A stretch of DNA of 64,000 nt from Mesorhizobium jarvisii (GTDB lineage Bacteria; Pseudomonadota; Alphaproteobacteria; Rhizobiales; Rhizobiaceae): assembly GCF_003601985.1 (NCBI RefSeq), contig NZ_QZXA01000009.1:186001-250000 (forward strand), read 5' to 3'. Shown here piece by piece: positions 1-64,000 of the stretch. Every line of letters starts with the position of its first letter. Position 1 is the first letter of the stretch. The position numbers and the translations under genes were made by a program. The notes beneath the pieces were generated by a model. The model worked only from the letters and a program-made list of their open reading frames with translations. It did no database searches and was not told the origin of the DNA.

Positions 1-2
1 TG

Positions 3-329
3 GTCAAGAACAAGCTGGCGCCGCCCTTCAAGGTGGTAGAGTTCGACATCATGTATGGCGAGGGCGTGTCCAAGACCGGCGAGCTGGTTGATCTCGGCGT
101 CAAGGCCGGCGTGGTCGAGAAGTCCGGCGCCTGGTTCTCCTACAATTCGCAACGCCTCGGCCAGGGCCGCGAAAATGCAAAACTGTTCCTGCGCGACAAT
201 CCCGATACGGCACGCGAGATCGAACTGGCGCTCAGGCAGAATGCCGGGCTGATCGCCGAAAAGTTCCTCGAAAATGGCGGGTCTGAAGGCGGCGACGACG
301 GTTTTGAGGACGAAGCCGGCGCGATGTAG
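3..329 (+). CDS. recA: RecA recombinase, C-terminal part (5' end outside window)
   Basis: This is the last 108 or so codons of RecA, the DNA strand-exchange ATPase that also triggers LexA cleavage. The reading frame is open from the window edge. It carries the family C-terminal sequence [20 protein letters not shown] and a GAWFSY motif, and ends in the usual acidic tail ([13 protein letters not shown]). The ATPase core and any LexA box lie upstream, out of view. A strong terminator follows about 80 bases after the stop, so recA is transcribed separately from alaS. The identity is certain; only the 5' end is missing. Confidence 0.97.
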
Positions 330-406
330 GGCAACGGACAGAGTTCGGCCATAAAGTCGGCCTATGACCTGATGCTTAAGTAATCGAGTTCTTTAGTACC
401 GCGTCC

Positions 407-443
407 AAAACCGCCGGCCTTCGCGCCGGCGGTTTTCGTTTTT
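407..443 (+). terminator. Rho-independent terminator of recA
   Basis: There is a perfect 12-bp stem (407-418 pairs with 425-436) around a six-base loop, followed by CG and a run of five T. It lies between recA and alaS. The GC-rich stem core (CCGCCGGC) recurs in a second hairpin at 548-566. Confidence 0.85.
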
Positions 444-547
444 GGGGCCAATAGACTCCCAGGATTGGCCCAGTTCCGTGTTTCTGGACAGGCTGGAGCG
501 TGCCCGCTAAAAGGCCAAGTCTATTTCTGGAAAGCAGACACCAGTTT

Positions 548-570
548 CCGCCGGCCGCGCCGGCGGTTTT
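548..570 (+). promoter_or_regulatory. Hairpin in the alaS leader
   Basis: The 8-bp perfect stem CCGCCGGC/GCCGGCGG (548-555 with 559-566) has a three-base loop and is followed by TTTT. It ends 18 bases before the alaS start codon. It has the same stem core as the recA terminator. It could be a weak terminator/attenuator, or could hinder ribosome access to alaS. Its function is inferred from position only. Confidence 0.4.
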
Positions 571-588
571 CGCGAAAAGGCAGCAGTC

Positions 589-3255
589 ATGAGTGGCGTG
601 AACGAGATCCGGTCGACCTTTCTCGACTATTTCCGCAAGGAGGGCCACGAGGTCGTGGCCTCGAGCCCGCTCGTGCCGCGCAACGATCCGACATTGATGT
701 TCACCAATGCCGGCATGGTGCAGTTCAAGAACGTCTTCACCGGTCTGGAGAAGCGGTCCTATTCGCGCGCCACCACCGCCCAGAAGAGCGTTCGCGCCGG
801 CGGCAAGCACAACGACCTCGACAATGTCGGCTACACCGCGCGCCACCTGACCTTCTTCGAAATGCTCGGCAATTTCTCCTTCGGCGATTACTTCAAGGAG
901 CGTGCCATCGAGCTTGCCTGGAACCTGATCACCAAGGAGTTCGGGCTGAAGAAGGACAAGCTGCTGGTCACTGTCTATCACACCGACGATGAGGCGGCCG
1001 GCTTCTGGAAGAAGATCGCCGGCTTCTCGGATGATCGCATCATCCGCATCGCGACCTCGGATAATTTCTGGGCGATGGGCGACACCGGTCCCTGCGGGCC
1101 GTGCTCGGAAATCTTCATCGATCGCGGCGAGCACATCTGGGGCGGTCCTCCCGGCAGCCCCGAAGAGGATGGTGATCGCTTCCTCGAATTCTGGAACCTG
1201 GTGTTCATGCAATATGAACAGGTGACGAAGGAGGAGCGCATCGACCTGCCGCGCCCGTCGATCGACACCGGCATGGGGCTGGAGCGCATGGCCTCCATCC
1301 TGCAGGGCGTGGAAAGCGTTTTCGAAACCGACCTGTTCCGGCATTTGATCGATGCGGCGTCCTCCGCGCTCGGGCGCGCGCCTGACGCGGAAACGGTGGC
1401 CTCCTACCGCGTCATTGCCGATCATTTGCGCTCGTCGTCCTTCCTGGTCGCCGACGGCGTGCTGCCTTCGAACGAAGGCCGCGGCTATGTGCTGCGCCGC
1501 ATCATGCGCCGCGCCATGCGCCACGCGCAGCTGCTCGGCGCGAACGAACCGCTGATGTGGAAGCTGGTGCCGGCTCTGGTGCGCGAGATGGGCCAGGCCT
1601 ATCCCGAGCTGCTGCGCGGCGAACAGCTGATCACCGAGACGCTGAAGCTCGAGGAGACGCGCTTCCGCAAGACGCTGGTGCGCGGCCTCGGCCTGCTCTC
1701 CGAGGCGACGGAAACGCTGCATGCCGGCGACATGTTGGATGGCGAGACGGCTTTCAAGCTTTATGACACCTACGGTTTCCCGCTTGACCTGACGCAGGAC
1801 GCGCTGCGCCAGCGCAACATCTCGGTCGATCTTGCCGGCTTCACCAATGCGATGGAGCAGCAGAAGGCCGAGGCGCGCAAGCATTGGACCGGGTCTGGCG
1901 AGGCCGCCACTGAGACGGTGTGGTTCTCCGTGCGCGAACAGACCGGCGCCACCGAATTCCTCGGTTACGAGACCGAGCAGGCGGAAGGCCTGATCCAGGC
2001 GCTGGTCAAGGACGGCAAGACCGTTGACAGCGCCGGAAAGGGCGACGCCGTTGCGGTGGTCGTCAACCAGACGCCTTTCTATGGCGAGTCCGGCGGCCAG
2101 ATGGGCGATACCGGCATCATCTCCGGCGAAGGGTTCTCGATCGAGATCGCGGACACGCAGAAGAAGGCCGACGGGCTGTTCGTGCATCTGGGCAAGGTGG
2201 CGAGCGGCACGGCCAGGACGGGCGCTGCCGTCGAGCTCAAAGTCGACCATGCGCGCCGCACCAGGCTGCGGGCGAACCACTCCGCCACGCACCTGATCCA
2301 CGAGGCGCTGCGCGAGGTGCTAGGCACTCATGTCGCGCAGAAGGGCTCGCTGGTCGCGCCCGAGCGTCTGCGCTTCGACATCTCGCACAACAAGCCGATC
2401 TCGGCCGAGGAACTCGAAGAGGTCGAGCGCATGGCCAACGAGATCGTCGTGCAGAACGGCCCGGTGACCACGCGCCTGATGTCGGTCGACGACGCGATTG
2501 CGGAAGGCGCCATGGCGCTGTTCGGCGAGAAGTATGGCGACGAGGTGCGCGTCGTGTCGATGGGCACGGGCCTGCACGGCGCCAAGGCCAACCGGCCCTA
2601 TTCGGTCGAACTCTGCGGCGGCACGCATGTCAGGGCGACCGGCGATATCGGCCTGGTCCGCGTCGTCTCCGACAGCGCGGTCGCCGCCGGCGTGCGCCGT
2701 ATCGAGGCGCTGACCGGCGAGGCGGCCAGAAAACATCTCGACGAGCAGGATCGGCGTCTGAAGGCGGCGGCAGCCGTGCTGAAAATCTCGCCCGCCGACG
2801 TGCCGGCCCGCGTCGAGGCTTTGCTCGAAGAGCGCAAGAAGCTCGAGAAGGACCTGACCGAAGCGCGCAAGAAACTGGCGCTGGGCGGCGGTGCCGCGGC
2901 GGGTTCACCCTCGGAGAACGAGACGGTCGCGGGCGTTGGCTTCCTCGGCAAGGCGGTCTCCGGCGTCTCGCCGAAGGATCTGAAGCCGCTGGCCGATGCC
3001 GGCAAGACCTCGCTCGGCTCCGGCGTCGTCGTCTTTGTCGGTGCCGGCGAGGACAACAAGGCAAGCGTCGTCGTCGCCGTTACCGACGACCTCGTCGGCC
3101 GCTTCAGCGCCGTCGACCTGGTGCGCGTCGCCTCCGCCGCCTTGGGCGGGCAGGGCGGTGGCGGGCGGCCCGACATGGCCCAGGCCGGCGGCCCGGATGC
3201 CTCGAAGGCCAATGATGCGATCGCGGCTGTGAAGGCGGCGCTCGAAGCCGCCTGA
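589..3255 (+). CDS. alaS: Alanyl-tRNA synthetase
   Basis: This cytoplasmic class II aminoacyl-tRNA synthetase charges tRNA-Ala. At 888 residues it is full length for the family. The N-terminal catalytic domain is followed by the tRNA-recognition region and then the editing domain, with the zinc-binding signatures HSATH (564-568) and CGGTH (676-680). The C-terminal part has a coiled-coil stretch (about 745-765) and the C-Ala domain ending in a glycine-rich [16 protein letters not shown] segment. The ATG start fits the family N terminus ([15 protein letters not shown]). The leader holds a GC-rich hairpin. A large ORF on the opposite strand is a codon-bias shadow. Confidence 0.99.
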
Positions 3256-3265
3256 AAGCCATGAC

Positions 3266-4561
3266 ATGAATGTTCTCGTCCTCGGTGGCTATGGGTTGAT
3301 CGGGGACGCCGTCATTGGCCGTTTGCTTCGCGACGGTCATGATGTGACCGGCCTCGGTCGCGATGTTCAGGATGCCGGGCGACGCCGGCCGGCGGTTCGC
3401 TGGATCGCGGCGGATATGTCGAAACTGCTTGCCGCTGAAGACTGGCTGCCGGCGGTTGCGGGTATGGACGCGGTGGTCAACGCGGCGGGCGCCTTGCAGG
3501 ACGGCCCACGCGACCGCCTCGACGCCGTTCACCGGGGCGCGGTGGTGGCACTCGTTGCTGCCTGCGAACAGGCCGGTGTGCACCGCTTTGCGCAGATCTC
3601 CGCGATCGGCGCCGATCTCGCTTCGGCAAATCCTTTCTTCAGCACCAAGGCGCAAGGCGACCAGGCCGTCGCAAGCTCCTCGCTGGCGTGGACCATCCTG
3701 CGGCCGGGCCTGGTGATCGCGCCCGCCGCCTATGGCGGAACGGCACTTCTGCGTGCCCTTGCGACATTTCCGGGTTTTGTTCCGGCCGTCATGACGCGCC
3801 AGCCGATCCAGACCGTGGCGGTCACCGACGTTGCCGAAGCGGTGTCACGGGCGGTCGCCGGATCGCTGCCGCCCCGACTTGCCGTCGATCTCGTTGAAGC
3901 CAATGCCAGACCGCTCGCCGAGGTCTTGACCGCCTTGCGTGCGTGGCTTGGCCTGCAGCCCGCAAGAGTGGTGCCGATGCCTGCCATTCTCGGCCGGCTT
4001 GCGGGCGCGGTTGCCGATATGCTTGGCATTCTTGGCTGGCGGTCCCCGCTGCGCAGCGCAGCCCTTGCTGCCGTGGCGCGCGGCGTCACGGGCGACGCAG
4101 CGGCTTGGAACCGAATTTCCGGCCGTCCGCTTCAGCCGCTGGAAGCAACGCTGGCCGATATGCCCGCCAATGTCCAGGAACGATGGTTCGCCCGCCTCTG
4201 GCTGGCAAAGCCTGTCATCTTCGCTTGCCTGTCCTTGTTCTGGCTTGTTTCGGGTGTCGTCGGCCTGATCCGGCAAGAGGCAGCGGCGGATATCCTTGTT
4301 TCGCACGGCGTCTCGGCGAGCCTCGCTCACATCTTGGTTCCGGTCGGAAGTGCTGCGGATATCCTGGTTGGCGCGGCTGTCGTGGTTCGATCCCTGGCCC
4401 GGCACGCGCTGCTGGCGATGATTGCGATCACGCTGTCCTATCTGGCGGGCGCGACGCTCCTTGTCCCCGGCCTATGGCTCGATCCACTGGGACCGCTGGT
4501 CAAGACGATCCCGGCGCTTTGCCTAGTGCTGGTGGCGCTCGCGGTGCTCGACGAGCGATGA
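3266..4561 (+). CDS. Atypical SDR / NAD(P)-binding protein fused to DoxX-like membrane domain
   Basis: The protein has 431 residues. The N-terminal half is a Rossmann fold of the NmrA/atypical-SDR type with the nucleotide-binding loop GGYGLIG (residues 7-13). The C-terminal third (about 310-425) contains about four hydrophobic helices resembling DoxX-like membrane domains. Proteins of this two-part build are usually annotated as SDR oxidoreductases with a DoxX-like C terminus; the substrate is unknown. The gene starts 10 bases after alaS, so it may be read with it. It overlaps the next gene by ATGA, which implies translational coupling. The fold assignment is firm; the function is not known. 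Confidence 0.8.
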   Translation: MNVLVLGGYGLIGDAVIGRLLRDGHDVTGLGRDVQDAGRRRPAVRWIAADMSKLLAAEDWLPAVAGMDAVVNAAGALQDGPRDRLDAVHRGAVVALVAACEQAGVHRFAQISAIGADLASANPFFSTKAQGDQAVASSSLAWTILRPGLVIAPAAYGGTALLRALATFPGFVPAVMTRQPIQTVAVTDVAEAVSRAVAGSLPPRLAVDLVEANARPLAEVLTALRAWLGLQPARVVPMPAILGRLAGAVADMLGILGWRSPLRSAALAAVARGVTGDAAAWNRISGRPLQPLEATLADMPANVQERWFARLWLAKPVIFACLSLFWLVSGVVGLIRQEAAADILVSHGVSASLAHILVPVGSAADILVGAAVVVRSLARHALLAMIAITLSYLAGATLLVPGLWLDPLGPLVKTIPALCLVLVALAVLDER

Positions 4562-5037
4562 GCCTCTGGGCCGACATATTGCGCTGGGCGCATGTTATCG
4601 GCGCCACAGTTCTGTTCGGCACTGGCGCCGGCATCGCCTTCTTCATGCTAATGGCGCAACGCAGCGGACGCGCCGACCTCGTCGCCCATGTCGCGGGCAC
4701 GGTCGTCATCGCCGACACGATTTTTACGGCGACCGCCGTCATCGTGCAGCCGATCACGGGCGTGCTGCTGGCTCAGGCACTGGGCTGGCCGCTCAACGAA
4801 GGCTGGATCGTTCTGTCCTTGCTGCTTTATGTCGTCACCGGCCTGTTCTGGCTGCCGGTCGTCTGGATTCAGATCCGGATCCGCAACCTGGCGCGGCAGG
4901 CGGCCATCGAAAACGCGCCGCTGCCCGCCGAAGAGAAACGCCTGTTTCGCATCTGGTTTGCTTGCGGCTTGCCGGCTTTCGCCGCCGTGCTTGCCATTCT
5001 CTGGCTGATGGTGACCCGGCCCGAGATAGGGTTTTAG
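4558..5037 (+). CDS. DUF2269-type integral membrane protein
   Basis: This is a 159-residue inner-membrane protein with about four transmembrane helices (starting around residues 6, 45, 80 and 133). Conserved-looking features are an N-terminal WAHVIGATVLFGTG segment and a QPITGVLLA loop, typical of the DUF2269 family. Its ATG overlaps the stop of the upstream SDR/DoxX gene (ATGA), so the two are almost certainly co-translated and may work together at the membrane, perhaps in a redox role. No biochemical function is known for the family. Confidence 0.75.
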   Translation: MSLWADILRWAHVIGATVLFGTGAGIAFFMLMAQRSGRADLVAHVAGTVVIADTIFTATAVIVQPITGVLLAQALGWPLNEGWIVLSLLLYVVTGLFWLPVVWIQIRIRNLARQAAIENAPLPAEEKRLFRIWFACGLPAFAAVLAILWLMVTRPEIGF

Positions 5038-5051
5038 CGCCGCCTTGGTTC

Positions 5052-5678
5052 TCAATCGGCCTTTTCGGTCATGGCAAAGGCTTGTCTGGCCGCGATGCGG
5101 TCCCACCAGGCCTGAATCTCGGGAAACTCGGCCAGCAGCTTCTGCCCGTCGGCAACCTTGAGGAAATAGGCGATGATCGGCGCGGCATGCAGGTCGGCCA
5201 GTGTCACGTGATCGCCGAGCAGCCAAGGTCCGGGAGCCTTGAGTGAGGTGAGTACCCTGAGGACCGTTTGGGCCTGGCTCAGGCCGCTAGCGATCAGGGT
5301 CTCATCCGGCTCTGGCTTTTCGAGCCGCTCGACGGCAACGTCCCAGACCATGGCGCGGTAGCCATAAGCGTCGAGCATGCCCGTCATCTGGCCCATCCTG
5401 GCGCGGCCACGCGTATCGGCGGGCTGCAGCGCCGGACCGTCGAAAGCCTCATCGACATAGCGGGTAATCGCATTCGTCTCGAAAAGGCGAAAACCGTCAT
5501 GCTCGAAAGCCGGGATGCGGCCGAACGGGTGATGTTCGAGATACCAGGCCGGGATGCCCTCGGCGGCGAAGATGTCGAGCGGCATGAGTTCGTAGTCGAT
5601 GCCCTTCTCCTCCAGCGCCATCCGCGCGATGCGCACATAGACGCTGTAGTCCGCGCCATAGAGGATCGGCTTGGTCAT
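5052..5678 (-). CDS. Glutathione S-transferase family protein
   Basis: This 208-residue protein has an N-terminal thioredoxin-like domain (about 1-80, with the cis-Pro segment GRIPAFEHDG and the glutathione-binding acidic/Ser-type motif LFETNAI) and an all-helical C-terminal domain ending in the N-capping type stretch LTLADLHAAPII. It likely conjugates or reduces small electrophiles with glutathione in the cytoplasm. The ATG at 5678 was chosen because the sequence then starts directly at the first beta strand; the longer frame upstream is a shadow of icd. The icd terminator lies between the two genes, so this gene probably has its own promoter. Confidence 0.88.
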   Translation of the reverse strand: MTKPILYGADYSVYVRIARMALEEKGIDYELMPLDIFAAEGIPAWYLEHHPFGRIPAFEHDGFRLFETNAITRYVDEAFDGPALQPADTRGRARMGQMTGMLDAYGYRAMVWDVAVERLEKPEPDETLIASGLSQAQTVLRVLTSLKAPGPWLLGDHVTLADLHAAPIIAYFLKVADGQKLLAEFPEIQAWWDRIAARQAFAMTEKAD

Positions 5679-5703
5679 GCTGTCAGCCCTTCGCTTTCGC
5701 TGG

Positions 5704-5738
5704 CCCAAAAAAGGCGAAGGCTCCTTTCGGAGCCTTCG
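5704..5738 (-). terminator. Rho-independent terminator of icd
   Basis: Read on the minus strand, there is a perfect 10-bp stem (5738-5729 with 5724-5715), a four-base loop, then GCC and a run of six T (5711-5706). It lies 20 bases beyond the icd stop. Confidence 0.85.
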
Positions 5739-5758
5739 GCATGTGTAAAGCTGGGTTC

Positions 5759-6970
5759 TTAGGCCATCGCCTTCTGCAAGTTCTCGTCGATTTTGTCGAG
5801 GAAGCCGGTGGTCGAGAGCCAGGGCTGGTCGGGGCCGATCAAGAGCGACAGGTCCTTGGTCATGAAGCCGGACTCGACGGTCTGGATGCAGACCTTTTCC
5901 AGCGTCTCGGCAAAACGCTTCAGCTCGGCATTGTCGTCGAGCTTGGCGCGGTGCGCCAGCCCGCGCGTCCAGGCGAAGATCGAGGCGATCGAATTGGTCG
6001 AGGTTTCCTCGCCCTTCTGGTGCTGGCGGTAGTGGCGGGTGACGGTGCCGTGCGCGGCTTCGGCTTCCACCGTCTTGCCGTCGGGCGTCATCAGCACCGA
6101 GGTCATCAGGCCCAGCGAGCCAAAGCCCTGCGCCACCGTGTCGGACTGCACGTCGCCGTCGTAGTTCTTGCAGGCCCAGACATAGCCGCCCGACCATTTC
6201 AGGCTCGAGGCCACCATGTCGTCGATCAGGCGGTGCTCGTACCACAGCTTCTTCGCCTTGAACTCGGCCTCGAATTCAGCCTCGTAGACTTCCTGGAAAA
6301 TGTCCTTGAAGCGGCCGTCATAGGCCTTGAGGATGGTGTTCTTGGTCGACAGATAGACCGGATAGTTGCGCAGCAGGCCGTAATTCAGCGAGGCGCGGGC
6401 GAATTCGCGGATCGACTCGTCGAGATTGTACATGGCCATGGCGACGCCGGCGCCGGGCGCGTCGAACACGTCATGTTCGATCACCTTTCCGTCCTCGCCG
6501 ACGAACTTGATCGTCAGCTTGCCCTTGCCGGGGAAGCGGAAATCGGTGGCGCGGTACTGGTCGCCGAAGGCGTGGCGGCCGACGATGATCGGCTTGGTCC
6601 AGCCCGGCACCAGGCGCGGCACGTTCTTCATGATGATCGGCTCGCGGAAGATGGTGCCGCCGAGGATGTTGCGGATGGTGCCGTTCGGCGACTTCCACAT
6701 CTTCTTCAGCTTGAACTCCTCGACGCGCTGTTCGTCGGGGGTGATCGTCGCGCATTTCACGCCGACGCCGTATTTCTTGATGGCGTTGGCCGAATCGATG
6801 GTCACCTGGTCGTTGGTGGCGTCGCGATGCTCGATGCCGAGATCGTAATATTCGAGCTTGAGGTCGAGATAAGGGTGGATCAGCTTGTCCTTGATGAACT
6901 GCCAGATGATGCGGGTCATCTCGTCGCCGTCGAGTTCGACGACCGGGTTCGCCACCTTGATCTTCGCCAT
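5759..6970 (-). CDS. icd: NADP-dependent isocitrate dehydrogenase
   Basis: This TCA-cycle enzyme converts isocitrate to 2-oxoglutarate with NADP. Its 403 residues match the monomer length of the eukaryote-like (type II) subfamily that rhizobia use, rather than the E. coli type. Recognisable segments are [10 protein letters not shown] at the N terminus, [25 protein letters not shown] (substrate binding), NYDGDVQSD and [12 protein letters not shown] (cofactor binding). The ATG at 6970 gives the standard N terminus [17 protein letters not shown]. The open frame extends further upstream but that extension has no family similarity. A promoter-like sequence lies about 65-90 bases upstream and a terminator follows. 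Confidence 0.98.
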
Positions 6971-7035
6971 GGAAAGAATGCCTCGTTCAACAGTTGGGGG
7001 ATGGCGGGTCGGCCCCGCCAGGATAGGGACTTCGC

Positions 7036-7063
7036 CTATAGCAAAGCGATCCGGGCGGCGCAA
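7036..7063 (-). promoter_or_regulatory. Candidate sigma-70 type promoter of icd
   Basis: On the minus strand TTGCGC (7063-7058) and CTATAG (7041-7036) are separated by 16 bases. The -10 element is about 65 bases upstream of the icd start codon. This was found by eye only. Confidence 0.4.
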
Positions 7064-7094
7064 ACCGGGGCAATGCGGAAGCAGGCTGCTGCTG

Positions 7095-7193
7095 GCGCAA
7101 TTCCAGGAAAAGTGTGAAGCGGTTTTTCGTTCGAAATTGCCGCAAAACAAGGGGACGGAGCGGTTCGGCGTTTCCGCGAACGGTGAACCGATC
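7095..7193. repeat. Dispersed palindromic repeat, copy A
   Basis: This element of about 99 bases is homologous to the one at 32597-32695. It starts with GCAATTCCAGGAAAAGTGTG and contains a first hairpin (arms GCAATT/AATTGC, inner GGAAAA/TTTTTC) and a second segment with GAGCGGTTC and GAACCG that can also pair. It lies in the spacer upstream of icd, between icd and the beta-helix gene. Such elements are common in Rhizobiales genomes. Apart from the icd promoter, I see nothing else in the spacer 6971-7286. Confidence 0.8.
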
Positions 7194-7286
7194 CTGCAAT
7201 CGTGAACAAAACCGATGCCGCACCGCCCATCGAGAGGCAGGCGGCATCGCCTTTGTTTCATGCTGCCGCACGCAGGCGGCAGGCGC

Positions 7287-8264
7287 TTATTGCAGCGGCG
7301 TGCCGCCAGGGCCGGGGAAGGCCGTGATCGGCGTGCCGTCGGCCACGTTGCCGGAGATCATGTTGTTCTTGAACGACTGGACGGCGCCGCTGCCGGTGTT
7401 GCTGACACCGCTGACATTGCCGAACACCGTCGAGGCGCCGAGAAAGGCGATGGCGCTGCCGGCGCCGCTGGCGGCGGCGCCGTTGGCGTTGACGCCGACG
7501 CCGGCATCGGAACTGATCGTGGTGTTGACGATCGTCGCGCGTACCGACGATGCCGCGGCGACGGACTTGACCGCCACTCCGTTGCCGGTGTTGCCGCTGA
7601 CCAGGCTGTCGGTCAGTGCCATATTCATGGCAGAGGTGTTGCCGGTGCCGTCGACAAGAATGCCATTGGCGCTGTTGGTCAGTTCCACCCTGGACAGGAT
7701 GGCATTGATGCCAATGGCGCCAGTCGTTTTGATGAGAATGGCGCCACCGGCCGCCTCGGCTATCCGCGTATTGATTATGTAGAGTTCGCTGGCACCGTTG
7801 GGAAGAAATTCGACGCCATTGCTGGTCACCCGCTCGATGTTGCAGTCCTCGATATGCAGTTGACCTTGGCCGGTCATCCGCACGCCGTCGAGTCCGGTGC
7901 CCGCGCCGTCTATGTCGAGACCGCGAAGATGCACGACGGAGCCGACAGGCGTGTTTATGATGATGCCGTTCACGAGCGCCGAAAGCACACCGCCTTCAGT
8001 CGTTCTGCAGTCGATGGTGATGGATTTGGTGATGGTGACCGCGCCAAATCCGCCCGGGTCCAGACAGTTGATCTCGCCGGCCGTCGCCGTCTTCGAGATG
8101 GCGCCGGCAAACGTCTTGCAAGGTGCCGTTCGGCTGCATGGATCGGCATCGTTGCCGACGCCGGAAACCCAGGTGCGGGTCGCTTGCGCGGAAGCCGGAG
8201 CAATCAGGAAGACTGATGCCAGAAGCAACACAGCGATTAAAAGGAAAAATCGTAAGACGTTCAT
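7287..8264 (-). CDS. Secreted parallel beta-helix repeat protein
   Basis: The protein has 325 residues with a Sec signal peptide (about 1-26, cleaved after ASA). The mature part begins with a conserved block with three or more cysteines ([15 protein letters not shown]), then runs of short strands such as [41 protein letters not shown] and [12 protein letters not shown]. That pattern is typical of right-handed beta-helix (pectate-lyase-like) folds, so an exported carbohydrate-binding or carbohydrate-cleaving protein is possible, but no catalytic set can be named. The start at 8264 has a very strong ribosome site (AGGAGGGG, 5 bases away). The longer frame upstream lacks support. Confidence 0.8.
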
Positions 8265-8624
8265 TTGCCCCTCCTGACGTTTGGCCAACACCCGTGTCGG
8301 CCATTGAAAACCCGTGTCGAGACGCTTGGGGCATAGATAAATGACAGGAGCGTGCAAGACACGCTCCGTCTTCAAAATGCATTCTCCGATACAGCTTGAC
8401 CCCAAGCGGTTTTGATATTGCAATTTCCTAAGATTATGTCACAGCGACAGGCGCATCGCTGTATTTAAATATACATATAGCTAATAGGTTATTTCTTTAA
8501 CCGGAAGATGTTGCCGATAAGAAGAGTAAGGCCGGGCCATCAGGGAGTATAGGGTTGGATAGCTTGTCGTCGCCAGAGTGCCGCGATGCCCACATCTCCA
8601 CCATCTCTTGAGAAGAAGGAGCAC
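8265..8624. other. Non-coding spacer upstream of the beta-helix gene
   Basis: These 360 bases have no convincing gene. The part at 8440-8500 is unusually AT-rich for this window (for example TATTTAAATATACATATAGC) and probably holds divergent promoters. I could not assign exact -35 and -10 elements. Confidence 0.5.
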
Positions 8625-8795
8625 ATGGCTGGTCTGCTTGTACGGGCGCGTGACCATTTGCTCGAGCCCGCCGATGGAGCGAATTTGGATTTCTTGCGCA
8701 AACACAGGGGTGGCGAGACAAGGCTATTTGTCGCCAGGTCACCGACAACTCTTCAAAAAGCCGTATCGATATGGCAGGACGCGGTGACCTCGTAG
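8625..8795 (+). CDS. Possible small protein (56 aa), unrecognised
   Basis: An ATG at 8625 follows AAGGAG by three bases, which is a good though closely spaced ribosome site. It opens a 56-codon frame (MAGLLVRARDHLLEPADGANL at the start) that ends 18 bases before trmJ. Third-position GC is lower than in neighbouring genes, and I recognise no family. It may be a small gene, a remnant, or chance. The opposite-strand ORFs in the same stretch look worse. Confidence 0.3.
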   Translation: MAGLLVRARDHLLEPADGANLDFLRKHRGGETRLFVARSPTTLQKAVSIWQDAVTS

Positions 8796-8813
8796 CGCAA
8801 TCATCTGGAACAC

Positions 8814-9725
8814 ATGACCGGAACAGACTTTCAGCGTGGCCCCGGCGGTCCGGCGATCATCCTCGTCGAGCCGCAGCTCGGCGAGAACATCGGCATGGTC
8901 GCGCGCGCCATGGCCAATTTCGGCCTGTCGGAACTGCGTCTGGTCAATCCGCGAGACGGCTGGCCGAGCGAGAAGGCGCGCGCCGCCGCCAGCCGTGCCG
9001 ACCATGTCATCGACGCCGTGAAGGTGTTCGACGATCTGGCCTCGGCGCTTGCCGACCTGAATTTCGTTTTCGCCACAACCGCCAGGCAGCGCGACGGCTT
9101 CAAGGCTGTGCGCGGGCCGGTGGAAGCGGGCAGGGTGCTGCGCGCCCGCCATGGCATGGGGCAGCGCACCGGCATCCTGTTCGGCCGCGAGCGCTTCGGT
9201 CTCTACAATGACGAGGTCGGGCTCGCCGACGAGATCGTCACCTTTCCCGTCGATCCCGATTTCTCCTCGCTCAACATCGCACAGGCCGCGCTGCTGATGT
9301 CTTATGAGTGGATGAAGTCCGGCCTCGAGGACGAGACCAAGACCAATTTCACCGGGCCGCAGATGAAGCCGGCCAGCAAGGAAGAGCTGCACGGCCTTTT
9401 TGCCTATCTCGAAGGCGCATTGGAAGCGCGCGGCTATTTCCGACCGGCGCCGAAGAAGCCCAAGATGGTCGACAATCTGCGCGCCGTGCTGACGCGCGCC
9501 GGCTTTGCCGAGCCGGAGCTGAAGGTGCTGCGCGGCATCATCTCCTCGCTTGACAGATTTTCGCCGGCAATGCCGCGCGGCGACGGCTCGCCGGGCGATG
9601 ATCCAAGGCGGCTTCCGGCCGCCGCGCGCGCCGGCAAGGCAGAGGCAGATCGCCAGGCGCACAAGCCTATGGGTGACGATGAGGACACGCCGCCGCTGGG
9701 CGGCAAGGGAACCGACAATGACTGA
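8814..9725 (+). CDS. trmJ: tRNA (cytidine/uridine-2'-O-)-methyltransferase TrmJ
   Basis: This SpoU-family (SPOUT fold) enzyme uses S-adenosylmethionine to methylate the 2'-OH of position 32 in tRNAs. At 303 residues it is slightly longer than E. coli TrmJ. Family motifs are visible: motif 1 in [20 protein letters not shown] (around 18-37), motif 2 in [14 protein letters not shown] and motif 3 in [17 protein letters not shown]. The C-terminal extension includes the RNA-binding helical region. The end overlaps murI by eight bases, so the two genes are probably co-translated. Confidence 0.93.
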
Positions 9726-10506
9726 CCAGCCGATCCTGATGTTCGATTCCGGCGTCGGCGGGCTGACTGTGCTGCGCGAGGCGCGCGTGCTGATGCCGGA
9801 CCGGCGCTTCGTCTATGTCGCGGACGATGCGGCCTTTCCCTTCGGCGCCTGGGAAGAACCGGCACTGCGCACCCACATACTCGAACTCTTCGCCAAATTG
9901 CTCGACCGGTTTGCGCCTGCGATTTCCGTCATTGCCTGCAACACCGCCTCGACGCTGGTGATCGATGCGCTGCGCGAGAGATTTCCCGGCCATCCCTTCG
10001 TCGGCACCGTGCCGGCGGTCAAGCCGGCGGCGGAGCGCACCCGCTCCGGTCTGGTCTCCGTGCTGGCAACGCCGGGTACGGTGAAGCGGCAATACACGCG
10101 CGACCTGATCAGCAAATGGGCGCAGAAATGCCATGTCCGCCTGGTTGGCAGCGACAGGCTGGCGGGCCTTGCCGAAGTCTATATGCGCGAGGGCTTTGTC
10201 GACGAGGAAGCCGTGCGTGCCGAGATCGCGCCCTGTTTCATGGAACATGAGGGGCTCAGGACCGACATTGTCGTGCTGGCCTGTACGCACTATCCGTTCC
10301 TGGTCAACCGCATGCGCAAGACCGCGCCATGGCCGGTCGACTGGATCGATCCGGCCGAAGCGATCGCAAGGCGTGCCCTTTCGCTCTTGCCGCCGGTCGA
10401 CGGGGCGCTGCCGCAAGGCGAGCCTGACATCGCCGTCTTCACGTCAGGCAAGGCGGATTTCGCAGTCGGCCGGCTGATGCAAGGCTTTGGACTGTCCGTG
10501 AGCTAA
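9718..10506 (+). CDS. murI: Glutamate racemase
   Basis: MurI makes D-glutamate for peptidoglycan in the cytoplasm. The protein has 262 residues. The two catalytic cysteines are in ACNTAS (Cys74) and ACTHYPF (Cys189), and the N-terminal [11 protein letters not shown] motif is complete. The ATG at 9718 gives the standard start; a longer frame into trmJ is an overlap shadow. A palindromic repeat begins at the last base of the stop codon and may act as the transcript end. Confidence 0.96.
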
Positions 10507-10553
10507 TGCATGTCGCCCAAAAGTGACCTCGGTTTTGGGAAAACGACATGCAT
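10506..10553. repeat. Palindromic hairpin repeat downstream of murI
   Basis: The perfect 10-bp outer arms ATGCATGTCG/CGACATGCAT (10506-10515, 10544-10553) enclose 7-bp inner arms CCCAAAA/TTTTGGG (10516-10522, 10533-10539). A 10-base loop closes it and an AAAA bulge sits on the 3' side. Repeats of this shape are frequent between genes in Mesorhizobium and Rhizobium. It sits between convergent murI and the RNB nuclease gene and may serve as a bidirectional transcript end. Confidence 0.8.
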
Positions 10554-10587
10554 AAAATCAAGACCAAAGCGGCGGAACGCCAGCTGC

Positions 10588-11970
10588 TCAAACAGGTTCG
10601 AAGACGACGCTGCGTTGATCCGGATCGGCCGAGGCCAGCTTTAGCGTCACGCCGTCGCCCTGCCTGAGACCGGAGGCCGTTATGGTGGCAACGACAGGCA
10701 TGTCGGCAAGCTGAACGCGCACGCCATGGTCGACGAAGTCGGTGACGACGGCCTTAAACGTTTCCCCTTCGCGCCCCCTGAGCATCACCGCCTCGGCAAG
10801 ATCGATGGCCGCATGGTTGATTTGCGAAGCGCGGGCATCCCCACGTCCCATCACCTTCGGCAGTCCGGCGAACGCATCGGTGACAGCCTGCGGCACGGGC
10901 TGGCCGTTGGCGATAGCCAGCGCGCAGCGCACGACATAGCGATCCGCCAATCGCCTGAGTGGCGCGGTTGCATGAGCATAGGTCGCAGCCATCGCCTCAT
11001 GCCAGGGAACGACACCCTCCTGGTAGGGCTGGTAGGACGCGCCATTGCCCGCCCGGCGGATTTCCAGCATCAACGCCGCCTGTTTCGGATCAGCCGGATC
11101 GAGTGTGTGCTGGTAGTCGCGCAGGCTGGTGGAGGCCGGCCAGGACAGACCGAGCGCCCGTGCCGCGTTGCGCAGTCTCTGCACCTTGGAAGCATCCGGC
11201 CCAGACATCACACGGAACAAGCCGGTCTTGTGCGCGAACATGGCGTCGGCGATCGCCATATTGGCGGCCAGTGAAAGCGCGGCGTTGTCTTGTTCGGATT
11301 GCAGGATCGGTCTGAACGAAAGCCGGAAGCTGCCATCGGCAAGCCTTTCCACCTCCTGCTCGGGCGGGTCGACGCGCGACGCGCCGCGACGCTCTTCGTT
11401 TGCCGCCATGCGCCGCGCCATTTCGGCGAAGTCGGCCGGAACGTCGGAGGCCTTTACGCTGTCATAGGCGAGCTTCGCGCGGCTTTGGATGATTGCCCGC
11501 TCCGCGCCGTCCAACTTTACCGCGCCATCCTTAGCGACCCGAACGGTGAAGATAACGGCTGGACGTGGTCCGTCCGGCAACAGGCTCGCCGCGCCCTCGG
11601 CAATTGCCGGCGGATAGAGCCCGGCCTTGCCGTCCGGCAGGTACAGCGTCTCGCCTCGCGTCCAGGCTTCGCGATCCAGCGCGTCGCCGTCCTCGACGAA
11701 CCATGCAACGTCGGCAATGGCATAATACAAGAGAAGATCGCCGCCGCTTGCCTCGATCCAGAACGCCTGGTCAAGATCGGTGGAGGCCGCCGGATCGAGC
11801 GTAACGAAGGGCGTGTCCGTTCGATCGGCATGCTGGTTCGGCACGCGTCTGGCCGCCGCCTCCGCTGTGGCCATCACGTCAGCCGGAAATCCATCCGGCA
11901 CGTGGAATTCGGTGCGGATTTTCGCCAGGCCGGTGGAGAGCGCTTGTGAGGGGTCTGTCAGAGACTTCAT
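10588..11970 (-). CDS. RNB-domain (RNase II/R family) ribonuclease
   Basis: This 460-residue protein is dominated by an RNB catalytic domain. The metal-binding motif reads FVTLDPAASTDLDQAFW (around 55-71). It keeps three of the four acidic residues of E. coli RNase II; the fourth aspartate is Gln, which I believe is normal for this shorter subfamily. Further RNB blocks are MSGPDASKVQRLRN, HATAPLRRLADRYV and the C-terminal strand-rich end. The N-terminal cold-shock domains of RNase II/R are absent and only a short S1-like tail remains. It is probably a 3'-5' exoribonuclease. It is not the main RNase R, which is about 750 residues. Confidence 0.85.
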   Translation of the reverse strand: MKSLTDPSQALSTGLAKIRTEFHVPDGFPADVMATAEAAARRVPNQHADRTDTPFVTLDPAASTDLDQAFWIEASGGDLLLYYAIADVAWFVEDGDALDREAWTRGETLYLPDGKAGLYPPAIAEGAASLLPDGPRPAVIFTVRVAKDGAVKLDGAERAIIQSRAKLAYDSVKASDVPADFAEMARRMAANEERRGASRVDPPEQEVERLADGSFRLSFRPILQSEQDNAALSLAANMAIADAMFAHKTGLFRVMSGPDASKVQRLRNAARALGLSWPASTSLRDYQHTLDPADPKQAALMLEIRRAGNGASYQPYQEGVVPWHEAMAATYAHATAPLRRLADRYVVRCALAIANGQPVPQAVTDAFAGLPKVMGRGDARASQINHAAIDLAEAVMLRGREGETFKAVVTDFVDHGVRVQLADMPVVATITASGLRQGDGVTLKLASADPDQRSVVFEPV

Positions 11971-12132
11971 TCAGCCGTCCTACACCAGGGTTTCGGACAC
12001 GGGAAGGCTGCCGACGAATTCGCCAAAGCTGGCTGCCTGACCGGCGGCGATCGGACGAGAAACGGGGCCATCGGCACTGGAACCGCCGCCGAAGAGCGGC
12101 GTTTCCCTGCCTGATAGCAAAGGAGAACCGCC

Positions 12133-12321
12133 ATGCCAGCCACCTCGAAAGCCCAGCAGAAAGCCGCCGGCGCCGCACTCTCCGCCAAGCGCGGCGAGAC
12201 GAAAAAGAGCGAGCTCAAAGGCGCTTCCAAAGGAATGTACGAATCCATGAGCGAAAAGCAGCTTGAGGAATTCGCCGAGACCAAGCGCAAGGGGCTGCCT
12301 GAAAAGAAGTCGAAAGACTGA
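12133..12321 (+). CDS. DUF3008 family small protein
   Basis: This is a 62-residue, Lys-rich, probably cytoplasmic protein. The sequence (start MPATSKAQQKAAGAALSAKR, then KGASKGMYESMSEKQLEEFA and a basic tail) matches the short DUF3008 family, whose members occur widely in proteobacteria and have no known function. The ribosome site AAAGGAGAA lies just before the ATG. A strong terminator follows 29 bases after the stop, so this is a single-gene transcript. Confidence 0.85.
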   Translation: MPATSKAQQKAAGAALSAKRGETKKSELKGASKGMYESMSEKQLEEFAETKRKGLPEKKSKD

Positions 12322-12350
12322 GTGTCGTTCGTGAAACGCCGACCCAAGCA

Positions 12351-12386
12351 AACAAGGCCCGCAGCGGAACCGCGGGCCTTGTTTCT
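12351..12386. terminator. Bidirectional Rho-independent terminator
   Basis: A 12-bp perfect stem AACAAGGCCCGC/GCGGGCCTTGTT (12351-12362, 12372-12383) with a nine-base loop is flanked by A-rich sequence on the left and TTT on the right. It ends the DUF3008 gene and can also serve the convergent 65-residue gene. Confidence 0.8.
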
Positions 12387-12416
12387 AGTGCAAAGTCCCT
12401 AGGCGGATGTTTTGCC

Positions 12417-12614
12417 TTACCAGCGATGGCAGCGCCGTATCCGCTCGACGATCACCCTGCGGTGGCCATGCCGCCACACCACCCTTTTCTTCACGATGAT
12501 GCGGCAGACCTGTTTATGGCCGTGCCAATGGCGCGCCATGGCCGGTTCCGGCGCAACCGCCATCGATCCGGCCAACACCGCGGCACCGGCCAAGGTAAGG
12601 AAGAACTTCTTCAT
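12417..12614 (-). CDS. Small secreted His/Arg-rich protein
   Basis: The 65-residue precursor has a clear signal peptide (MKKFFLTLAGAAVLAGSMAV, cleavage likely after AMA near residue 27). The mature part of about 38 residues is highly basic and rich in His, Trp and Arg (RHWHGHKQVCRIIVKK, then WRHGHRRVIVERIRRCHRW). Two cysteines could form a disulfide. The His content suggests metal or polyanion binding, but this is only inferred. The ribosome site GAGGAG lies about 10 bases upstream of the ATG. I recognise no family beyond similar short exported proteins of rhizobia. Confidence 0.75.
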   Translation of the reverse strand: MKKFFLTLAGAAVLAGSMAVAPEPAMARHWHGHKQVCRIIVKKRVVWRHGHRRVIVERIRRCHRW

Positions 12615-12739
12615 GCTGATTGGACTCCTCTAGCTCCAGATCCCTTCCTGGTGCCGTTGGCGCAAACCTCCCGCCACATCCGGCATCGCTCAACGCCGGG
12701 AACGCTATAGGGTTGCGTTGCGCCGCGCCACTCACAAGC

Positions 12740-12768
12740 TTGACACCGGTTAAATCTCGGTTTAACCA
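12740..12768 (+). promoter_or_regulatory. rpsD promoter with overlapping palindrome
   Basis: TTGACA (12740-12745) is followed after 17 bases by TAACCA (12763-12768), a good sigma-70 pair. The palindrome GGTTAAA-N6-TTTAACC (12748-12767) fills the spacer and touches the -10 element, which is the layout of an operator. It lies 218 bases upstream of rpsD on the same strand. Confidence 0.5.
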
Positions 12769-12937
12769 GCCGCCAACGCCGGGCAGCGATGTCCGGTGTT
12801 TGTTTTGTATGCGCAAGACCGGTTGCCTTGGTTCTGGTTTTGTTTGAACTGACGTGTCCCGTGGGTTTTCCGCCGCGTTGCGTGGGAAAGCCCTGTCAGG
12901 TCTCGAAAACGGAGGCCAGAGGAGGGCGCGTTTCCTT

Positions 12938-12962
12938 CACCCGGACCATGAGGTGCCGGGTG
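12938..12962 (+). promoter_or_regulatory. Hairpin in the rpsD leader
   Basis: A ten-pair stem (12938-12947 with 12952-12962, one bulged G at 12955) closes a four-base loop ATGA. It is followed by TGTTGTTTT and then the rpsD ribosome site. It may be an S4-responsive translational control element or an attenuator. The loop ATG also opens a short frame ending at the rpsD start. The rest of the 12615-12985 spacer shows only the promoter. Confidence 0.5.
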
Positions 12963-12985
12963 TGTTGTTTTGAAAAGGGAATGCG

Positions 12986-13603
12986 ATGAGCAAGCGCGAA
13001 TCCGCGAAATACAAGATCGACCGTCGTCTCGGCGAAAATATCTGGGGCCGCCCGAAGTCCCCGGTCAACAAGCGTGAATACGGCCCCGGCCAGCACGGCC
13101 AGCGCCGCAAGGGCAAGCTTTCCGACTTCGGCCTGCAGCTGCGCGCCAAGCAGAAGCTGAAGGGTCACTATGGCGACGTTTCGGAAAAGCAGTTCCGCAA
13201 GGTCTATGAAGAGGCCGACCGCCGCAAGGGCGACACCTCGGAGAACCTGATCGGCCTCCTCGAATCGCGTCTCGACGCGGTCGTCTACCGCGCCAAGTTC
13301 GTGCCGACCATTTTCGCGGCCCGTCAGTTCGTCAACCACGGCCACGTCAACGTCAACGGCAAGCGCGTCAACATCGGCTCGTACCGCTGCAAGCCGGGCG
13401 ACGTCGTCGAAGTGCGCGAAAAGTCGAAGCAGTTGGTCATCGTCCTGGAATCGGTCGGCCTCGCCGAGCGCGACGTGCCGGACTACATCGAAGCCGACCA
13501 CAACAAGATGGTCGCGACCTTCTCGCGCATCCCTGGCCTGGCGGACGTTCCGTTCGCGGTCCAGATGGAGCCGAACCTGGTCGTCGAATTCTATTCGCGC
13601 TAA
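12986..13603 (+). CDS. rpsD: 30S ribosomal protein S4
   Basis: S4 is a primary 16S rRNA binding protein that nucleates 30S assembly. Its 205 residues are the usual length. The N-terminal region reads [20 protein letters not shown], followed by the conserved [11 protein letters not shown] segment, and the S4 RNA-binding domain lies around 95-155 ([27 protein letters not shown]). The ATG overlaps the TGA of a short upstream frame (ATGA). The leader has a strong promoter, a palindrome and a hairpin. In other bacteria S4 represses its own operon; here rpsD stands alone, followed by a terminator. Confidence 0.99.
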
Positions 13604-13626
13604 GCGAACGCTTTTTAGCGATACCG

Positions 13627-13654
13627 AAAAGGCCGCCCTCGAGGCGGCCTTTTT
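13627..13654 (+). terminator. Rho-independent terminator of rpsD
   Basis: An 11-bp perfect stem AAAAGGCCGCC/GGCGGCCTTTT (13627-13637, 13643-13653) with a five-base loop runs into five T. It lies 24 bases after the rpsD stop. Confidence 0.9.
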
Positions 13655-13737
13655 GTTTGGCGCATCCGCTTTGCCGTTTCGATTTTCCGGCCAATGCGCT
13701 AATCCGGGCGGACATCACATTCCGGGGCCGCCGCGCC

Positions 13738-14604
13738 ATGAACATGCTGCCAGACATCGAGACGCTTGAGCCGACCGCCGAAGGCGGCTTCCACCCGCTG
13801 TTCGCCGATGTGCCATCCTCGGTCGAGTTCAACAAATTGCGCAAGCGGCTGCTGCGGCTGACCCGCCAGGCGATCGAGGATTTCGCGATGGTGGAGCCGG
13901 GACAGCGCTGGCTGGTCGCGCTGTCGGGCGGCAAGGATTCCTACGGCCTGCTTGCCTTGCTGCTCGACCTCAAATGGCGCGGGCTGCTGCCGGTCGAATT
14001 GCTGGCCTGCAATCTCGATCAGGGCCAGCCGAATTTCCCCAAGCACATCCTGCCCGACTATCTCAACGCCAACGGAATTGCCCACCGCATCGAGTACCAG
14101 GACACCTATTCGGTGGTCACCGACAAGCTGCCGCAAGGCAGCACCTATTGCTCGCTCTGTTCACGGCTGCGGCGCGGCCATCTCTACCGCATCGCGCGCG
14201 AGGAGGGGTGCTCGGCACTGGTGCTCGGCCATCATCGCGAGGACATTCTCGAAACCTTTTTCATGAACTTGTTCCATGGCGGCCGTCTCGCCGCCATGCC
14301 GCCAAAGCTGCTCAACGACGAAGGCGACGTCATGGTGCTGCGGCCGCTGAGCTATTGCGCCGAGATCGACCTCGAAAAATTCGCCGCGGCGATGCGGTTC
14401 CCGATCATTCCTTGCGACCTCTGCGGCAGCCAGGAAGGTCTCCAGCGCAACACCATGAAGGCGATGCTGGAGGATATCGAAAAGCGCATGCCCGGCCGCA
14501 AGGACACCATGATCCGCGCCCTGTCCAACACCAGGCCGTCGCATCTCCTCGACAGGAAACTGTTCGATTTCGCCGCCCTGAACCAGACCCTCATCACAGG
14601 ATAA
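13738..14604 (+). CDS. ttcA: tRNA 2-thiocytidine biosynthesis protein TtcA
   Basis: TtcA is an iron-sulfur enzyme that thiolates cytidine 32 of certain tRNAs using ATP. The protein has 288 residues. The PP-loop SGGKDS is at 63-68, and the two conserved cysteine pairs CSLC and CDLC, which hold the [4Fe-4S] cluster, are present, as is [15 protein letters not shown]. The ATG at 13738 was chosen because family similarity begins there; an in-frame upstream start would add an unrelated segment over the rpsD terminator region. With trmJ, it is the second position-32 tRNA modification gene in this window. Confidence 0.95.
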
Positions 14605-14614
14605 GACGCATCCG

Positions 14615-15442
14615 ATGACATTTGACGACAACGCGATCGACTGGCTGGCCAACCTGCTGGCCGAGGCCGCCGACACCGAAATCATGCCCCGCTTCCGCCG
14701 GCTGGGCGATGGCGACGTCAGGCAGAAGACCTCAGCCGCCGATCTGGTGACGGAAGCGGACGTCAACGCCGAGCGGCTGATCACCGCCAGGCTGCGCCAG
14801 CGTTATCCCTCGGCCATGGTTGTCGGCGAGGAAGCCTGTCCCGACGACCCGACGCTGCTCGATGGCCTGGGCGACGCCGATCTGGCCTTCGTCATCGACC
14901 CGGTCGACGGCACCTTCAATTTCGCCTCCGGCGTGCCGCTGTTCGGCGTCATGCTCGGCGTCGTGGTCAAGGGCGAGACGGTCGCCGGCATCATCCATGA
15001 TCCGGTCGGCAAGGACTGGCTGATCGGCGCCAAGGGTGCGGGCAGTCATATCCGCCATGCGCATGGTACGCTGGAGACAGTGCGGGTTGCGGCGAGCGCG
15101 CCGATCTCGCAGATGACCGGCGCGGTTTCCTGGCAGTACATGGCCGAGCCCGACCGCACGCGGCTGGCCTGCAACCAGACCAAGACGCTGTCGCAGTTCA
15201 ACTACCGCTGCGCCGCCCACGAATACCGCTTGCTGGCGAGCGGCCATGGCCATTTCGTCGTCTACAACAAGCTGATGCCATGGGATCATCTGGCCGGCGT
15301 GCTGATCCATGCGGAGGCCGGCGGCCATGCCGCGCGCTTCGACGGCACAGCCTATCTGCCGTCGCATGTCGGCGGCGGCCTGCTGGTCGCCCCCGATCCT
15401 GAAAGCTGGCAGGAGTTGCGCCGAGAGCTGTGGGCTGGGTAG
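14615..15442 (+). CDS. Inositol monophosphatase family protein
   Basis: This 275-residue Mg-dependent phosphatase has the family motifs GEEACPDD (first Glu ligand, around 70), DPVDGTFNFASG (metal-binding DPxDGT, around 93) and the C-terminal MPWDHLAGVLIHAEAGG (WD motif). Members hydrolyse inositol-1-phosphate, histidinol phosphate or 3'-phosphoadenosine phosphates; the substrate cannot be read from the sequence. It starts 10 bases after ttcA and is probably co-transcribed with it. Confidence 0.9.
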   Translation: MTFDDNAIDWLANLLAEAADTEIMPRFRRLGDGDVRQKTSAADLVTEADVNAERLITARLRQRYPSAMVVGEEACPDDPTLLDGLGDADLAFVIDPVDGTFNFASGVPLFGVMLGVVVKGETVAGIIHDPVGKDWLIGAKGAGSHIRHAHGTLETVRVAASAPISQMTGAVSWQYMAEPDRTRLACNQTKTLSQFNYRCAAHEYRLLASGHGHFVVYNKLMPWDHLAGVLIHAEAGGHAARFDGTAYLPSHVGGGLLVAPDPESWQELRRELWAG

Positions 15443-15511
15443 GATCACTTCCAGAGGCCGGCGCTTGACCGTGCGCGGCCGAAGAGTTGGTGCTTTCGCG
15501 CAGGCCCTCGG

Positions 15512-15919
15512 ATGAAACCTCGGTTCGCAATTTTCGCGGCGGCTCTCGCTGCCGTCTTGTTTGCAAGCGCCAACACGGCAATCGCGCAAGAGCGCCCCTG
15601 CCACAGCACCGATCCGGTCGACACCCTCAAGGAGATGTCGGAGGCTATCTATGCCTGCTGGATGCCGCCAGCGGGAACCGCGGGCATGTCCCTGACGCTG
15701 CAGTTCTCGCTGCGCCGCAACGGCACGCTGATCGGCAAGCCTCGCGCCACCTATTCGGATCTGGGGACCGATCCGCAACTCAGCCGGGCCTTCGTGGCAT
15801 CCATACTGAAGGCGCTCGACGATGCGCTGCCATTGCCCTTTTCGGACAGTATGGGCGGTGCAATCGCCGGGCGCATGCTTGCGCCTCGATTCACGGCGGC
15901 ACTTGTAGGTGCATCCTGA
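15512..15919 (+). CDS. Hypothetical exported protein (TonB C-terminal-like)
   Basis: The 135-residue precursor has a signal peptide (about 1-26, cleavage after AIA). The mature part has two cysteines (PCHSTD and YACWMPP) and a segment MSLTLQFSLRRNGTLIGKPR that resembles the strand pattern of TonB/TolA C-terminal domains, where the first strand reads VxVxFxLxRDGxLxG. It is likely periplasmic. Function is unknown. Similar short TonB-C-like exported proteins are common in rhizobia; the fold match is by eye. Confidence 0.7.
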   Translation: MKPRFAIFAAALAAVLFASANTAIAQERPCHSTDPVDTLKEMSEAIYACWMPPAGTAGMSLTLQFSLRRNGTLIGKPRATYSDLGTDPQLSRAFVASILKALDDALPLPFSDSMGGAIAGRMLAPRFTAALVGAS

Positions 15920-15929
15920 CGCACGTGGT

Positions 15930-17198
15930 CTAATGCAGGTCGGTGACATGCCCTGAAATGGGTGGATTGTGCGGCTGGAACATCTTGCCGCGCTCAGCGA
16001 TGAGGATCATCAGCAGCGCCGCGACCGAGACGCTGCAGAATCCGGCGGCAAGCGGCGTCACCGTGCCGTTGAAAGCCTGGCCGATCAGCGTGCCGAGAAT
16101 GCCGCCGAGAAACGTCTGCATGAAACCCAGTATGGACGATGCCGTGCCGGCCAGTTGGCCGAGCGGCTCCATCGCCAATGCGTTGAAATTGGCGCCAAGC
16201 GCACCGAAGGGAAGCATGGCGCTGGCAAAGAAGGTGATGAACAGCCAGAGCGGCATCTTGATTTCCAGCGAAACCACCAGCCAGGCCAGGCTGATGACCA
16301 GAAACAAAAGCAGCGCGCTCTGCGACAGCCGGCGCATGCCGATGCGGCCGACAAGCCGCGAGTTCAGGAAATTGGAGAAGGCGAGCACGCCGGCGACCCC
16401 GGCGAAGATGACCGGGAACATCTCGCCGACGTTGAAGATGCCGACATAGATCTGCTGCGCCGAGGCGATGAAGCCGAACATGGCGGCGAAGATGAAAGTG
16501 CTGGCAAAGGCGTAGCAGAGCGCGATGCGGTTGGTGAGCACGATGCGGAATCCGCCGAGGACGGAGGAAACCGTCAGTTGCCGGCGATATTCGGGCCGCA
16601 GCGTTTCAGGCAGGCGCAGCAGCGACCATGCCGACACGATCAGCGCGCCGACGGCCATGGTAACGAAGATATAGTGCCAAGTCGCGAACAGCATGATGAA
16701 CTGGCCGATGCCCGGCGCAATGACCGGTATGGCCATGAACACCATGAAGATCAGCGACATCACCTCCGCCATGCGCCGGCCTTCGAACGTATCGCGCACG
16801 ATCGAGACCGCGATGACGCGCGTGGCCGCCGCGCCGATGCCTTGCACGGCGCGGCACATCAAGAGCGTTTCAAAGCTTGGCGCGATGGCGGCGGCGGCGG
16901 CTGCCGCCACATAGATGATCAGCCCGGCGACGAGCGGCGAGCGGCGGCCGAACCGGTCGGAGATCGGCCCGAAGAACAGCTGGCCGCCACCAAAACCCAG
17001 AATGTAGGCGGTGACCACATATTGCCGGTGGTTTTCATTCTCGACGCCGAGCGAGGCGCCGATCTGCTGCAGCGCCGGCAGCATGATGTCGATGGCCAGC
17101 GAATTCAGCGCCATCAGCGCCGCGCACAGCGCAATGAACTCCCAGCGCGGAATAGGCAGTTTGCTTGCCGATTGCGGCGCTGTTGATTGCTGGTCCAC
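15930..17198 (-). CDS. MFS transporter, Bcr/CflA drug-resistance type
   Basis: This 422-residue inner-membrane protein has twelve predicted helices. The DHA1 signatures are visible: MLPALQQIGASLGV after helix 1, the motif A loop FFGPISDRFGRRSPLVAGL, RAVQGIGAAATRVIAVSIVRD (helix 4, motif B/C type) and GLPxxG-like small-residue runs. The Bcr/CflA group exports antibiotics such as bicyclomycin or sulfonamides with proton antiport; the substrate here is unknown. It is the last gene of the minus-strand set after grxD, with a terminator between them, so it probably has its own promoter. Confidence 0.9.
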   Translation of the reverse strand: MDQQSTAPQSASKLPIPRWEFIALCAALMALNSLAIDIMLPALQQIGASLGVENENHRQYVVTAYILGFGGGQLFFGPISDRFGRRSPLVAGLIIYVAAAAAAAIAPSFETLLMCRAVQGIGAAATRVIAVSIVRDTFEGRRMAEVMSLIFMVFMAIPVIAPGIGQFIMLFATWHYIFVTMAVGALIVSAWSLLRLPETLRPEYRRQLTVSSVLGGFRIVLTNRIALCYAFASTFIFAAMFGFIASAQQIYVGIFNVGEMFPVIFAGVAGVLAFSNFLNSRLVGRIGMRRLSQSALLLFLVISLAWLVVSLEIKMPLWLFITFFASAMLPFGALGANFNALAMEPLGQLAGTASSILGFMQTFLGGILGTLIGQAFNGTVTPLAAGFCSVSVAALLMILIAERGKMFQPHNPPISGHVTDLH

Positions 17199-17214
17199 GG
17201 CAAGTCCGATCTCT

Positions 17215-17243
17215 CAAACGAAAACGCGCCGGCGGGCCGGCGC
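17215..17243 (-). terminator. Terminator of grxD
   Basis: On the minus strand the 8-bp arms GCGCCGGC/GCCGGCGC (17243-17236, 17233-17226) are followed by GTTTTCGTTT. The loop is nominally two bases, so the top pairs must open. It lies about 90 bases beyond the grxD stop. Confidence 0.6.
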
Positions 17244-17335
17244 ATTGGCTCGTCTTGGTCCCGATACCGGGACATAAAGATTGCCGAGGTGGGGCTGCCC
17301 CGGTGTTCAATGCAGTCGTTACGACATGCCCAAAA

Positions 17336-17671
17336 TCAGGCGGCGCCTTTGACGCCGACGCCCTTTTCGACCAGGAAGGTCTGCAACTCGCCGGCCTGGA
17401 ACATCTCGCGGACAATATCGCAGCCGCCGACGAATTCGCCCTTGACGTAGAGCTGCGGGATCGTCGGCCAGTTGGAATAGTCCTTGATGCCCTGGCGCAG
17501 TTCAGCCGAATCCAGGACATTCACGCCTTTGTAGTCGGCGCCGATATAGTCGAGGATCTGGACTACCTGTCCGGAAAAACCGCACTGCGGAAAACCGGGC
17601 GTGCCCTTCATGAAAAGCACGACGTCGTTGCCCTTCACTTCATTGTCGATGTAGTCGTTGATACCGCTCAT
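17336..17671 (-). CDS. grxD: Monothiol glutaredoxin, Grx4 family
   Basis: The 111-residue cytoplasmic glutaredoxin carries the CGFS active site (Cys30-Ser33), a [19 protein letters not shown] segment for glutathione binding, and nothing else. CGFS glutaredoxins bind a [2Fe-2S] cluster with glutathione and, paired with BolA, act in iron-sulfur transfer and iron sensing. The bolA-type gene lies just upstream on the same strand, which fits that role. The start at 17671 has AAAGGA before it; a longer in-frame start upstream has no support. Confidence 0.96.
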
Positions 17672-17824
17672 GGAATATCCTTTCACGCCTGTGTGAGTCA
17701 GGCTCGAAGCATGTCTTTCAAATAAACCCATAGGTTGCCCGAAACAAGACATTAGCCGCGCCATGGCCGAAATGGCGCAAAGGATGGGCGGGTTTGGGCC
17801 AAGCGGGTGTTGGCCGGAACGGCC

Positions 17825-18058
17825 TCAGTCGGGAACGCTGGTCTGCAGCGCAAGTGCGTGCAGCACGCCGCCCATATTGCCCTTCAGCGCATCATAGACC
17901 ATCTGGTGCTGCTGGACGCGGCTTTTTCCCCGAAAGCTCTCGGCGACGACTTCAGCCGCATAGTGGTCGCCGTCGCCGGCGAGGTCGCGGATCGTCACCT
18001 TGGCGTCCGGAATGCCGTCCTTGATCAGTTTTTCGATGTCGTGGGCATCCATTGCCAT
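17825..18058 (-). CDS. BolA family protein
   Basis: This 77-residue single-domain protein of the BolA/YrbA class has a small alpha-beta fold. The conserved C-terminal part reads FRGKSRVQQHQMVYDALKGN with the His used as cluster ligand in BolA-glutaredoxin pairs. It lies 153 bases upstream of grxD on the same strand, so the two products likely form a heterocomplex. A second Met at codon 3 is an equally possible start. Confidence 0.93.
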   Translation of the reverse strand: MAMDAHDIEKLIKDGIPDAKVTIRDLAGDGDHYAAEVVAESFRGKSRVQQHQMVYDALKGNMGGVLHALALQTSVPD

Positions 18059-18180
18059 TGCAGAATTCCTATTTCGGGCGGGCGGCAATGTGGCCGCCCT
18101 TGCGATGAGAGTCGGGGTAAACCTAAAGCCTTTCCGGCCGCGATTGAAGCCGTTCCATCCGCCGCCGGCGCGATTGTCGC

Positions 18181-18701
18181 CTAGGACGCATTCTCCTCCG
18201 GATCGACCGCATCGGACGCTGGGTCGTCTTCGCGCATCGAGAAGGTGCGGCCAAGACTGAAAACCAGGATATAGAGGGGGATGTTGACCGCAAGATTGGC
18301 GATCGGCAGGTAGCCGGTGATCTGCCAGACGGGCGAGAAGAACGGTTGGCCATAGCCGTCGCAGACAAGCGACGAGCCATATTCCCACAAGGCGCCCAGA
18401 ACGGCCGCGACGGCGAAAAGCTTGATGCAGGTGACGATCCGGTTTGTTCGTGCCGGGTCCGGCAGAAGCCGGTTCCAGAACACCAGACAGACGATCGGAA
18501 CCGCATAGATGAGGTTCTGCAGCACCAGCATAGGCAGCGTGCCGTTGGCCGCGTCAAGGAACTCGGCGCGCGTTTCCAGCCGCGGGCAAACCTCGCTCGA
18601 GGTTGTCGACAACAGGAAAAAGACGAACGGCCCGAGGAACCAGAAGAAGAACAGCGACGGCCAGAAAACGACTGCAAGCAGCGCCCGGGCAGCCAGTGTG
18701 C

Positions 18702-18705
<4 letters not shown>
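18181..18705 (-). CDS. Hypothetical integral membrane protein
   Basis: The 174-residue protein has about four hydrophobic helices (about 8-32, 58-76, 90-108, 132-152) and an acidic, charged C-terminal tail. I do not recognise a family. The start codon is TTG and overlaps the purL stop (TTGA), so translation is probably coupled to purL. No other good start lies nearby; a shadow frame on the same strand is less hydrophobic. Confidence 0.6.
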
Positions 18706-20933
<2,228 letters not shown>

Positions 20934-21095
20934 GGGCGGTGATTTATGTCCATGGAGCGGGGATTTTGAGTCCCCTCTTATCGCAAGCTTTGCAGCCGAT
21001 ACACCCGTCGACGAGCGAAAAACGCACGAAAACCCGACAAAGCCACAGGGCAGTCCGAATGGGTGGTATTCCCAGGCGCCCAAGGCGCTCGAGGT

Positions 21096-22508
21096 TCAGG
21101 AGAAGCTGTCGTAGCCGGCGCGGCCTTCGTCGAGGAGACGGCGGATGACGGCGACGCCGTCGGCGACATCGCCGCGCTGTTTCGGCTGCGAAGTACCGAA
21201 GCGGACGCCATGAAAGACCTGTTCGGAGCGGCCGGCCTTGAACTCGTCCTCGTCGTCTATCAGCACGCCATGTTCGAGACAGGCATTCTTGAAGGTGCCG
21301 GAAAGCCATGGGTCGGGCAAAGTCAGCCAGACAAAGGGCACCTTGTCGTGTGACTTGAACGCGAAGCCGGCCAAGGTCTCGCGCACGATCGCGATGCGGG
21401 CGCTGATTTCGGCGATGCTGCGCTTGCGGATATCGCCGGCCTGACCGGAAAGCACCAGCCTTGTGTTCACCTCCGCCAGCAGGAAGGGCATGCCGCCAGT
21501 GATCATCTTGTGGGCGATGCGGATCCGGTGGCGATAGGCGGGAGGACAGGAGAGCCAGCCGCCGCGGATTCCGGCCGCCACCGATTTCGACAGGCCGCCG
21601 GCGACGATGGTTCTCTCCGGGGCATATTCAGCGAGCAACGGTGTCGGATCGTCGGTCAGGTGGCCGTAAAGATCATCCTCGATCAGGATGACGTTGTATT
21701 CGCGCGCGACACGCGCGATCGCCTCGCGGCGCCCGGCGGACAGTGTCGTCAGGGTCGGATTCTGCGCCGTCGGCATCAGGAAGATCATCCTCGGGTGCTT
21801 TTGCGCGCAGACGCGCTCGAAATCGGCCGGGTCGAGGCCTTCGTCATCCGACGCCACCAACGCCGTGCGCCGGCCGATCAGTCCGGCGCTACGCGAGATC
21901 TGCGAATAGGTGAGGTGTTCGAAGGCGACATAGTCGCCCGGCGTGGTGAGTGCGGCGATCGCCGCCATCACCGCGGCATGGGTACCAAGCGTCGGAACGA
22001 TGCTGTCGGCGGCCGGGCGGAAGGTGTTTCTCGACAGCCAGCGGGTGCCGGCTTCGTACCAGCGGGCAGGAAAATCGCGCGTATAGCTCGAGATTTCATG
22101 GGGATGATCCTGCGCGGTGCGCGACAGGACTTCGGCGACGATAGCGCCCTGGCCGACATCGGGCGCCGCCGTGCTGTCGAAACGCAGCTTGTCCTGGGGC
22201 GCATCGACATAGCGCGTGCCTTCCACGCTGACGTCGGGTGTCTCCGGTTTCACGCCGTCGGCGCGCCGGCCAAGCACATAGGTTCCACGCCCGACTTCGC
22301 CGCTCACCAGCCCGCGCTCACGCAGCAATTGGTAGGCTCGGCCGACCGTGCCAACCGTGGCGCCGATGTCATAGGCGAGGTCGCGCTGCGGTGGCAGTTT
22401 TGTCCCAGCGCCGATCACGCCCTGGTCGATGCCCGCTTCAACGGAGTCCGCAAGGCGTTGGTAGAGCGGTCCGGCGCCGCCGGTCAGATCTGGAAGCCAA
22501 TTTGTCAT
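21096..22508 (-). CDS. MocR-type transcription regulator (GntR HTH + aminotransferase domain)
   Basis: The protein has 470 residues. The N terminus (about 1-80) is a GntR winged helix (LYQRLADSVEAGI, GTKLPPQRDLAYDIGATVGTV, LVSGEVGRGTYV). The rest is a fold-type I aminotransferase domain with the PLP lysine in GGLSKSVAAGIRGGWL (around 325). Such regulators usually sense PLP or an amino compound and often control a neighbouring gene. The nearest target is the divergent DUF1127 gene; repeats that look like its operator lie between the two. The effector is unknown. Confidence 0.88.
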   Translation of the reverse strand: MTNWLPDLTGGAGPLYQRLADSVEAGIDQGVIGAGTKLPPQRDLAYDIGATVGTVGRAYQLLRERGLVSGEVGRGTYVLGRRADGVKPETPDVSVEGTRYVDAPQDKLRFDSTAAPDVGQGAIVAEVLSRTAQDHPHEISSYTRDFPARWYEAGTRWLSRNTFRPAADSIVPTLGTHAAVMAAIAALTTPGDYVAFEHLTYSQISRSAGLIGRRTALVASDDEGLDPADFERVCAQKHPRMIFLMPTAQNPTLTTLSAGRREAIARVAREYNVILIEDDLYGHLTDDPTPLLAEYAPERTIVAGGLSKSVAAGIRGGWLSCPPAYRHRIRIAHKMITGGMPFLLAEVNTRLVLSGQAGDIRKRSIAEISARIAIVRETLAGFAFKSHDKVPFVWLTLPDPWLSGTFKNACLEHGVLIDDEDEFKAGRSEQVFHGVRFGTSQPKQRGDVADGVAVIRRLLDEGRAGYDSFS

Positions 22509-22525
22509 GGTGACAATTTTCTATA

Positions 22526-22577
22526 TTGCACCGAAATATGAGTCAATACATATCATCGCGCACCAAAATGGGTGCAA
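22526..22577. promoter_or_regulatory. Candidate MocR operator and overlapping promoters
   Basis: Two direct repeats, TTGCACCGAAAT (22526-22537) and CGCACCAAAAT (22559-22569), lie 33 bases apart. An inverted half-site GGTGCAA (22571-22577) follows. Direct plus inverted half-sites are typical of MocR operators. On the minus strand TTGACT (22546-22541) and TATAGA (22525-22520) could form the regulator's own promoter, with the first repeat in its spacer. Confidence 0.5.
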
Positions 22578-22600
22578 TTGAGCGTCTTGGCAGAAAGAAA

Positions 22601-22852
22601 ATGGATACAATCGCGACAATCCGCCATTCCAGAGCCGCGGTTCCAGGCGAGGCGCTGCGTCCGGCCGGCCAGCGAGGCTTTGTCGGCAGTCTGGTGCGTC
22701 TGGTCAGCTCGCTGGCACGATGGATCGGCCATTTGCTGGAGCGCCGGCGCGGCCGGCTGGCTTTGCTGGAGATGACCGACGATCAGCTCAAGGATATCGG
22801 CATCTCTCGCTGTGATGCCCATCGTGAGGGCATCAGGCGCTTTTGGGAATAG
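22601..22852 (+). CDS. DUF1127 family small protein
   Basis: The 83-residue basic protein has the DUF1127 domain at its C terminus (LARWIGHLLERRRGRLALLE, then MTDDQLKDIGISRCDA). Short DUF1127 proteins in alphaproteobacteria have been linked to RNA turnover and nutrient responses; that is family knowledge, not shown here. The gene is divergent from the MocR regulator and its upstream region holds the operator-like repeats. The start is uncertain: ATG at 22601 gives a conventional N terminus, and an ATG at 22568 is also in frame. Confidence 0.8.
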   Translation: MDTIATIRHSRAAVPGEALRPAGQRGFVGSLVRLVSSLARWIGHLLERRRGRLALLEMTDDQLKDIGISRCDAHREGIRRFWE

Positions 22853-22861
22853 AGGCCAATC

Positions 22862-23503
22862 TCAACGGACCCTTTTGGCCTCGCGATGGCCGATGCCGCG
22901 ATCGATAAAAGCGGCAATGATAGAGATCACCAGGAACAGCGCGGTGATGGCCAATGCCGCAATGGCTACGCTGGCGGCGCCGTTCTTGGCGACATCGAGG
23001 AAAGGGTAGGGCACTTCACCCGCGATCGGTGCCCGTACCAGCGCATAGGCAAGATAGGCGATGGGGTAGAGCATCCACCAGGAAATGTCGCTCCATCTCG
23101 TTCTGCCGTCGGCCCCAGCTACCAGCCACCACAGCACGAACAGGACTGGCGTCACATAGTGCAGCAGCACATCACAGAGCAGGAACAGGCCTTGCGGCTG
23201 CCAGAGCCGTGCCAGAACCGTGGCATAGACGATGAAGACGACGGTGATCGAAACCGCAACACCCGCACGCATCCGCGGCCCGGCGAAAGCCGGCAGCCAG
23301 GCATAGCCGGTGGATGACAGCAGGGATGTGTACACCAGCACAGCGCCGATGTTGGTCAGGATGGTGAAGAAGCTGAACAGGAAGACGATCGAGCCGAGCA
23401 GGCTGCGGCCGGCTTCCATCGACGCTGGGATGCTGATGCAGAACTGCAGGACGAGGCCGACCAGACCAATGGCCAGACCCGTCACCTGCAGGAAGCGGCC
23501 CAT
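22862..23503 (-). CDS. Pr6Pr family membrane protein
   Basis: This 213-residue protein has six predicted helices and the family hallmarks FFTILTNIGAVLVY (around 45-58), DVLLHYVTPVLFVLWWL (around 108-124) and PYPFLDVAKNG (around 165-175). Pr6Pr proteins (predicted six-helix membrane proteins with FAR-17a/AIG1-like similarity) have no assigned bacterial function. It directly follows the lipoprotein gene (two-base gap) and so belongs to the GST-lipoprotein-Pr6Pr run. Confidence 0.85.
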   Translation of the reverse strand: MGRFLQVTGLAIGLVGLVLQFCISIPASMEAGRSLLGSIVFLFSFFTILTNIGAVLVYTSLLSSTGYAWLPAFAGPRMRAGVAVSITVVFIVYATVLARLWQPQGLFLLCDVLLHYVTPVLFVLWWLVAGADGRTRWSDISWWMLYPIAYLAYALVRAPIAGEVPYPFLDVAKNGAASVAIAALAITALFLVISIIAAFIDRGIGHREAKRVR

Positions 23504-23505
23504 GC

Positions 23506-23913
23506 TCAGGCGGTGGCGGCGCAGGCCGGATTGCCCGTCTGCCAGCGGGCAATGTCCGAGCCGATGCGTGCGCCGAGCGGGTCGTTCATCAGCGGTCCGA
23601 ACACGTCGACGCGGCTCGAATTGCCTTGCGCTTGCACAACCAGCAACGGCTTGCCGCCATAATGCTTGGCCGGCACCAAAAGGAAACGCGGCGTGCCGCT
23701 GAACGAGTTCAGTTCATTGGCCATCTGATATTGCTTGAAGGCCGGGTCCTTGCTGGCGATCCAGCATTTGTGGGCCGCGATTGCCACTTGTTCCATGGCC
23801 AGCAGTGCCGCACTTTTGCCTGAGGGCGCCGGCGTGCTCTTCGGGGTCGATTGGCATGACGCCAGGGCAAAGCCTGCGGCTGCGACGAGAACGATCGTCT
23901 TGCTCTTGATCAA
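23506..23913 (-). CDS. Hypothetical lipoprotein
   Basis: The 135-residue precursor has a lipoprotein signal ending in the lipobox LASC (Cys20), then a Ser/Pro-rich linker (QSTPKSTPAPSGKS) and a domain of about 90 residues with two cysteines. The start is TTG, overlapping the stop of the upstream GST gene (TTGA); the signal peptide begins exactly there (MIKSKTIVLVAAAGFALAS), which supports this choice. No family recognised. Confidence 0.75.
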   Translation of the reverse strand: MIKSKTIVLVAAAGFALASCQSTPKSTPAPSGKSAALLAMEQVAIAAHKCWIASKDPAFKQYQMANELNSFSGTPRFLLVPAKHYGGKPLLVVQAQGNSSRVDVFGPLMNDPLGARIGSDIARWQTGNPACAATA

Positions 23914-24575
23914 GCGGCACCCATCTCGAGTTCGGTCAGAGAGATCTTCAGGCCGTCGGTCATCTCGCCCCAGACCCGCGACAAGGCCGGATGCTGCGAG
24001 GCGATCTGCTGATAGGCATCGAATTTGGGATAGGCGTCGAGCAGGTCGTGGCGACCGGTCATGGCGCGGAAATTGTTGAAGATGAAACGGGTCGGCGTCA
24101 GCCAGGCGTCGGCAAAGCTGATGTCGTTGCCCAGCGCGAAGGGGCCTTGCGCCATGCGTGCCTCGATCGCCGCCAGCCCGTGATGCAGGCGGGCGAATTG
24201 GGCGTCGATCTCGGCATTGTTGCGCTTCGGCACGAAATGCAGCTCGAATAGCTTCATCATCGGCGTCAGTACGTCGAGATCTGTGATGCGGGCGAACATG
24301 CGTACCAGCGCGCGGTCCTTGGAATCGGGCGGCAGCAGCGCCGGTTCCGGAAACCGTTCCTCGAGATATTCGGCGATGACAACCGATTCGACGATGGTTT
24401 CACCCGAGCCGGTGATCAGCACCGGAATCCGGTTCATCGGCGAAATGGCGCGAAACGCTTCGGGGATTGGAAAACCCGGCGGCGGCGCGATGATCTTGAG
24501 GGGCACGTCCTTGATATAGGCCAGAGCCCGCACGATCGACGAATAGGGCGACAACGGCCGCGAATAGAGTTTCAT
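23910..24575 (-). CDS. Glutathione S-transferase family protein
   Basis: The 221-residue two-domain protein has an N-terminal thioredoxin-like part with the substrate-side motif MNRIPVLITGSGETIVESVVI and a helical C-terminal part with LGNDISFADAWLTP. The ATG at 24575 begins directly at the first strand (MKLYSRPLSPYSSIVRALAY). The Ser near residue 9-13 may activate glutathione. It overlaps the lipoprotein gene and lies 70 bases after purQ; whether it belongs to the purine transcript is not clear. Confidence 0.88.
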   Translation of the reverse strand: MKLYSRPLSPYSSIVRALAYIKDVPLKIIAPPPGFPIPEAFRAISPMNRIPVLITGSGETIVESVVIAEYLEERFPEPALLPPDSKDRALVRMFARITDLDVLTPMMKLFELHFVPKRNNAEIDAQFARLHHGLAAIEARMAQGPFALGNDISFADAWLTPTRFIFNNFRAMTGRHDLLDAYPKFDAYQQIASQHPALSRVWGEMTDGLKISLTELEMGAA

Positions 24576-24645
24576 GACCGTCTCTCTCCCCAGAGCAATG
24601 GACTCGATGTCCGTGTAAAGCTTGCCGCATTCGCGGCTGAGATCG

Positions 24646-25314
24646 TCAAGCGGCGAGACCGAGCGCGCCTTCGAACAGCGCCCGGCCGTCGCTGCCGCCA
24701 TGGGCGGCCTCGATCAGGTTTTCCGGATGCGGCATCAGGCCGAGCACATTGCCTTGTTCGCTGATGATGCCGGCAATGTCGTTGATCGAGCCATTGGGAT
24801 TGGTGCCCTCGGCATAGCGGAACACCACCTGGCCTTCGCCTTCGAGGCGGGCAAGGGTTTCGGCATCGGCGAAGTAATTGCCGTCATGATGCGCCACCGG
24901 CGAGCGGATGATCTGGCCCGGCTGGTAACGGCGGGTGAACATGGTGTTGGCGTTGGTGACCTCGAGCTTGACCTGCCGGCAGACGAATTTCAGCGAGGTG
25001 TTGCGCATGAGCGCCCCCGGCAGCAGGCCGGCCTCGACCAGGATCTGAAAGCCGTTGCAGACGCCGACGACTGCGACGCCCTTGGCCGCCTTTTCGGCGA
25101 CGGCCCGCATGACCGGCATGCGCGCTGCGATCGCGCCGCAGCGCAGATAGTCGCCGAAGGAGAAGCCGCCTGGGATGGCGATCAGGTCGACGTCAGGGAT
25201 TTCCGTGTCGGTCTGCCAGACGGTAACCGGCGGTTTTCCTGAAATCTTGGTCAGTGCCGCGATCATGTCGCGGTCGCGATTGAGGCCAGGCAGGAGGACG
25301 ACGGCTGATTTCAT
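24646..25314 (-). CDS. purQ: Phosphoribosylformylglycinamidine synthase, glutaminase (PurQ) subunit
   Basis: PurQ is the class I glutamine amidotransferase that supplies ammonia to PurL. The 222 residues include the nucleophile Cys86 in GVCNGFQ, the oxyanion region [13 protein letters not shown] and the catalytic His-x-Glu near the C terminus (LMPHPENL). Its ATG overlaps the stop of the preceding coiled-coil gene by four bases, so the two are translated together. Confidence 0.97.
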
Positions 25315-25565
25315 TTTGGTTCAAAAGGCCTTTGAGCTTCGGCAAGTTCGCGCAGGTCGAGACGGCGGTCAATACGTTCGAGTCGATCATCCTGACGGGC
25401 GAGAATTCCGTAGATGTTGTGGATATCGCTTTGCGTCGCCACCATGTGACCCCGCATCACATTCAATTCCCGTTTCGTTTCAGAAACATCCTGACGAAGC
25501 TCAGCAATCTCGTGATGAACGCACTTCAGAAGCTCGAACATCAGCTCATTCGTAACTTCCGGCAT
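25311..25565 (-). CDS. Small coiled-coil protein between purS and purQ
   Basis: The 84-residue hydrophilic protein has a long helix with heptad character (about 5-75: [18 protein letters not shown], then [15 protein letters not shown]). It has no signal peptide and no recognisable domain. It is embedded in the purS-purQ unit and overlaps purQ by ATGA, so its synthesis is tied to purine genes. It might be a scaffold or a late insertion. I find no assigned function. Confidence 0.7.
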
Positions 25566-25583
25566 AGTGGCTCCGGCACAACC

Positions 25584-25835
25584 TCAGGTTATGGCCACAC
25601 TATAGTTCTCGATCACCGTATTCGCCAGCAGCTTGTCGCACATGGCTTTCAGATCGGCCTCGGCCTTGGCCTTGTCGCTTTCCGCCAGTTCGACGTCGAA
25701 CACCTTGCCCTGCCGCACCGCGCCGACGCCGCCGAAGCCCAGACCGGACAGTGCGTGTTCGATCGCCTTGCCTTGCGGGTCGAGGACGCCGTTCTTGAGG
25801 GTGACGGTAATGCGGGCCTTGATCACGCTGGACAT
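25584..25835 (-). CDS. purS: Phosphoribosylformylglycinamidine synthase subunit PurS
   Basis: The 83-residue subunit bridges PurL and PurQ in the small-type FGAM synthase complex. It shows the family pattern KARITVTLKNGVLDPQGKAI, a GVGAVRQGKVFDVEL core and the C terminus LANTVIENYSVAI. It lies 34 bases after purC on the same strand. Confidence 0.95.
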   Translation of the reverse strand: MSSVIKARITVTLKNGVLDPQGKAIEHALSGLGFGGVGAVRQGKVFDVELAESDKAKAEADLKAMCDKLLANTVIENYSVAIT

Positions 25836-25869
25836 GCTCCTGTTCTAAGTATCGGATCGCAAGCCGCTA

Positions 25870-26664
25870 TCAGTGCGGCTTGCCTTTGACGACGTCGGTC
25901 GAAGCGACAAGCACCGGGCCGGTCGGGCGCGGCGGCTCGTTCTCGTTCATGATGCCGAGGCGGCGGGCGACTTCCTGGTAGGCCTCGACGAGGCCCCCCA
26001 TGTCGCGGCGGAAACGGTCCTTGTCGAGCTTGTCTTGCGTCGCCACGTCCCACAGGCGGCAAGAGTCCGGCGAAATCTCGTCGGCGACGACGATGCGCAT
26101 CATGTCGCCCTCGAACAGGCGGCCGCATTCGATCTTGAAGTCGACGAGCTGGATGCCGACGCCCATGAACAGGCCGGAGAGGAAATCGTTGACGCGGATG
26201 GCGAGCGCCATCACGTCGTCGATTTCCTGCGGACTTGCCCAGCCGAAGGCGGTGATGTGCTCTTCCGACACCATCGGATCGTCGAGCGCGTCGGCCTTGT
26301 AGTAGAATTCGATGATCGAGCGCGGCAGGACGGTGCCTTCCTCGATGCCGAGGCGCTTGGACAGCGAGCCGGCGGCGACGTTGCGCACCACCACTTCGAG
26401 CGGAATGATCTCGACTTCCTTGATCAGCTGCTCGCGCATGTTGAGCCGGCGGATGAAGTGGGTCGGGATGCCCATGCGGTTCAAGTGGTTGAAGATGTGC
26501 TCGGAAATGCGGTTGTTGAGCACGCCCTTGCCGTCGACGACCTCGTGTTTCTTCTTGTTGAAAGCGGTCGCATCATCCTTGAAGAACTGGATGAGCGTAC
26601 CCGGCTCCGGGCCCTCATAGAGGATCTTGGCCTTGCCTTCATAAATGCGGCGGCGATTTTTCAT
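25870..26664 (-). CDS. purC: SAICAR synthetase
   Basis: Phosphoribosylaminoimidazole-succinocarboxamide synthase joins CAIR and aspartate with ATP. At 264 residues it has the normal length for alphaproteobacterial PurC. Conserved blocks include [20 protein letters not shown], the active-site run [19 protein letters not shown] and [10 protein letters not shown] followed by [13 protein letters not shown]. It is the first gene of the purC-purS-ORF-purQ unit and has a good promoter 60-90 bases upstream. Confidence 0.98.
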
Positions 26665-26724
26665 CTGATTTTTTCTCTGGATTTGCGGGCAGGCGGCAAG
26701 CGACCAGTTCCTGTCCGTCTGCCT

Positions 26725-26752
26725 ATATTAGTGCGGCGACGGTTGGGTTCAA
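26725..26752 (-). promoter_or_regulatory. Promoter of the purC-purS-purQ unit
   Basis: On the minus strand TTGAAC (26752-26747) and TAATAT (26730-26725) are 16 bases apart, close to the alphaproteobacterial sigma-70 consensus. The -10 box lies about 60 bases before the purC ATG. I see no other clear signal in the divergent spacer 26665-26939. Confidence 0.6.
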
Positions 26753-26939
26753 TGCCGGGTCTATCCCAATCACACCGTTTGCTCAATCGGCAAATCCGTC
26801 CAATCAACCGCTTTCGGGACTGAAATGCCGCAGCGCAGCATATGACGAAGCGTATTGACCGGCTCGCGACCTTTTGGTTTGTGCTTTGGCAACACACATA
26901 TCTCTTGCCAACGAATCGGATTTGACCCGGAGGGACGCC

Positions 26940-27260
26940 ATGAGCAGCATGAAAGATCGCGAAGAAGGCTTCGAGCGCAAATTTGCATTCGACGAAGAGC
27001 TTCGTTTCAAGGCGTCGGCGCGCCGCAACAAGGCGCTCGGCCTGTGGGCCGCCGAAAAGCTCGGAAAGTCGGGTGCCGACGCCGATGCTTATGCCAAGGA
27101 AGTCGTTGTTTCCGACATCGAGGAAGCCGGCGATCACGACGTGTTCCGCAAGATCCGCAAGGATTTCGATGCCGCCGGTGTCGAGCAGTCTGACCATCAG
27201 ATCCGCCGCACCATGGACGAACTGATGGCGCAGGCGATCGAGCAGATCAAGAACACCTGA
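26940..27260 (+). CDS. DUF1476 protein, ATP synthase inhibitor zeta subunit
   Basis: The 106-residue soluble helical protein matches the DUF1476 family. Its Paracoccus member (zeta) binds F1-ATPase and blocks ATP hydrolysis. Characteristic stretches are MKDREEGFERKFAFDEELRF at the N terminus, ARRNKALGLWAAE, and EAGDHDVFRKIRKDF. The ribosome site GGAGGGA lies before the ATG at 26940; upstream in-frame codons are not supported. It is a single gene, followed by a hairpin repeat and a terminator. Inhibition by this copy is inferred from the family. Confidence 0.92.
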   Translation: MSSMKDREEGFERKFAFDEELRFKASARRNKALGLWAAEKLGKSGADADAYAKEVVVSDIEEAGDHDVFRKIRKDFDAAGVEQSDHQIRRTMDELMAQAIEQIKNT

Positions 27261-27270
27261 TCCGGGAAGA

Positions 27271-27314
27271 CGCAGGTTTCGCAAAAATGTCCCGGTTTTG
27301 CGACGGAACCTGCG
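27271..27314. repeat. Palindromic hairpin repeat after the zeta subunit gene
   Basis: Outer arms CGCAGGTT/AACCTGCG (27271-27278, 27307-27314) enclose inner arms GCAAAA/TTTTGC (27281-27286, 27296-27301) with an extra GACGG on the 3' side. It has the same architecture as the repeat at 10506-10553, but different stem sequence. Confidence 0.7.
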
Positions 27315-27339
27315 GCAAAGGACTGACTGGACCAATCGA

Positions 27340-27365
27340 CCGCCCGGCCAAGCCGGGCGGTTTTT
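27340..27365 (+). terminator. Rho-independent terminator
   Basis: A 9-bp perfect stem CCGCCCGGC/GCCGGGCGG (27340-27348, 27352-27360) with a three-base loop is followed by five T. It closes the zeta subunit transcript before the aldolase gene. Confidence 0.85.
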
Positions 27366-27424
27366 CTTTGCCTTCGCCGTGGTTTCCGGCTGAAACTGCC
27401 GACATTAACGAGGAAAGAGATTAG

Positions 27425-28198
27425 ATGTCCCTGAAGTCCCGCCTTGCTGCCGATGAAACGCTGGTCACCGCCTGGTCCGGAGTGCCGGACGCCCTGACCG
27501 TCGAGATCCTCGCCAAACAGGGCTTCGATGCCATCACGCTCGACATGCAGCATGGCGGTCATCACGAGGACAGCGTGCTGCGCGGTCTTATGCCCGTGCT
27601 TGCCGCAAACAAGCCGGCGCTGGTGCGCATCCCCGTCGGCCGTTTCGACATGGCAAGCCGGGCGCTCGATTTCGGCGCCGAGGCGGTGATCGCGCCGATG
27701 GTGAATTCGGTGGCCGATGCAAGACTGTTCGCCGCGGCAATGAAATATCCACCGCTCGGCGAGCGCTCGTGGGGACCCACCTACGCCTTTCCGCGCCACG
27801 GCAAGGGCGACTATGCCGAATGGCTGCGCGACACCAATCAGCGCACCATGGCCTTTGCCATGGTCGAGACGCGCGCCGCGCTCGACGCGCTCGACGGCAT
27901 TCTCGACACGCCCGGCATTGACGGCATCTTCCTCGGGCCGTCGGATTTCTCGATTGCCTGGACCAATGGCGCCACAGTCAGTTCGACGCTGGAGAGCATG
28001 ATGGAGACGGTGGCGGCGGTGGCCGAGCGCACCCGCAAGGCCGGAAAACATGCCGCGATCTATGTCGTCGAACCAGCAATTGCCGGCCGTGTCGTCTCGA
28101 TGGGCTATCGCCTGCTCGCCACCGGGTCCGAGCATGCGTTGATTTCATTGGGGGCAAAGACACTGTTGAAAGATATCAAGGATTCGATCGGAGCCTGA
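27425..28198 (+). CDS. HpcH/HpaI family aldolase
   Basis: The 257-residue class II pyruvate-type aldolase of the 2-dehydro-3-deoxyglucarate/HHED aldolase group has a TIM barrel, with the metal-site and active-site segments ITLDMQHGG (around 39-47), ALVRIPVGR, VIAPMVNSVADA, MVETRAALD (Glu metal ligand) and FLGPSDFSIAW (Asp ligand). It cleaves 4-hydroxy-2-oxo acids; the exact substrate is unknown. It has its own ribosome site (GAGGAAAGAG) and ends 38 bases before the convergent acyltransferase. Confidence 0.92.
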   Translation: MSLKSRLAADETLVTAWSGVPDALTVEILAKQGFDAITLDMQHGGHHEDSVLRGLMPVLAANKPALVRIPVGRFDMASRALDFGAEAVIAPMVNSVADARLFAAAMKYPPLGERSWGPTYAFPRHGKGDYAEWLRDTNQRTMAFAMVETRAALDALDGILDTPGIDGIFLGPSDFSIAWTNGATVSSTLESMMETVAAVAERTRKAGKHAAIYVVEPAIAGRVVSMGYRLLATGSEHALISLGAKTLLKDIKDSIGA

Positions 28199-28236
28199 AC
28201 CCGAACCGGACGAGCTGCCGTCGCGGCGCCGGGCGG

Positions 28237-29457
28237 TCAGGCGCTCGCTGCAGCAGGCGCCGCGGCGATAGGGCCGCCGCGCCTGAACCTGTTGAACAGG
28301 GCGCCGAGCACCTGGACCCACCAATTGTTGAAGATCACGAGCGGCAACGCCGCGAGGATCGAACCCAGCATGGCGGCGGCGGCACCAAGTGCGGTGGAAC
28401 CGCTGACCAACAGAACCCATGATGCCAGTGAGCAGATAACGGGGAGATGCACGAGGTAGAGCGGGAAAGACAGGTCGCCCAGGAAACGTGCCGCCTTGCT
28501 CGAGAGCCATGCTGGAGGCTCGTCCACACTTAGCATAGCGTAGACCAACATGATGCTTGCCGGGATGGCCACGCAGGCTTGCCTCAGGCCGACATCATCA
28601 GAAACCGCGGTCTCAAGCAGCGCAAAGGGCCGGTATATGCCGACAGCACTCCCCGCGTAGCCCAGCAGCGTAAGGGAAACGATCACCATGGCGCCTCTTA
28701 CCCAGCGATTCGGGCGCAAACCCATGGCGAGAAGCGGATAGAGCATGAGGCTGGCCGGAAAGGCACAAAAAAAGAAGCTGACTTGCAGCGCCAGGAACAC
28801 GCCTGTTGCTATGCAGAACCAGGAAAGCAGCGTCCAGCGGCCCAGGAGGAAAAAGACGATGGGGGCGAGGGCGAAGGTCAACATGCTCCCCCAGAACTCG
28901 ACCGTCATGGTCCACAGGCTGCTGTCATAATATTTGTCGCCGTAGATAAACGTCCGCCAGGCTCCTTGCTGGAACGCGTCGGCGAAACTCGCTGTCTCCG
29001 GCGAGAGCACCCTTGAAGCATTGCCGAATCTGCTCAGCCACTCGGATTGGGTGACCGCAGCCGCATTCTTGAAGAAATACAGATCGAGCTTGAAGATGAA
29101 ACAGGATGCCAGAACCGTGACAAGCACTGGTCCGGCCAGACGAGGCAAACGCTTTATCGCACCCAGCAGCAGATCTTGCGCTTCGCGGGTCTGGAAATAG
29201 CGCTTCACAAGCACATAGGAAGAGAGGACGAAAAACAGGTAGACGGCAGAGCCGCCATTGAAGGCGATGAAAGCCAGACTTGTCTTGAGGGATTGCGCGG
29301 CGTTGTCTCCGTCTCCGCCCGCCGCCGACGGGGCGAAAGCACGCAAAATATGCCCATTCAAAACGACCAGCGCTGCAGCACCCCTCAAAAATTCGAGTGA
29401 AGCGTCCTTGCGCAAGCAAATACCTTCGTTTGAGCGTGAAGAATTGTTATTGAGCAA
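28237..29457 (-). CDS. Acyltransferase 3 family membrane protein
   Basis: The protein has up to 406 residues and about ten transmembrane helices. The family signature is at the N terminus: LEFLRGAAALVVLNGHIL, with the catalytic His of the membrane acyltransferase fold. Later motifs are VYLFFVLSSYVLVKRYF and LSFPLYLVHLPVI. Such enzymes O-acetylate or succinylate surface polysaccharides, lipids or Nod-factor-like glycans. The start is uncertain: the open frame begins with TTG at 29457 without a ribosome site. A TTG at 29415 has GAAGG 7 bases upstream and starts closer to the family N terminus. Confidence 0.85.
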   Translation of the reverse strand: MLNNNSSRSNEGICLRKDASLEFLRGAAALVVLNGHILRAFAPSAAGGDGDNAAQSLKTSLAFIAFNGGSAVYLFFVLSSYVLVKRYFQTREAQDLLLGAIKRLPRLAGPVLVTVLASCFIFKLDLYFFKNAAAVTQSEWLSRFGNASRVLSPETASFADAFQQGAWRTFIYGDKYYDSSLWTMTVEFWGSMLTFALAPIVFFLLGRWTLLSWFCIATGVFLALQVSFFFCAFPASLMLYPLLAMGLRPNRWVRGAMVIVSLTLLGYAGSAVGIYRPFALLETAVSDDVGLRQACVAIPASIMLVYAMLSVDEPPAWLSSKAARFLGDLSFPLYLVHLPVICSLASWVLLVSGSTALGAAAAMLGSILAALPLVIFNNWWVQVLGALFNRFRRGGPIAAAPAAASA

Positions 29458-29581
29458 TATCGCATATACGCGGTGAACAGAGTTCGCCGCGTATAAGAAG
29501 TATCGCGAGCCACCTTAAATTATTGTTTATTGGAGCTCGGGGGTTTCTTCGGGGACTCTGTGCGTCGACTTTGGGTCTGAA

Positions 29582-30130
29582 TCACAGATCCGTCAGGAAC
29601 TTGGCGAAGGTCATCGAGCCTTCGGGCCAAGGGCCGAAGCCGGAATCCTGGTTGAGATGGCCGGTCTCGCCGGCATCGATGAACAGCGAACCCCAGGCGC
29701 CGGCTATGTCCTCGGCGACATCGAAGGCACAGAACGGGTCGTTGCGGCTGGCGATCACGATCGACGGAAAAGGCAGCGGCTCGCGCGGGTAGGGGCCGAA
29801 GGTCATCAGGTGCTTCGGCTTGATCCCTGGGTTGGCGACATCGGGCGGCGCCACGAAGAAGGCGCCGGCGACCGGTTTGACGAATTGCGGGATGGCCTGC
29901 ACGGCCGCAGCCACCCCTAACGAATGTGCGACGATGACCACCGGCTTCTCAGCCTCGTTGACCGCTTTGGCCACGCTCGCCGTCCAGTCCTCGCGCACCG
30001 GCTTCGACCACTCTGCCTGCTCGACGCGACGCGCCGTCGACAGTTTCGATTGCCAGCGGGTTTGCCAATGCTCGGGCCCAGAATTGGTGTAGCCCGGAAC
30101 GATCAGGATATCTGCATCTTTGACTTTCAT
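29582..30130 (-). CDS. RBBP9/YdeN family serine hydrolase
   Basis: The 182-residue compact alpha/beta hydrolase has a nucleophile in AHSLGVAAA (Ser70), Asp131 in SRNDPF and His158 in GETGHLN, and the family N-terminal segment VPGYTNSGPEHWQTRW. Members are small cytoplasmic esterases with unknown natural substrates. The AT-rich stretch 29458-29581 downstream shows no gene. Confidence 0.9.
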   Translation of the reverse strand: MKVKDADILIVPGYTNSGPEHWQTRWQSKLSTARRVEQAEWSKPVREDWTASVAKAVNEAEKPVVIVAHSLGVAAAVQAIPQFVKPVAGAFFVAPPDVANPGIKPKHLMTFGPYPREPLPFPSIVIASRNDPFCAFDVAEDIAGAWGSLFIDAGETGHLNQDSGFGPWPEGSMTFAKFLTDL

Positions 30131-30288
30131 GGCGCTGAGATAGCGAGCGCGATTGCCTCATGCAACCGTTGATGGACGCGTTCCTGCTCGTAATGGTGAA
30201 CACCATGTTCGCTTTTCGCCGTCTTGTGTGAACGATCGCGATCGACGATCTGTCGTTGGGAGAGAAACAGCCGTGGAGGACCGCGATT

Positions 30289-31188
30289 TTGGCGCTGACA
30301 CGACGTACAATGATCGGCGGCGCCGGGCTCCTGGCATTGGGAGCTTCATCAAGCGTTGCCGCAATGGAGATTACGATGAGCGAACTGCCATTTGCCGCCA
30401 CCACGCCGGTGAGCGTTGCCCGCGTCGGGCTGAAGGCGCGCGATGCCGAAAGCCTCGCCGCCTATTACCGCAGGGTCGTCGGCCTGCAGGAATTGAGCCG
30501 TGCCGATGGCGCGATCACGCTCGGCGCCGGCAGCCGTCCGTTGCTGGTCCTTGAGCCGGATGCTTCCGCCAAGCCGGACGATCCGCGCAGCGCCGGCCTG
30601 TTCCACACGGCCTTCCTGCTGCCCAGCCGTGCCGATCTCGGCCGCTGGATCAACCACGCCATATCAGACAAGATCGCCATCGAGGGTGCGTCCGACCATC
30701 TGGTCAGCGAAGCGCTCTACCTGACCGACCCCGAAGGCAACGGCATCGAGATCTATGCCGACCGTCGACCGCAGGACTGGAAATGGAACGGCGACAAGAT
30801 CGCCATGGCGACCGAACGGCTCAACATTCCGGCTGTCGTCGGCGAAGTGCCGGCCGGCGATGCAGGCTGGCAAGGCGCGCCCGAAAACAGCATTGTCGGC
30901 CATGTCCATCTGCGTGTCGGCAGGCCGGAAGAGGCGGAAGCCTGGTGGAACCAGGAATTCGGCTTCGACACGGTGGCCAGATATGGCGGTCAGGCAGTGT
31001 TCCTGTCGTCAGGCCATTACCATCATCACATCGGCGCCAATGCCTGGCAGAGCGCCGGCGCCGGCCGTCGCGACCCGTCGCGCTCGGGCCTCGCCTGGGT
31101 CGAGATGCGTTCGAACAATGTGACCGGCGAAGCGACCCGTGAGGATCCCTGGGGCACGGTGATCAGGACCGTTCCTGGAAAGGCGTGA
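30289..31188 (+). CDS. VOC (glyoxalase/dioxygenase) protein with Tat-like signal
   Basis: The 299-residue protein has two vicinal-oxygen-chelate domains. Similarity to CatE-type catechol 2,3-dioxygenase-like proteins begins at TTPVSVARVGLKARD (around residue 38). Metal-type residues are HTAFLL, ALYLTDPEGNGIEIYADR, VGHVHLRVG and GHYHHHIGANAW. I place the start at TTG 30289 because GGAGGA lies eight bases before it. This gives the N terminus MALTRRTMIGGAGLLALGAS, a twin-arginine type signal ending SSVAA at residue 25. Export of a VOC protein would be unusual. An internal Met at 30364 or 30376 would give a cytoplasmic form. Confidence 0.8.
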   Translation: MALTRRTMIGGAGLLALGASSSVAAMEITMSELPFAATTPVSVARVGLKARDAESLAAYYRRVVGLQELSRADGAITLGAGSRPLLVLEPDASAKPDDPRSAGLFHTAFLLPSRADLGRWINHAISDKIAIEGASDHLVSEALYLTDPEGNGIEIYADRRPQDWKWNGDKIAMATERLNIPAVVGEVPAGDAGWQGAPENSIVGHVHLRVGRPEEAEAWWNQEFGFDTVARYGGQAVFLSSGHYHHHIGANAWQSAGAGRRDPSRSGLAWVEMRSNNVTGEATREDPWGTVIRTVPGKA

Positions 31189-31218
31189 TCGGCTTTGTCC
31201 CTCGCAGGTTCGGATACG

Positions 31219-31250
31219 AAAAGGCCCGCCGGAAAGGCGGGCCTTTTTCT
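31219..31250. terminator. Bidirectional Rho-independent terminator
   Basis: A 12-bp perfect stem AAAAGGCCCGCC/GGCGGGCCTTTT (31219-31230, 31236-31247) with loop GGAAA lies between convergent VOC and purB genes. A and T tracts flank it on both sides, so it can serve both strands. Confidence 0.9.
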
Positions 31251-31267
31251 TTGGCGCGTTTAGGTTC

Positions 31268-32575
31268 TCAAGCCTCCCCAAACACCCGCCTGAAGATCGT
31301 GTCGACGTGCTTGGTGTGGTAGCCCAGGTCGAATTTCTCGCGAATTTCCGCCTCGGGGAGCGCGGCGGTGACTTCCTTGTCGGCCAAAAGTTCCTCAAGA
31401 AAATCAGCGCCTTGCTCCCACACCTTCATGGCGTTGCGCTGCACCAGCCGGTAGGAGTCCTCGCGCGACAGGCCGGCTTGCGTCAGCGCCAGCATGACGC
31501 GCTGCGAATGCACCAGGCCGCGGAACTTGTTCATGTTCTTCAGCATGTTCTCGGGATAGACGACCAGCTTGTCGACGACGCCGGTCAGGCGTGACAGCGC
31601 GAAATCCAGCGTCACCGTGGCGTCCGGCCCGATCATGCGCTCGACAGAGGAGTGCGAGATGTCGCGCTCGTGCCAGAGCGCCACATCCTCCATCGCCGGC
31701 AGCGCCATGGAGCGCACCATGCGGGCAAGGCCGGTGAGGTTTTCCGTCAGCACCGGATTGCGCTTGTGCGGCATTGCCGACGAGCCTTTCTGGCCCGGCG
31801 AAAAATACTCTTCCGCTTCCAGCACCTCGGTGCGCTGCAGGTGCCGGATCTCGGTCGCCAGCCGCTCCATCGACGAGGCGATGACGCCGAGCGTGGCAAA
31901 GAACATGGCGTGGCGGTCGCGCGGGATCACTTGCGTCGATACCGGCTCCGGCTTCAGCCCTAGCTTTGCCGCGACATGCTCCTCGACATAGGGTTCGATG
32001 TTGGCGAAGGTGCCGACTGCCCCTGATATGGCGCAGGTGGCGATGTCTTCGCGTGCGTGCACCAGCCGCTCGCGGCAGCGCGAGAATTCGGCATAGGCCT
32101 GCGCCAGCTTGATGCCGAAGGTTGTCGGCTCGGCATGGATGCCGTGGCTGCGGCCGATGGTAACGGTGTCCTTGTGTTCGAAGGCGCGGCGCTTGAGCGC
32201 GGCAAGCAGGCCGTCAATGTCGGCGAGCAGAATGTCGCTGGCGCGGGTAAGCTGGACGGCAAAGCAGGTGTCCAGGACATCCGAAGACGTCATGCCCTGG
32301 TGGATGAAACGCGCATCCGGTCCGACGAACTCGGCAAGATGTGTGAGGAAGGCGATGACGTCATGCTTGGTGACGCGTTCGATCTCGTCGATCTTCTCGA
32401 CGTCGAATTTCGCGGCACCGCCCTTTTCCCAGATGGTCTTTGCCGCTTCCTTCGGGATGACGCCGAGTTCGGCCAACGCGTCGCAGGCATGGGCCTCGAT
32501 TTCGAACCAGATGCGAAACCGGGTTTCGGGCGACCAGATGGCGACCATTTCCGGCCGGGAATAGCGAGGGATCAT
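31268..32575 (-). CDS. purB: Adenylosuccinate lyase
   Basis: PurB splits SAICAR and adenylosuccinate, two steps of purine synthesis. The 435 residues match the family. The superfamily signature GSSAMPHKRNP (around 262-272) and the segments RSHGIHAEPTTFG and HQGMTSSDVLDTC, which carry the catalytic His and substrate contacts, are all present. It stands alone on the minus strand, 4.6 kb from purC. Its upstream spacer holds repeat copy B. Confidence 0.98.
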   Translation of the reverse strand: MIPRYSRPEMVAIWSPETRFRIWFEIEAHACDALAELGVIPKEAAKTIWEKGGAAKFDVEKIDEIERVTKHDVIAFLTHLAEFVGPDARFIHQGMTSSDVLDTCFAVQLTRASDILLADIDGLLAALKRRAFEHKDTVTIGRSHGIHAEPTTFGIKLAQAYAEFSRCRERLVHAREDIATCAISGAVGTFANIEPYVEEHVAAKLGLKPEPVSTQVIPRDRHAMFFATLGVIASSMERLATEIRHLQRTEVLEAEEYFSPGQKGSSAMPHKRNPVLTENLTGLARMVRSMALPAMEDVALWHERDISHSSVERMIGPDATVTLDFALSRLTGVVDKLVVYPENMLKNMNKFRGLVHSQRVMLALTQAGLSREDSYRLVQRNAMKVWEQGADFLEELLADKEVTAALPEAEIREKFDLGYHTKHVDTIFRRVFGEA

Positions 32576-32596
32576 CGGTCAGTCCTGATGTGTCTA

Positions 32597-32695
32597 GAGC
32601 AATTCCAGGAAAAGTGTGCAGCGGTTTTCCCACAGGGATTGCGAAAAAGAAGGAGTTAGAGCGGGTCGGCGGTTCTACCAAGCGCTGAACCGCTC
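32597..32695. repeat. Dispersed palindromic repeat, copy B
   Basis: This copy is homologous over 99 bases to the element at 7095-7193, sharing the first 20 or so bases (GCAATTCCAGGAAAAGTGTG). The first hairpin pairs GCAATTCC with GGGATTGC and GGAAAA with TTTTCC; the second pairs GAGCGG.TC with GAACCGCTC. It lies upstream of purB and downstream of the next membrane gene. Confidence 0.8.
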
Positions 32696-32733
32696 AAGGT
32701 TAGCCCGCCTCCTAACAGAGACAGACAAAATGC

Positions 32734-33246
32734 TCAACGCCGCTGCTGTGCAAACCAGAGGCTGGCGGCAAACAAGGCGATGAACCCAAGCGGAAAATAG
32801 AGCCTGATGCCCAGCACCATGAACTGGTAGGACGCCACCGCCATCGTGAAGGCGAGCTGAAACCCCCAGGTGAGGGTGAAGACCGGTGCATGCCATTCGG
32901 CATAGTAGGACCGGTATTGCAAGGCATAGAACCCGGCGGTCAGCCCGATCGTCGCGGCGACAAGGCACACCATTGCCGCCGCGAAGGCGACCTCCCGGCC
33001 CCTTCCGAGCGAGACCAGCCGTGCCGCGAACAGGCCGACCGGAAAGGCCAGCGCGCCGCCGCCCGCAAACAGCAGCGACACGGTGCGGATTTTCTCCGGA
33101 GTCACCCAATTATCCAGCAACAGGTTGATGAGCGCGCTCGTGCCCATGGTTGCGGCCCACAAGAACGAGCCGAAAAGCGTCGCGCGCCACCCTGGCAAGG
33201 CGCGGCGGACGTAGTTCACGTTGAGTGTGGCGGCGTAGGGTGTCAC
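32734..33246 (-). CDS. Hypothetical integral membrane protein
   Basis: The 170-residue protein has about five transmembrane helices and a basic C terminus (WFAQQRR). It has no recognised family. Its GTG start overlaps the stop of the upstream DUF2259-type gene (GTGA), which suggests coupled translation and possibly a common function at the cell envelope. Terminal features such as YVRRALPGWRATLFGSFLWA fit the positive-inside rule. Confidence 0.65.
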   Translation of the reverse strand: MTPYAATLNVNYVRRALPGWRATLFGSFLWAATMGTSALINLLLDNWVTPEKIRTVSLLFAGGGALAFPVGLFAARLVSLGRGREVAFAAAMVCLVAATIGLTAGFYALQYRSYYAEWHAPVFTLTWGFQLAFTMAVASYQFMVLGIRLYFPLGFIALFAASLWFAQQRR

Positions 33247-33968
33247 AGGCGGCCGGTCACGGCGATCCAGCGGAAGTCCGGACCCTCGAAGCCATATTGG
33301 CGCACCGCGATCAGCACCGCATAGGCGCTGAGGCTATCCATGGAGAATGTCTGGACCGCACCGATGCGGTAGCCGTTCGGGCAGCCGCGGCTTTTGGGGA
33401 TAGACTTATCCTCATGCAGCAATTTGGTGGTGCCGCCATCCTGCGCTTCGATGCGCAGCAGCCGGAAGCCATTGATCTCGCCCTGACTGTCGCAGCCTTC
33501 GGTGTTGTTCATGCCGATCTCGTCCAGCCGAAACTCGAGCGGTTGGTCGACCGGAGAGAAGATAGGGCGCGGATTGACCGCCATGCGGTGCGGATCGGCC
33601 GAAAGCTCGGTCACCGGGTTGAAGCCGGCGGTGATGCCGCGGTTGGCGCTCAACTCGGCCTGGCTGACAATGGCCTCGCCCTTTTGCCGGGCCTGGAGGC
33701 GCGCCGCGTCGAGCTTGGCGTTCTCGTCGTCGAGCCGGACCCTGATCGGCGTGCCCTTGAGAAAGCTGTCGGTGCTCGTGTCGATGTAATAGCGGTTGGC
33801 ATAGGGGAAGCCCGACCCGTCCTGGACGCCGTATTCCTCGAAGGCGAACACGCCGCCATCCTTGCTGAAGCCAAGGATTTCAAGCTCGGCGACATCGCCG
33901 GCCTGGACGGCGATCGACGCTGAAAGCTGTACTGCCAGGGAGATGGCAAACAGGAAAAGCATTCGCAT
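33243..33968 (-). CDS. DUF2259 family secreted protein
   Basis: The 241-residue precursor has a signal peptide (MRMLFLFAISLAVQLSASIA, cleavage near residue 22). The mature part follows the DUF2259 pattern: AELEILGFSKDGGVFAFEEYG at its N terminus, two cysteines (EGCDSQG and RGCPNGYRIG) and YAVLIAVRQYGFEGPDFRW near the end. It is periplasmic with unknown function. The ATG at 33968 has GGGAG upstream; the frame continues upstream without support. It is translationally coupled to the downstream membrane protein gene. Confidence 0.85.
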   Translation of the reverse strand: MRMLFLFAISLAVQLSASIAVQAGDVAELEILGFSKDGGVFAFEEYGVQDGSGFPYANRYYIDTSTDSFLKGTPIRVRLDDENAKLDAARLQARQKGEAIVSQAELSANRGITAGFNPVTELSADPHRMAVNPRPIFSPVDQPLEFRLDEIGMNNTEGCDSQGEINGFRLLRIEAQDGGTTKLLHEDKSIPKSRGCPNGYRIGAVQTFSMDSLSAYAVLIAVRQYGFEGPDFRWIAVTGRL

Positions 33969-34100
33969 CTTTTTCACTCCCGCAGCCGTGATCGTTGCAA
34001 TCCCTAGCACGACGAAATCAAAACGTCGTGCAGGACGAAGCCGATGCATCCAATCGGCTTGTCATTTGTTATTGTCGGCAGTCCCAATGGAGAACCAACC

Positions 34101-34355
34101 ATGACCGACACCAGCAAAATTCGTGAGCATATGGAAGTCGTGGGCGCCGATGGCGTGCATCTCGGCACTGTCGACAAGGTCGACGGCCAGCGCATCAAGC
34201 TGACCAAGGCCGACAGCGGCGAGGGCGCTCACAAAGGTCATCACCACTACATTCCTCTGGCCCTGGTTGCAGAAGTCGATGGCAAGAAGGTGTGGCTGTC
34301 AGCGAATTCCGACGTGGCGGTAACGTTCGAGGAAGAAAAATCCGATCCGGTCTGA
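34101..34355 (+). CDS. DUF2171 family protein
   Basis: The 84-residue cytoplasmic protein is of the PRC-barrel-like DUF2171 type: IREHMEVVGADGVHLGTVDK, then DGQRIKLTKAD and HHHYIPLALVAEVDGKKVW. Members are often stress-induced and of unknown function. The ATG has GGAG about eight bases upstream. It ends 10 bases before the convergent peptidase gene, and no terminator is visible between them. Confidence 0.87.
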   Translation: MTDTSKIREHMEVVGADGVHLGTVDKVDGQRIKLTKADSGEGAHKGHHHYIPLALVAEVDGKKVWLSANSDVAVTFEEEKSDPV

Positions 34356-34364
34356 TCGATCGAT

Positions 34365-35390
34365 TCAGCCCAAACGCGACGACCAGACGGGAAACAGGTC
34401 GTTGTCCGCCGGCGTCGCGGCAAACACGCCGCGGCTGATGGCGCGCGCCATGGTGGCGCCGGCTGCGGCATAAAGGTCGATTGCCGCATCGGCCTCGAGC
34501 CGGATGCCGCTTGTTCCCGTCGCCAGTGCGAACACAAGATCGCCGTCGGCCGGCGTGTGCGTCGGCCAGATGGCGCGCACGAAGCCGTCATGCGCCGACA
34601 TTGCCAGGCGTTTCGCAGCGGCCTTGGTGAGAACCGCATCCGTCGCGATGACGGCGATCGTGGTGTTGCCGCCGGATTCCATCTGCCTGTCTGCCTGCCT
34701 GTCGCGGTATTTCAGCAAGATCGCCTTCGCATCGTCCGGCATGGGCGCGGGATAGCCGAGCCCGCCGTATTCGTCGCTGATTTCGAAGGGCGCCGCCCAG
34801 AAATGACGGGTGCGCCCGACGGTCACCGATCCGGTCGGATTGACGGCGGCCAGCGCACCGATGGTGACGCCAGTGTCCAGCAGCGTCGAAGCGGAGCCCA
34901 GGCCGCCCTTCAGCCCGGCGGTCAGCGCACCGGTGCCGGCGCCGACCGTGCCCAACTGGAAATCGGTGGCGGCAGATTGCGCTGCCTCATAACCGAGGTC
35001 GCGATATGGGGGATAACGACCCCACTCCTTGTTCCCACCGTTGCGCAGGTCGAACAGGATCGCCGCCGGCACGATCGGCACGCGAAATCCGCCCACCTCG
35101 AAGCCGATGCCGCGCTTGCGCAGTGCCGCCTGCACGCCAGACGCGGCATCAAGGCCGAAAGCCGAACCGCCGGACAGCACCACGGCGTGGATCGCCTCGA
35201 TCGAATTGTGCGGTTCGAGCAGGTCCGTCTCGCGCGTGCCTGGCGCGCCGCCCAGGATCTGGACACCGGCCACCGCTGGTTCGTCGCAAAGGATAGTCGT
35301 CACGCCGGATTTCAGCCGGGCGTCGGAAGAATTGCCGACGCGCAGGCCAGCAACGTCGGTGATCAGATTGCGCGGACCGGTGCGGAACAT
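34365..35390 (-). CDS. P1/S58 family peptidase (DmpA-like aminopeptidase)
   Basis: The 341-residue N-terminal-nucleophile type hydrolase matures by self-cleavage before a Ser; the expected site lies in GLKGGLGSAS (around 165-175). Other family stretches are ITDVAGLRVGNSSD at the start, VLSGGSAFGLDAASGV and TNDAVLTKAAAKRLA-like sequence (ATDAVLTKAAAKRLA) near 255. Relatives cleave N-terminal residues from peptides, amides or beta-peptides. The ATG at 35390 was chosen for the GGAAAG ribosome site; TTG one codon earlier is possible. It overlaps the preceding binding-protein gene, suggesting import and cleavage of a peptide or amide. Confidence 0.88.
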   Translation of the reverse strand: MFRTGPRNLITDVAGLRVGNSSDARLKSGVTTILCDEPAVAGVQILGGAPGTRETDLLEPHNSIEAIHAVVLSGGSAFGLDAASGVQAALRKRGIGFEVGGFRVPIVPAAILFDLRNGGNKEWGRYPPYRDLGYEAAQSAATDFQLGTVGAGTGALTAGLKGGLGSASTLLDTGVTIGALAAVNPTGSVTVGRTRHFWAAPFEISDEYGGLGYPAPMPDDAKAILLKYRDRQADRQMESGGNTTIAVIATDAVLTKAAAKRLAMSAHDGFVRAIWPTHTPADGDLVFALATGTSGIRLEADAAIDLYAAAGATMARAISRGVFAATPADNDLFPVWSSRLG

Positions 35391-36457
35391 CAATTGCTTT
35401 CCAAAGGCACGAAGCGCGTGCCGTCGAAGCGGAAGACGCGGTAGGGGCTCTGGCTGAGGTCGCCCTTGGCATCGAAGCGGACCGGCCCGATCGCCGTGGT
35501 GAAATCATGCCCGCTCAGCGCCTCGGTCAGCGGCTTGCCTGGGGACAAGGCCGATGCCGCCTTGGCTATCTCCACCGCCGCATAGGCCGGCAGCGTGTAG
35601 CCGTCCGGCACGATCTTTCGCGCGGAGAAACTTTCCAGCACCTTTGCGTCGGCGACATCGGCCCATTCGGGCGGCGCGATCATCAGCGTACCCGTCGCAT
35701 AGGGCACGTCTCCGGGCGGCGTGCGCAGATTTTCGCCGCCGGCAAAGACGATGCCGGCCTGCAGCTGCGCGGCGTCGCGGCCCATAATGGCGATGTCGTC
35801 ACCGTCGCCGCCGGCAAAGACGTGCGTGGCGCCGGCCTTCTTCAGCCGCCCGATCATCCCTATCTGGTTGTCGAGCTGCGGCCGGAACGTGTCGACGAAC
35901 ACCGGCTTCAGCGCCGCTTGCTCGGCCGCCGCGCGAAATGTTTCCGCCATCTCGCGCCCATAGATGGTGCCGTCATCGATGATGGCGAACAGCTCCTTCT
36001 GCCACAGGCGGGTGAGGGTGGAGGCGACGGCGTTGCGCTCATCGTCGCCGCGCGGCCCCAGGCGATAGACCGGCCAGCCGGTCTTGGCGCGGCGGTCGGT
36101 GAGGCTTTCGGTGCGCACGCCGACGGTGATGACCGGGATATTGGCGTCCTTGAGGATCGGCATCGCCGCCTCGATGGCTTCGGTGCAAAGGAAGCCGACC
36201 GCGACACTGACCTTGGCCGCGGCAAAAGCCCTGGCCGCGGCAGCGCCGCCATCGGCGGTGCAGGCATCATCCTCGGTCTTGAGTTCGACGCCGTTTGCTT
36301 GCGCCGCGAGCCCGGCACCGGCCTCGATCTGCTTGCCGAGGATGGCCGACGGTCCCGACAACGGAGCAGCAACGCCGATCGTCAGCCTCTGAGCGCTGGC
36401 GGCGCCGGCCAGGAATAGCCAGGCCAGCGCGGCCGATATCGTTGCCCCGGGTCGCAT
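35390..36457 (-). CDS. ABC transporter substrate-binding protein, branched-chain amino acid type
   Basis: The 355-residue precursor has a Sec signal (about 1-22, ending ASA). The mature protein is a type I periplasmic binding fold (Peripl_BP_6): LTIGVAAPLSGPSAILGKQI at the N terminus, VAVGFLCTEAIEAAMPILKD, IPVITVGVRT and TIYGREMAETFRAAAEQ. No permease or ATPase gene lies nearby, so it either feeds a transporter encoded elsewhere or acts as a sensor. It is translationally coupled to the P1-type peptidase. GGAGGAA lies upstream of the chosen ATG. Confidence 0.88.
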   Translation of the reverse strand: MRPGATISAALAWLFLAGAASAQRLTIGVAAPLSGPSAILGKQIEAGAGLAAQANGVELKTEDDACTADGGAAAARAFAAAKVSVAVGFLCTEAIEAAMPILKDANIPVITVGVRTESLTDRRAKTGWPVYRLGPRGDDERNAVASTLTRLWQKELFAIIDDGTIYGREMAETFRAAAEQAALKPVFVDTFRPQLDNQIGMIGRLKKAGATHVFAGGDGDDIAIMGRDAAQLQAGIVFAGGENLRTPPGDVPYATGTLMIAPPEWADVADAKVLESFSARKIVPDGYTLPAYAAVEIAKAASALSPGKPLTEALSGHDFTTAIGPVRFDAKGDLSQSPYRVFRFDGTRFVPLESN

Positions 36458-36637
36458 TCTGAGAAGAGTTCCTCCCAAGCCCGCGATAACAGCGCGAGCG
36501 CCAATTCCGCCAAGACCTAAAGGCTGCCCGGCCTTGGTGCAACACGCGAATTCGGGGATATGGGCCAAGCACTTCGCTTGTGGCATGTCATGTCTGGCCA
36601 TATATAGCGGTAGGGTTCTGGCTATGGACAATTTCCG

Positions 36638-37165
36638 GTGCTGAAGAAGAATGACATTGGGCCACAGGCCTATCGCGACGCGATGAGCCATTTTGCCGGC
36701 CACGTCCATGTGGTCACGACCGACGGGCCGGCCGGCAAGCGCGGCACGACGGTGATCGCTGCCTGCTCGGTGTCGGACACGCCGCCGACCATCTTGGTGT
36801 GTCTCAACCGCGAAAATGCCAAGAATGAGCTGTTCGTGAAAAACGGCCGGTTTGCCCTGAACACGCTGGCCTCGCACCAGGAGCCGCTGTCGGTCGGCTT
36901 TTCCGGCATGACCGGCCTGCCGGTCGAGGAGCGTTTCGCGCTCGGCGAATGGGACGTGATCTCCACTGGCGCGCCAACGCTGAAGGGAGCACTGGCCGTG
37001 TTCGACTGCGAACTGATCGACACCAAGGACCTGGCCACGCATCGTGTGCTTTTTGGCAAGGTGACAGGCCTTCGCATGGGCGATAATTTGCGGCCGTTGA
37101 TCTATCACGCCCGCGGCTACCATGTCCTGGACAGCGGAGCGGCGGCGTTCACGGAGAAAGAATGA
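36638..37165 (+). CDS. Flavin reductase family protein
   Basis: The 175-residue FMN-binding split-barrel protein of the HpaC/RutF class has the family motifs GHVHVVTTDGPAGKRGTTVI (around 19-38), SVSDTPPTILVCLNR and FALNTLASHQEPLS. Such enzymes reduce FMN or FAD with NAD(P)H and feed a partner oxygenase. The start is GTG; no ATG fits. It overlaps the MoxR ATPase gene by ATGA, so it is part of the molybdenum-hydroxylase maturation operon, where a flavin reductase is not a usual member. Confidence 0.88.
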   Translation: MLKKNDIGPQAYRDAMSHFAGHVHVVTTDGPAGKRGTTVIAACSVSDTPPTILVCLNRENAKNELFVKNGRFALNTLASHQEPLSVGFSGMTGLPVEERFALGEWDVISTGAPTLKGALAVFDCELIDTKDLATHRVLFGKVTGLRMGDNLRPLIYHARGYHVLDSGAAAFTEKE

Positions 37166-38091
37166 CCGAACTGAAACCGCGCCCCGTACCGCGGACGATC
37201 GACGAGACGCTCGATCTCCTGACCGGCGCGGATTATGTGGCGGACCGATCGCTGGCGACCGTGCTTTTCCTGTCGCTGCGTATGAACCGGCCATTGTTCC
37301 TCGAGGGCGAGGCCGGTGTCGGCAAGACCGAGATCGCCAAGGTGTTGGCGCAGGCGCTTGGCCGCCGGCTGATCCGCCTGCAGTGCTATGAAGGGCTCGA
37401 CGTTTCGTCTGCTGTCTACGAGTGGAATTATGCCGCGCAGATGATCGAGATCCGCATGGAGGAGGCGGCCGGCAAGGTCGACCGCACCGCGATGGAGCGC
37501 AACGTCTTCTCGGAAAAATACCTGATCCGCCGCCCGGTGCTCGATGCGCTGACCGGCAAGACAGGGGCGGCTCCGGTCTTCCTGATCGACGAACTCGACC
37601 GCACCGACGAAGCCTTCGAAGCCTTCCTGCTCGAAATCCTCTCCGACTACCAGGTGACGGTGCCCGAACTCGGCACCATCAAGGCGGAAGAGCCGCCGAT
37701 CGTCATCATCACCACCAACCGCACCCGCGAGATCCATGACGCGTTGAAGCGGCGCTGCCTGTATCACTGGGTCGACTATCCCAATGCCGAGCGCGAATTG
37801 GAGATCGTGCGTCGCAAGGTGCCGCGAGCCAATCAGCGGCTTTCGGCGGAGGTAGTCTCCTTCATCCAGAAACTGCGCCAGATCGAATTGTTCAAGGTGC
37901 CGGGCGTTGCCGAGACCATAGATTGGGCCGGCGCGCTGACCGAACTCGACAAGGTGGCGCTCGATCCGGAGACCGTTTCCGACACGATCGGCGTGCTGTT
38001 GAAATACCAGGACGACATTGCCCGCATCGGCACGGGCGAGGGCCGGCGCATCCTCGACGAGGTCAAGGCCGAGCTCGCGGCGGCGGAGTAA
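37162..38091 (+). CDS. MoxR-type AAA+ ATPase (CoxD-like)
   Basis: The 309-residue AAA+ protein has Walker A GEAGVGKT (49-56), Walker B VFLIDELDR (around 133-141), sensor 1 TTNRTREIHDALKRRCLYHW and a helical lid. Together with a CoxE-type VWA partner it forms the chaperone pair that, in carbon monoxide dehydrogenase systems, inserts sulfur and copper into the molybdenum site. The CoxE gene follows after four bases. MoxR proteins have other clients, so the CODH link rests on neighbours. Confidence 0.92.
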   Translation: MTELKPRPVPRTIDETLDLLTGADYVADRSLATVLFLSLRMNRPLFLEGEAGVGKTEIAKVLAQALGRRLIRLQCYEGLDVSSAVYEWNYAAQMIEIRMEEAAGKVDRTAMERNVFSEKYLIRRPVLDALTGKTGAAPVFLIDELDRTDEAFEAFLLEILSDYQVTVPELGTIKAEEPPIVIITTNRTREIHDALKRRCLYHWVDYPNAERELEIVRRKVPRANQRLSAEVVSFIQKLRQIELFKVPGVAETIDWAGALTELDKVALDPETVSDTIGVLLKYQDDIARIGTGEGRRILDEVKAELAAAE

Positions 38092-38095
38092 CGCG

Positions 38096-39346
38096 ATGAA
38101 GGCGCCGGGTGCTTACCCCAAAGAGGCGACGGCGGACGGGCGCATCGCCGACAACATTGTCTATTTCGCCCGCACCTTGCGCAAGGCAGGCATGCGGGTC
38201 GGGCCGGCCTCGGTCAAGGATGCCATCGAGGCGGTGCTGGCCGCAGGCATCGGCTCGCGTGACGATTTCTACTGGACGCTGCATGCGGTGCTGGTGTCCA
38301 GGCACGAGGATCACCCGGTCTTCGACGAGGCTTTCCGGCTGTTCTGGAAATCGCGCGAACTGATCGAGAAACTGCTGGCGATGTTTTCGCCGGTGGCGCC
38401 CGACATCAAAGAGAAGCAGAAGCCACGCGCGGCCGAAAACCGCGTCAGCCAAGCCATGTTCGAAGGCCATCAGAAAAACCAGCCACCTCAGGAAGTCCCT
38501 GAGATCGAGGTTGATGCCCGCTTCACCTTTTCCGGCAACGAGGTGTTGCGCGGCAAGGATTTTGCCCAGATGAATGCAGCCGAAATGGCGGACGCGAAGA
38601 AGGCGATCGCCGAGCTGCGGCTGCCTTTCGACATGGTGCGGACCAGGCGCTTCAAAGCCGATGCGCATGGCCGCCGCATCGATCCGCGTGCCATGATGCG
38701 CTCGGCCGCGCGCACCGGCGGTGAATTGATCCTGCCGAAATTCCGCTCGGCCCGCGAAGTCCACCCGCCGCTGGTGGTGCTGGCCGACATTTCCGGTTCG
38801 ATGAGCCAGTACACGCGCATCTTCCTGCATTTCCTGCACGCGCTGACGGAAAAACGCCGCCGCGTCCACACCTTCGTCTTCGGCACGCGGCTGACCAATC
38901 TGACCCGGCAGATGCGCCACCGCGACCCCGATGCCGCCCTTGCCGATTGTTCGGTGGCGGTGAAGGACTGGTCCGGCGGCACGCGTATCGGCGACACACT
39001 GGCCGAGTTCAACCTGATATGGTCGCGGCGCGTGCTGGGACAGGGCGCGGTCGTGCTTCTGATCACCGACGGGCTGGAGCGCGACGATGTCGCCGGCCTT
39101 TCCGAAGAGATGGAGCGGCTGCACAAATCCTGCCGACGGCTGATCTGGTTGAACCCGTTGCTGCGCTTCGACGGTTTTCAGGCACGCGCCCGCGGCGTCA
39201 AGGCGATGCTGCCGCATGTCGATGAATTCCGCTCGGTACACAATCTCGAGGCGCTCACCGACCTCTGCGCGTCGCTGGACAAGAAGTCGGCACAGTCCGT
39301 TGATCCGCGACGATGGATGGAAGCTGGCGCGAGGCACGCCGCATAG
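38096..39346 (+). CDS. VWA domain protein, CoxE family
   Basis: The 416-residue protein has an N-terminal helical region, a Lys/Gln-rich linker (around 100-125) and a von Willebrand A domain with the metal-binding DISGSMS motif (Asp231-Ser235 and following) and a GTRIGDTLAEF segment. The family works with the MoxR ATPase just upstream on maturation of molybdenum hydroxylases. The ATG at 38096 lies four bases after the moxR stop; the longer frame upstream overlaps moxR. The C terminus includes WLNPLLRFDGFQARARGVKAM, typical of CoxE. Confidence 0.92.
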   Translation: MKAPGAYPKEATADGRIADNIVYFARTLRKAGMRVGPASVKDAIEAVLAAGIGSRDDFYWTLHAVLVSRHEDHPVFDEAFRLFWKSRELIEKLLAMFSPVAPDIKEKQKPRAAENRVSQAMFEGHQKNQPPQEVPEIEVDARFTFSGNEVLRGKDFAQMNAAEMADAKKAIAELRLPFDMVRTRRFKADAHGRRIDPRAMMRSAARTGGELILPKFRSAREVHPPLVVLADISGSMSQYTRIFLHFLHALTEKRRRVHTFVFGTRLTNLTRQMRHRDPDAALADCSVAVKDWSGGTRIGDTLAEFNLIWSRRVLGQGAVVLLITDGLERDDVAGLSEEMERLHKSCRRLIWLNPLLRFDGFQARARGVKAMLPHVDEFRSVHNLEALTDLCASLDKKSAQSVDPRRWMEAGARHAA

Positions 39347-39396
39347 CCATATGTTTTCCCGGCTCCCTGGAAAAACAGACCCTGAGAGAAGCAACC

Positions 39397-39735
39397 ATGA
39401 ACGACAGTCTTTATCTCGATGAGGCCCGCGATCCGCTGATCATCGCGGAAGGTTGGATGAAGGATGGCAAGGATGTCGCCATTGCCACTGTGGTCGAGAC
39501 CTGGGGTTCGGCGCCGAGGCCTGTCGGCAGCCATCTGGTCATTGACGCCGAAGGCAATTTCCACGGCTCGGTCTCGGGCGGTTGCGTCGAGGGCGCCGTG
39601 GTGAGCGAGGCGATTGACGTCATCGACTCCGGCAAAGCCAAGATGCTGGAATTCGGCGTCGCCGATGAAACCGCCTGGCAGGTCGGCCTGTCCTGCGGCG
39701 GCCGCATCAAGGTGTATGTCGAGCGGTTGGGCTGA
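39397..39735 (+). CDS. XdhC/CoxI N-terminal domain protein
   Basis: The 112-residue protein consists of a single XdhC_CoxI domain with VETWGSAPRPVGSHLVI (around 33-49), VSGGCVEGAVVSEA and GLSCGGRIKVYVE. The two Cys (in GGCVEG and LSCGG) are conserved in the family. XdhC proteins bind molybdenum cofactor and insert its sulfurated form into xanthine dehydrogenase or CODH-type enzymes. The Rossmann half usually fused to it is encoded by the next gene, six bases away. Confidence 0.93.
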   Translation: MNDSLYLDEARDPLIIAEGWMKDGKDVAIATVVETWGSAPRPVGSHLVIDAEGNFHGSVSGGCVEGAVVSEAIDVIDSGKAKMLEFGVADETAWQVGLSCGGRIKVYVERLG

Positions 39736-39741
39736 TCTCAG

Positions 39742-40446
39742 ATGGATCCATACGCCCTGAAGACTTTGAATGCCGAGCGCCGCGCCCGGCGCGCGGCGAT
39801 CCTCGTCACCGATCTCGGTGATGGCCGCGACCGCATCGTGCGTGAGGGCGACCAGGTCGCCGGCGATCTTGGAGCCGCGATCGCCAGAGCTTTTCGGTCG
39901 GGCAATTCCGGTTCGGTCGAGGCCGAAGGGCGGACCTTCTTTCTCAACGCGCATCTGCCGCAGCCCCGCCTCGTGGTGATCGGCGCCGTCCATATCAGCC
40001 AGGCGCTGGCGCCGATGGCGAAGATCGCCGGCTATCCCGTCGAGATCATCGATCCGCGCACGGCTTTTGCCACGCCGGACCGGTTTCCCGATGTCGCTCT
40101 GCATGCCGAGTGGCCGGAAGATGTGTTGAAGCGCCATCCGCTCGACAGCTACACCGCACTTGCCGCCGTGACCCATGACCCGAAGATCGACGATTTCGCG
40201 TTGAAGGCGGCACTCGACGCCAATTGCTTCTACGTCGGCGCGCTTGGCAGCCGCAAGACGCACGCCAAGCGGGTCGAGCGCCTGCTGGCGCTGGGCGCAA
40301 CTGCCGACCAGATCGCCCGTATCCATGCGCCGATCGGGCTCGATATCGGTGCCGCCAGCCCCGCCGAGATCGCCGTCGCCGTTCTCGCGCAGACCATCCA
40401 CGCCTTCCGCTCGCGCGGCCTCGATGCCAAAGGCGCAGTGGCGTGA
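39742..40446 (+). CDS. XdhC Rossmann domain protein
   Basis: The 234-residue protein has an N-terminal piece of about 65 residues followed by the XdhC C-terminal Rossmann domain: RLVVIGAVHISQALAPMAKI (around 75-94), VEIIDPRTAFATPDRFP, AAVTHDPKIDDFAL and YVGALGSRKTHAKRVERL. It complements the preceding single-domain gene, so XdhC is split here. It overlaps the next gene by GTGA. Confidence 0.93.
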   Translation: MDPYALKTLNAERRARRAAILVTDLGDGRDRIVREGDQVAGDLGAAIARAFRSGNSGSVEAEGRTFFLNAHLPQPRLVVIGAVHISQALAPMAKIAGYPVEIIDPRTAFATPDRFPDVALHAEWPEDVLKRHPLDSYTALAAVTHDPKIDDFALKAALDANCFYVGALGSRKTHAKRVERLLALGATADQIARIHAPIGLDIGAASPAEIAVAVLAQTIHAFRSRGLDAKGAVA

Positions 40447-42053
40447 AATTCGGTCCGATTGCGATTGAAGAGGCCGAAGGCGCGGTGCTGGCGCATGCCA
40501 CTACCGCTGGTGAAAAGCGCTTTCGCAAGGCGCACAGGCTGAGCGCCGAAGATGTTTCCATACTCAAGCGGGCTGGCGTCTCGCAGGTCGTTGCGGCGGT
40601 GCTGGGCTCGGATGATCTCGGCGAGGACGCCGCGGCGCAGAGAATTGCCGAGAGCATGAGGTTCAGCGGCATCGAGGTGAGGCCGGCGGCCACCGGCCGG
40701 GTCAATCTCCACGCCAAGGCATCAGGCATCTTCACGGTCGATGCTGGGATGATCGACGCCATCAACGCGGTCGATCCCGCCATCACCATTGCCACGCTCG
40801 CGCAGCATGCTCCGGTCGAAAAAGGTCAGATGGTGGCGACGGTGAAGATCATCCCCTTTGCGGTCGCCTCCGCCTTGGTCGACACCGTGATGAAGATCTG
40901 CGCCGGCGGCGCGATATTTGCCGTCAACGCCTATCAGCCGGTGCGCGTCGGCGTCATCCAGACGGTTCTGCCGGGCATCAAGCCCAGTGTGCTCGACAAG
41001 ACGCTACGCGTCACCGAAGCGCGGCTGGCGCGTTCGGGCGGCAGGTTGACGGCGGAGCGCCGCACGCCGCACGAGATCGCGCCCGTGGCGGAGGCTGCTG
41101 CCTCGCTGGCGCGCGACAATGACCTGGTGGTGATCTTCGGCGCCTCGGCGATGAGCGACTTCGCCGATGTGGTGCCGGCAGCGATCGAGAGGGCGGGCGG
41201 AACAGTTGTCCGCGCGGGCATGCCGGTCGATCCCGGCAATCTGCTGGTGCTCGGTACACTCGGCGGCAAGCGCGTCATCGGCGCGCCCGGTTGCGCCCGC
41301 AGTCCCAAGGAAAACGGCTTCGACTGGGTGCTCGACCGGCTGGTTGCCGGCCTCGACGTCACCGCGAAGGATATTGCCGGCATGGGGGTCGGCGGGCTGC
41401 TGATGGAGATCCCGACGCGGCCGCAGCCGCGCGAACCGCTGCCGGCCAAGAGCCGGCTCAAGGTCGCCATCGTGCTTCTGGCGGCTGGCCGGTCGAGCCG
41501 CATGGGCGGCCCGAACAAGCTCATGGCGCTGTTCGACGGCAAGCCGCTGGTGCGTCGCACCGTAGAGCGCGCGCTCGCCTCGAAGGCGTCGGGCACGATC
41601 GTCGTCACCGGCCATCAGCGCGAGCGCGTACGCGCGGCTTTGCCTGGCCTCGACGTCACTTTCGCCGACAATCCCGACTTCGCCGATGGCCTGTCGACGT
41701 CACTGAAGGCTGGCATTGCCTATCTCCCCGAAGACACCGCCGGCGCGATGATCGTCCTCGGAGACATGCCTGGCATCGAATCTGACGATCTTGACCGGCT
41801 GATCGATGCCTTCCGCGAGGCCGGAGGGAATTCCGTGGTCCGCGCCTCGCATCAGGGCAAGCGCGGCAACCCCGTGCTCCTGCCGCGCGCGCTGTTCCCG
41901 GCCATCGCTCATCTCGAAGGTGATACCGGCGCACGCCATCTGGTTGAGGCCGAGGGGCTCGATGTCGTCGATGTCGAGATTGGCGAGGGCGCCTCTGTCG
42001 ATGTCGACACCCGCGAGGCGCTCGAAGGCGCCGGCGGCGTGCTGCAGGATTGA
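40443..42053 (+). CDS. Molybdopterin-binding / MobA-like nucleotidyltransferase fusion
   Basis: The 536-residue protein has two parts. Residues about 1-335 resemble a MoeA/MoaB-type molybdopterin-binding domain (start VKFGPIAIEEAEGAVLAHAT; later VVIFGASAMSDFADVVPAAI). Residues about 345-536 are a MobA/MocA nucleotidyltransferase domain with LAAGRSSRMGGPNKLMALFDG and the metal Asp in VLGDMPGI. MocA-type enzymes attach CMP to molybdopterin to make the cytosine dinucleotide cofactor used by xanthine dehydrogenase and CODH families. The GTG start overlaps the XdhC stop. This fits a complete cofactor route for a hydroxylase encoded elsewhere. Confidence 0.9.
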   Translation: MKFGPIAIEEAEGAVLAHATTAGEKRFRKAHRLSAEDVSILKRAGVSQVVAAVLGSDDLGEDAAAQRIAESMRFSGIEVRPAATGRVNLHAKASGIFTVDAGMIDAINAVDPAITIATLAQHAPVEKGQMVATVKIIPFAVASALVDTVMKICAGGAIFAVNAYQPVRVGVIQTVLPGIKPSVLDKTLRVTEARLARSGGRLTAERRTPHEIAPVAEAAASLARDNDLVVIFGASAMSDFADVVPAAIERAGGTVVRAGMPVDPGNLLVLGTLGGKRVIGAPGCARSPKENGFDWVLDRLVAGLDVTAKDIAGMGVGGLLMEIPTRPQPREPLPAKSRLKVAIVLLAAGRSSRMGGPNKLMALFDGKPLVRRTVERALASKASGTIVVTGHQRERVRAALPGLDVTFADNPDFADGLSTSLKAGIAYLPEDTAGAMIVLGDMPGIESDDLDRLIDAFREAGGNSVVRASHQGKRGNPVLLPRALFPAIAHLEGDTGARHLVEAEGLDVVDVEIGEGASVDVDTREALEGAGGVLQD

Positions 42054-42085
42054 CAAACCCAGGCTGAATTACGCAAGCCTGCGGT

Positions 42086-42985
42086 ATGGCTTTTCGTTTT
42101 CTTTCTCCCCTCCACGGGTTTCTGGCTGCGGTTTTTGTTCTTTGCCTTGCCGGCCAGGCCGATGCGCTCGAACTAAAACCCTTCAAGGACGATCTCTTCG
42201 CCTATCCGGCGACATTGTCGACCGGCGACGGCGGCGCTTACACCGTCATCGACTACCGCGAGATGCGCGATATCAACCAGCGCGACGAAGTGCCGGAAAA
42301 GCGCGTGCATCCGCAGTACACCGACACCGGCGTGCGCAAGGTGCAGCAGGATTTGATGCTGAAGACGGACGCCGGCGATGTCAGGCACGTCGCCGTCGGC
42401 AAGACGCAAGACGCCGGCCTCATCGTGCTCTATCTGCACGGCCAGGGCGGCAGCCGCAAGCAGGGCGTCGACGACTTCACGTTCGGCGGCAATTTCAACC
42501 GACTGAAGAACCTGATGGCCGGCAATGGCGGGCTTTATCTCTCGCCGGATTTCCCTGATTTCGGCGACAAGGGGGCCGCACAGGTCGCGGCCTTGATCGA
42601 TCATTATGCCGAACAGTCGCCGGGCGCGAAAATCTTCGTCGCCTGCGGCTCGATGGGTGGCGCGCTGTGCTGGAAGCTTGCCGCGCGCAACGATACCGGC
42701 CGGCGCATCAACGGGCTGCTGCTGCTCGGGTCGCTATGGGACGAGAGTTTTCTCGCAAGTCCCGCCTTCAGGCGCCATGTCCCGGTCTTCTTCGGCCAGG
42801 GCAGCCATGACGTGGTGTTTCCCGTGGCGAACCAGGAAGCCTTCTTCCGCTCCATCATCGCCAGGTCGAAGGCCTATCCCTATCCGACCCGTTTCGTGCG
42901 CTTCGAGACCGGCACGCACGGCACGCCGATCCGCATGGTCGACTGGCGCGGCACGCTGAACTGGATGCTGTCGAAGGCGCCTTGA
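42086..42985 (+). CDS. Secreted alpha/beta hydrolase
   Basis: The 299-residue precursor has a signal peptide (about 1-27, ending ADA). The mature enzyme has an oxyanion segment LYLHGQGGSRKQG, a nucleophile elbow CGSMGG (around 190), an acid residue in GQGSHDVVFP and His in ETGTHGTP. It is probably a periplasmic esterase. It starts 32 bases after the molybdenum operon and could be co-transcribed, though I see no functional link. Confidence 0.82.
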   Translation: MAFRFLSPLHGFLAAVFVLCLAGQADALELKPFKDDLFAYPATLSTGDGGAYTVIDYREMRDINQRDEVPEKRVHPQYTDTGVRKVQQDLMLKTDAGDVRHVAVGKTQDAGLIVLYLHGQGGSRKQGVDDFTFGGNFNRLKNLMAGNGGLYLSPDFPDFGDKGAAQVAALIDHYAEQSPGAKIFVACGSMGGALCWKLAARNDTGRRINGLLLLGSLWDESFLASPAFRRHVPVFFGQGSHDVVFPVANQEAFFRSIIARSKAYPYPTRFVRFETGTHGTPIRMVDWRGTLNWMLSKAP

Positions 42986-43011
42986 CCGGCGCTGTCTGGC
43001 AGCCCCGGCGC

Positions 43012-44064
43012 TCAGGGCGCGGTGTTGTAGTCGACGACCGTCTGTGGGTTCTCCTCGCCGTCATAGGATGCATCGACGTCATACTGGACCAGCGAGAAAT
43101 CGCCGTTGCGGAACAGATAGGTTCCCGAATCGGAGGCATCGCCGACGCCACGCCACTTGTCGAAGGTGGTGATTGTGTGGGTGTCCGCGTCATAGTTGGA
43201 ATTGACAGCCCAACCGGTCGTCTCGAAGCCGACGATGCTCATGCCCAGCAATTTGCCGTCGCTGTTATTGTTCTCGTAGCGGATGTCCATCTTGGGTTCG
43301 GCGAACTGCAATTGCCGCACTTCAGACAATTCGTCGGTCATGTAGTAGACCGAACTTTCATTGTAGGCCGCCGCCGAACAGGAGAAATGGAACAGCCGCG
43401 TTTCCTTGTCGGGATCGCCGGGCTGCGCATCCTTGTCCTTGTACTTGATCGAAAATACCTCCGGCTCATTGCCCAGGAACTGCTTGTCGCACTGGTCGCT
43501 ATAGGTCGCCAGGAAGGCTTTCTTGGCCTTCTCGAGTGCCGTATCCTTCTTCGGCGGCGGCGGGCCGTCGCCGCAGCTTGGCGGCAGCGCCGCCTCGAAA
43601 TCCGCCGTTGAGGGTTTCAGCGCGCCTTTTTCGATGTGGATCGGATCGAAGGGCGGCGCGGCCTGGATCTGCGCATTGACCTGGCGCAGTGTGTAGCAGC
43701 CGGCAAAGACCTTTTCGCCGCCGCTCTTGTCGGTGGCACGGATGGCGACCGGGACGTTGTAGAAGATGCTGCCGGCGGCCCCGTCGTCGGAAATAGCTCC
43801 GGTCGTGACTTCCACCTTGTCGGTCCCGTCATAACCCTTGACGAAACTGTCAAAATCCTTAGCCGGCTTTGCGTCTCCGTAGTAACCCCAGGCGCGGGCG
43901 AATTCGTGCCGGTTGATTGCGCTGTAGAGCGAGCGAATGACCGCCTCGGCGCTCGATCGGTCGTCGACATAGGGTGCTTCGGGCGCGTCGTCGGCGGCCA
44001 GCGACGCTTGGCCTGATATGGCAAGGGAGAGAAAGGCAGCCGCTGCAAGAAGGACGCGTCTCAT
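43012..44064 (-). CDS. DUF1176-type secreted protein
   Basis: The 350-residue precursor has a clear signal (MRRVLLAAAAFLSLAISGQA, cleavage near 23). Residues about 35-160 look like an NTF2-like domain (AEAVIRSLYSAINRHEFARAW). The remainder (about 185-350) resembles DUF1176, with cysteines in DQCDKQ and HFSCSAAAY, and a strand-rich C terminus ending WRGVGDASDSGTYLFRNGDF. It is periplasmic with unknown function. The ATG has GGAG upstream; the frame remains open beyond it without support. Confidence 0.72.
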   Translation of the reverse strand: MRRVLLAAAAFLSLAISGQASLAADDAPEAPYVDDRSSAEAVIRSLYSAINRHEFARAWGYYGDAKPAKDFDSFVKGYDGTDKVEVTTGAISDDGAAGSIFYNVPVAIRATDKSGGEKVFAGCYTLRQVNAQIQAAPPFDPIHIEKGALKPSTADFEAALPPSCGDGPPPPKKDTALEKAKKAFLATYSDQCDKQFLGNEPEVFSIKYKDKDAQPGDPDKETRLFHFSCSAAAYNESSVYYMTDELSEVRQLQFAEPKMDIRYENNNSDGKLLGMSIVGFETTGWAVNSNYDADTHTITTFDKWRGVGDASDSGTYLFRNGDFSLVQYDVDASYDGEENPQTVVDYNTAP

Positions 44065-44204
44065 CGGGAATCTCCGGTCGATAACGGAAATTCTACCATG
44101 GCGATTGCGGCGGCGTGGTGACGCGGAGCCCACGGCGCTTGAAGAATCGCGCGCGCAGGCGCTACGTCGCTGCGCCGGCGTTCCGACCGGACAGGAGATC
44201 TGAC

Positions 44205-44711
44205 GTGACGATATCGATGTATGAGGCATCCGTGCCCGTGTTTTCAGCCAGGCTGAAAGCACTTTCCAATGTGCTGGCGGCTGCCGAACAGAATGCGCTT
44301 GACCGCAAGATCGACCCGCAGGTGTTTTTGACGGCGCGGCTCGCACCCGACATGTTCGCCTTGACCCGGCAGGTGCAGATCGCCACCGACCACGCCAAGG
44401 GCGCGCCGTCGCGGCTGGCTGGCCGCGAGGTACCAAAATACGAGGACAATGAAGCAAGCTTTGCCGATCTCGAGGCGCGGATCGCCAAGACGCTCGCGCT
44501 TCTGGCGACGTTCTCCGCCGCCGATATCGACGGCTCCGACGACAAGGTGATCGAACTGAAACTCGGCGGACGCGAAACGACGTTGGGTGGCATGCAGTAT
44601 CTGCTGCACGTGGCCATGCCCAATTTCTACTTCCACCTCACCACCGCTTACGACATCCTTCGCCACAATGGCGTGCCGCTGGGCAAGGCGACATTCCTGG
44701 GATCGCGTTAA
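44205..44711 (+). CDS. DUF1993 family protein
   Basis: The 168-residue helical protein of the DinB/YfiT-like superfamily has ISMYEASVPVFSARLKALSN at the N terminus, MFALTRQVQIATDHAKGA with a metal-type His and a C-terminal HVAMPNFYFHLTTAYDILRHNG. Three His residues may bind a metal. Function is unknown. GTG at 44205 was chosen because AGGAG lies seven bases upstream; ATG four codons later is possible. Confidence 0.87.
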   Translation: MTISMYEASVPVFSARLKALSNVLAAAEQNALDRKIDPQVFLTARLAPDMFALTRQVQIATDHAKGAPSRLAGREVPKYEDNEASFADLEARIAKTLALLATFSAADIDGSDDKVIELKLGGRETTLGGMQYLLHVAMPNFYFHLTTAYDILRHNGVPLGKATFLGSR

Positions 44712-44724
44712 GGGGCAGGCATTC

Positions 44725-44756
44725 CGAGATGTCCCGGATCCGTCCGGGACATCTCG
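44725..44756. terminator. Strong hairpin between convergent genes
   Basis: There is a 14-bp perfect stem CGAGATGTCCCGGA/TCCGGGACATCTCG (44725-44738, 44743-44756) with a four-base loop, between the DUF1993 gene and the convergent small DUF1127-like gene. There is no T tract, so it may block nucleases at transcript ends rather than terminate. Confidence 0.6.
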
Positions 44757-44766
44757 CGAGACGCAT

Positions 44767-44931
44767 CTAGCGAATGGACATTTCGCGGGCGACGCGCGGA
44801 AAATCGGCGGGCTTGATGCCGATATCGGCGCGATCGGCATTGCTCATCGCATGAAGCAGCGCGAGCGCCGCGCGGTATCGCAGATGTTCCTGCGGGCGCG
44901 GCCGGGCGAACATTTCCGTGAAGAAACCCAT
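44767..44931 (-). CDS. Short DUF1127-like protein (54 aa)
   Basis: This gene was found by translating the minus strand directly. The product starts MGFFTEMFARPRPQEHLRYR and ends LHAMSNADRADIGIKPADF plus PRVAREMSIR. The segment with NADRADIGI matches the DUF1127 core (S-D-x-x-L-x-D-I-G). AGGAG lies nine bases before the ATG. It is the second DUF1127-type gene in the window, and short forms of this family act in stress responses and RNA control in some alphaproteobacteria. It ends in the 44725-44756 hairpin. Confidence 0.75.
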   Translation of the reverse strand: MGFFTEMFARPRPQEHLRYRAALALLHAMSNADRADIGIKPADFPRVAREMSIR

Positions 44932-45030
44932 GAATCAGGCTCCTGGTTGGTCCTCCACGCCAGCCAATATAGGTGAATCGTGACAATTGTGCAGTGCAGC
45001 ATTTGCATGCCTGCTATGTCCGGATAAGTT

Positions 45031-45162
45031 TCCTAATTTTCTTGCGGCCACTGAAACTTCCGCGTCGCACCAACCGTAGGCTTCGACGCTGGCTCATGGC
45101 CAGTTTTTCCTCGCCACTCCTGGCGAATTTCCGGACTGCATGAAAATGCAGTCCGGCTTTTT
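45031..45162 (+). ncRNA. Candidate small RNA with three hairpins and its own terminator
   Basis: A very good Rho-independent terminator (45131-45162) has no protein gene in front of it on this strand for 420 bases. Before it lie hairpins CTGGC/GCCAG (45089-45103) and TCGCCA/TGGCGA (45111-45126). The second has a CUCC loop, and a single-stranded UUUUUCCU lies between them. Exposed CUCC/UUCCU can pair with ribosome binding sites, as in several rhizobial small RNAs. A weak promoter TTGCAT-N16-TAAGTT (45003-45030) would start it near 45035. The 5' end is uncertain. Apart from this, the spacer 44932-45283 holds only AT-rich sequence around 45185-45235. Confidence 0.55.
45131..45162 (+). terminator. 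Rho-independent terminator of the candidate small RNA
   Basis: A 10-bp perfect stem CCGGACTGCA/TGCAGTCCGG (45131-45140, 45147-45156) with loop TGAAAA is followed by C and five T, G, and four more T. This is among the strongest terminators in the window. Confidence 0.9.
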
Positions 45163-45283
45163 GTTTTGAGGGACCGGTCGCGATCCTCGAATGGCTAAAT
45201 TCATTAAGATCGGTGGTATGTATTTTTAACGAGCCGGTTCTATGGTCTGGAAACTTTGACAGTCAGGCAAGGGGGAGGCTGAC

Positions 45284-45778
45284 ATCGCTACCAGCGCCAA
45301 GCGTGATTTCGCTTCGCTGCTCGACGACCTCTTCGTTGCCTCCGACAAGGGCGACGGTATCGAGGGCGACGAGGCTGGCGCGCGTCCGTCAATTCCGTTC
45401 GATTATCTGTCGGTCGCCGATGAACTCCATTCCGGCCGTATCAAGGTATCCGCCGCCGAGTATCGCGAGGCCGGTGCCGACCTGGCGAGCGAATTCGCCG
45501 CCTTGCTCGAACACGCTAAGCTGGCGCTGGCTGCCGAGGACCCGAAGCCCGAGGAAAAACTCCCGCCGATCGATCCGGAGTCGATCGCGGCCGAACTGGG
45601 CCTGAACCAGCCCAAGAGCGCCGTCGATTTCGGCCGCATGCGCCGCAGCTTTGCTTTCACCAACCATCCCGATCGCGTCGCCCCGCATCTGCGCCAGCGC
45701 GCCATGATCCGCATGCAGGTGGCCAACATGCTGATCGACGAGGCCAAGCGCCGCGCCGTTGCTGGTGTCCGCCGCTAG
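45284..45778 (+). CDS. J-domain-like protein with apparent ATC start codon
   Basis: The frame encodes about 164 residues. The C-terminal part looks like a J domain: ELGLNQPKSAVDFGRMRRSF, then the HPD tripeptide (128-130) and AMIRMQVANMLIDEAKRRA as the last helix. The N terminus (TSAKRDFASLLDDLF) is also typical protein. No ATG, GTG or TTG is in frame until codon 74 (TTG 45503), yet coding character is good from 45284. The ribosome site GGGGGAGG ends five bases before ATC 45284, so I place initiation there. A stop codon precedes it at 45257. A frameshift or base error at the start codon is the alternative. Confidence 0.65.
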   Translation: MATSAKRDFASLLDDLFVASDKGDGIEGDEAGARPSIPFDYLSVADELHSGRIKVSAAEYREAGADLASEFAALLEHAKLALAAEDPKPEEKLPPIDPESIAAELGLNQPKSAVDFGRMRRSFAFTNHPDRVAPHLRQRAMIRMQVANMLIDEAKRRAVAGVRR

Positions 45779-45892
45779 CCAGGCCCGCTGGCTCACGCAA
45801 AAGTCGGCTTGGTGAGGCTTGGAGAGCGGCATGGCTTTCCCTATACATGCAGCCTCCTTCCCGCGCAGACTTTCCCTCCGGAGCAAAATTCC

Positions 45893-46960
45893 ATGCACAA
45901 ACGCCGTCTCGGTCGGACCGATCTCCTTGTTACCCAGATCTGCCTTGGTTCGATGACCTGGGGCCAGCAGAACACCGAGGCCGACGGCCACGCGCAGATG
46001 GATCTGGCTTTTTCGCGCGGCGTCAATTTCATCGACACCGCCGAGCTCTACCCGATCCCGCCCAAAGCGGAGACGCAGGGGCGGACGGAGAAGATCATCG
46101 GCAGCTGGATGAAGGCCAAGGGCAACCGCGACAAGGTTATCCTTGCCTCCAAGGTCGTCGGCCGCACCGCCAACAGCTGGTTTCGCGGCGATAGGCCGTC
46201 GCAACTGGTACGCGCCGATATTTTTGACGCCGTCGACAAATCCCTGACCAAGCTCGGCACGGACTATCTCGACCTCTATCAGATCCACTGGCCAGAGCGG
46301 GATATCCCCTGGGGTGCCAATCCGACGCGCGTCGGGGCGGTGGCGCCCCGTGCTGATGCAGTCGGCGCACCGGCCGACGAAACGCCGATCGCCGAGACGC
46401 TTGCCGTCTTCGACGAGCTGGTGAAGGCGGGAAAGATCCGCCATTTCGGCCTGTCGAACGAAAGTTCCTGGGGCGTCATGCGGTTTCTTGCCGAGGCCGA
46501 CAAAGGCGTTGGTCCGCGCGTTGCGTCGATCCAGAACGCCTACAATCTCGTCAACCGCACCTTCGAGGTGAATCTTGCCGAGGTCTGCGAGCGCGAACAG
46601 GTGTCGTTGCTGCCTTATTCGCCGTTGGCGCAGGGTTACCTCTCAGGCAAGTACGACCATGGCGCCCGACCGCAGGGCTCGCGCTCGCAATTGTTCAATC
46701 GCGGCCAGCGCTACGAGACGCCGAATGCCGCTGAAGCACTGCTCGAATACAATGAACTGGCGCGCACCTTTGGCCTAGAACCGGCGCTGTTCGCCAACGC
46801 CTATGTCTCGAGCCGGCCCTTCGTTACCTCCAACATTATCGGCGCGACGACCATTCCGCAGCTCGAAATGGCGTTGTCTTCGGTGGATGTCGTCTGGACC
46901 GAAGAGATGCAGAAGGCGGTGGACGCGATCCATCAGCGGGTCGGCAATCCCTGTCCCTGA
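45893..46960 (+). CDS. Aldo/keto reductase
   Basis: The 355-residue NADP(H)-dependent reductase is of the Tas-like AKR group. The (beta/alpha)8 barrel carries the catalytic Asp and Tyr in FIDTAELYPIPP (around 45-56), the Lys in ILASKVVG (around 85) and the His in YQIHWPERD (around 125). C-terminal cofactor residues appear in LPYSPLAQGYLSGKY and SNIIGATTIPQLEMAL. The substrate is unknown. CGGAG precedes the ATG. The cysteine-desulfurase-like gene follows after 44 bases. Confidence 0.93.
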   Translation: MHKRRLGRTDLLVTQICLGSMTWGQQNTEADGHAQMDLAFSRGVNFIDTAELYPIPPKAETQGRTEKIIGSWMKAKGNRDKVILASKVVGRTANSWFRGDRPSQLVRADIFDAVDKSLTKLGTDYLDLYQIHWPERDIPWGANPTRVGAVAPRADAVGAPADETPIAETLAVFDELVKAGKIRHFGLSNESSWGVMRFLAEADKGVGPRVASIQNAYNLVNRTFEVNLAEVCEREQVSLLPYSPLAQGYLSGKYDHGARPQGSRSQLFNRGQRYETPNAAEALLEYNELARTFGLEPALFANAYVSSRPFVTSNIIGATTIPQLEMALSSVDVVWTEEMQKAVDAIHQRVGNPCP

Positions 46961-47004
46961 CCGGCGGGGATAGATTATCATGGAATAACAAAGGGGTGGA
47001 GAGA

Positions 47005-48273
47005 ATGGTGGGTTTTTCGATCGAGGCCGTGCGGGGACAATTTCCAGCGCTTTCCCTGACCGACAAGGGCCGCCGTCGCATCTATCTCGACAATCCCGCC
47101 GGCACACAGGTGCCGCAGGCCGTCGCCGATGCGGTGTCGCGCTGCCTGCTCACCACCAACGCCAATCTAGGCGGCTATTTCGAAACGACGATCGCGGCTC
47201 AATCCGTCGTCGACGAGGCGCATCAGGCGATGGCCGATTTCCTCGGTGCGGCGAGCCTCGAGGAAATCATCATCGGCGCCAATATGACGACGCTGACCTA
47301 TCACATGTCGCGCACGCTCGGCCGCGCGCTGAAGCCCGGTGACGAGATCATCCTCACTCGCATGGACCATGAGGGCAATGTCTCGCCCTGGCTGCAACTG
47401 GCCGAGGATTTGGGCCTCGTCGTGCGCTGGCTGCCATTCGATGAAAAGAGCTGGCAGGTCGAGGAGGCGACGCTGACCGGGCTGTTGTCCGACAAGACAC
47501 GGCTGGTCGCGTTGAATTATGCCTCGAACCTGACCGGCTCGATCAACCGGGTTAAGTCGCTGACTGCCATCGCAAAACGGGCTGGCGCCCTGGTCTATGT
47601 CGACGCCGTCCAGTTCGCGCCGCATGGCCTGATCGACGTGCAAGAGCTCGGCTGCGATTTCCTGATCTGTTCGGCCTACAAATTCTTCGGTCCGCATATG
47701 GGCATTTTGTGGGGGCGGCGCGAAATCATCGATGGCCTGAAACCCTACAAATGCCGTTGTTCGTCCAATGGCCTGCCGGAGCGGTTCGAACTTGGCACGC
47801 CGCAGATCGAGCTGATGGCCGGTCTTGCGGCGGCCGTCGACTATTTTGCCGGGCTGGGTGCGGCAGCGGGCGAGGGCGGCTCGCGCAGGCAGAAGATCGC
47901 CAGGGCGTTCGAGGTTTCCATCGCCTACGAGAATCCGCTGGCGCAAAGGCTGATCGACGGCCTGTCCGACATTCCGGGCCTGACTATCCATGGCATCACC
48001 GATCGCAAGCGGCTCGCCGAGCGCGTGCCAACGGTGTCCTTCACCGTCGACGGCATCGTACCGGAGACGATCGTGCGGCAGATGAACGCCGAAAACATCT
48101 TCCTTTGGTCCGGCCACAACTACGCCTGGGAGATCGTCCACCAGCTCGGCATTCCAGCCGAGCAGGGCGTCGTGCGCATCGGCATCGCCCACTACAACAC
48201 GGCGGCTGAGATTGATGAGACGCTGGAGAGCGTGCACCGGGTCGTCGCCATGCTCAGGCAGCAGCGCTCCTGA
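47005..48273 (+). CDS. Cysteine desulfurase-like PLP enzyme (class V aminotransferase)
   Basis: The 422-residue fold-type I enzyme starts YLDNPAGTQVPQAVADA, has the His pair region TRMDHEGNVSPWLQLAE, the PLP Asp in VYVDAVQFAPHG and the Schiff-base Lys in SAYKFFGPHMG (around 232). True desulfurases have a catalytic Cys in the loop near RSGHHC; here the loop reads LWSGHNYAWEI without Cys. That fits the desulfurase-like subgroup and argues against IscS or SufS activity. ATG at 47005 with AGGGG eight bases before was preferred to GTG at 46996. Confidence 0.88.
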   Translation: MVGFSIEAVRGQFPALSLTDKGRRRIYLDNPAGTQVPQAVADAVSRCLLTTNANLGGYFETTIAAQSVVDEAHQAMADFLGAASLEEIIIGANMTTLTYHMSRTLGRALKPGDEIILTRMDHEGNVSPWLQLAEDLGLVVRWLPFDEKSWQVEEATLTGLLSDKTRLVALNYASNLTGSINRVKSLTAIAKRAGALVYVDAVQFAPHGLIDVQELGCDFLICSAYKFFGPHMGILWGRREIIDGLKPYKCRCSSNGLPERFELGTPQIELMAGLAAAVDYFAGLGAAAGEGGSRRQKIARAFEVSIAYENPLAQRLIDGLSDIPGLTIHGITDRKRLAERVPTVSFTVDGIVPETIVRQMNAENIFLWSGHNYAWEIVHQLGIPAEQGVVRIGIAHYNTAAEIDETLESVHRVVAMLRQQRS

Positions 48274-48288
48274 CGCCAGGAGAAACCG

Positions 48289-49317
48289 TCACCGCATCCT
48301 GCCACCGAAGCCGGTGAGGAAGGCGGTGAGATTGTCGCCGAGTTCGTCGCAGAGATAGCCGCCTTCCTGGACGATGACGCTCGGCAGGCCGAGTTTGCCA
48401 ATCGCCTCGCCAATGCGGGAGAAGCCGGGCGTCGTCACCGAGAGCCCGCCGAACGGATCGCCCTGGAAGGCGTCGAGGCCGAGCGCGACCACCAGCGCGT
48501 CCGGCGAAAAGGCGCGAATGCGCTGGAACGCAACGCCAAGCGCCTCCAGAAACGCCGCGTCGGCGGATTTGCGCGGCAAGGGCAGGTTGAAATTATAGCC
48601 GAGGCCGGGTCCTTCGCCGCGCTCGTCGGCATGACCCCAGAAGAACGGATAGAAGCGCACCGGATCGGCATGCAGCGAAACGGTAAGCACGTCAGGGCGC
48701 GCATAGAAGATGCCTTGCGTGCCGTTGCCGTGGTGCAGATCGACATCGAGGATCGCCACGCGTGCCGCCTGCTTGCGCAGCACCTGCGCCGCAACGGCCG
48801 AATTGTTGATGAAGCAGAAGCCGCCGGCGACATCGGCAAAGGCATGGTGGCCGGGCGGACGACACAGCGCATAGGCGGCCGGCGCGCCAGCCATCACCGT
48901 TTCCGCTGCCTCGACCGCACTCCAGGCGCTCCACAGCGCGCTTTGCCAGGTTTCGCCTGAGATCGGGCAAGCGGTGTCGGCCATATGGTAGCCGGCCTGG
49001 CTGACCGCCGAGGCAGGGTAGGAACCATTGCGCGCGATCGGATGGATGTTGGGGATCACTTCCGCCGAGGCGCCTTCGATGCGCTGCCAGCGCTCGAAAA
49101 TATGTTCGAGGAAGTCGAGATATTCGGGCGTATGCACCGCCGAGACCGGGCCGAGACCGTGATCGCGGGGCCGCTCGATCGTGCAGCCGGCGGATTTTGC
49201 GCCGGCTAACAATCTCTCGACGCGCTCCGGTTTTTCCGGGTTGGGCTGCGCCGCACCACTGGAAAGAAACGCCTTCGGGTCGTGGCGCTTCTGCTCTTCG
49301 GCGTAAAAGGCCTTCAT
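48289..49317 (-). CDS. Histone deacetylase family protein (acetylpolyamine amidohydrolase type)
   Basis: The 342-residue zinc amidohydrolase has the His-His dyad in RPPGHHAF (around 155), the zinc ligands Asp and His in LDVDLHHGNGTQ (around 190) and the second Asp in GLDAFQGDPFGG (around 282), and the oxyanion Tyr motif EGGYLCDELG. Bacterial members remove acetyl groups from polyamines, other acylated amines or lysines. Its ATG overlaps the stop of an upstream GNAT acetyltransferase gene (ATGA), pairing acetylation with deacetylation. Confidence 0.93.
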   Translation of the reverse strand: MKAFYAEEQKRHDPKAFLSSGAAQPNPEKPERVERLLAGAKSAGCTIERPRDHGLGPVSAVHTPEYLDFLEHIFERWQRIEGASAEVIPNIHPIARNGSYPASAVSQAGYHMADTACPISGETWQSALWSAWSAVEAAETVMAGAPAAYALCRPPGHHAFADVAGGFCFINNSAVAAQVLRKQAARVAILDVDLHHGNGTQGIFYARPDVLTVSLHADPVRFYPFFWGHADERGEGPGLGYNFNLPLPRKSADAAFLEALGVAFQRIRAFSPDALVVALGLDAFQGDPFGGLSVTTPGFSRIGEAIGKLGLPSVIVQEGGYLCDELGDNLTAFLTGFGGRMR

Positions 49318-49817
49318 TCCTGCTCCCCATTGACCGGCGCGTCGGCGAAGGCAAAAAAGGCCTCGCCGATGATTTTCTGCGTCTGTTCGTAACTCGACCA
49401 GGCGATGCCCAGCCTTTCATAGAAGGCCTTGGCGCCTTCATTGTCGGTGTCGACCGACAGCCTGAGATAGACGCCGCCGTCCTTCCGGCATTCCGCGGCC
49501 ACGCACCGCAAAAGCCGCTCGCCGATCTTGCGGCCACGGAACCTGTCCTCGACATAGAGGTCCTGCACATAGACGCCGGGCCGCCCCATCCAGGTCGAAA
49601 AGATCGGGAAATACAGGCAAAGACCGGCGAATTCGCCGCTCACCTCGGCGATCAGGGTGAAGAAGGCCGGCTTTTCGCCGAAGCCGTAGCGGCGGAGATC
49701 ATCTGAAGTGGACGTGATCTCCTGATGCGCGCCGATATGGGTGCCGAGTTTAAGAAGCGCGGCGTGGATGGTGTCGACGTCATCGATGGTGCCGGGACGG
49801 AGCGTAATCGCACTCAC
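49314..49817 (-). CDS. GNAT family N-acetyltransferase
   Basis: The 167-residue acetyltransferase is similar to the spermidine/spermine acetyltransferase-like class. Acetyl-CoA binding motif A is YVQDLYVEDRFRGRKIGERL (around 93-112), followed by LRLSVDTDNEGAKAFYERLG. GTG at 49817 starts the protein at SAITLRPGTIDDVDTI, where GNAT similarity begins. It is translated together with the deacetylase gene downstream. The polyamine link is inferred from the partner and from the family resemblance. Confidence 0.88.
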   Translation of the reverse strand: MSAITLRPGTIDDVDTIHAALLKLGTHIGAHQEITSTSDDLRRYGFGEKPAFFTLIAEVSGEFAGLCLYFPIFSTWMGRPGVYVQDLYVEDRFRGRKIGERLLRCVAAECRKDGGVYLRLSVDTDNEGAKAFYERLGIAWSSYEQTQKIIGEAFFAFADAPVNGEQE

Positions 49818-49836
49818 GACAGGTACGGCGCCAAGG

Positions 49837-49994
49837 CACCCCCCTCTGTCCTGCCGGACATCTCCCCCGCAAGGGGGGAGATTGGACGGCCGCCAGGCTT
49901 TCGCCAATCACAAACGTTCGAGCAGGAGCGGCGAGACTGAAGCTGCCGATCTCCCCCCTTGCGGGGGAGATGGCCGACAGGCCAGAGGGGGGTG
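49837..49994. repeat. Inverted pair of 49-base palindromic repeats
   Basis: The left arm (49837-49885) starts CACCCCCCTCTGTCCTGCCG and contains its own hairpin ATCTCCCCC/GGGGGGAGAT. The right arm (49946-49994) is its near-perfect reverse complement (about 43 of 49 bases). Sixty bases of unique sequence lie between. This looks like a rhizobial intergenic mosaic element. It fills the spacer between the GNAT and BKACE genes; nothing else is visible there. Confidence 0.85.
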
Positions 49995-50028
49995 TGACGA
50001 AACGCAATCATTTCAGATTGTCATCATC

Positions 50029-50958
50029 TCAAAACGCCACCCGGTCGCCGCCCTTCAGCGCCAGCATCTCACGCGCCTCGGTCGGCGTGGCGACCTCCAG
50101 CGACAGGCCGTCGAGGATGCCCCGGATGCGGCGCACCTGGTCGGCGTTGGATTTCGCCAACTGGCGGCCATCGTAGAGACTGTCTTCAAGCCCGACACGG
50201 ACATTGCCGCCCATCGCAGCCGCGATCGAGATCAGCGGGATCTGCTGGCGGCCGGCAGCCAGCACCGAGAATTGGTAGCTATCGCCGAACAATTTGTCGG
50301 CGATGCGCTTCATGTGGATGAGATTGTCCGGATCGGCGCCGATGCCGCCAAGAATGCCTAGCACGAACTGGATGAACAGCGGTCCCGACACCAGCCCTCG
50401 GTCCCGGAAATGCGCCAGCGAATAGAGATGGCCGACATCGTAGCATTCGAATTCGAAGCGCGTGCCGCAACCCTTGCCGAGCCGCTCAAGCACGCCTTCC
50501 ATGTCGGCGAAGGTGTTCTTGAAAATGGTGTCGCGCGTCGCCTCCAGCAGCTTCGGCTCCCAGTCGTGCTGCCATTCCCGTGGCTTGTCGAGCATCGGGA
50601 ACAGCGCGAAATTCATCGATCCCATATTGAGCGAGCACATTTCGGGCTCCGCTCGCAATGGGGCCGCCAATCGCTGGTCCAGGGTCATCAGGGAAGAGCC
50701 GCCGGTGGTGATGTTGATCACCGCATCGGTCGCCTGCTTGATGCGCGGCAGGAACTGCATGAAGACATCAGGATCGGCGGTCGGCCGGCCATCCCTGGGG
50801 TCGCGGGCGTGCAGATGCAGGATCGACGCGCCGGCTTCCGCTGCAGCAATGGCATCCGCCGCGATCTGGTCCGGCGTCACCGGCAGATAGGGCGACATGG
50901 ACGGCGTGTGGACCGAGCCGGTGACGGCGCAGGTGATGATGACCTTTCGCGGCGCCAT
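50029..50958 (-). CDS. Beta-keto acid cleavage enzyme (BKACE, DUF849)
   Basis: The 309-residue TIM-barrel enzyme condenses a beta-keto acid with acetyl-CoA to give acetoacetate and a new CoA ester. The first known member acts on 3-keto-5-aminohexanoate in lysine fermentation. The zinc ligands are in ASILHLHARDPRDG (His-x-His, around 45-50). Further family parts are NITTGGSS, SLNMGSMNFA, FECYDVGHLY and MGGNVRVGLEDSLY. The substrate is set by a few pocket residues and cannot be read here. It lies five bases after the aminotransferase gene in the same operon. Confidence 0.93.
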   Translation of the reverse strand: MAPRKVIITCAVTGSVHTPSMSPYLPVTPDQIAADAIAAAEAGASILHLHARDPRDGRPTADPDVFMQFLPRIKQATDAVINITTGGSSLMTLDQRLAAPLRAEPEMCSLNMGSMNFALFPMLDKPREWQHDWEPKLLEATRDTIFKNTFADMEGVLERLGKGCGTRFEFECYDVGHLYSLAHFRDRGLVSGPLFIQFVLGILGGIGADPDNLIHMKRIADKLFGDSYQFSVLAAGRQQIPLISIAAAMGGNVRVGLEDSLYDGRQLAKSNADQVRRIRGILDGLSLEVATPTEAREMLALKGGDRVAF

Positions 50959-50962
50959 TCCT

Positions 50963-52348
50963 TTACCCCCGGCCTTCGACCGGCAGGTCGAGCTCTGATG
51001 CCAGAACCTCCAGCGAGTCGCCGATGATGGAGATGATCTCGCCGACCTGCTCGCTGGTGACGATCATCGGTGGCGCGACCATGAAATTGTCGCCGTCGAC
51101 GCCGCCCTTGACCCGGCGGCCATAGATGATCAGCCCGCGCTCATAGGCGAGGTCGAGCAGACGCTGCGTGGCTTTCCTGCTCTGGTCGATCGGCCGCAGC
51201 GTTTCTGGATCGGCAACCATCTCGGCGCCGGTCAGTAGGCCCTTGCCGCGCACGTCGGCGATGAAGGGAAAGCGCTTCGCCAGTCCCTTCAGACCGTCCA
51301 TCAGCACGCCTCCCATGGCGGCGGCATTGGCGATCAGGTCAAGCCGATCCATCTCGCCCAACACGGCAAGGCCGGCGGCGCAGGCCAGCGGATTGCCGGC
51401 ATAGGTGTGGCCATGCTGGAAGCCGCCGGAAGCCAGCAGCGGCTGCACCAGCCGCATCGGTGCCGCCAGTGCGCCGAGCGGCGCATAGCCCGAGCCCAGC
51501 CCCTTCGACAGCGCGACGATGTCGGGCTTGCAGTTCCAGTGGTCGCCGCCGAGGAATTTCCCGGTGCGGCCGGCGCCGCACATCACTTCGTCATGGATGA
51601 GCAGAATGCCGTAGCGGTCGCAGATTTCGCGAATGCGCGCATAGTAGCTGTCCGGCGCTACCAGCGCCGCGGTCGCCGCACCGCCGATAGGTTCCATGAT
51701 GAAGGCGACGACGCTCTCCGGGCCTTCGGCGAGGATCTTCTCTTCCAGCATGTCGGCATAGCGGATGCCGCGCTGCTCCATCGAAAGGTTGTCGCGGTCG
51801 CGCCAGGCGGTAGGCGCCGGCACGGTCGGCATCACCCGCATCATCGGCGTAAAGGTCTCAGCCAGGGCGTCGTCGCCGGTGATCGAGAGCGAACCCAGCG
51901 TGCCGCCATGATAGGAGGGGAAGCGCGTGATCACCTTCCATCGGCTGGCCTGGCCGGTGGCAACGGCCCATTGCCGCGCCAATTTGATGCAGGATTCCGT
52001 CGCCTCCGAGCCGCCCGAGACGAAGAAGATGCGGTCCATGCCCTCCGGCAGCTTGGCCGCAAGCTCACGCGCAAGCTCTTCCGCCGGCTCGTTCTCGAAA
52101 TGCAGCCGGTAGGCGAAGGTGGCGCGGTCCATCTGCCGCTTCATGGCGTCCAGCACATTGCGGTTGGAATGGCCGATATTGGCGACCATCGGCCCGCTCG
52201 ATCCGTCGATGAAGCGGCGGCCGTCCTGCGTCCACATATAGATGCCCTCGGCGCGATCGATCAGCGGCCGGCGCAGGCTGGACAGATAGAACAGATGCGA
52301 TTGGCGCCGGGCCTCGGTATCTCGAGCAGCGGTCTGGGTCTTCGACAT
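50963..52348 (-). CDS. Class III aminotransferase
   Basis: The 461-residue PLP enzyme of the omega-amino acid transaminase group shows SGGSEATESCIKLARQWA (around 110), the PLP-stacking and Asp residues in LIHDEVMCGAGRTGKF, and the Schiff-base Lys in ALSKGLGSGYAPLGAL (around 280), plus GFQHGHTYAGNPLACAAG. The typical substrates are terminal amines or beta-amino acids, yielding an aldehyde or beta-keto acid. The product could go directly to the BKACE encoded next. ATG 52348 has GGAAAG upstream and lies one base before the stop triplet of the preceding gene. Confidence 0.93.
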   Translation of the reverse strand: MSKTQTAARDTEARRQSHLFYLSSLRRPLIDRAEGIYMWTQDGRRFIDGSSGPMVANIGHSNRNVLDAMKRQMDRATFAYRLHFENEPAEELARELAAKLPEGMDRIFFVSGGSEATESCIKLARQWAVATGQASRWKVITRFPSYHGGTLGSLSITGDDALAETFTPMMRVMPTVPAPTAWRDRDNLSMEQRGIRYADMLEEKILAEGPESVVAFIMEPIGGAATAALVAPDSYYARIREICDRYGILLIHDEVMCGAGRTGKFLGGDHWNCKPDIVALSKGLGSGYAPLGALAAPMRLVQPLLASGGFQHGHTYAGNPLACAAGLAVLGEMDRLDLIANAAAMGGVLMDGLKGLAKRFPFIADVRGKGLLTGAEMVADPETLRPIDQSRKATQRLLDLAYERGLIIYGRRVKGGVDGDNFMVAPPMIVTSEQVGEIISIIGDSLEVLASELDLPVEGRG

Positions 52349-52349
52349 G

Positions 52350-53990
52350 TCAGGACTTTCCAAGGTAGCGATCAAGGACATTTTGGGTGACGCGTTTGAC
52401 CATCGGGTCTTGTCTTAGCAGGCCGGCGACCCATTCGCAGCTTCCGGCGTGGAACACCTCGCCCTTGCCGCGCGGAAAATTGACGATCATGCCGTTGCCG
52501 CGTTTGACTTTTTCGAGATTGGCGTCGCTCGCCTCGCCGAACAAAGTCTCGGCGGTGAAGCGGCCATCCTCGTCGGTGAGGAACTGATCCTCGATCGGAA
52601 TGTCGGCGCTTTCCTCGACCTGGCTGGCCATGCCGACGGCAAGAACCTGCAAGCCGTCAGGCGCGCCGCTGTCTGATGTGGGGTAGGGCAGGCCGCCGCG
52701 GATTTCGAAGTCGAGCCCGTCGACCTCATAGCCATAGACATGGCTGTCGGCGCCGAGCAGGTCGCCATAGTAGATGCCGGTGCCGGCGAACGCCCAGTGT
52801 TCCGGCCGGTAGACCGGAAAACCACGCACGCCACGCGGCGCGCAGCCGCCCCAGCCGGCATAGACGCCGCGCGTCGCGTTGAGCCCGAAGGTCGCCGAAC
52901 CCGGCCGGCCGATTTCCGGCGCTTCCCAGGAATTGGTGGCGCGGGTGACGTCGCCGCCGCGGTAGGCCGGGTCCTCGGTCCGGGCACGATATTTGTAGCA
53001 GACCTGCCGCCCGCCTTCGTCCTCGAGCCGCGTCTGCCACATGAAATTGCCGGCGAAACGAGCCGCATGCCCGCCGCGCTCAACATAATTGTCGACCGCA
53101 TCGCGCATTTCCCATGTCCAGTACTCGTCATGGCCGACGAAGACGGCGCAGTCGTAGCCGTCGAGAATGTCGGGCGAAAAATGCAGATCGTGCTGGCTGG
53201 CGAGATCGACATGATAGCCGGCCCGCTCGGCGAAGCGGAAGAAGTGGCTGTCGTAGCTCGCCCAGCCTGACGAGGCGTATTTCTTCGAATGGCCGGTGGC
53301 CAGCGCCCATTCCATATGCGGATACCGCGGCACGGTCTTCGGCGGCACGGCGACCTCCAGCGGCACGCGCGGCGCATCTTTGGGCAGCGCGACGAAGCCG
53401 CGGCACCAGGGGCGCTGCGTCGACACGATGGGCGAATACTGGTTGCGGTCCGGCCCGGTGATGCCCTGATAATGGTTGGAGCCGCCCCAGGTGTTGTAGG
53501 CAAGCCAGGTGCCCGTCGCCGCCACCTGCAGCACACGGCCTGGCTTCCTGCCGGGTTGGGGAGAGACGATGAAGAGATGGTGGCTGTGAATTGGCTTGCC
53601 GTCCCGACCATCGGCAATCAGCGTTATCCGATAGGCACCGGACGGCCAGTCGCTCCCGACACGGAATTCGAAGGACGCTTCCCAGCCGCAGCCCTCGGCC
53701 GAGCACTGGTCCGGGCTTTCCTGCCAGCGCGATGCAATGCCCGATTTCTCGAACAGTTTTGTCTCGCTGCCGCCGTCGCGGGTAATCGTCACGCTGAACG
53801 ACGGCGCCGTCGAACTGACATGCAGCGCCACCGTCTCGCCGGCGCGATAGGAAAAGCGGTCCGAGTAGCACCAGATTTCGCCGCGCGCGCCATCCATGCC
53901 GGGCCATTCATAGTAATGACCGCGCACCGCGTGGCGACGCTGCTCGGGCGTCAGCCCGAAATCGGGGAATTCGGTCGGCAGATGGGTCAT
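52350..53990 (-). CDS. N,N-dimethylformamidase large-subunit-like protein
   Basis: The 546-residue protein has an N-terminal beta-sandwich (about 35-165) and a large catalytic-type domain similar to the C-terminal part of N,N-dimethylformamidase, with TGTWLAYNTWGGSNHYQG (around 190), VFVGHDEYWTWEMRDAVDNY (around 315) and FAGTGIYYGDLLGADSHVYG. In the known enzyme a mononuclear iron is held by two Tyr and a Glu; the Tyr in HDEYW is a candidate ligand. No small-subunit gene is visible. It is the first gene of the operon with the aminotransferase and BKACE. Amide hydrolysis is a reasonable but unproved role. Confidence 0.78.
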   Translation of the reverse strand: MTHLPTEFPDFGLTPEQRRHAVRGHYYEWPGMDGARGEIWCYSDRFSYRAGETVALHVSSTAPSFSVTITRDGGSETKLFEKSGIASRWQESPDQCSAEGCGWEASFEFRVGSDWPSGAYRITLIADGRDGKPIHSHHLFIVSPQPGRKPGRVLQVAATGTWLAYNTWGGSNHYQGITGPDRNQYSPIVSTQRPWCRGFVALPKDAPRVPLEVAVPPKTVPRYPHMEWALATGHSKKYASSGWASYDSHFFRFAERAGYHVDLASQHDLHFSPDILDGYDCAVFVGHDEYWTWEMRDAVDNYVERGGHAARFAGNFMWQTRLEDEGGRQVCYKYRARTEDPAYRGGDVTRATNSWEAPEIGRPGSATFGLNATRGVYAGWGGCAPRGVRGFPVYRPEHWAFAGTGIYYGDLLGADSHVYGYEVDGLDFEIRGGLPYPTSDSGAPDGLQVLAVGMASQVEESADIPIEDQFLTDEDGRFTAETLFGEASDANLEKVKRGNGMIVNFPRGKGEVFHAGSCEWVAGLLRQDPMVKRVTQNVLDRYLGKS

Positions 53991-54145
53991 GAACACCGGA
54001 AAGGATCGAAGGTCGCCATTTCGGCCATCTGCCGGCCAAGCGTCAAATGGAAACGATCGGGCCAGCAATTGCTTAGCCGCTCTTGGCCGCACAAGGCAAA
54101 GCGACTATTTCAGGCGAGGCGGTATGTTCCGCCCGGGGAGCCAGC

Positions 54146-54394
54146 ATGCTCAGAGTGCAAAAGGTCAAGGTCGACGACATCTACGTGCCGACCGCGCGCA
54201 AGAAGACATTGCACCCCGAGACCGTCCGCCATCTGGCCGAGGACATATTGGAGAACGGCATGAAGACGCCGATCCAGGTCCGCCACGATGGCAAGCGCCA
54301 TATCCTTGTCGAAGGCCTGCACCGGCTGGAAGCGGCCAAGTGGCTCGGCGAGACCGAGATCGACGCCTACCTGGTGCAAGCCAAGCGCCATTGA
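54146..54394 (+). CDS. ParB-like nuclease (ParB/Srx fold) domain protein
   Basis: The 82-residue stand-alone domain of the ParB N-terminal/sulfiredoxin superfamily shows VKVDDIYVPTARKKTLHPET, LAEDILENGMKTPIQVRHDG (the substrate box) and LVEGLHRLEAAKWLGE. It lacks the helix-turn-helix and dimer domain of partition ParB, so it is not the chromosome-segregation protein. Relatives bind or hydrolyse CTP or act as small nucleases. GGGGAG lies upstream of the ATG; longer frames are not supported. Confidence 0.85.
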   Translation: MLRVQKVKVDDIYVPTARKKTLHPETVRHLAEDILENGMKTPIQVRHDGKRHILVEGLHRLEAAKWLGETEIDAYLVQAKRH

Positions 54395-54512
54395 CTCCTC
54401 CTTCGTCCTCTCAGCATTGAAAGCCTGCCGGTAGTTTTCACTGGTCTTTGTCGGGTTGCGTTCTGTCGGCTCGTCCTTGGGACGGAAGCCAGATCAAACG
54501 CAGGAGACCGCC

Positions 54513-54998
54513 TTGACCACCAAGCTCGACATCGCCCCCGCCAATGACCGCGAACTGGTTCTCGCCCGCATCATCGATGCGCCGCGCGAGAACGTCTATC
54601 GCTGCTGGACCGACACCAGGCTTTTGACGCAATGGTTCGCCCCGAAGCCTTGGACGACGCCGCGCGCCGAAATGGATGTGCGCACGGGCGGTTCGAGCCT
54701 TGTCATCATGGCCGGCCCCGACGGCAATGAATTTCCGAACCCCGGGGTGTTCCTGGAAGTCATTCCGGGCAAGAAGATCATCTTCACCGATGCCTACACT
54801 CAGGCATGGGAGCCTTCGGAAAAGCCGTTCATGACCGTCGTGCTGACCTTTGAGGACGAAGGCGAGGGCCGGACCCGCTACATCGCGCGCGTCCGCCACT
54901 GGAGTGTCGCCGGCCGCGAACAGCACGAGCAGATGGGTTTTCACGCGGGCTGGGGCCAGTGCACCGACCAGCTCGAAGAGCTCGCCAAGACGCTTTGA
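54513..54998 (+). CDS. SRPBCC (AHSA1-like) family protein
   Basis: The 161-residue START-like fold protein has VLARIIDAPRENVYRCWTD, LLTQWFAPKPWTTPRAEMDV and a C-terminal MGFHAGWGQCTDQLEELAK helix, all typical of the activator-of-Hsp90 homologue group. It binds hydrophobic ligands; the ligand is unknown. The start is TTG at 54513, with AGGAG six bases upstream. The hydrolase gene follows after 24 bases and is probably in the same transcript. Confidence 0.9.
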   Translation: MTTKLDIAPANDRELVLARIIDAPRENVYRCWTDTRLLTQWFAPKPWTTPRAEMDVRTGGSSLVIMAGPDGNEFPNPGVFLEVIPGKKIIFTDAYTQAWEPSEKPFMTVVLTFEDEGEGRTRYIARVRHWSVAGREQHEQMGFHAGWGQCTDQLEELAKTL

Positions 54999-55022
54999 CG
55001 CCAACGCACGGAGGAGATCGAT

Positions 55023-55976
55023 ATGCCCAAGACCTTGCTTTTCGCTATTCTCGCTTCGGTCGCAGCGCTTCTCAGCTGTCCGAGCACCACAAATGCCGAG
55101 GAGGCAAAACCTGCCATGACCACCGAAACGAAATTGGCGAAACCCGAAAAATCCGGCCTGCTGCCGGTCAACGGCCTGAATTACTACTACGCCGTTTACG
55201 GCAAGGGCGAACCGCTGCTTCTCCTGCATGGCGGTCTCGGCTCCATCGACATGTTCGCCCCGATCCTGCCCAAGCTCGCCGAAAACCGCACCGTGATCGG
55301 CATCGACCTGCAGGGACATGGCCGCACCGCGCTCGGCGACCGGCCGTTCAGCCTGGAGGCGATCGGCGACGACATGGCCGATATCGTCAAGGCGCTCGGT
55401 TATCGCCAGGTGGACGTGATGGGCTATTCGCTGGGCGGCGGTGTCGCCTTCCGCATGGCGGTCCAGCATCCCGAGACCGTGCGCCGGCTTGTGTTGGTTT
55501 CGACCGGGTATGCCGCCGACGGCTTCTATGACGAGATGCGCCCGCAACAGGCGCAGGTGAGCGCGGCGGCGGCCGAATTCATGAAGGACACGCCGATGTA
55601 TAAATCCTACGTCGCGGAGGCGCCGCACCCGGAGGATTTTCCGAAACTGCTCGATGCGCTCGGCAATTTCATGCGCCAGGACTACGATTTCTCGGCCGAT
55701 GTTCCCAAGCTGAAGATGCCGGTCATGCTGGCCTATGGCGACAGCGACATGTACAAGCCCGAGCACGAGATCAAGTTCTACCAGATGCTCGGCGGCGGGC
55801 TGAAGGACGCCGGCTGGATGCGCGAGAACCTGTCGCAGAATCGCCTGGCAATCCTGCCCAACCGCACGCACTACGACGTCTTCTTTGCTCCCGAACTGAC
55901 AGCCGCCGCTTTGCCGTTCCTCAACGGCGAGACCAAGGTGAAGAGCTGGGACGAGGTGGTTAGCGAAACGGAATGA
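55023..55976 (+). CDS. Exported alpha/beta hydrolase
   Basis: The 317-residue precursor has a signal peptide (about 1-25; LLSC near residue 19 could be a weak lipobox). The hydrolase has LLLLHGGLGSIDMF (oxyanion region, around 66), a nucleophile elbow GYSLGGG (Ser136), an acid in YGDSDMYKP and His in PNRTHYDVF. The order resembles haloperoxidase/esterase-type enzymes. The substrate is unknown. Confidence 0.88.
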   Translation: MPKTLLFAILASVAALLSCPSTTNAEEAKPAMTTETKLAKPEKSGLLPVNGLNYYYAVYGKGEPLLLLHGGLGSIDMFAPILPKLAENRTVIGIDLQGHGRTALGDRPFSLEAIGDDMADIVKALGYRQVDVMGYSLGGGVAFRMAVQHPETVRRLVLVSTGYAADGFYDEMRPQQAQVSAAAAEFMKDTPMYKSYVAEAPHPEDFPKLLDALGNFMRQDYDFSADVPKLKMPVMLAYGDSDMYKPEHEIKFYQMLGGGLKDAGWMRENLSQNRLAILPNRTHYDVFFAPELTAAALPFLNGETKVKSWDEVVSETE

Positions 55977-56026
55977 CAGCATGCCATTCCCGCCGGCTGT
56001 CTCGAGAGGGATGGCCGGCGGATTGT

Positions 56027-57055
56027 CTAAGAAGCTTTTGCCCGACGCGGCTGCCTGAGATGCTTGATGCCGCTCATCTCGACGAAATTCGTGGCCGCCT
56101 CCCAGAGATAGTCGCCGTAGAGAAACGGCTCGAAGGGCGCGGCGCCGCTCAGCGGCAGCGGCGCGATCTCGGCGTCGACACGCGGTTCATAGAAAAACGG
56201 GATCGAGAACCGCGCCGTCTTCGGTGCGATCACCCGGTGCCGCGTCGCCCGCACACGCCCGCCGGTCCAGCACTCCAGCAACTGGCCGAAATTGACCGCC
56301 AGCGTGCCGTTGGCGGGCGGCACGTCGATCCATTCGCCGGCGAGGTTTTTGGCCTGCAAGCCCTCGACGCCGTCCTGCGCCAGCAAGGTGACGAAACCGG
56401 AATCGGCATGCTCGCGGCCGATGATGGTGCGGGTCTCCCCTTTGTGGATCACCGAGAAGTCAGGCCCGCTGATATCGATGCCGGCATTGCCATCACGCAG
56501 CGGGTAGCGGATCAGGCGCAGCGTCGAGATGCCATGCTCGAAATACGGATCGAAGATCGTTTCCGGCAGGCCAAGCCCGCGCGCGATCGACCGCATCAGC
56601 GCGTTGCCGACCGTCTCCATCGCGCGGTAATAGTCCGCCGCTGCCGCGCGCCAACCAGGCAAGATATCTTCAGCTGGCACCGGCGTCGGCTCGCACAGCG
56701 GATCGTCGGAGGCCGAAAAGCCGGCTGCATCGGCGATATCCGGCCCCATGTCGATGCCTTCCTTGTATGAGACGGCTGTCGGCTGCAGCGGAAACCAGCC
56801 GCGATAGACATTCTTGCTGGTGCGGTCGAAATTCCAGCGCAGCAATTTCTGCTTCTCGGTGTCGGGAAGAGCGAAGATGCGCAGCAATTGCGCCCGGCGT
56901 TCCGGCATCAGCCAGGCGTCTCCGGGAAAATCCCGAACCGCCATGAAGCCTATTCCGGACGCGGCGGCCATGATGCTGATGTCGACGCGGTCGCGGCCGG
57001 GCGAGGGCGGCCCGAACAGATCCGCAATGCCGATGGTTTCGATGTCTTGCGTCAC
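56027..57055 (-). CDS. 2-oxoglutarate/Fe(II) oxygenase, isopenicillin N synthase-like
   Basis: The 342-residue double-stranded beta-helix oxygenase has iron ligands in GREHADSGFVTLLAQD (His-x-Asp, around 215) and the distal His in VRATRHRVI (around 272), and the 2-oxoglutarate Arg in RFSIPFFYEP. The N-terminal region (DRVDISIMAAASGIGFMAVRD) is the usual DIOX_N domain. Such enzymes oxidise small molecules, and some make ethylene or hydroxylate amino acids; the substrate is not predictable here. It stands alone on the minus strand. Confidence 0.9.
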   Translation of the reverse strand: MTQDIETIGIADLFGPPSPGRDRVDISIMAAASGIGFMAVRDFPGDAWLMPERRAQLLRIFALPDTEKQKLLRWNFDRTSKNVYRGWFPLQPTAVSYKEGIDMGPDIADAAGFSASDDPLCEPTPVPAEDILPGWRAAAADYYRAMETVGNALMRSIARGLGLPETIFDPYFEHGISTLRLIRYPLRDGNAGIDISGPDFSVIHKGETRTIIGREHADSGFVTLLAQDGVEGLQAKNLAGEWIDVPPANGTLAVNFGQLLECWTGGRVRATRHRVIAPKTARFSIPFFYEPRVDAEIAPLPLSGAAPFEPFLYGDYLWEAATNFVEMSGIKHLRQPRRAKAS

Positions 57056-57164
57056 GGCTCCACCCGCATCACGGTAATCGATGAAATTGTATCAAAGCTT
57101 TTCAATTGACCCAATCCGTCCCGCCATTTACCTCGGCCGTACACTCTCGTCATGGATCACGGTG

Positions 57165-57563
57165 ATGGCTAAACATCAGGGCGGGTGCCTGTGCGGAGCG
57201 GTGCGCTACAGCACCGACGCGGCGCCTATCAACGAACGCATCTGCCATTGCCGGCTTTGCCAGAAGGCGATCGGCGCCGCCTTCAACGCCCGCGTTCTGT
57301 TTCGCATCGATGATGTGACCATCGAGGGGCCGCTGGCGACAGTGAACACCTCGCCCGATCTCAAGCGCGGTTTTTGCCCGAGCTGCGGCACGACGATGTT
57401 TTCGCGCCGCGATTCCGCCGGCATCATCGGCATCACCACCGGCTCGCTCGACGACCCCACTTTCTTCAGGCCGCAGATGCATATTTTCACCGCCTCGAAA
57501 CAGCCCTGGGTGGTGCTCGACGACGGCCTGCCGCAATATGAAGGCGCTCCGCCGCCAGGCTAG
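57165..57563 (+). CDS. GFA family zinc-binding protein
   Basis: The 132-residue protein is of the glutathione-dependent formaldehyde-activating (GFA/CENP-V) family. The cysteine pattern is CLC (8, 10), ICHCRLC (27, 29, 32) and FCPSCGT (around 86-89), which hold structural and catalytic zinc. Most members have unknown substrates. A degenerate palindrome lies just after the stop (57567-57600). Confidence 0.9.
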   Translation: MAKHQGGCLCGAVRYSTDAAPINERICHCRLCQKAIGAAFNARVLFRIDDVTIEGPLATVNTSPDLKRGFCPSCGTTMFSRRDSAGIIGITTGSLDDPTFFRPQMHIFTASKQPWVVLDDGLPQYEGAPPPG

Positions 57564-57712
57564 GTCTTCCTTCTCCCGCAAGGTGAAAGGGAAGGTGAGA
57601 CCATGACCAAAAATTGATCCAAATCATCACGCGATAGCCGGCAAAACGTCATTGGCGGGCCATCATTGTCTTCTTATCTATGCTGCGCGGGCCGGCATCG
57701 AGGAGACGACGG

Positions 57713-57925
57713 ATGAACGACAGCATCAGCACCCTGGACGAGCTTTTGAGCGATCCGATGGTCCTGCTTGTCATGGAGCGCGACCGTGTGCGCCCGGAAC
57801 AGGTGCGCATGCTGCTCGAACGGGTGCGCAGCCGGGCGCCCGATGACGCACGCTCCGATCAGCCGGTCGTTCCGCCAGCCCATATAGTGGCCAGAAGTTG
57901 CTTCCAGCAATGGCTGCGCAGTTAG
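57713..57925 (+). CDS. Hypothetical small protein (70 aa)
   Basis: The 70-residue soluble protein starts MNDSISTLDELLSDPMVLLV and is largely helical (MERDRVRPEQVRMLLERV) with a Cys near the end. AGGAG lies eight bases before the ATG. No family recognised, but the coding signal and ribosome site are good. It ends seven bases before the convergent GNAT gene. Confidence 0.6.
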   Translation: MNDSISTLDELLSDPMVLLVMERDRVRPEQVRMLLERVRSRAPDDARSDQPVVPPAHIVARSCFQQWLRS

Positions 57926-57931
57926 GCGCGG

Positions 57932-58837
57932 TCAGTTGGAGCTAGGCGGCAAATAGCTGTAATGGCTGCGGAAATAGGCAATCCTGAAGCCCAGGCGTGC
58001 GTAGTTGCGATAGGCCGGACCGTCGCGTTCCTCGTGCGGTGCCTCGATGTCGGCGACGAACAGTTTCGCGCCGGCCGCAATGCCGTCGCGCACCAGCGCT
58101 TCTCCAAGCACCGCGTCGAGATCGAAGCTCGGCGCCATGATGCCCGGCACCGGCGCTTCGATGCCGCTCCAGGCCGCGCCGTCGGCGCCGATGAACAGCG
58201 AGCGCACCGCCGCCACTGCGCTATCCCTTTTGGCCATGTAGTGATGCCAGCCCTGTCGGCCGACCAGAGCCAGCAGCCAGGGTGAGGTGGGCAGCCGGTA
58301 GCTTTTGTCGATGAAGCCGGCCCATTCGCTTGCCGATGCCTTCGTCACGCGTTCGACCGAAACCCCATCAACCGTGAAGAGCGGCTCGGACGACAGCGGT
58401 TCGGCCTCGCGGTAGATCCGCTCCCAGCCGCCCTGGCGCTGCAGGCCGCGTGCCTCGAGCCAGCATCTGAGGCGTGAGGGTTCGCTGTGTGGATTGACAT
58501 AGAACCAGGGCCGCGAAATGCCGGCGGCGCGGTAGTGCGCCAGCAGCGCGTCGAGCTGGCTTTCGGAGGCCGGGCTGTCGACGCCGAAATTCTTCACGCA
58601 GTTGAAATGGACGAACGGGATCGTGGTGCAGGTGGTCCAGGCGAGGTCGCCTTCTCCCGCTATCGAAAGGCTCTGCCTTGCGGCGAAATCGGCCGGCGCG
58701 GCGGCATAGAGGTCGAGCCAGGCGTTCACCTCGGCGCGCTCGATAATACGGCTGAGGTCGCGCGAGACATCCTCGATCGCGATGGCTGGCGAGTGCGGTT
58801 CGGGCAAGGGCTGTAATTCTGACAGGGCGGTCAGCAT
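57932..58837 (-). CDS. GNAT family N-acetyltransferase (two-lobe type)
   Basis: The 301-residue protein seems to hold two GNAT-like halves: the first around 30-135 (VNAWLDLYAAAPADFAARQ) and the second around 150-300 with an acetyl-CoA region ALVRDGIAAGAKLFVAD and ending NYARLGFRIAYFRSHYSYLP. No clear RxxGxG/A motif is present, so binding may be altered. GGAGGAG precedes the ATG. A TetR-type palindrome lies 21 bases upstream. Confidence 0.75.
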   Translation of the reverse strand: MLTALSELQPLPEPHSPAIAIEDVSRDLSRIIERAEVNAWLDLYAAAPADFAARQSLSIAGEGDLAWTTCTTIPFVHFNCVKNFGVDSPASESQLDALLAHYRAAGISRPWFYVNPHSEPSRLRCWLEARGLQRQGGWERIYREAEPLSSEPLFTVDGVSVERVTKASASEWAGFIDKSYRLPTSPWLLALVGRQGWHHYMAKRDSAVAAVRSLFIGADGAAWSGIEAPVPGIMAPSFDLDAVLGEALVRDGIAAGAKLFVADIEAPHEERDGPAYRNYARLGFRIAYFRSHYSYLPPSSN

Positions 58838-58857
58838 GGCTCTCCTCCGTCATTTAA

Positions 58858-58870
58858 CTTACAGTGTAAG
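58858..58870. promoter_or_regulatory. TetR-type palindrome upstream of the GNAT gene
   Basis: The 13-base palindrome CTTACAGTGTAAG (six-base arms around a central G) resembles operators of TetR-family regulators. It lies between the GNAT gene and an AT-rich stretch, but no TetR gene is in the window. A 13-codon frame starting ATG 58888 (MNGRLVKRRLTNP) may be what remains of a divergent gene, or chance. Confidence 0.45.
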
Positions 58871-59002
58871 ATTAGCGGAGAATAATATGAACGGGCGGCT
58901 TGTCAAGCGGCGCCTTACAAATCCGTAAATAGGATTCCGCGCATCGCGAGTCTATTGCTCGCGCGGATCGCTCTTCAAGATTCTCCGACGGAAAGGCTCG
59001 AC

Positions 59003-59875
59003 ATGGCTGACATCTGCACCCAGGGCGTGGATACGGGCTTTGTCGGCCTGGGATATGCCAAGGTCGCCTTTCTCGGCCTGGTGCAAGGCATCACCGAATT
59101 GCTGCCGATTTCCTCGACCGCCCATATGCGCATAGTGCCGGCGGTACTCGGCTGGCAGGACCCGGGCTCCGCCTTCTCCGCCGCCATGCAGCTTGCCGCC
59201 CTTGCCGCCGTGATCAGTTATTTCTGGGGCGATGTCAGGGATCTCCTGTTCGGCTCGCTCGACGCGCTCACGCGGCGCGATTTTTCCGACCGGCATTTCC
59301 GGCTGGCGTCCTGGATCGTGCTGGCGACGATCCCCATCGTCATTGCCGGCGTCGCGCTATCGGGTGTTCTCAATGCTTGCAATTCGCCGCTGCGCAGCCT
59401 GAGCGTGATCGGCTGGTCGTGCATCGCCATGGCGATCCTGCTGGCGCTGGCCGAGATTTTCGCCCGCCACAAGCGCACCATCGCAGAAGCGTCGCTCGCC
59501 GATGCGCTGCTTGTCGGCGTCGCCCAGATCGGCGCGCTGATCCCCGGCGTCTCGCGCTCGGGCTCGACCCTGACGGCGGCGCTGGGGCTCGGCTTCAAGC
59601 GGGCCGAGGCGGCGCGCTTCTCGTTCCTGCTCGGGCTGCCGGCGATCGCGCTTGCGGGTCTCAAGGAACTGTGGGAACTGCACAAGGTTCATCTCGACGC
59701 CCATGGCTGGTCGGTTCTTGCCACCGGGTTGGTCGTCGCCTCGATCTCCGCCTTCTTTGCCATCTGGGGCCTGATGCGGGTGCTGGAACGCTTCTCCGCC
59801 TGGCCTTTCGTCATCTATCGCGGCCTGCTCGGCGTCGTCCTGTTGCTCGGCCTTGCGATGGGATGGCTGGCTTAG
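59003..59875 (+). CDS. uppP: Undecaprenyl-diphosphatase UppP/BacA
   Basis: The 290-residue inner-membrane phosphatase recycles undecaprenyl pyrophosphate to the lipid carrier for peptidoglycan and polysaccharide synthesis. It has about eight helices and the two catalytic motifs: QGITELLPISSTAH (around 28-41) and PGVSRSGST (around 178-186). The Met in STAHM replaces the more common Leu/Gly surroundings but the key Glu, Ser and Arg are kept. ATG 59003 has GGAAAG upstream. Confidence 0.95.
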   Translation: MADICTQGVDTGFVGLGYAKVAFLGLVQGITELLPISSTAHMRIVPAVLGWQDPGSAFSAAMQLAALAAVISYFWGDVRDLLFGSLDALTRRDFSDRHFRLASWIVLATIPIVIAGVALSGVLNACNSPLRSLSVIGWSCIAMAILLALAEIFARHKRTIAEASLADALLVGVAQIGALIPGVSRSGSTLTAALGLGFKRAEAARFSFLLGLPAIALAGLKELWELHKVHLDAHGWSVLATGLVVASISAFFAIWGLMRVLERFSAWPFVIYRGLLGVVLLLGLAMGWLA

Positions 59876-59973
59876 CGGGCCTAGTGTTGCGTGCCGGCAA
59901 CCACTTTAGCGCATGAGTCGATCCCTCTCAGATGTGATCGCTAGGGTTGATTGACTTCGGAATGTAACCGCCC

Positions 59974-59989
59974 TTAACATTCTGTTAAC
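59974..59989 (+). promoter_or_regulatory. CtrA binding box upstream of the BTLCP gene
   Basis: TTAACATTCTGTTAAC (59974-59989) fits TTAA-N7-TTAAC exactly, the full consensus for the cell-cycle regulator CtrA of alphaproteobacteria. It ends 21 bases before the start codon of the BTLCP gene, so it may overlap the promoter and repress or activate. Confidence 0.6.
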
Positions 59990-60010
59990 AAAACAGATGG
60001 GTGGGGCCGG

Positions 60011-60631
60011 ATGGCATCCTCGAAGGGTTGGCGCCGCAAGGCGAAGGGGCTGGCGGTTGCCGCGGCCGTTTTTTGTTCGGTGGCGGGTTCGGCCTATGCC
60101 GCGCCTGCCTCCATGGTTGTCGGCGGCTCGACCTCCCAGCCGATCGGCCACTATGATTTTTGCAAGATCCATGTCACCGAATGCTCGATCCGCTCGCCAG
60201 ACAGCGTGCCGGAACGCCTGACCAGCAAGCTGCTGCACGATATCTCGGCGGTGAACCTCTCGGTCAACACGCGCGTCAAGCCGATGAGCGACATGGACAA
60301 TTACGGCAAGGACGAGTGGTGGGCCTATCCGGACAACGGTTTTGGCGACTGCGAGGATTACGCGCTGGAAAAGCGGCGTGAGCTCAACAGCCTGGGCATT
60401 GCCATAGCCAATCTTTTGATGACGGTGGTTCGCAAGCCTGATGGCGAGGGTCACGCCGTGCTGACGGTGCGTACCGACAAGGGCGACTTCATCCTCGACA
60501 ATCTGACCGACAAGGTCCGCCTTTGGAACCAGACGAGCTATCGCTACCTGAAGCGTCAGGCGAGCGACAACACCGGGCACTGGGTCTCCATTCTGGGTGG
60601 CGACGAACAACTGGTCAGCGCCGTCAAATAG
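60011..60631 (+). CDS. Bacterial transglutaminase-like cysteine protease (BTLCP)
   Basis: The 206-residue precursor has a basic N terminus and a signal peptide (cleavage near residue 30, AYA). The catalytic triad is visible: Cys114 in GDCEDYALEKR, His148 in GEGHAVL and Asp163 in LDN. In Pseudomonas the family member LapG cuts a large adhesin from the cell surface. No adhesin or LapD gene is present here. The perfect CtrA box upstream suggests cell-cycle control. Confidence 0.9.
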   Translation: MASSKGWRRKAKGLAVAAAVFCSVAGSAYAAPASMVVGGSTSQPIGHYDFCKIHVTECSIRSPDSVPERLTSKLLHDISAVNLSVNTRVKPMSDMDNYGKDEWWAYPDNGFGDCEDYALEKRRELNSLGIAIANLLMTVVRKPDGEGHAVLTVRTDKGDFILDNLTDKVRLWNQTSYRYLKRQASDNTGHWVSILGGDEQLVSAVK

Positions 60632-60752
60632 TCTCGCCGGCTCCGCCGCGTCCGAGCTTGAACCTCGATCCGATCCTTTGGTGCCGGTCTTCCATCGTGC
60701 CGGCAAGTGGTGATAACCACGACAGCTGATTGAGGCTGGCATCCGCGGGCGC

Positions 60753-61544
60753 ATGGATTTTCTGACACTTCTGAACTCGGCGCCCCTGCTTGCGGGCCTG
60801 GTCAAAGCCGCGCTGCCGCAGGCCGTCGCCGGCACGATGGCATTCAGCCAATGGTTCGTGTCGCTGCCGCCGTGCCGCGACTTCGCCTTCGAGGCGACCA
60901 GCTATCTCGTCTGCGAGGTCGATCCGAAGCTGTATTCGATCGAGCTGTTCTGGAAGGATCCGGCCGGCAAGCCATTTCAGTCGCTGCACAATCTCGACGC
61001 TGCCCAGCGCGCGGCCGGCCGCATCATGCTTTTCGCCGTCAACGCCGGCATGTATCATCCGGACCTCAGGCCGGTTGGCCTCTATGTCGAGCGTGGCCAG
61101 GAAATGGCCGGCGTGAAGACGGGATCGGGAAGCGGCAATTTTTCGCTGCAGCCGAATGGCATCTTCTACGTCAGCGGCGGCAAGGCAGCGGTCCGGGCGA
61201 CCAGGGACTTCGTCAGGAACCGGCCGTCCACCGACTATGCCACGCAATCGGGACCGATGCTGGTGGTCGACGGCCAACTCCATCCGAAATTCCAGTCCGA
61301 CGGCACCTCGCGCAAGACCCGCGACGGCGTCGGGGTGCGCAAGGACGGCGTCGCGGTCTTTGCCATTTCGAACGGCAGTGTGAATTTCCATGCATTCGCC
61401 CGGCTGTTCCGCGATGCGCTCGACTGCGACAATGCGCTGTTTCTCGACGGCACGATATCGAGCCTGTTCGCGCCTGCCATCGGCCGCAACGACGACTACT
61501 GGAATCTGGGGCCGATGATTGGTGTGTTCAGGAAGCGCGGCTAG
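60753..61544 (+). CDS. Phosphodiester glycosidase family protein (DUF2233)
   Basis: The 263-residue protein has a hydrophobic N terminus that may be a signal or anchor (about 5-30). The DUF2233/NAGPA-like domain shows FAVNAGMYHPDLRPVGLYVE (around 92-111), GSGNFSLQPNGIFYV, ATQSGPMLVVDGQLH and CDNALFLDGTISSLFAP. The mammalian relative removes GlcNAc from phosphodiesters. It is probably periplasmic and acts on envelope glycans; this is inferred. A short spacer (60632-60752) before it shows nothing. Confidence 0.88.
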   Translation: MDFLTLLNSAPLLAGLVKAALPQAVAGTMAFSQWFVSLPPCRDFAFEATSYLVCEVDPKLYSIELFWKDPAGKPFQSLHNLDAAQRAAGRIMLFAVNAGMYHPDLRPVGLYVERGQEMAGVKTGSGSGNFSLQPNGIFYVSGGKAAVRATRDFVRNRPSTDYATQSGPMLVVDGQLHPKFQSDGTSRKTRDGVGVRKDGVAVFAISNGSVNFHAFARLFRDALDCDNALFLDGTISSLFAPAIGRNDDYWNLGPMIGVFRKRG

Positions 61545-62170
61545 GCGCGGGCGGTTCGTCTGCTCCGGAGCTTGAGCGCGATCACTGCTATGATGATCAG
61601 GGCGACCACGCCGATCGCCGCCAGCCCGAACAGGCTCGTCACGTCGAGTTCGGGGATGCTGCCGGCGCCCTTGGCAACGAGCCAACCCGGCGACAGCACG
61701 ATCGGCGCCCAGATGATCGCCGACAGGATGTTGGCGATCTGGAAGCGACGCCGGTGCATGCCCATCATGCCGGCGACCAGCGGTACGGTGGCGCGGACCG
61801 GGCCGAAGAAACGGCCGACGAAAACCGCTGCAAAGCCATAACGATGGAAGAACAGCCGCGCCCTGGCGACCTCGCGGCGGTAACGGTTGAGCGGCCATTT
61901 GTGGACGACGCCGCGCCCCAGCCATCTGCCGAGAAAGTAGGAAATGGTATCGCCCAGCGCCGCCCCGATCATCGCGGCAAGAAGGACCGGCAAAGGCTGG
62001 ACGATGCCGGCCCCGACCAGGCCGCCGACGATGATGAGCACCGTAGTGCCGGGCAGGAGGATGCCGACCAGCACGAGCGACTCGCCGAAGGCCAGCAGCC
62101 CGACCACGAGGCCGGCCCATGCCTGATGGTTCTCGATGAAACAAACGCTCTGGTCGATGAACGCCTGCAC
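61541..62170 (-). CDS. DedA family membrane protein
   Basis: The 209-residue inner-membrane protein has four to five helices and the SNARE-associated/DedA motifs GESLVLVGILLPGTTVLIIVG (around 28-48), GDTISYFLGRWLGRGVV and FGRFFGPVRATVPLVAGMMGM (around 117-137). Family members move undecaprenyl phosphate or other phospholipids across the membrane. The UppP gene 1.7 kb away serves the same lipid cycle. It overlaps the convergent DUF2233 gene by four bases at the 3' end. Confidence 0.93.
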   Translation of the reverse strand: MQAFIDQSVCFIENHQAWAGLVVGLLAFGESLVLVGILLPGTTVLIIVGGLVGAGIVQPLPVLLAAMIGAALGDTISYFLGRWLGRGVVHKWPLNRYRREVARARLFFHRYGFAAVFVGRFFGPVRATVPLVAGMMGMHRRRFQIANILSAIIWAPIVLSPGWLVAKGAGSIPELDVTSLFGLAAIGVVALIIIAVIALKLRSRRTARA

Positions 62171-62195
62171 GCAAGCTCCTGTTTAAAAGCGTTTC

Positions 62196-63179
62196 TCAGC
62201 TGCCACTGTCGAGCAGGCTTCTGAGTTCGTCGAGCTTGTCATTGACGAGCCAGCCGTAATAGTTCTCGACCGGCAATTTGCGGCCCTTGACGCCGGCAAG
62301 CGCCGCGTGCAGGTCGGCCGCCCGCTGCCGGGGCTGGCCGACATTGTAGAGCGTGGCGGTGATGCCTGGATTGCCCGAGATGTCGAAGCCCTGTTCCTTG
62401 TAGGCGTCGATGGCGTCGCGCACGATCGCGGCGATGTAGACGATGCTGCGATCGGGATCCATGACATCGCGATAGATCGCCTGCGGATGATCCGGCGTCA
62501 GCCTGTCATAGCCGCTCACCTTATTGACCAGATCGGTCACCTCGAGCGCGGTCAGCGGGCTGATCTGGCCGAGGCCGAATGTCTGGCCGGCGAAGAAGGG
62601 CTGGAAGAAGGCCTGCTGGAAGGTCATCGCGTCATAAGTGACGCCGTCGACCGTCTTGCCGCGGAAATGGTCGACCCACACTTTGTCGCGGCAGCTCCAC
62701 AGGGAGGCACTGTCTTTCGCCTCGGCGCAGGCCGCGAATTCCGGCCGCTGGACAAAGGTCTGCACCGGCACGCCCTTGTAGCGGAACGCAAAGTCGAGGC
62801 CGGAATAGGACAGCGCCTTCACATAGTAGGTCTGGACCGAGCCGACGGCCGTCACATTGTAGGTGTGTTCGCCGACCAGCGCGCCGACGATATGGATAGG
62901 GTCGATATCGTAGCCCGCCGCGACCTGCTTGATATGCGCCACCAGCTTCTTCTCGCGCTTCAGCAGCGCGACGATCTTCTCGTATTTTTCCGCATAGGTG
63001 GTCTTGAAGGCGCGGGTTCGCGTCGCCGATGCATCCGGGATCGGCGGCTGCGTCTCGGAGCGATTGCCAGGGGGAACGACGATCAGCGGGCTGGCATGCG
63101 CGGCCTCGGCCAGCAGGGCGCCGCCGCAGGAGAGGGCCGCGAGCAGGGGGACCAGGAGAAGCCCCTGCAACGCAATCAT
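62196..63179 (-). CDS. DUF1402 family exported protein
   Basis: The 327-residue precursor has a signal peptide (about 1-29). The mature part follows the DUF1402 pattern, with KKLVAHIKQVAAGYDIDPIH (around 77-96), VGEHTYNVTAV and GQTFGLGQISPLTALEVTDL. The last resembles the core of lytic-transglycosylase-like folds, and Glu in GALVGEHTYN would be the candidate catalytic residue. Two cysteine-containing segments flank it. The family is common in rhizobia and its function is unknown; the transglycosylase idea is inference. Confidence 0.85.
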   Translation of the reverse strand: MIALQGLLLVPLLAALSCGGALLAEAAHASPLIVVPPGNRSETQPPIPDASATRTRAFKTTYAEKYEKIVALLKREKKLVAHIKQVAAGYDIDPIHIVGALVGEHTYNVTAVGSVQTYYVKALSYSGLDFAFRYKGVPVQTFVQRPEFAACAEAKDSASLWSCRDKVWVDHFRGKTVDGVTYDAMTFQQAFFQPFFAGQTFGLGQISPLTALEVTDLVNKVSGYDRLTPDHPQAIYRDVMDPDRSIVYIAAIVRDAIDAYKEQGFDISGNPGITATLYNVGQPRQRAADLHAALAGVKGRKLPVENYYGWLVNDKLDELRSLLDSGS

Positions 63180-63420
63180 TGGGCGCCTTTTGTAAAAATC
63201 GTGTGGAAAATGCCTGCGGCAAACACCGCCTTCCGTCTCAACAGCCACATCATGGCACTGTCAAGGCTGGGCCGGCGGCGTCGACGGCGAATGTCTGAAA
63301 CGGGTCACAGTCATGGTAAAAAACTTGATTCAAACTTTATTGGTAATTTCTCGTTCATAACTGGCCCGGTTGTCCGTCGGCCGTTGCCTTCGGTCTGTTG
63401 TGTTTTGAGTACAGGTCCAG

Positions 63421-64000
63421 ATGCGGTTATCAGGCGCCATCAGTTTCGTGATCGCATCGCTGTGCCTCGCCGGCTGCTCTTCGACATCGGGCAAGGACGC
63501 GCTCGACGTGCAGAAGCCCTCGAATGAGACCACCAGTTCGGTGGTGCGGCCAAGCGCACCGATCGGATCCGTTCCGGTGAGTAAAGCCGGCAATGCGCGC
63601 AAGCTGGCCGAGACCGCGCCCGAGGACGGTCCTGATCGGCCCTTTGGACTGGCGGAGGAAGAAACCGTGGCGCTTTCGGCGCCCGAACTGCCGGACAATG
63701 TCGATCCGCCCATTGAACCCGCGGCCTTGGTGTCGCCGCCGAAACTCTTGTCGCGCGCTGCACCGGCGATGCTTGCCGGGCCGGTCACGCGCTACGGTTT
63801 TCGCGATGCCAAGCCGATCAATTTCGGCCGGGCCTCGCCCCGGCACCTTGCCGTGCACGGGGTCGACGTGTCGCGCTGGCAAGGCGACGTGAACTGGGAG
63901 AAGCTGCGCACCCAGGGCGCCAACTTCGCCTACATCAAGGCGACCGACGGCGGCGACCATCTCGATCCGATGTTCATGAGGAACTGGCGCAATGCCGATG
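63421..64000 (+). CDS. GH25 muramidase-like lipoprotein, 5' part (cut by window end)
   Basis: The frame is open from ATG 63421 to the window edge (193 codons seen). A lipoprotein signal ends in the lipobox LAGC (Cys19). A low-complexity linker of about 110 residues rich in Pro, Ser and Ala follows, then the start of a glycoside hydrolase family 25 domain: VHGVDVSRWQGDVNWEKLR and NFAYIKATDGGDHLDPMF. The Asp in GVDVSRWQ is the family's active-site signature. It should cut peptidoglycan. The AT-rich stretch around 63315-63360 probably holds the promoter; I see no gene in 63180-63420. Confidence 0.88.
   Translation, partial: MRLSGAISFVIASLCLAGCSSTSGKDALDVQKPSNETTSSVVRPSAPIGSVPVSKAGNARKLAETAPEDGPDRPFGLAEEETVALSAPELPDNVDPPIEPAALVSPPKLLSRAAPAMLAGPVTRYGFRDAKPINFGRASPRHLAVHGVDVSRWQGDVNWEKLRTQGANFAYIKATDGGDHLDPMFMRNWRNAD

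What the first reader, a model, noticed from the sequence alone, without database searches (positions are those of the whole stretch)
50029..53990. Possible new catabolic route: amidase-like protein, omega-aminotransferase and BKACE in one operon
The order dimethylformamidase-like protein, class III aminotransferase, beta-keto acid cleavage enzyme, with gaps of 1 and 4 bases, suggests successive steps: hydrolysis of an amide to release an amine (perhaps a beta- or delta-amino acid), transamination to a beta-keto acid, then cleavage with acetyl-CoA to acetoacetate and an acyl-CoA. I know of no described pathway with this trio. No transporter or regulator is adjacent.
Basis: inference. Interest (0 to 1): 0.65.

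Follow-up and report, generated by a model that had tools for sequence, protein, structure and literature searches.

The report
Operon for eating a beta-diamino acid
Five neighbouring genes in a soil Mesorhizobium are the remnant of an eleven-gene cluster that probably breaks down an unusual amino acid such as beta-lysine, by freeing it from an amide, capping one amine, turning the other into a ketone and cutting the product into central metabolites.

Summary
A GNAT and an acetylpolyamine-amidohydrolase-like (HDAC-fold) gene downstream travel with it. In 17 of 80 close loci and 13 of 46 loci from other genera of the family, an amino-acid ABC transporter with a divergent LysR gene lies directly upstream, with a thioesterase gene beyond (17 of 17 and 7 of 13); the window strain lacks that block. 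The DMFase-like protein keeps five active-site residues of Paracoccus DMFase, and its nearest solved fold is an N-acetyl-beta-phenylalanine acylase. The GNAT's nearest named solved relatives acetylate diamines and lysine/ornithine analogues. In two distant loci CoA-transferase plus thiolase stand in for BKACE, which fits an aminotransferase that makes a beta-keto acid. Best reading: amide hydrolysis, omega-N-acetylation, transamination, BKACE cleavage, thioester hydrolysis and deacetylation of a beta,omega-diamino acid. Beta-lysine is the leading candidate because the order matches a route I recall from Pseudomonas biochemistry of 1979-81, whose genes I believe are unassigned. Substrate and reactions are inferred, not shown.

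The parts
52350..53990 (-). DMFase-family amidohydrolase (546 aa), proposed entry step: hydrolysis of an N-acyl or lactam form of the substrate
   Evidence: PF20254 4.7e-68; Y165/Y174/H287/E289/N315 align with DMFase Y399/Y440/H519/E521/N547; AlphaFold pLDDT 92.8; VIA Z 31.8 to 8HUY N-acetyl-(R)-beta-phenylalanine acylase and 31.4 to 6LVD DMFase
50963..52348 (-). class III (omega) aminotransferase (461 aa), proposed beta-amine transaminase
   Evidence: PF00202 6.9e-92; PLP lysine K282 in LSKGLG by motif; follows the DMFase-like gene in 79/80 loci
50029..50958 (-). BKACE (309 aa), proposed beta-keto acid + acetyl-CoA to acetoacetate + acyl-CoA
   Evidence: PF05853 2.5e-106; NF053538 523 bits over cut-off 430; nearest characterised solved relative BKACE15 of Paracoccus denitrificans, 8RIO 2.9e-116, behind two uncharacterised chains 3E49 and 3E02 (PMC11961710)
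49314..49817 (-). GNAT acetyltransferase (GTG start at 49817 by homology), proposed omega-N-acetyltransferase of the diamino acid
   Evidence: PF00583 2.2e-15; nearest named PDB relatives thialysine acetyltransferase 12JC 1.6e-17, diamine acetyltransferase 2BEI 2.7e-13, NATA1 ornithine N5-acetyltransferase 8XJ5 4.7e-07; found in 77/80 close loci
48289..49317 (-). HDAC-fold acetylpolyamine-amidohydrolase-like protein (342 aa), proposed deacetylase of the acetamido acid; start overlaps the GNAT stop by 4 nt
   Evidence: PF00850 2.6e-74; nearest PDB 3MEN acetylpolyamine aminohydrolase 1.6e-105; found in 76/80 close loci
49837..49994 (.). 49-nt inverted repeat (92% complementary, 60 nt apart) between BKACE and GNAT, MITE-like by look, splits the operon in this strain
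   Evidence: BKACE-GNAT spacing runs from overlap to about 590 nt among close loci
53991..54082 (.). Place where thioesterase, LysR and the four transporter genes lie in complete relatives (about 4.6 kb in L007); absent here

Best explanation
A catabolic operon for a beta,omega-diamino acid, most likely beta-lysine (3,6-diaminohexanoate). In complete versions a polar-amino-acid ABC transporter brings in the compound or an amide of it, next to a divergent LysR regulator. The DMFase-family enzyme hydrolyses the amide. The GNAT acetylates the omega-amine, so that the later ketone cannot cyclise with it. The class III aminotransferase removes the beta-amine to give a beta-keto acid (6-acetamido-3-oxohexanoate). 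BKACE exchanges it with acetyl-CoA into acetoacetate and 4-acetamidobutyryl-CoA. The hotdog thioesterase releases 4-acetamidobutyrate, and the acetylpolyamine-amidohydrolase-like enzyme deacetylates it to 4-aminobutyrate. Shown here: gene content, conservation, families, aligned active-site residues, alternative gene sets. Inferred: every reaction, the order and the substrate. The window strain keeps five of the eleven genes and lacks transporter, regulator and thioesterase.
For: Conserved gene set in several genera and families. The DMFase-like protein keeps the active-site set in 24 of 24 aligned members and its nearest solved fold is an N-acyl-beta-amino-acid acylase by title. GNAT is nearest to thialysine/diamine/ornithine acetyltransferases among named chains. 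HDAC-like protein is nearest to acetylpolyamine amidohydrolases. The nearest characterised BKACE takes C5-C6 beta-keto acids. BKACE and 3-oxoacid CoA-transferase occur together in 0 of 186 scored loci (4 have the CoA-transferase), and in L282 and L284 CoA-transferase, ArgE/DapE deacylase and thiolase stand where BKACE and the HDAC-like gene stand elsewhere, as expected of two ways to cleave a beta-keto acid. The binding protein is of family 3, with glutamine-, histidine- and lysine/arginine/ornithine-binding solved relatives. Acetyltransferase, aminotransferase, BKACE, thioesterase and deacetylase genes are together in 17 of 80 close loci and 7 of 46 others.
Against: In four distant loci with transporter and LysR (L125-L128, three of one genus) no GNAT or HDAC-like gene was found within 7.5 kb, and L283, L284, L285 and L290 had no detected GNAT, so acetylation may not be obligatory. 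BKACE is absent from 30 of 78 informative close loci and 15 of 37 others, where I saw no convincing replacement beside it. Two genomes keep AT-BKACE-GNAT-HDAC without the DMFase-like gene beside it. The thioesterase gene lies beyond LysR, not in the same transcription unit, and is found in only 7 of 13 transporter-bearing loci of other genera. No lysine 2,3-aminomutase link was seen: 0 of 30 loci with aminomutase homologues carry operon genes, but those loci reach only about 1.5 kb to each side. Related loci carry a FAD-dependent oxidoreductase, and one also RidA, which the scheme does not need. NCBIfam names the BKACE subgroup after another substrate. There is no assay.
Confidence: 0.46

Rival explanations
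1. One reading: an N-acyl beta-amino acid without a second amine (aliphatic or aromatic) is hydrolysed, transaminated and cleaved; GNAT and HDAC-like genes serve something else and ride along.
For: DMFase-family relative acts on N-acetyl-(R)-beta-phenylalanine by PDB title; L125-L128 have trio, transporter and regulator without detected GNAT/HDAC.
Against: GNAT found in 35 and HDAC-like in 33 of 37 loci of other genera that have the aminotransferase; GNAT and HDAC-like overlap by 4 nt in 40 close loci; both are of diamine or diamino-acid families.
Confidence: 0.23
2. Beta-alanine route: amide-bound beta-alanine is freed, transaminated to malonate semialdehyde, and BKACE makes formyl-CoA and acetoacetate, the reaction used in the synthetic CORE cycle.
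For: BKACE15, the nearest characterised homologue, converts malonate semialdehyde, and a transaminase plus BKACE pair works in E. coli (PMC11961710, passages).
Against: CoA-transferase plus thiolase in place of BKACE makes little sense for malonate semialdehyde; acetyltransferase and deacetylase are unexplained; ordinary beta-alanine catabolism needs none of this (general knowledge).
Confidence: 0.08
3. Polyamine-type route: the aminotransferase acts on a terminal amine of an acetylated polyamine or polyamine-derived acid, and BKACE works on a later beta-keto acid or is recruited for another step.
For: GNAT and HDAC-like genes are of polyamine families; AT-BKACE loci such as L287 have an SBP_bac_8/TOBE_2 transporter of the kind used for polyamines, a DAO oxidoreductase and RidA.
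Against: In the window's own lineage the transporter is of the amino-acid type, and BKACE, or CoA-transferase in L282, L284 and L292, sits beside the aminotransferase.
Confidence: 0.14

Closest known systems
L-beta-lysine catabolism of Pseudomonas B4 (Barker laboratory, 1979-81; EC 2.6.1.65 and EC 3.5.1.51), recalled, no paper seen
   Same: Acetylation of beta-lysine, transamination to 3-keto-6-acetamidohexanoate, cleavage to 4-acetamidobutyryl-CoA, thioester hydrolysis and deacetylation to 4-aminobutyrate: the same set of enzyme types as this cluster
   Different: No gene was assigned as far as I recall; the DMFase-like amidase is an extra step; thioesterase and deacetylase would be two proteins here, one in Pseudomonas
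Clostridial lysine fermentation (Kce, 3-keto-5-aminohexanoate cleavage enzyme)
   Same: BKACE-family cleavage of a beta-keto acid with acetyl-CoA
   Different: Anaerobic route through 3,5-diaminohexanoate without acetylation (recalled); the window BKACE falls far below the Kce equivalog cut-off (224 against 382 bits)
Paracoccus N,N-dimethylformamidase (DmfA1A2) and N-acetyl-(R)-beta-phenylalanine acylase (8HUY)
   Same: Fold over 413-421 aligned residues, and the Tyr2-Glu iron site with His and Asn for DMFase
   Different: Window protein has 546 aa against 762 (DmfA2 of pAMI2) and 772 (8HUY), so an inserted domain is missing; no DmfA1 found in the genome (a weak test)
BKACE15 of Paracoccus denitrificans (8RIO)
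   Same: Similar over the whole length
   Different: Its paper says the genetic context suggests degradation of aromatic compounds (PMC11961710, passages)

Membership tests
DMFase-like amidohydrolases (PF20254) | DMFA2_C domain over the curated cut-off | tested here: met
   230.7 bits against 27
DMFase-like amidohydrolases (PF20254) | 2-Tyr-1-Glu iron ligands plus active-site His and Asn | tested here: met
   Y165, Y174, E289, H287, N315 align with Y399, Y440, E521, H519, N547 of Paracoccus aminophilus DmfA2, the same in 24 of 24 family members; by sequence only, and the second Tyr lies across a 32-residue gap, so it is the least sure
N,N-dimethylformamidase proper (DmfA1A2) | Small subunit DmfA1 | tested here: inconclusive
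   The gene upstream is an opposite-strand ParB_N-like ORF; a search of the genome with pAMI2 DmfA1 found nothing, but without a positive control
N,N-dimethylformamidase proper (DmfA1A2) | Large subunit of about 760 aa with inserted pentraxin domain | tested here: not met
   546 aa against 762
BKACE (PF05853, NF053538) | Family and equivalog scores over cut-off | tested here: met
   355.5 against 24.8 bits; 523 against 430 bits
BKACE (PF05853, NF053538) | Zinc-site and substrate-site motifs (HLH, NxG, R...ED; recalled from Kce) | tested here: met
   HLHARD at 48, NMGSMNF at 111, NVRVGLEDS at 252, aligned with 8RIO
BKACE (PF05853, NF053538) | Activity on 3,5-dioxohexanoate, the NCBIfam name | not testable with these tools
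   needs enzyme assay
Clostridial Kce | Kce equivalog NF052387 over cut-off | tested here: not met
   224.2 against 382 bits
Class III aminotransferase | PF00202 and PLP lysine motif | tested here: met
   308.6 against 30.5 bits; K282
Acetylpolyamine amidohydrolase | HDAC family with nearest solved relatives in that group and the His-His, Asp-His, Asp, Tyr motifs (motifs recalled) | tested here: met
   3MEN 1.6e-105, 9GKZ, 6PHR, 3Q9B the best hits, motifs aligned (positions)
Diamine/thialysine (SSAT-like) acetyltransferase | Nearest named solved relatives in that group | tested here: met
   12JC 1.6e-17, 2BEI 2.7e-13, 3BJ7 2.4e-11; second best 2FE7 is a 'probable N-acetyltransferase'; which amine is acetylated is not testable here
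Pseudomonas-type beta-lysine degradation pathway (recalled) | Acetyltransferase, transaminase, keto acid cleavage, thioesterase and deacetylase encoded together | tested here: met
   all five types together in 17 of 80 close loci and 7 of 46 loci of other genera; not in the window itself, which has no thioesterase there
Pseudomonas-type beta-lysine degradation pathway (recalled) | Activity on beta-lysine intermediates | not testable with these tools
   needs assay or growth test

The most novel reading that the evidence does not exclude
This is the first gene set for aerobic beta-lysine catabolism, giving genes to two enzymes that I recall as sequence-less (EC 2.6.1.65 N6-acetyl-beta-lysine transaminase and EC 3.5.1.51 4-acetamidobutyryl-CoA deacetylase/thioesterase), with a DMFase-family iron enzyme that frees beta-lysine from beta-lysyl amides in soil, possibly including those of streptothricin-type antibiotics; and it exists in two interchangeable versions, one cleaving the beta-keto acid with BKACE and one with CoA-transferase plus thiolase.
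Probability: 0.3. Interest if true: 0.75.

Novelty: new variant of a known kind. Interest (0 to 1): 0.57.

Why it matters
It turns a three-gene curiosity into an eleven-gene cluster with a testable chemistry that is common in Mesorhizobium and its family. If the beta-lysine reading holds, it assigns genes to a pathway recalled from enzymology of about 1980, gives a natural role to a BKACE subgroup that is now named after a screening substrate, and extends the tyrosine-ligated iron amidohydrolases from solvents to beta-amino acid conjugates in soil.

Tried and rejected
Lysine fermentation by Kce: rejected, BKACE is far below that equivalog cut-off. True dimethylformamidase: inserted domain missing by length, no DmfA1 found. 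Transporter moved elsewhere in the genome: the best relative of the binding protein there is 35% identical, so not supported. Link to lysine 2,3-aminomutase: the own genome has one KamA-family protein, nearest TIGR03822 but below its cut-off; 0 of 376 class genomes passed TIGR03820's cut-off, and 0 of 30 loci (of 37 matches; about 1.5 kb flanks) carry operon genes. Thiolase beside L213, L214, L216, L217 as a BKACE substitute (first thought): dropped, by eye it sits in a separate acyl-CoA synthetase/enoyl-CoA hydratase cluster. Sinorhizobium medicae L160 as a clean BKACE-free version: dropped, its aminotransferase is HemL-like and no orthologue was found there.

Literature: searches; none of the listings shows a paper on this gene set, on 3-keto-6-acetamidohexanoate, or on EC 2.6.1.65/3.5.1.51. 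The library holds open-licence papers only, so the old journal papers are unlikely to be in it and absence says little. Seen: PMC7686228 (parts 1 and 2 of 3), passages of PMC11961710, PMC4619459 and PMC2821294; of the others only search listings. The beta-lysine pathway and its EC numbers are recalled.

Rows dropped or limited: one search kept the best 80 of 415 related stretches; 4 of the 80 titles are not Mesorhizobium. One search gave 53 of 327 genomes at E<=1e-150, 47 of them of other genera; I fetched 46 regions from 45 of these. One search gave 32 of 398 genomes; 10 are of the own genus or family, 13 were fetched, and 9 whose best match was 43% or less were not (those seen were closer to another aminotransferase group). 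The module counts use a 7.5-kb reach and identity thresholds, so absence means 'not detected there'; 5 of 20 distant DMFase-like loci fell below the thresholds altogether. L022 and L070 end at contig ends after the DMFase-like gene and the aminotransferase and are left out of '30 of 78'. One search counts the aminotransferase in 79 of 80 at half coverage, in 80 of 80 at 30% coverage. '97 of 144' and the tally of titles are my own counts of printed rows.

Full report
What is there. On the minus strand, a DMFase-family gene (53990-52350), a class III aminotransferase (52348-50963) and a BKACE (50958-50029) follow each other with gaps of 1 and 4 nt. The own genome has 6.6 Mb in 48 contigs; the nearest named loci are Mesorhizobium. 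It has six BKACE-family matches, two of them short or weak, and one DMFA2_C protein.

The unit is larger than the trio. Downstream on the same strand lie a GNAT (start GTG at 49817 by homology) and an HDAC-fold protein whose start overlaps the GNAT stop by 4 nt. In the 80 best loci (76 titled Mesorhizobium) the aminotransferase follows the DMFase-like gene in 79; with the looser count the aminotransferase is found in 80, GNAT in 77, HDAC-like in 76, BKACE in 48. BKACE and GNAT are separated in the window by a 49-nt inverted repeat, and their spacing runs from overlap to about 590 nt among relatives. At genome level 144 of 146 genus genomes have a DMFase-like match (E<=0.001, paralogues included), and by my count of the rows, 97 of 144 have a BKACE at 86% identity or more (one partial, two with an internal stop).

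A complete cluster exists. In 17 of the 80 loci, among them M. huakuii L007 with 95% identity in the DMFase-like protein, a family-3 solute-binding protein, two permeases and an ATPase end a few bases before the DMFase-like gene; a LysR gene is divergent from them, and beyond it lies a 4HBT-type thioesterase gene, convergent with LysR. That makes eleven genes: nine in one direction, plus LysR and thioesterase. The thioesterase is there in all 17; an eighteenth locus, L035, has thioesterase and LysR but no transporter, as if caught half way through the loss. The window has none of the block, and the best relative of the binding protein elsewhere in its genome is 35% identical, so the block was most simply lost, not moved. 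The same order is found in other genera of the family (f1, Rhizobiaceae by recall): of 46 loci from 45 genomes, 37 have the aminotransferase, and of these 22 have BKACE, 35 GNAT, 33 HDAC-like, 13 transporter, 16 LysR; 7 of the 13 with transporter have the thioesterase. It is also on plasmids of Ensifer adhaerens (L168, with the transporter) and Pararhizobium qamdonense (L165, without it), two of ten plasmid loci looked at. In four genomes of two other families (L125-L128, three of them one genus) transporter, LysR and trio are present but GNAT and HDAC-like were not detected. Two genus genomes keep AT-BKACE-GNAT-HDAC without the DMFase-like gene beside it (L199, L200), so the amidase looks like an entry step.

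Alternative gene sets. A phylum-wide search with the aminotransferase (32 of 398 genomes at E<=1e-100) gave 13 regions that I fetched. Nine have BKACE beside the aminotransferase, each with at least one of GNAT, HDAC-like or ArgE-like deacylase. Two (L282, L284) have LysR, transporter, aminotransferase, 3-oxoacid CoA-transferase A and B, ArgE/DapE deacylase and thiolase, with GNAT in L282 only, and no BKACE; L292, in another class, has aminotransferase (45%), CoA-transferase, transporter and an HDAC-like gene; L291 has none of these. Of 186 scored loci none had both BKACE and CoA-transferase, but only four have the CoA-transferase. The simplest sense is that the aminotransferase makes a beta-keto acid that can be cleaved either directly with acetyl-CoA or after activation. 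L287 has an SBP_bac_8/TOBE_2-type transporter, a DAO oxidoreductase and RidA (Pfam); L283, L285 and L290 have similar oxidoreductases by sequence start; L282 has a creatininase-family gene among its transporter genes. These are not explained.

What each protein is like. DMFase-like: a single-sequence search of the PDB finds no relative, but a profile of 24 relatives finds 8I5A/8HUY, N-acetyl-(R)-beta-phenylalanine acylase (6.5e-25), and 6LVB, DMFase (6.7e-24). Residues of the iron site described in PMC7686228 (Y399, Y440, E521 ligands; H519 and N547 in the site) align with Y165, Y174, E289, H287 and N315, the same in 24 of 24; the second tyrosine lies across a 32-residue gap, and I had no coordinates to check geometry. 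The AlphaFold model has pLDDT 92.8; VIA-align gives Z 31.8 (2.7 A, 420 residues) to 8HUY and 31.4 to 6LVD, with the next unrelated row at 14.6. That 8HUY acts on an N-acyl beta-amino acid rests on its PDB title. BKACE: its two nearest solved chains are uncharacterised (3E49, 3E02); [quoted passage not shown] The residue that I place opposite Glu14 of Kce, recalled as contacting the substrate amine, is V16 here, as expected for a neutral side chain; neither the alignment nor the contact was checked with a tool (one search failed). GNAT: nearest named solved relatives are thialysine, diamine and ornithine-N5 acetyltransferases. HDAC-like: nearest are acetylpolyamine amidohydrolases. Binding protein: glutamine-, histidine-, lysine/arginine/ornithine- and opine-binding types among its solved relatives. 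Aminotransferase: nearest solved chain 3I4J is named only as class III, so its specificity is open.

Mechanism. Put together: uptake of a polar amino-acid-like amide, hydrolysis, acetylation of the omega-amine, transamination of the beta-amine, cleavage of the beta-keto acid to acetoacetate and an omega-acetamido acyl-CoA, release by the thioesterase, deacetylation. This set of steps is that of L-beta-lysine breakdown in Pseudomonas as I recall it from the literature of 1979-81; no listing or 86 shows it. Acetylation would keep 6-amino-3-oxohexanoate from cyclising. Beta-lysine is the best candidate I can name; the evidence here fixes the class of chemistry better than the molecule. Against it stand the loci without GNAT, the frequent absence of BKACE (30 of 78 informative close loci, 15 of 37 others), the irregular thioesterase, the unexplained oxidase/RidA loci and the lack of any linked aminomutase within a short reach.

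Verdict.

Noticed in passing
window 54083-54394 (+): A ParB_N-like small ORF (below Pfam's gathering score) is found beside the operon in 79 of 80 close loci, on the opposite strand, also where the transporter block lies between them (L007).
   Followed up: partly
L160 (Sinorhizobium medicae pSU277_3) 6187-19020: A DMFase-like gene behind another amino-acid transporter, near LysR, CoA-transferase A/B, ArgE/DapE deacylase, thiolase, GNAT and a HemL-like aminotransferase: a possible third version with an unrelated aminotransferase.
   Followed up: partly
L287 11753-13223; L283, L285, L290: AT-BKACE loci with a DAO-family FAD oxidoreductase (Pfam in L287, sequence start in the others), plus RidA and an SBP_bac_8/TOBE_2-type transporter in L287, suggesting a related but different amine substrate.
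   Followed up: partly
L166 (Ensifer adhaerens OV14 pOV14c) 3658-15604 and L169 (Novosphingobium pLA3) 7530-19620: More distant DMFase-like genes lie among agmatinase/SpeB and amino-acid transporter genes, or next to an APC permease and a urea carboxylase cluster: the family seems broadly used for nitrogen compounds.
   Followed up: no
G031:C24:114689-115609 and G086:C1:3904525-3905451 (genus genomes): The orthologous BKACE is reported with one internal stop in each, in line with repeated loss of BKACE in the genus.
   Followed up: no
L035 8248-9998: Thioesterase and LysR are kept but the four transporter genes are missing: an intermediate between the complete cluster and the window's version.
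   Followed up: partly
G000:C7:50804-51763 (L279): The own genome encodes a KamA-family radical SAM protein nearest to the lysine-2,3-aminomutase-like TIGR03822 but below its cut-off; an endogenous source of beta-lysine is possible.
   Followed up: partly
L294 (Paracoccus aminophilus pAMI2) 5430-5693: PLSDB predicts an 'AAK-1 beta-lactamase' that lies inside an IS3-family transposase gene, probably a false call.
   Followed up: no
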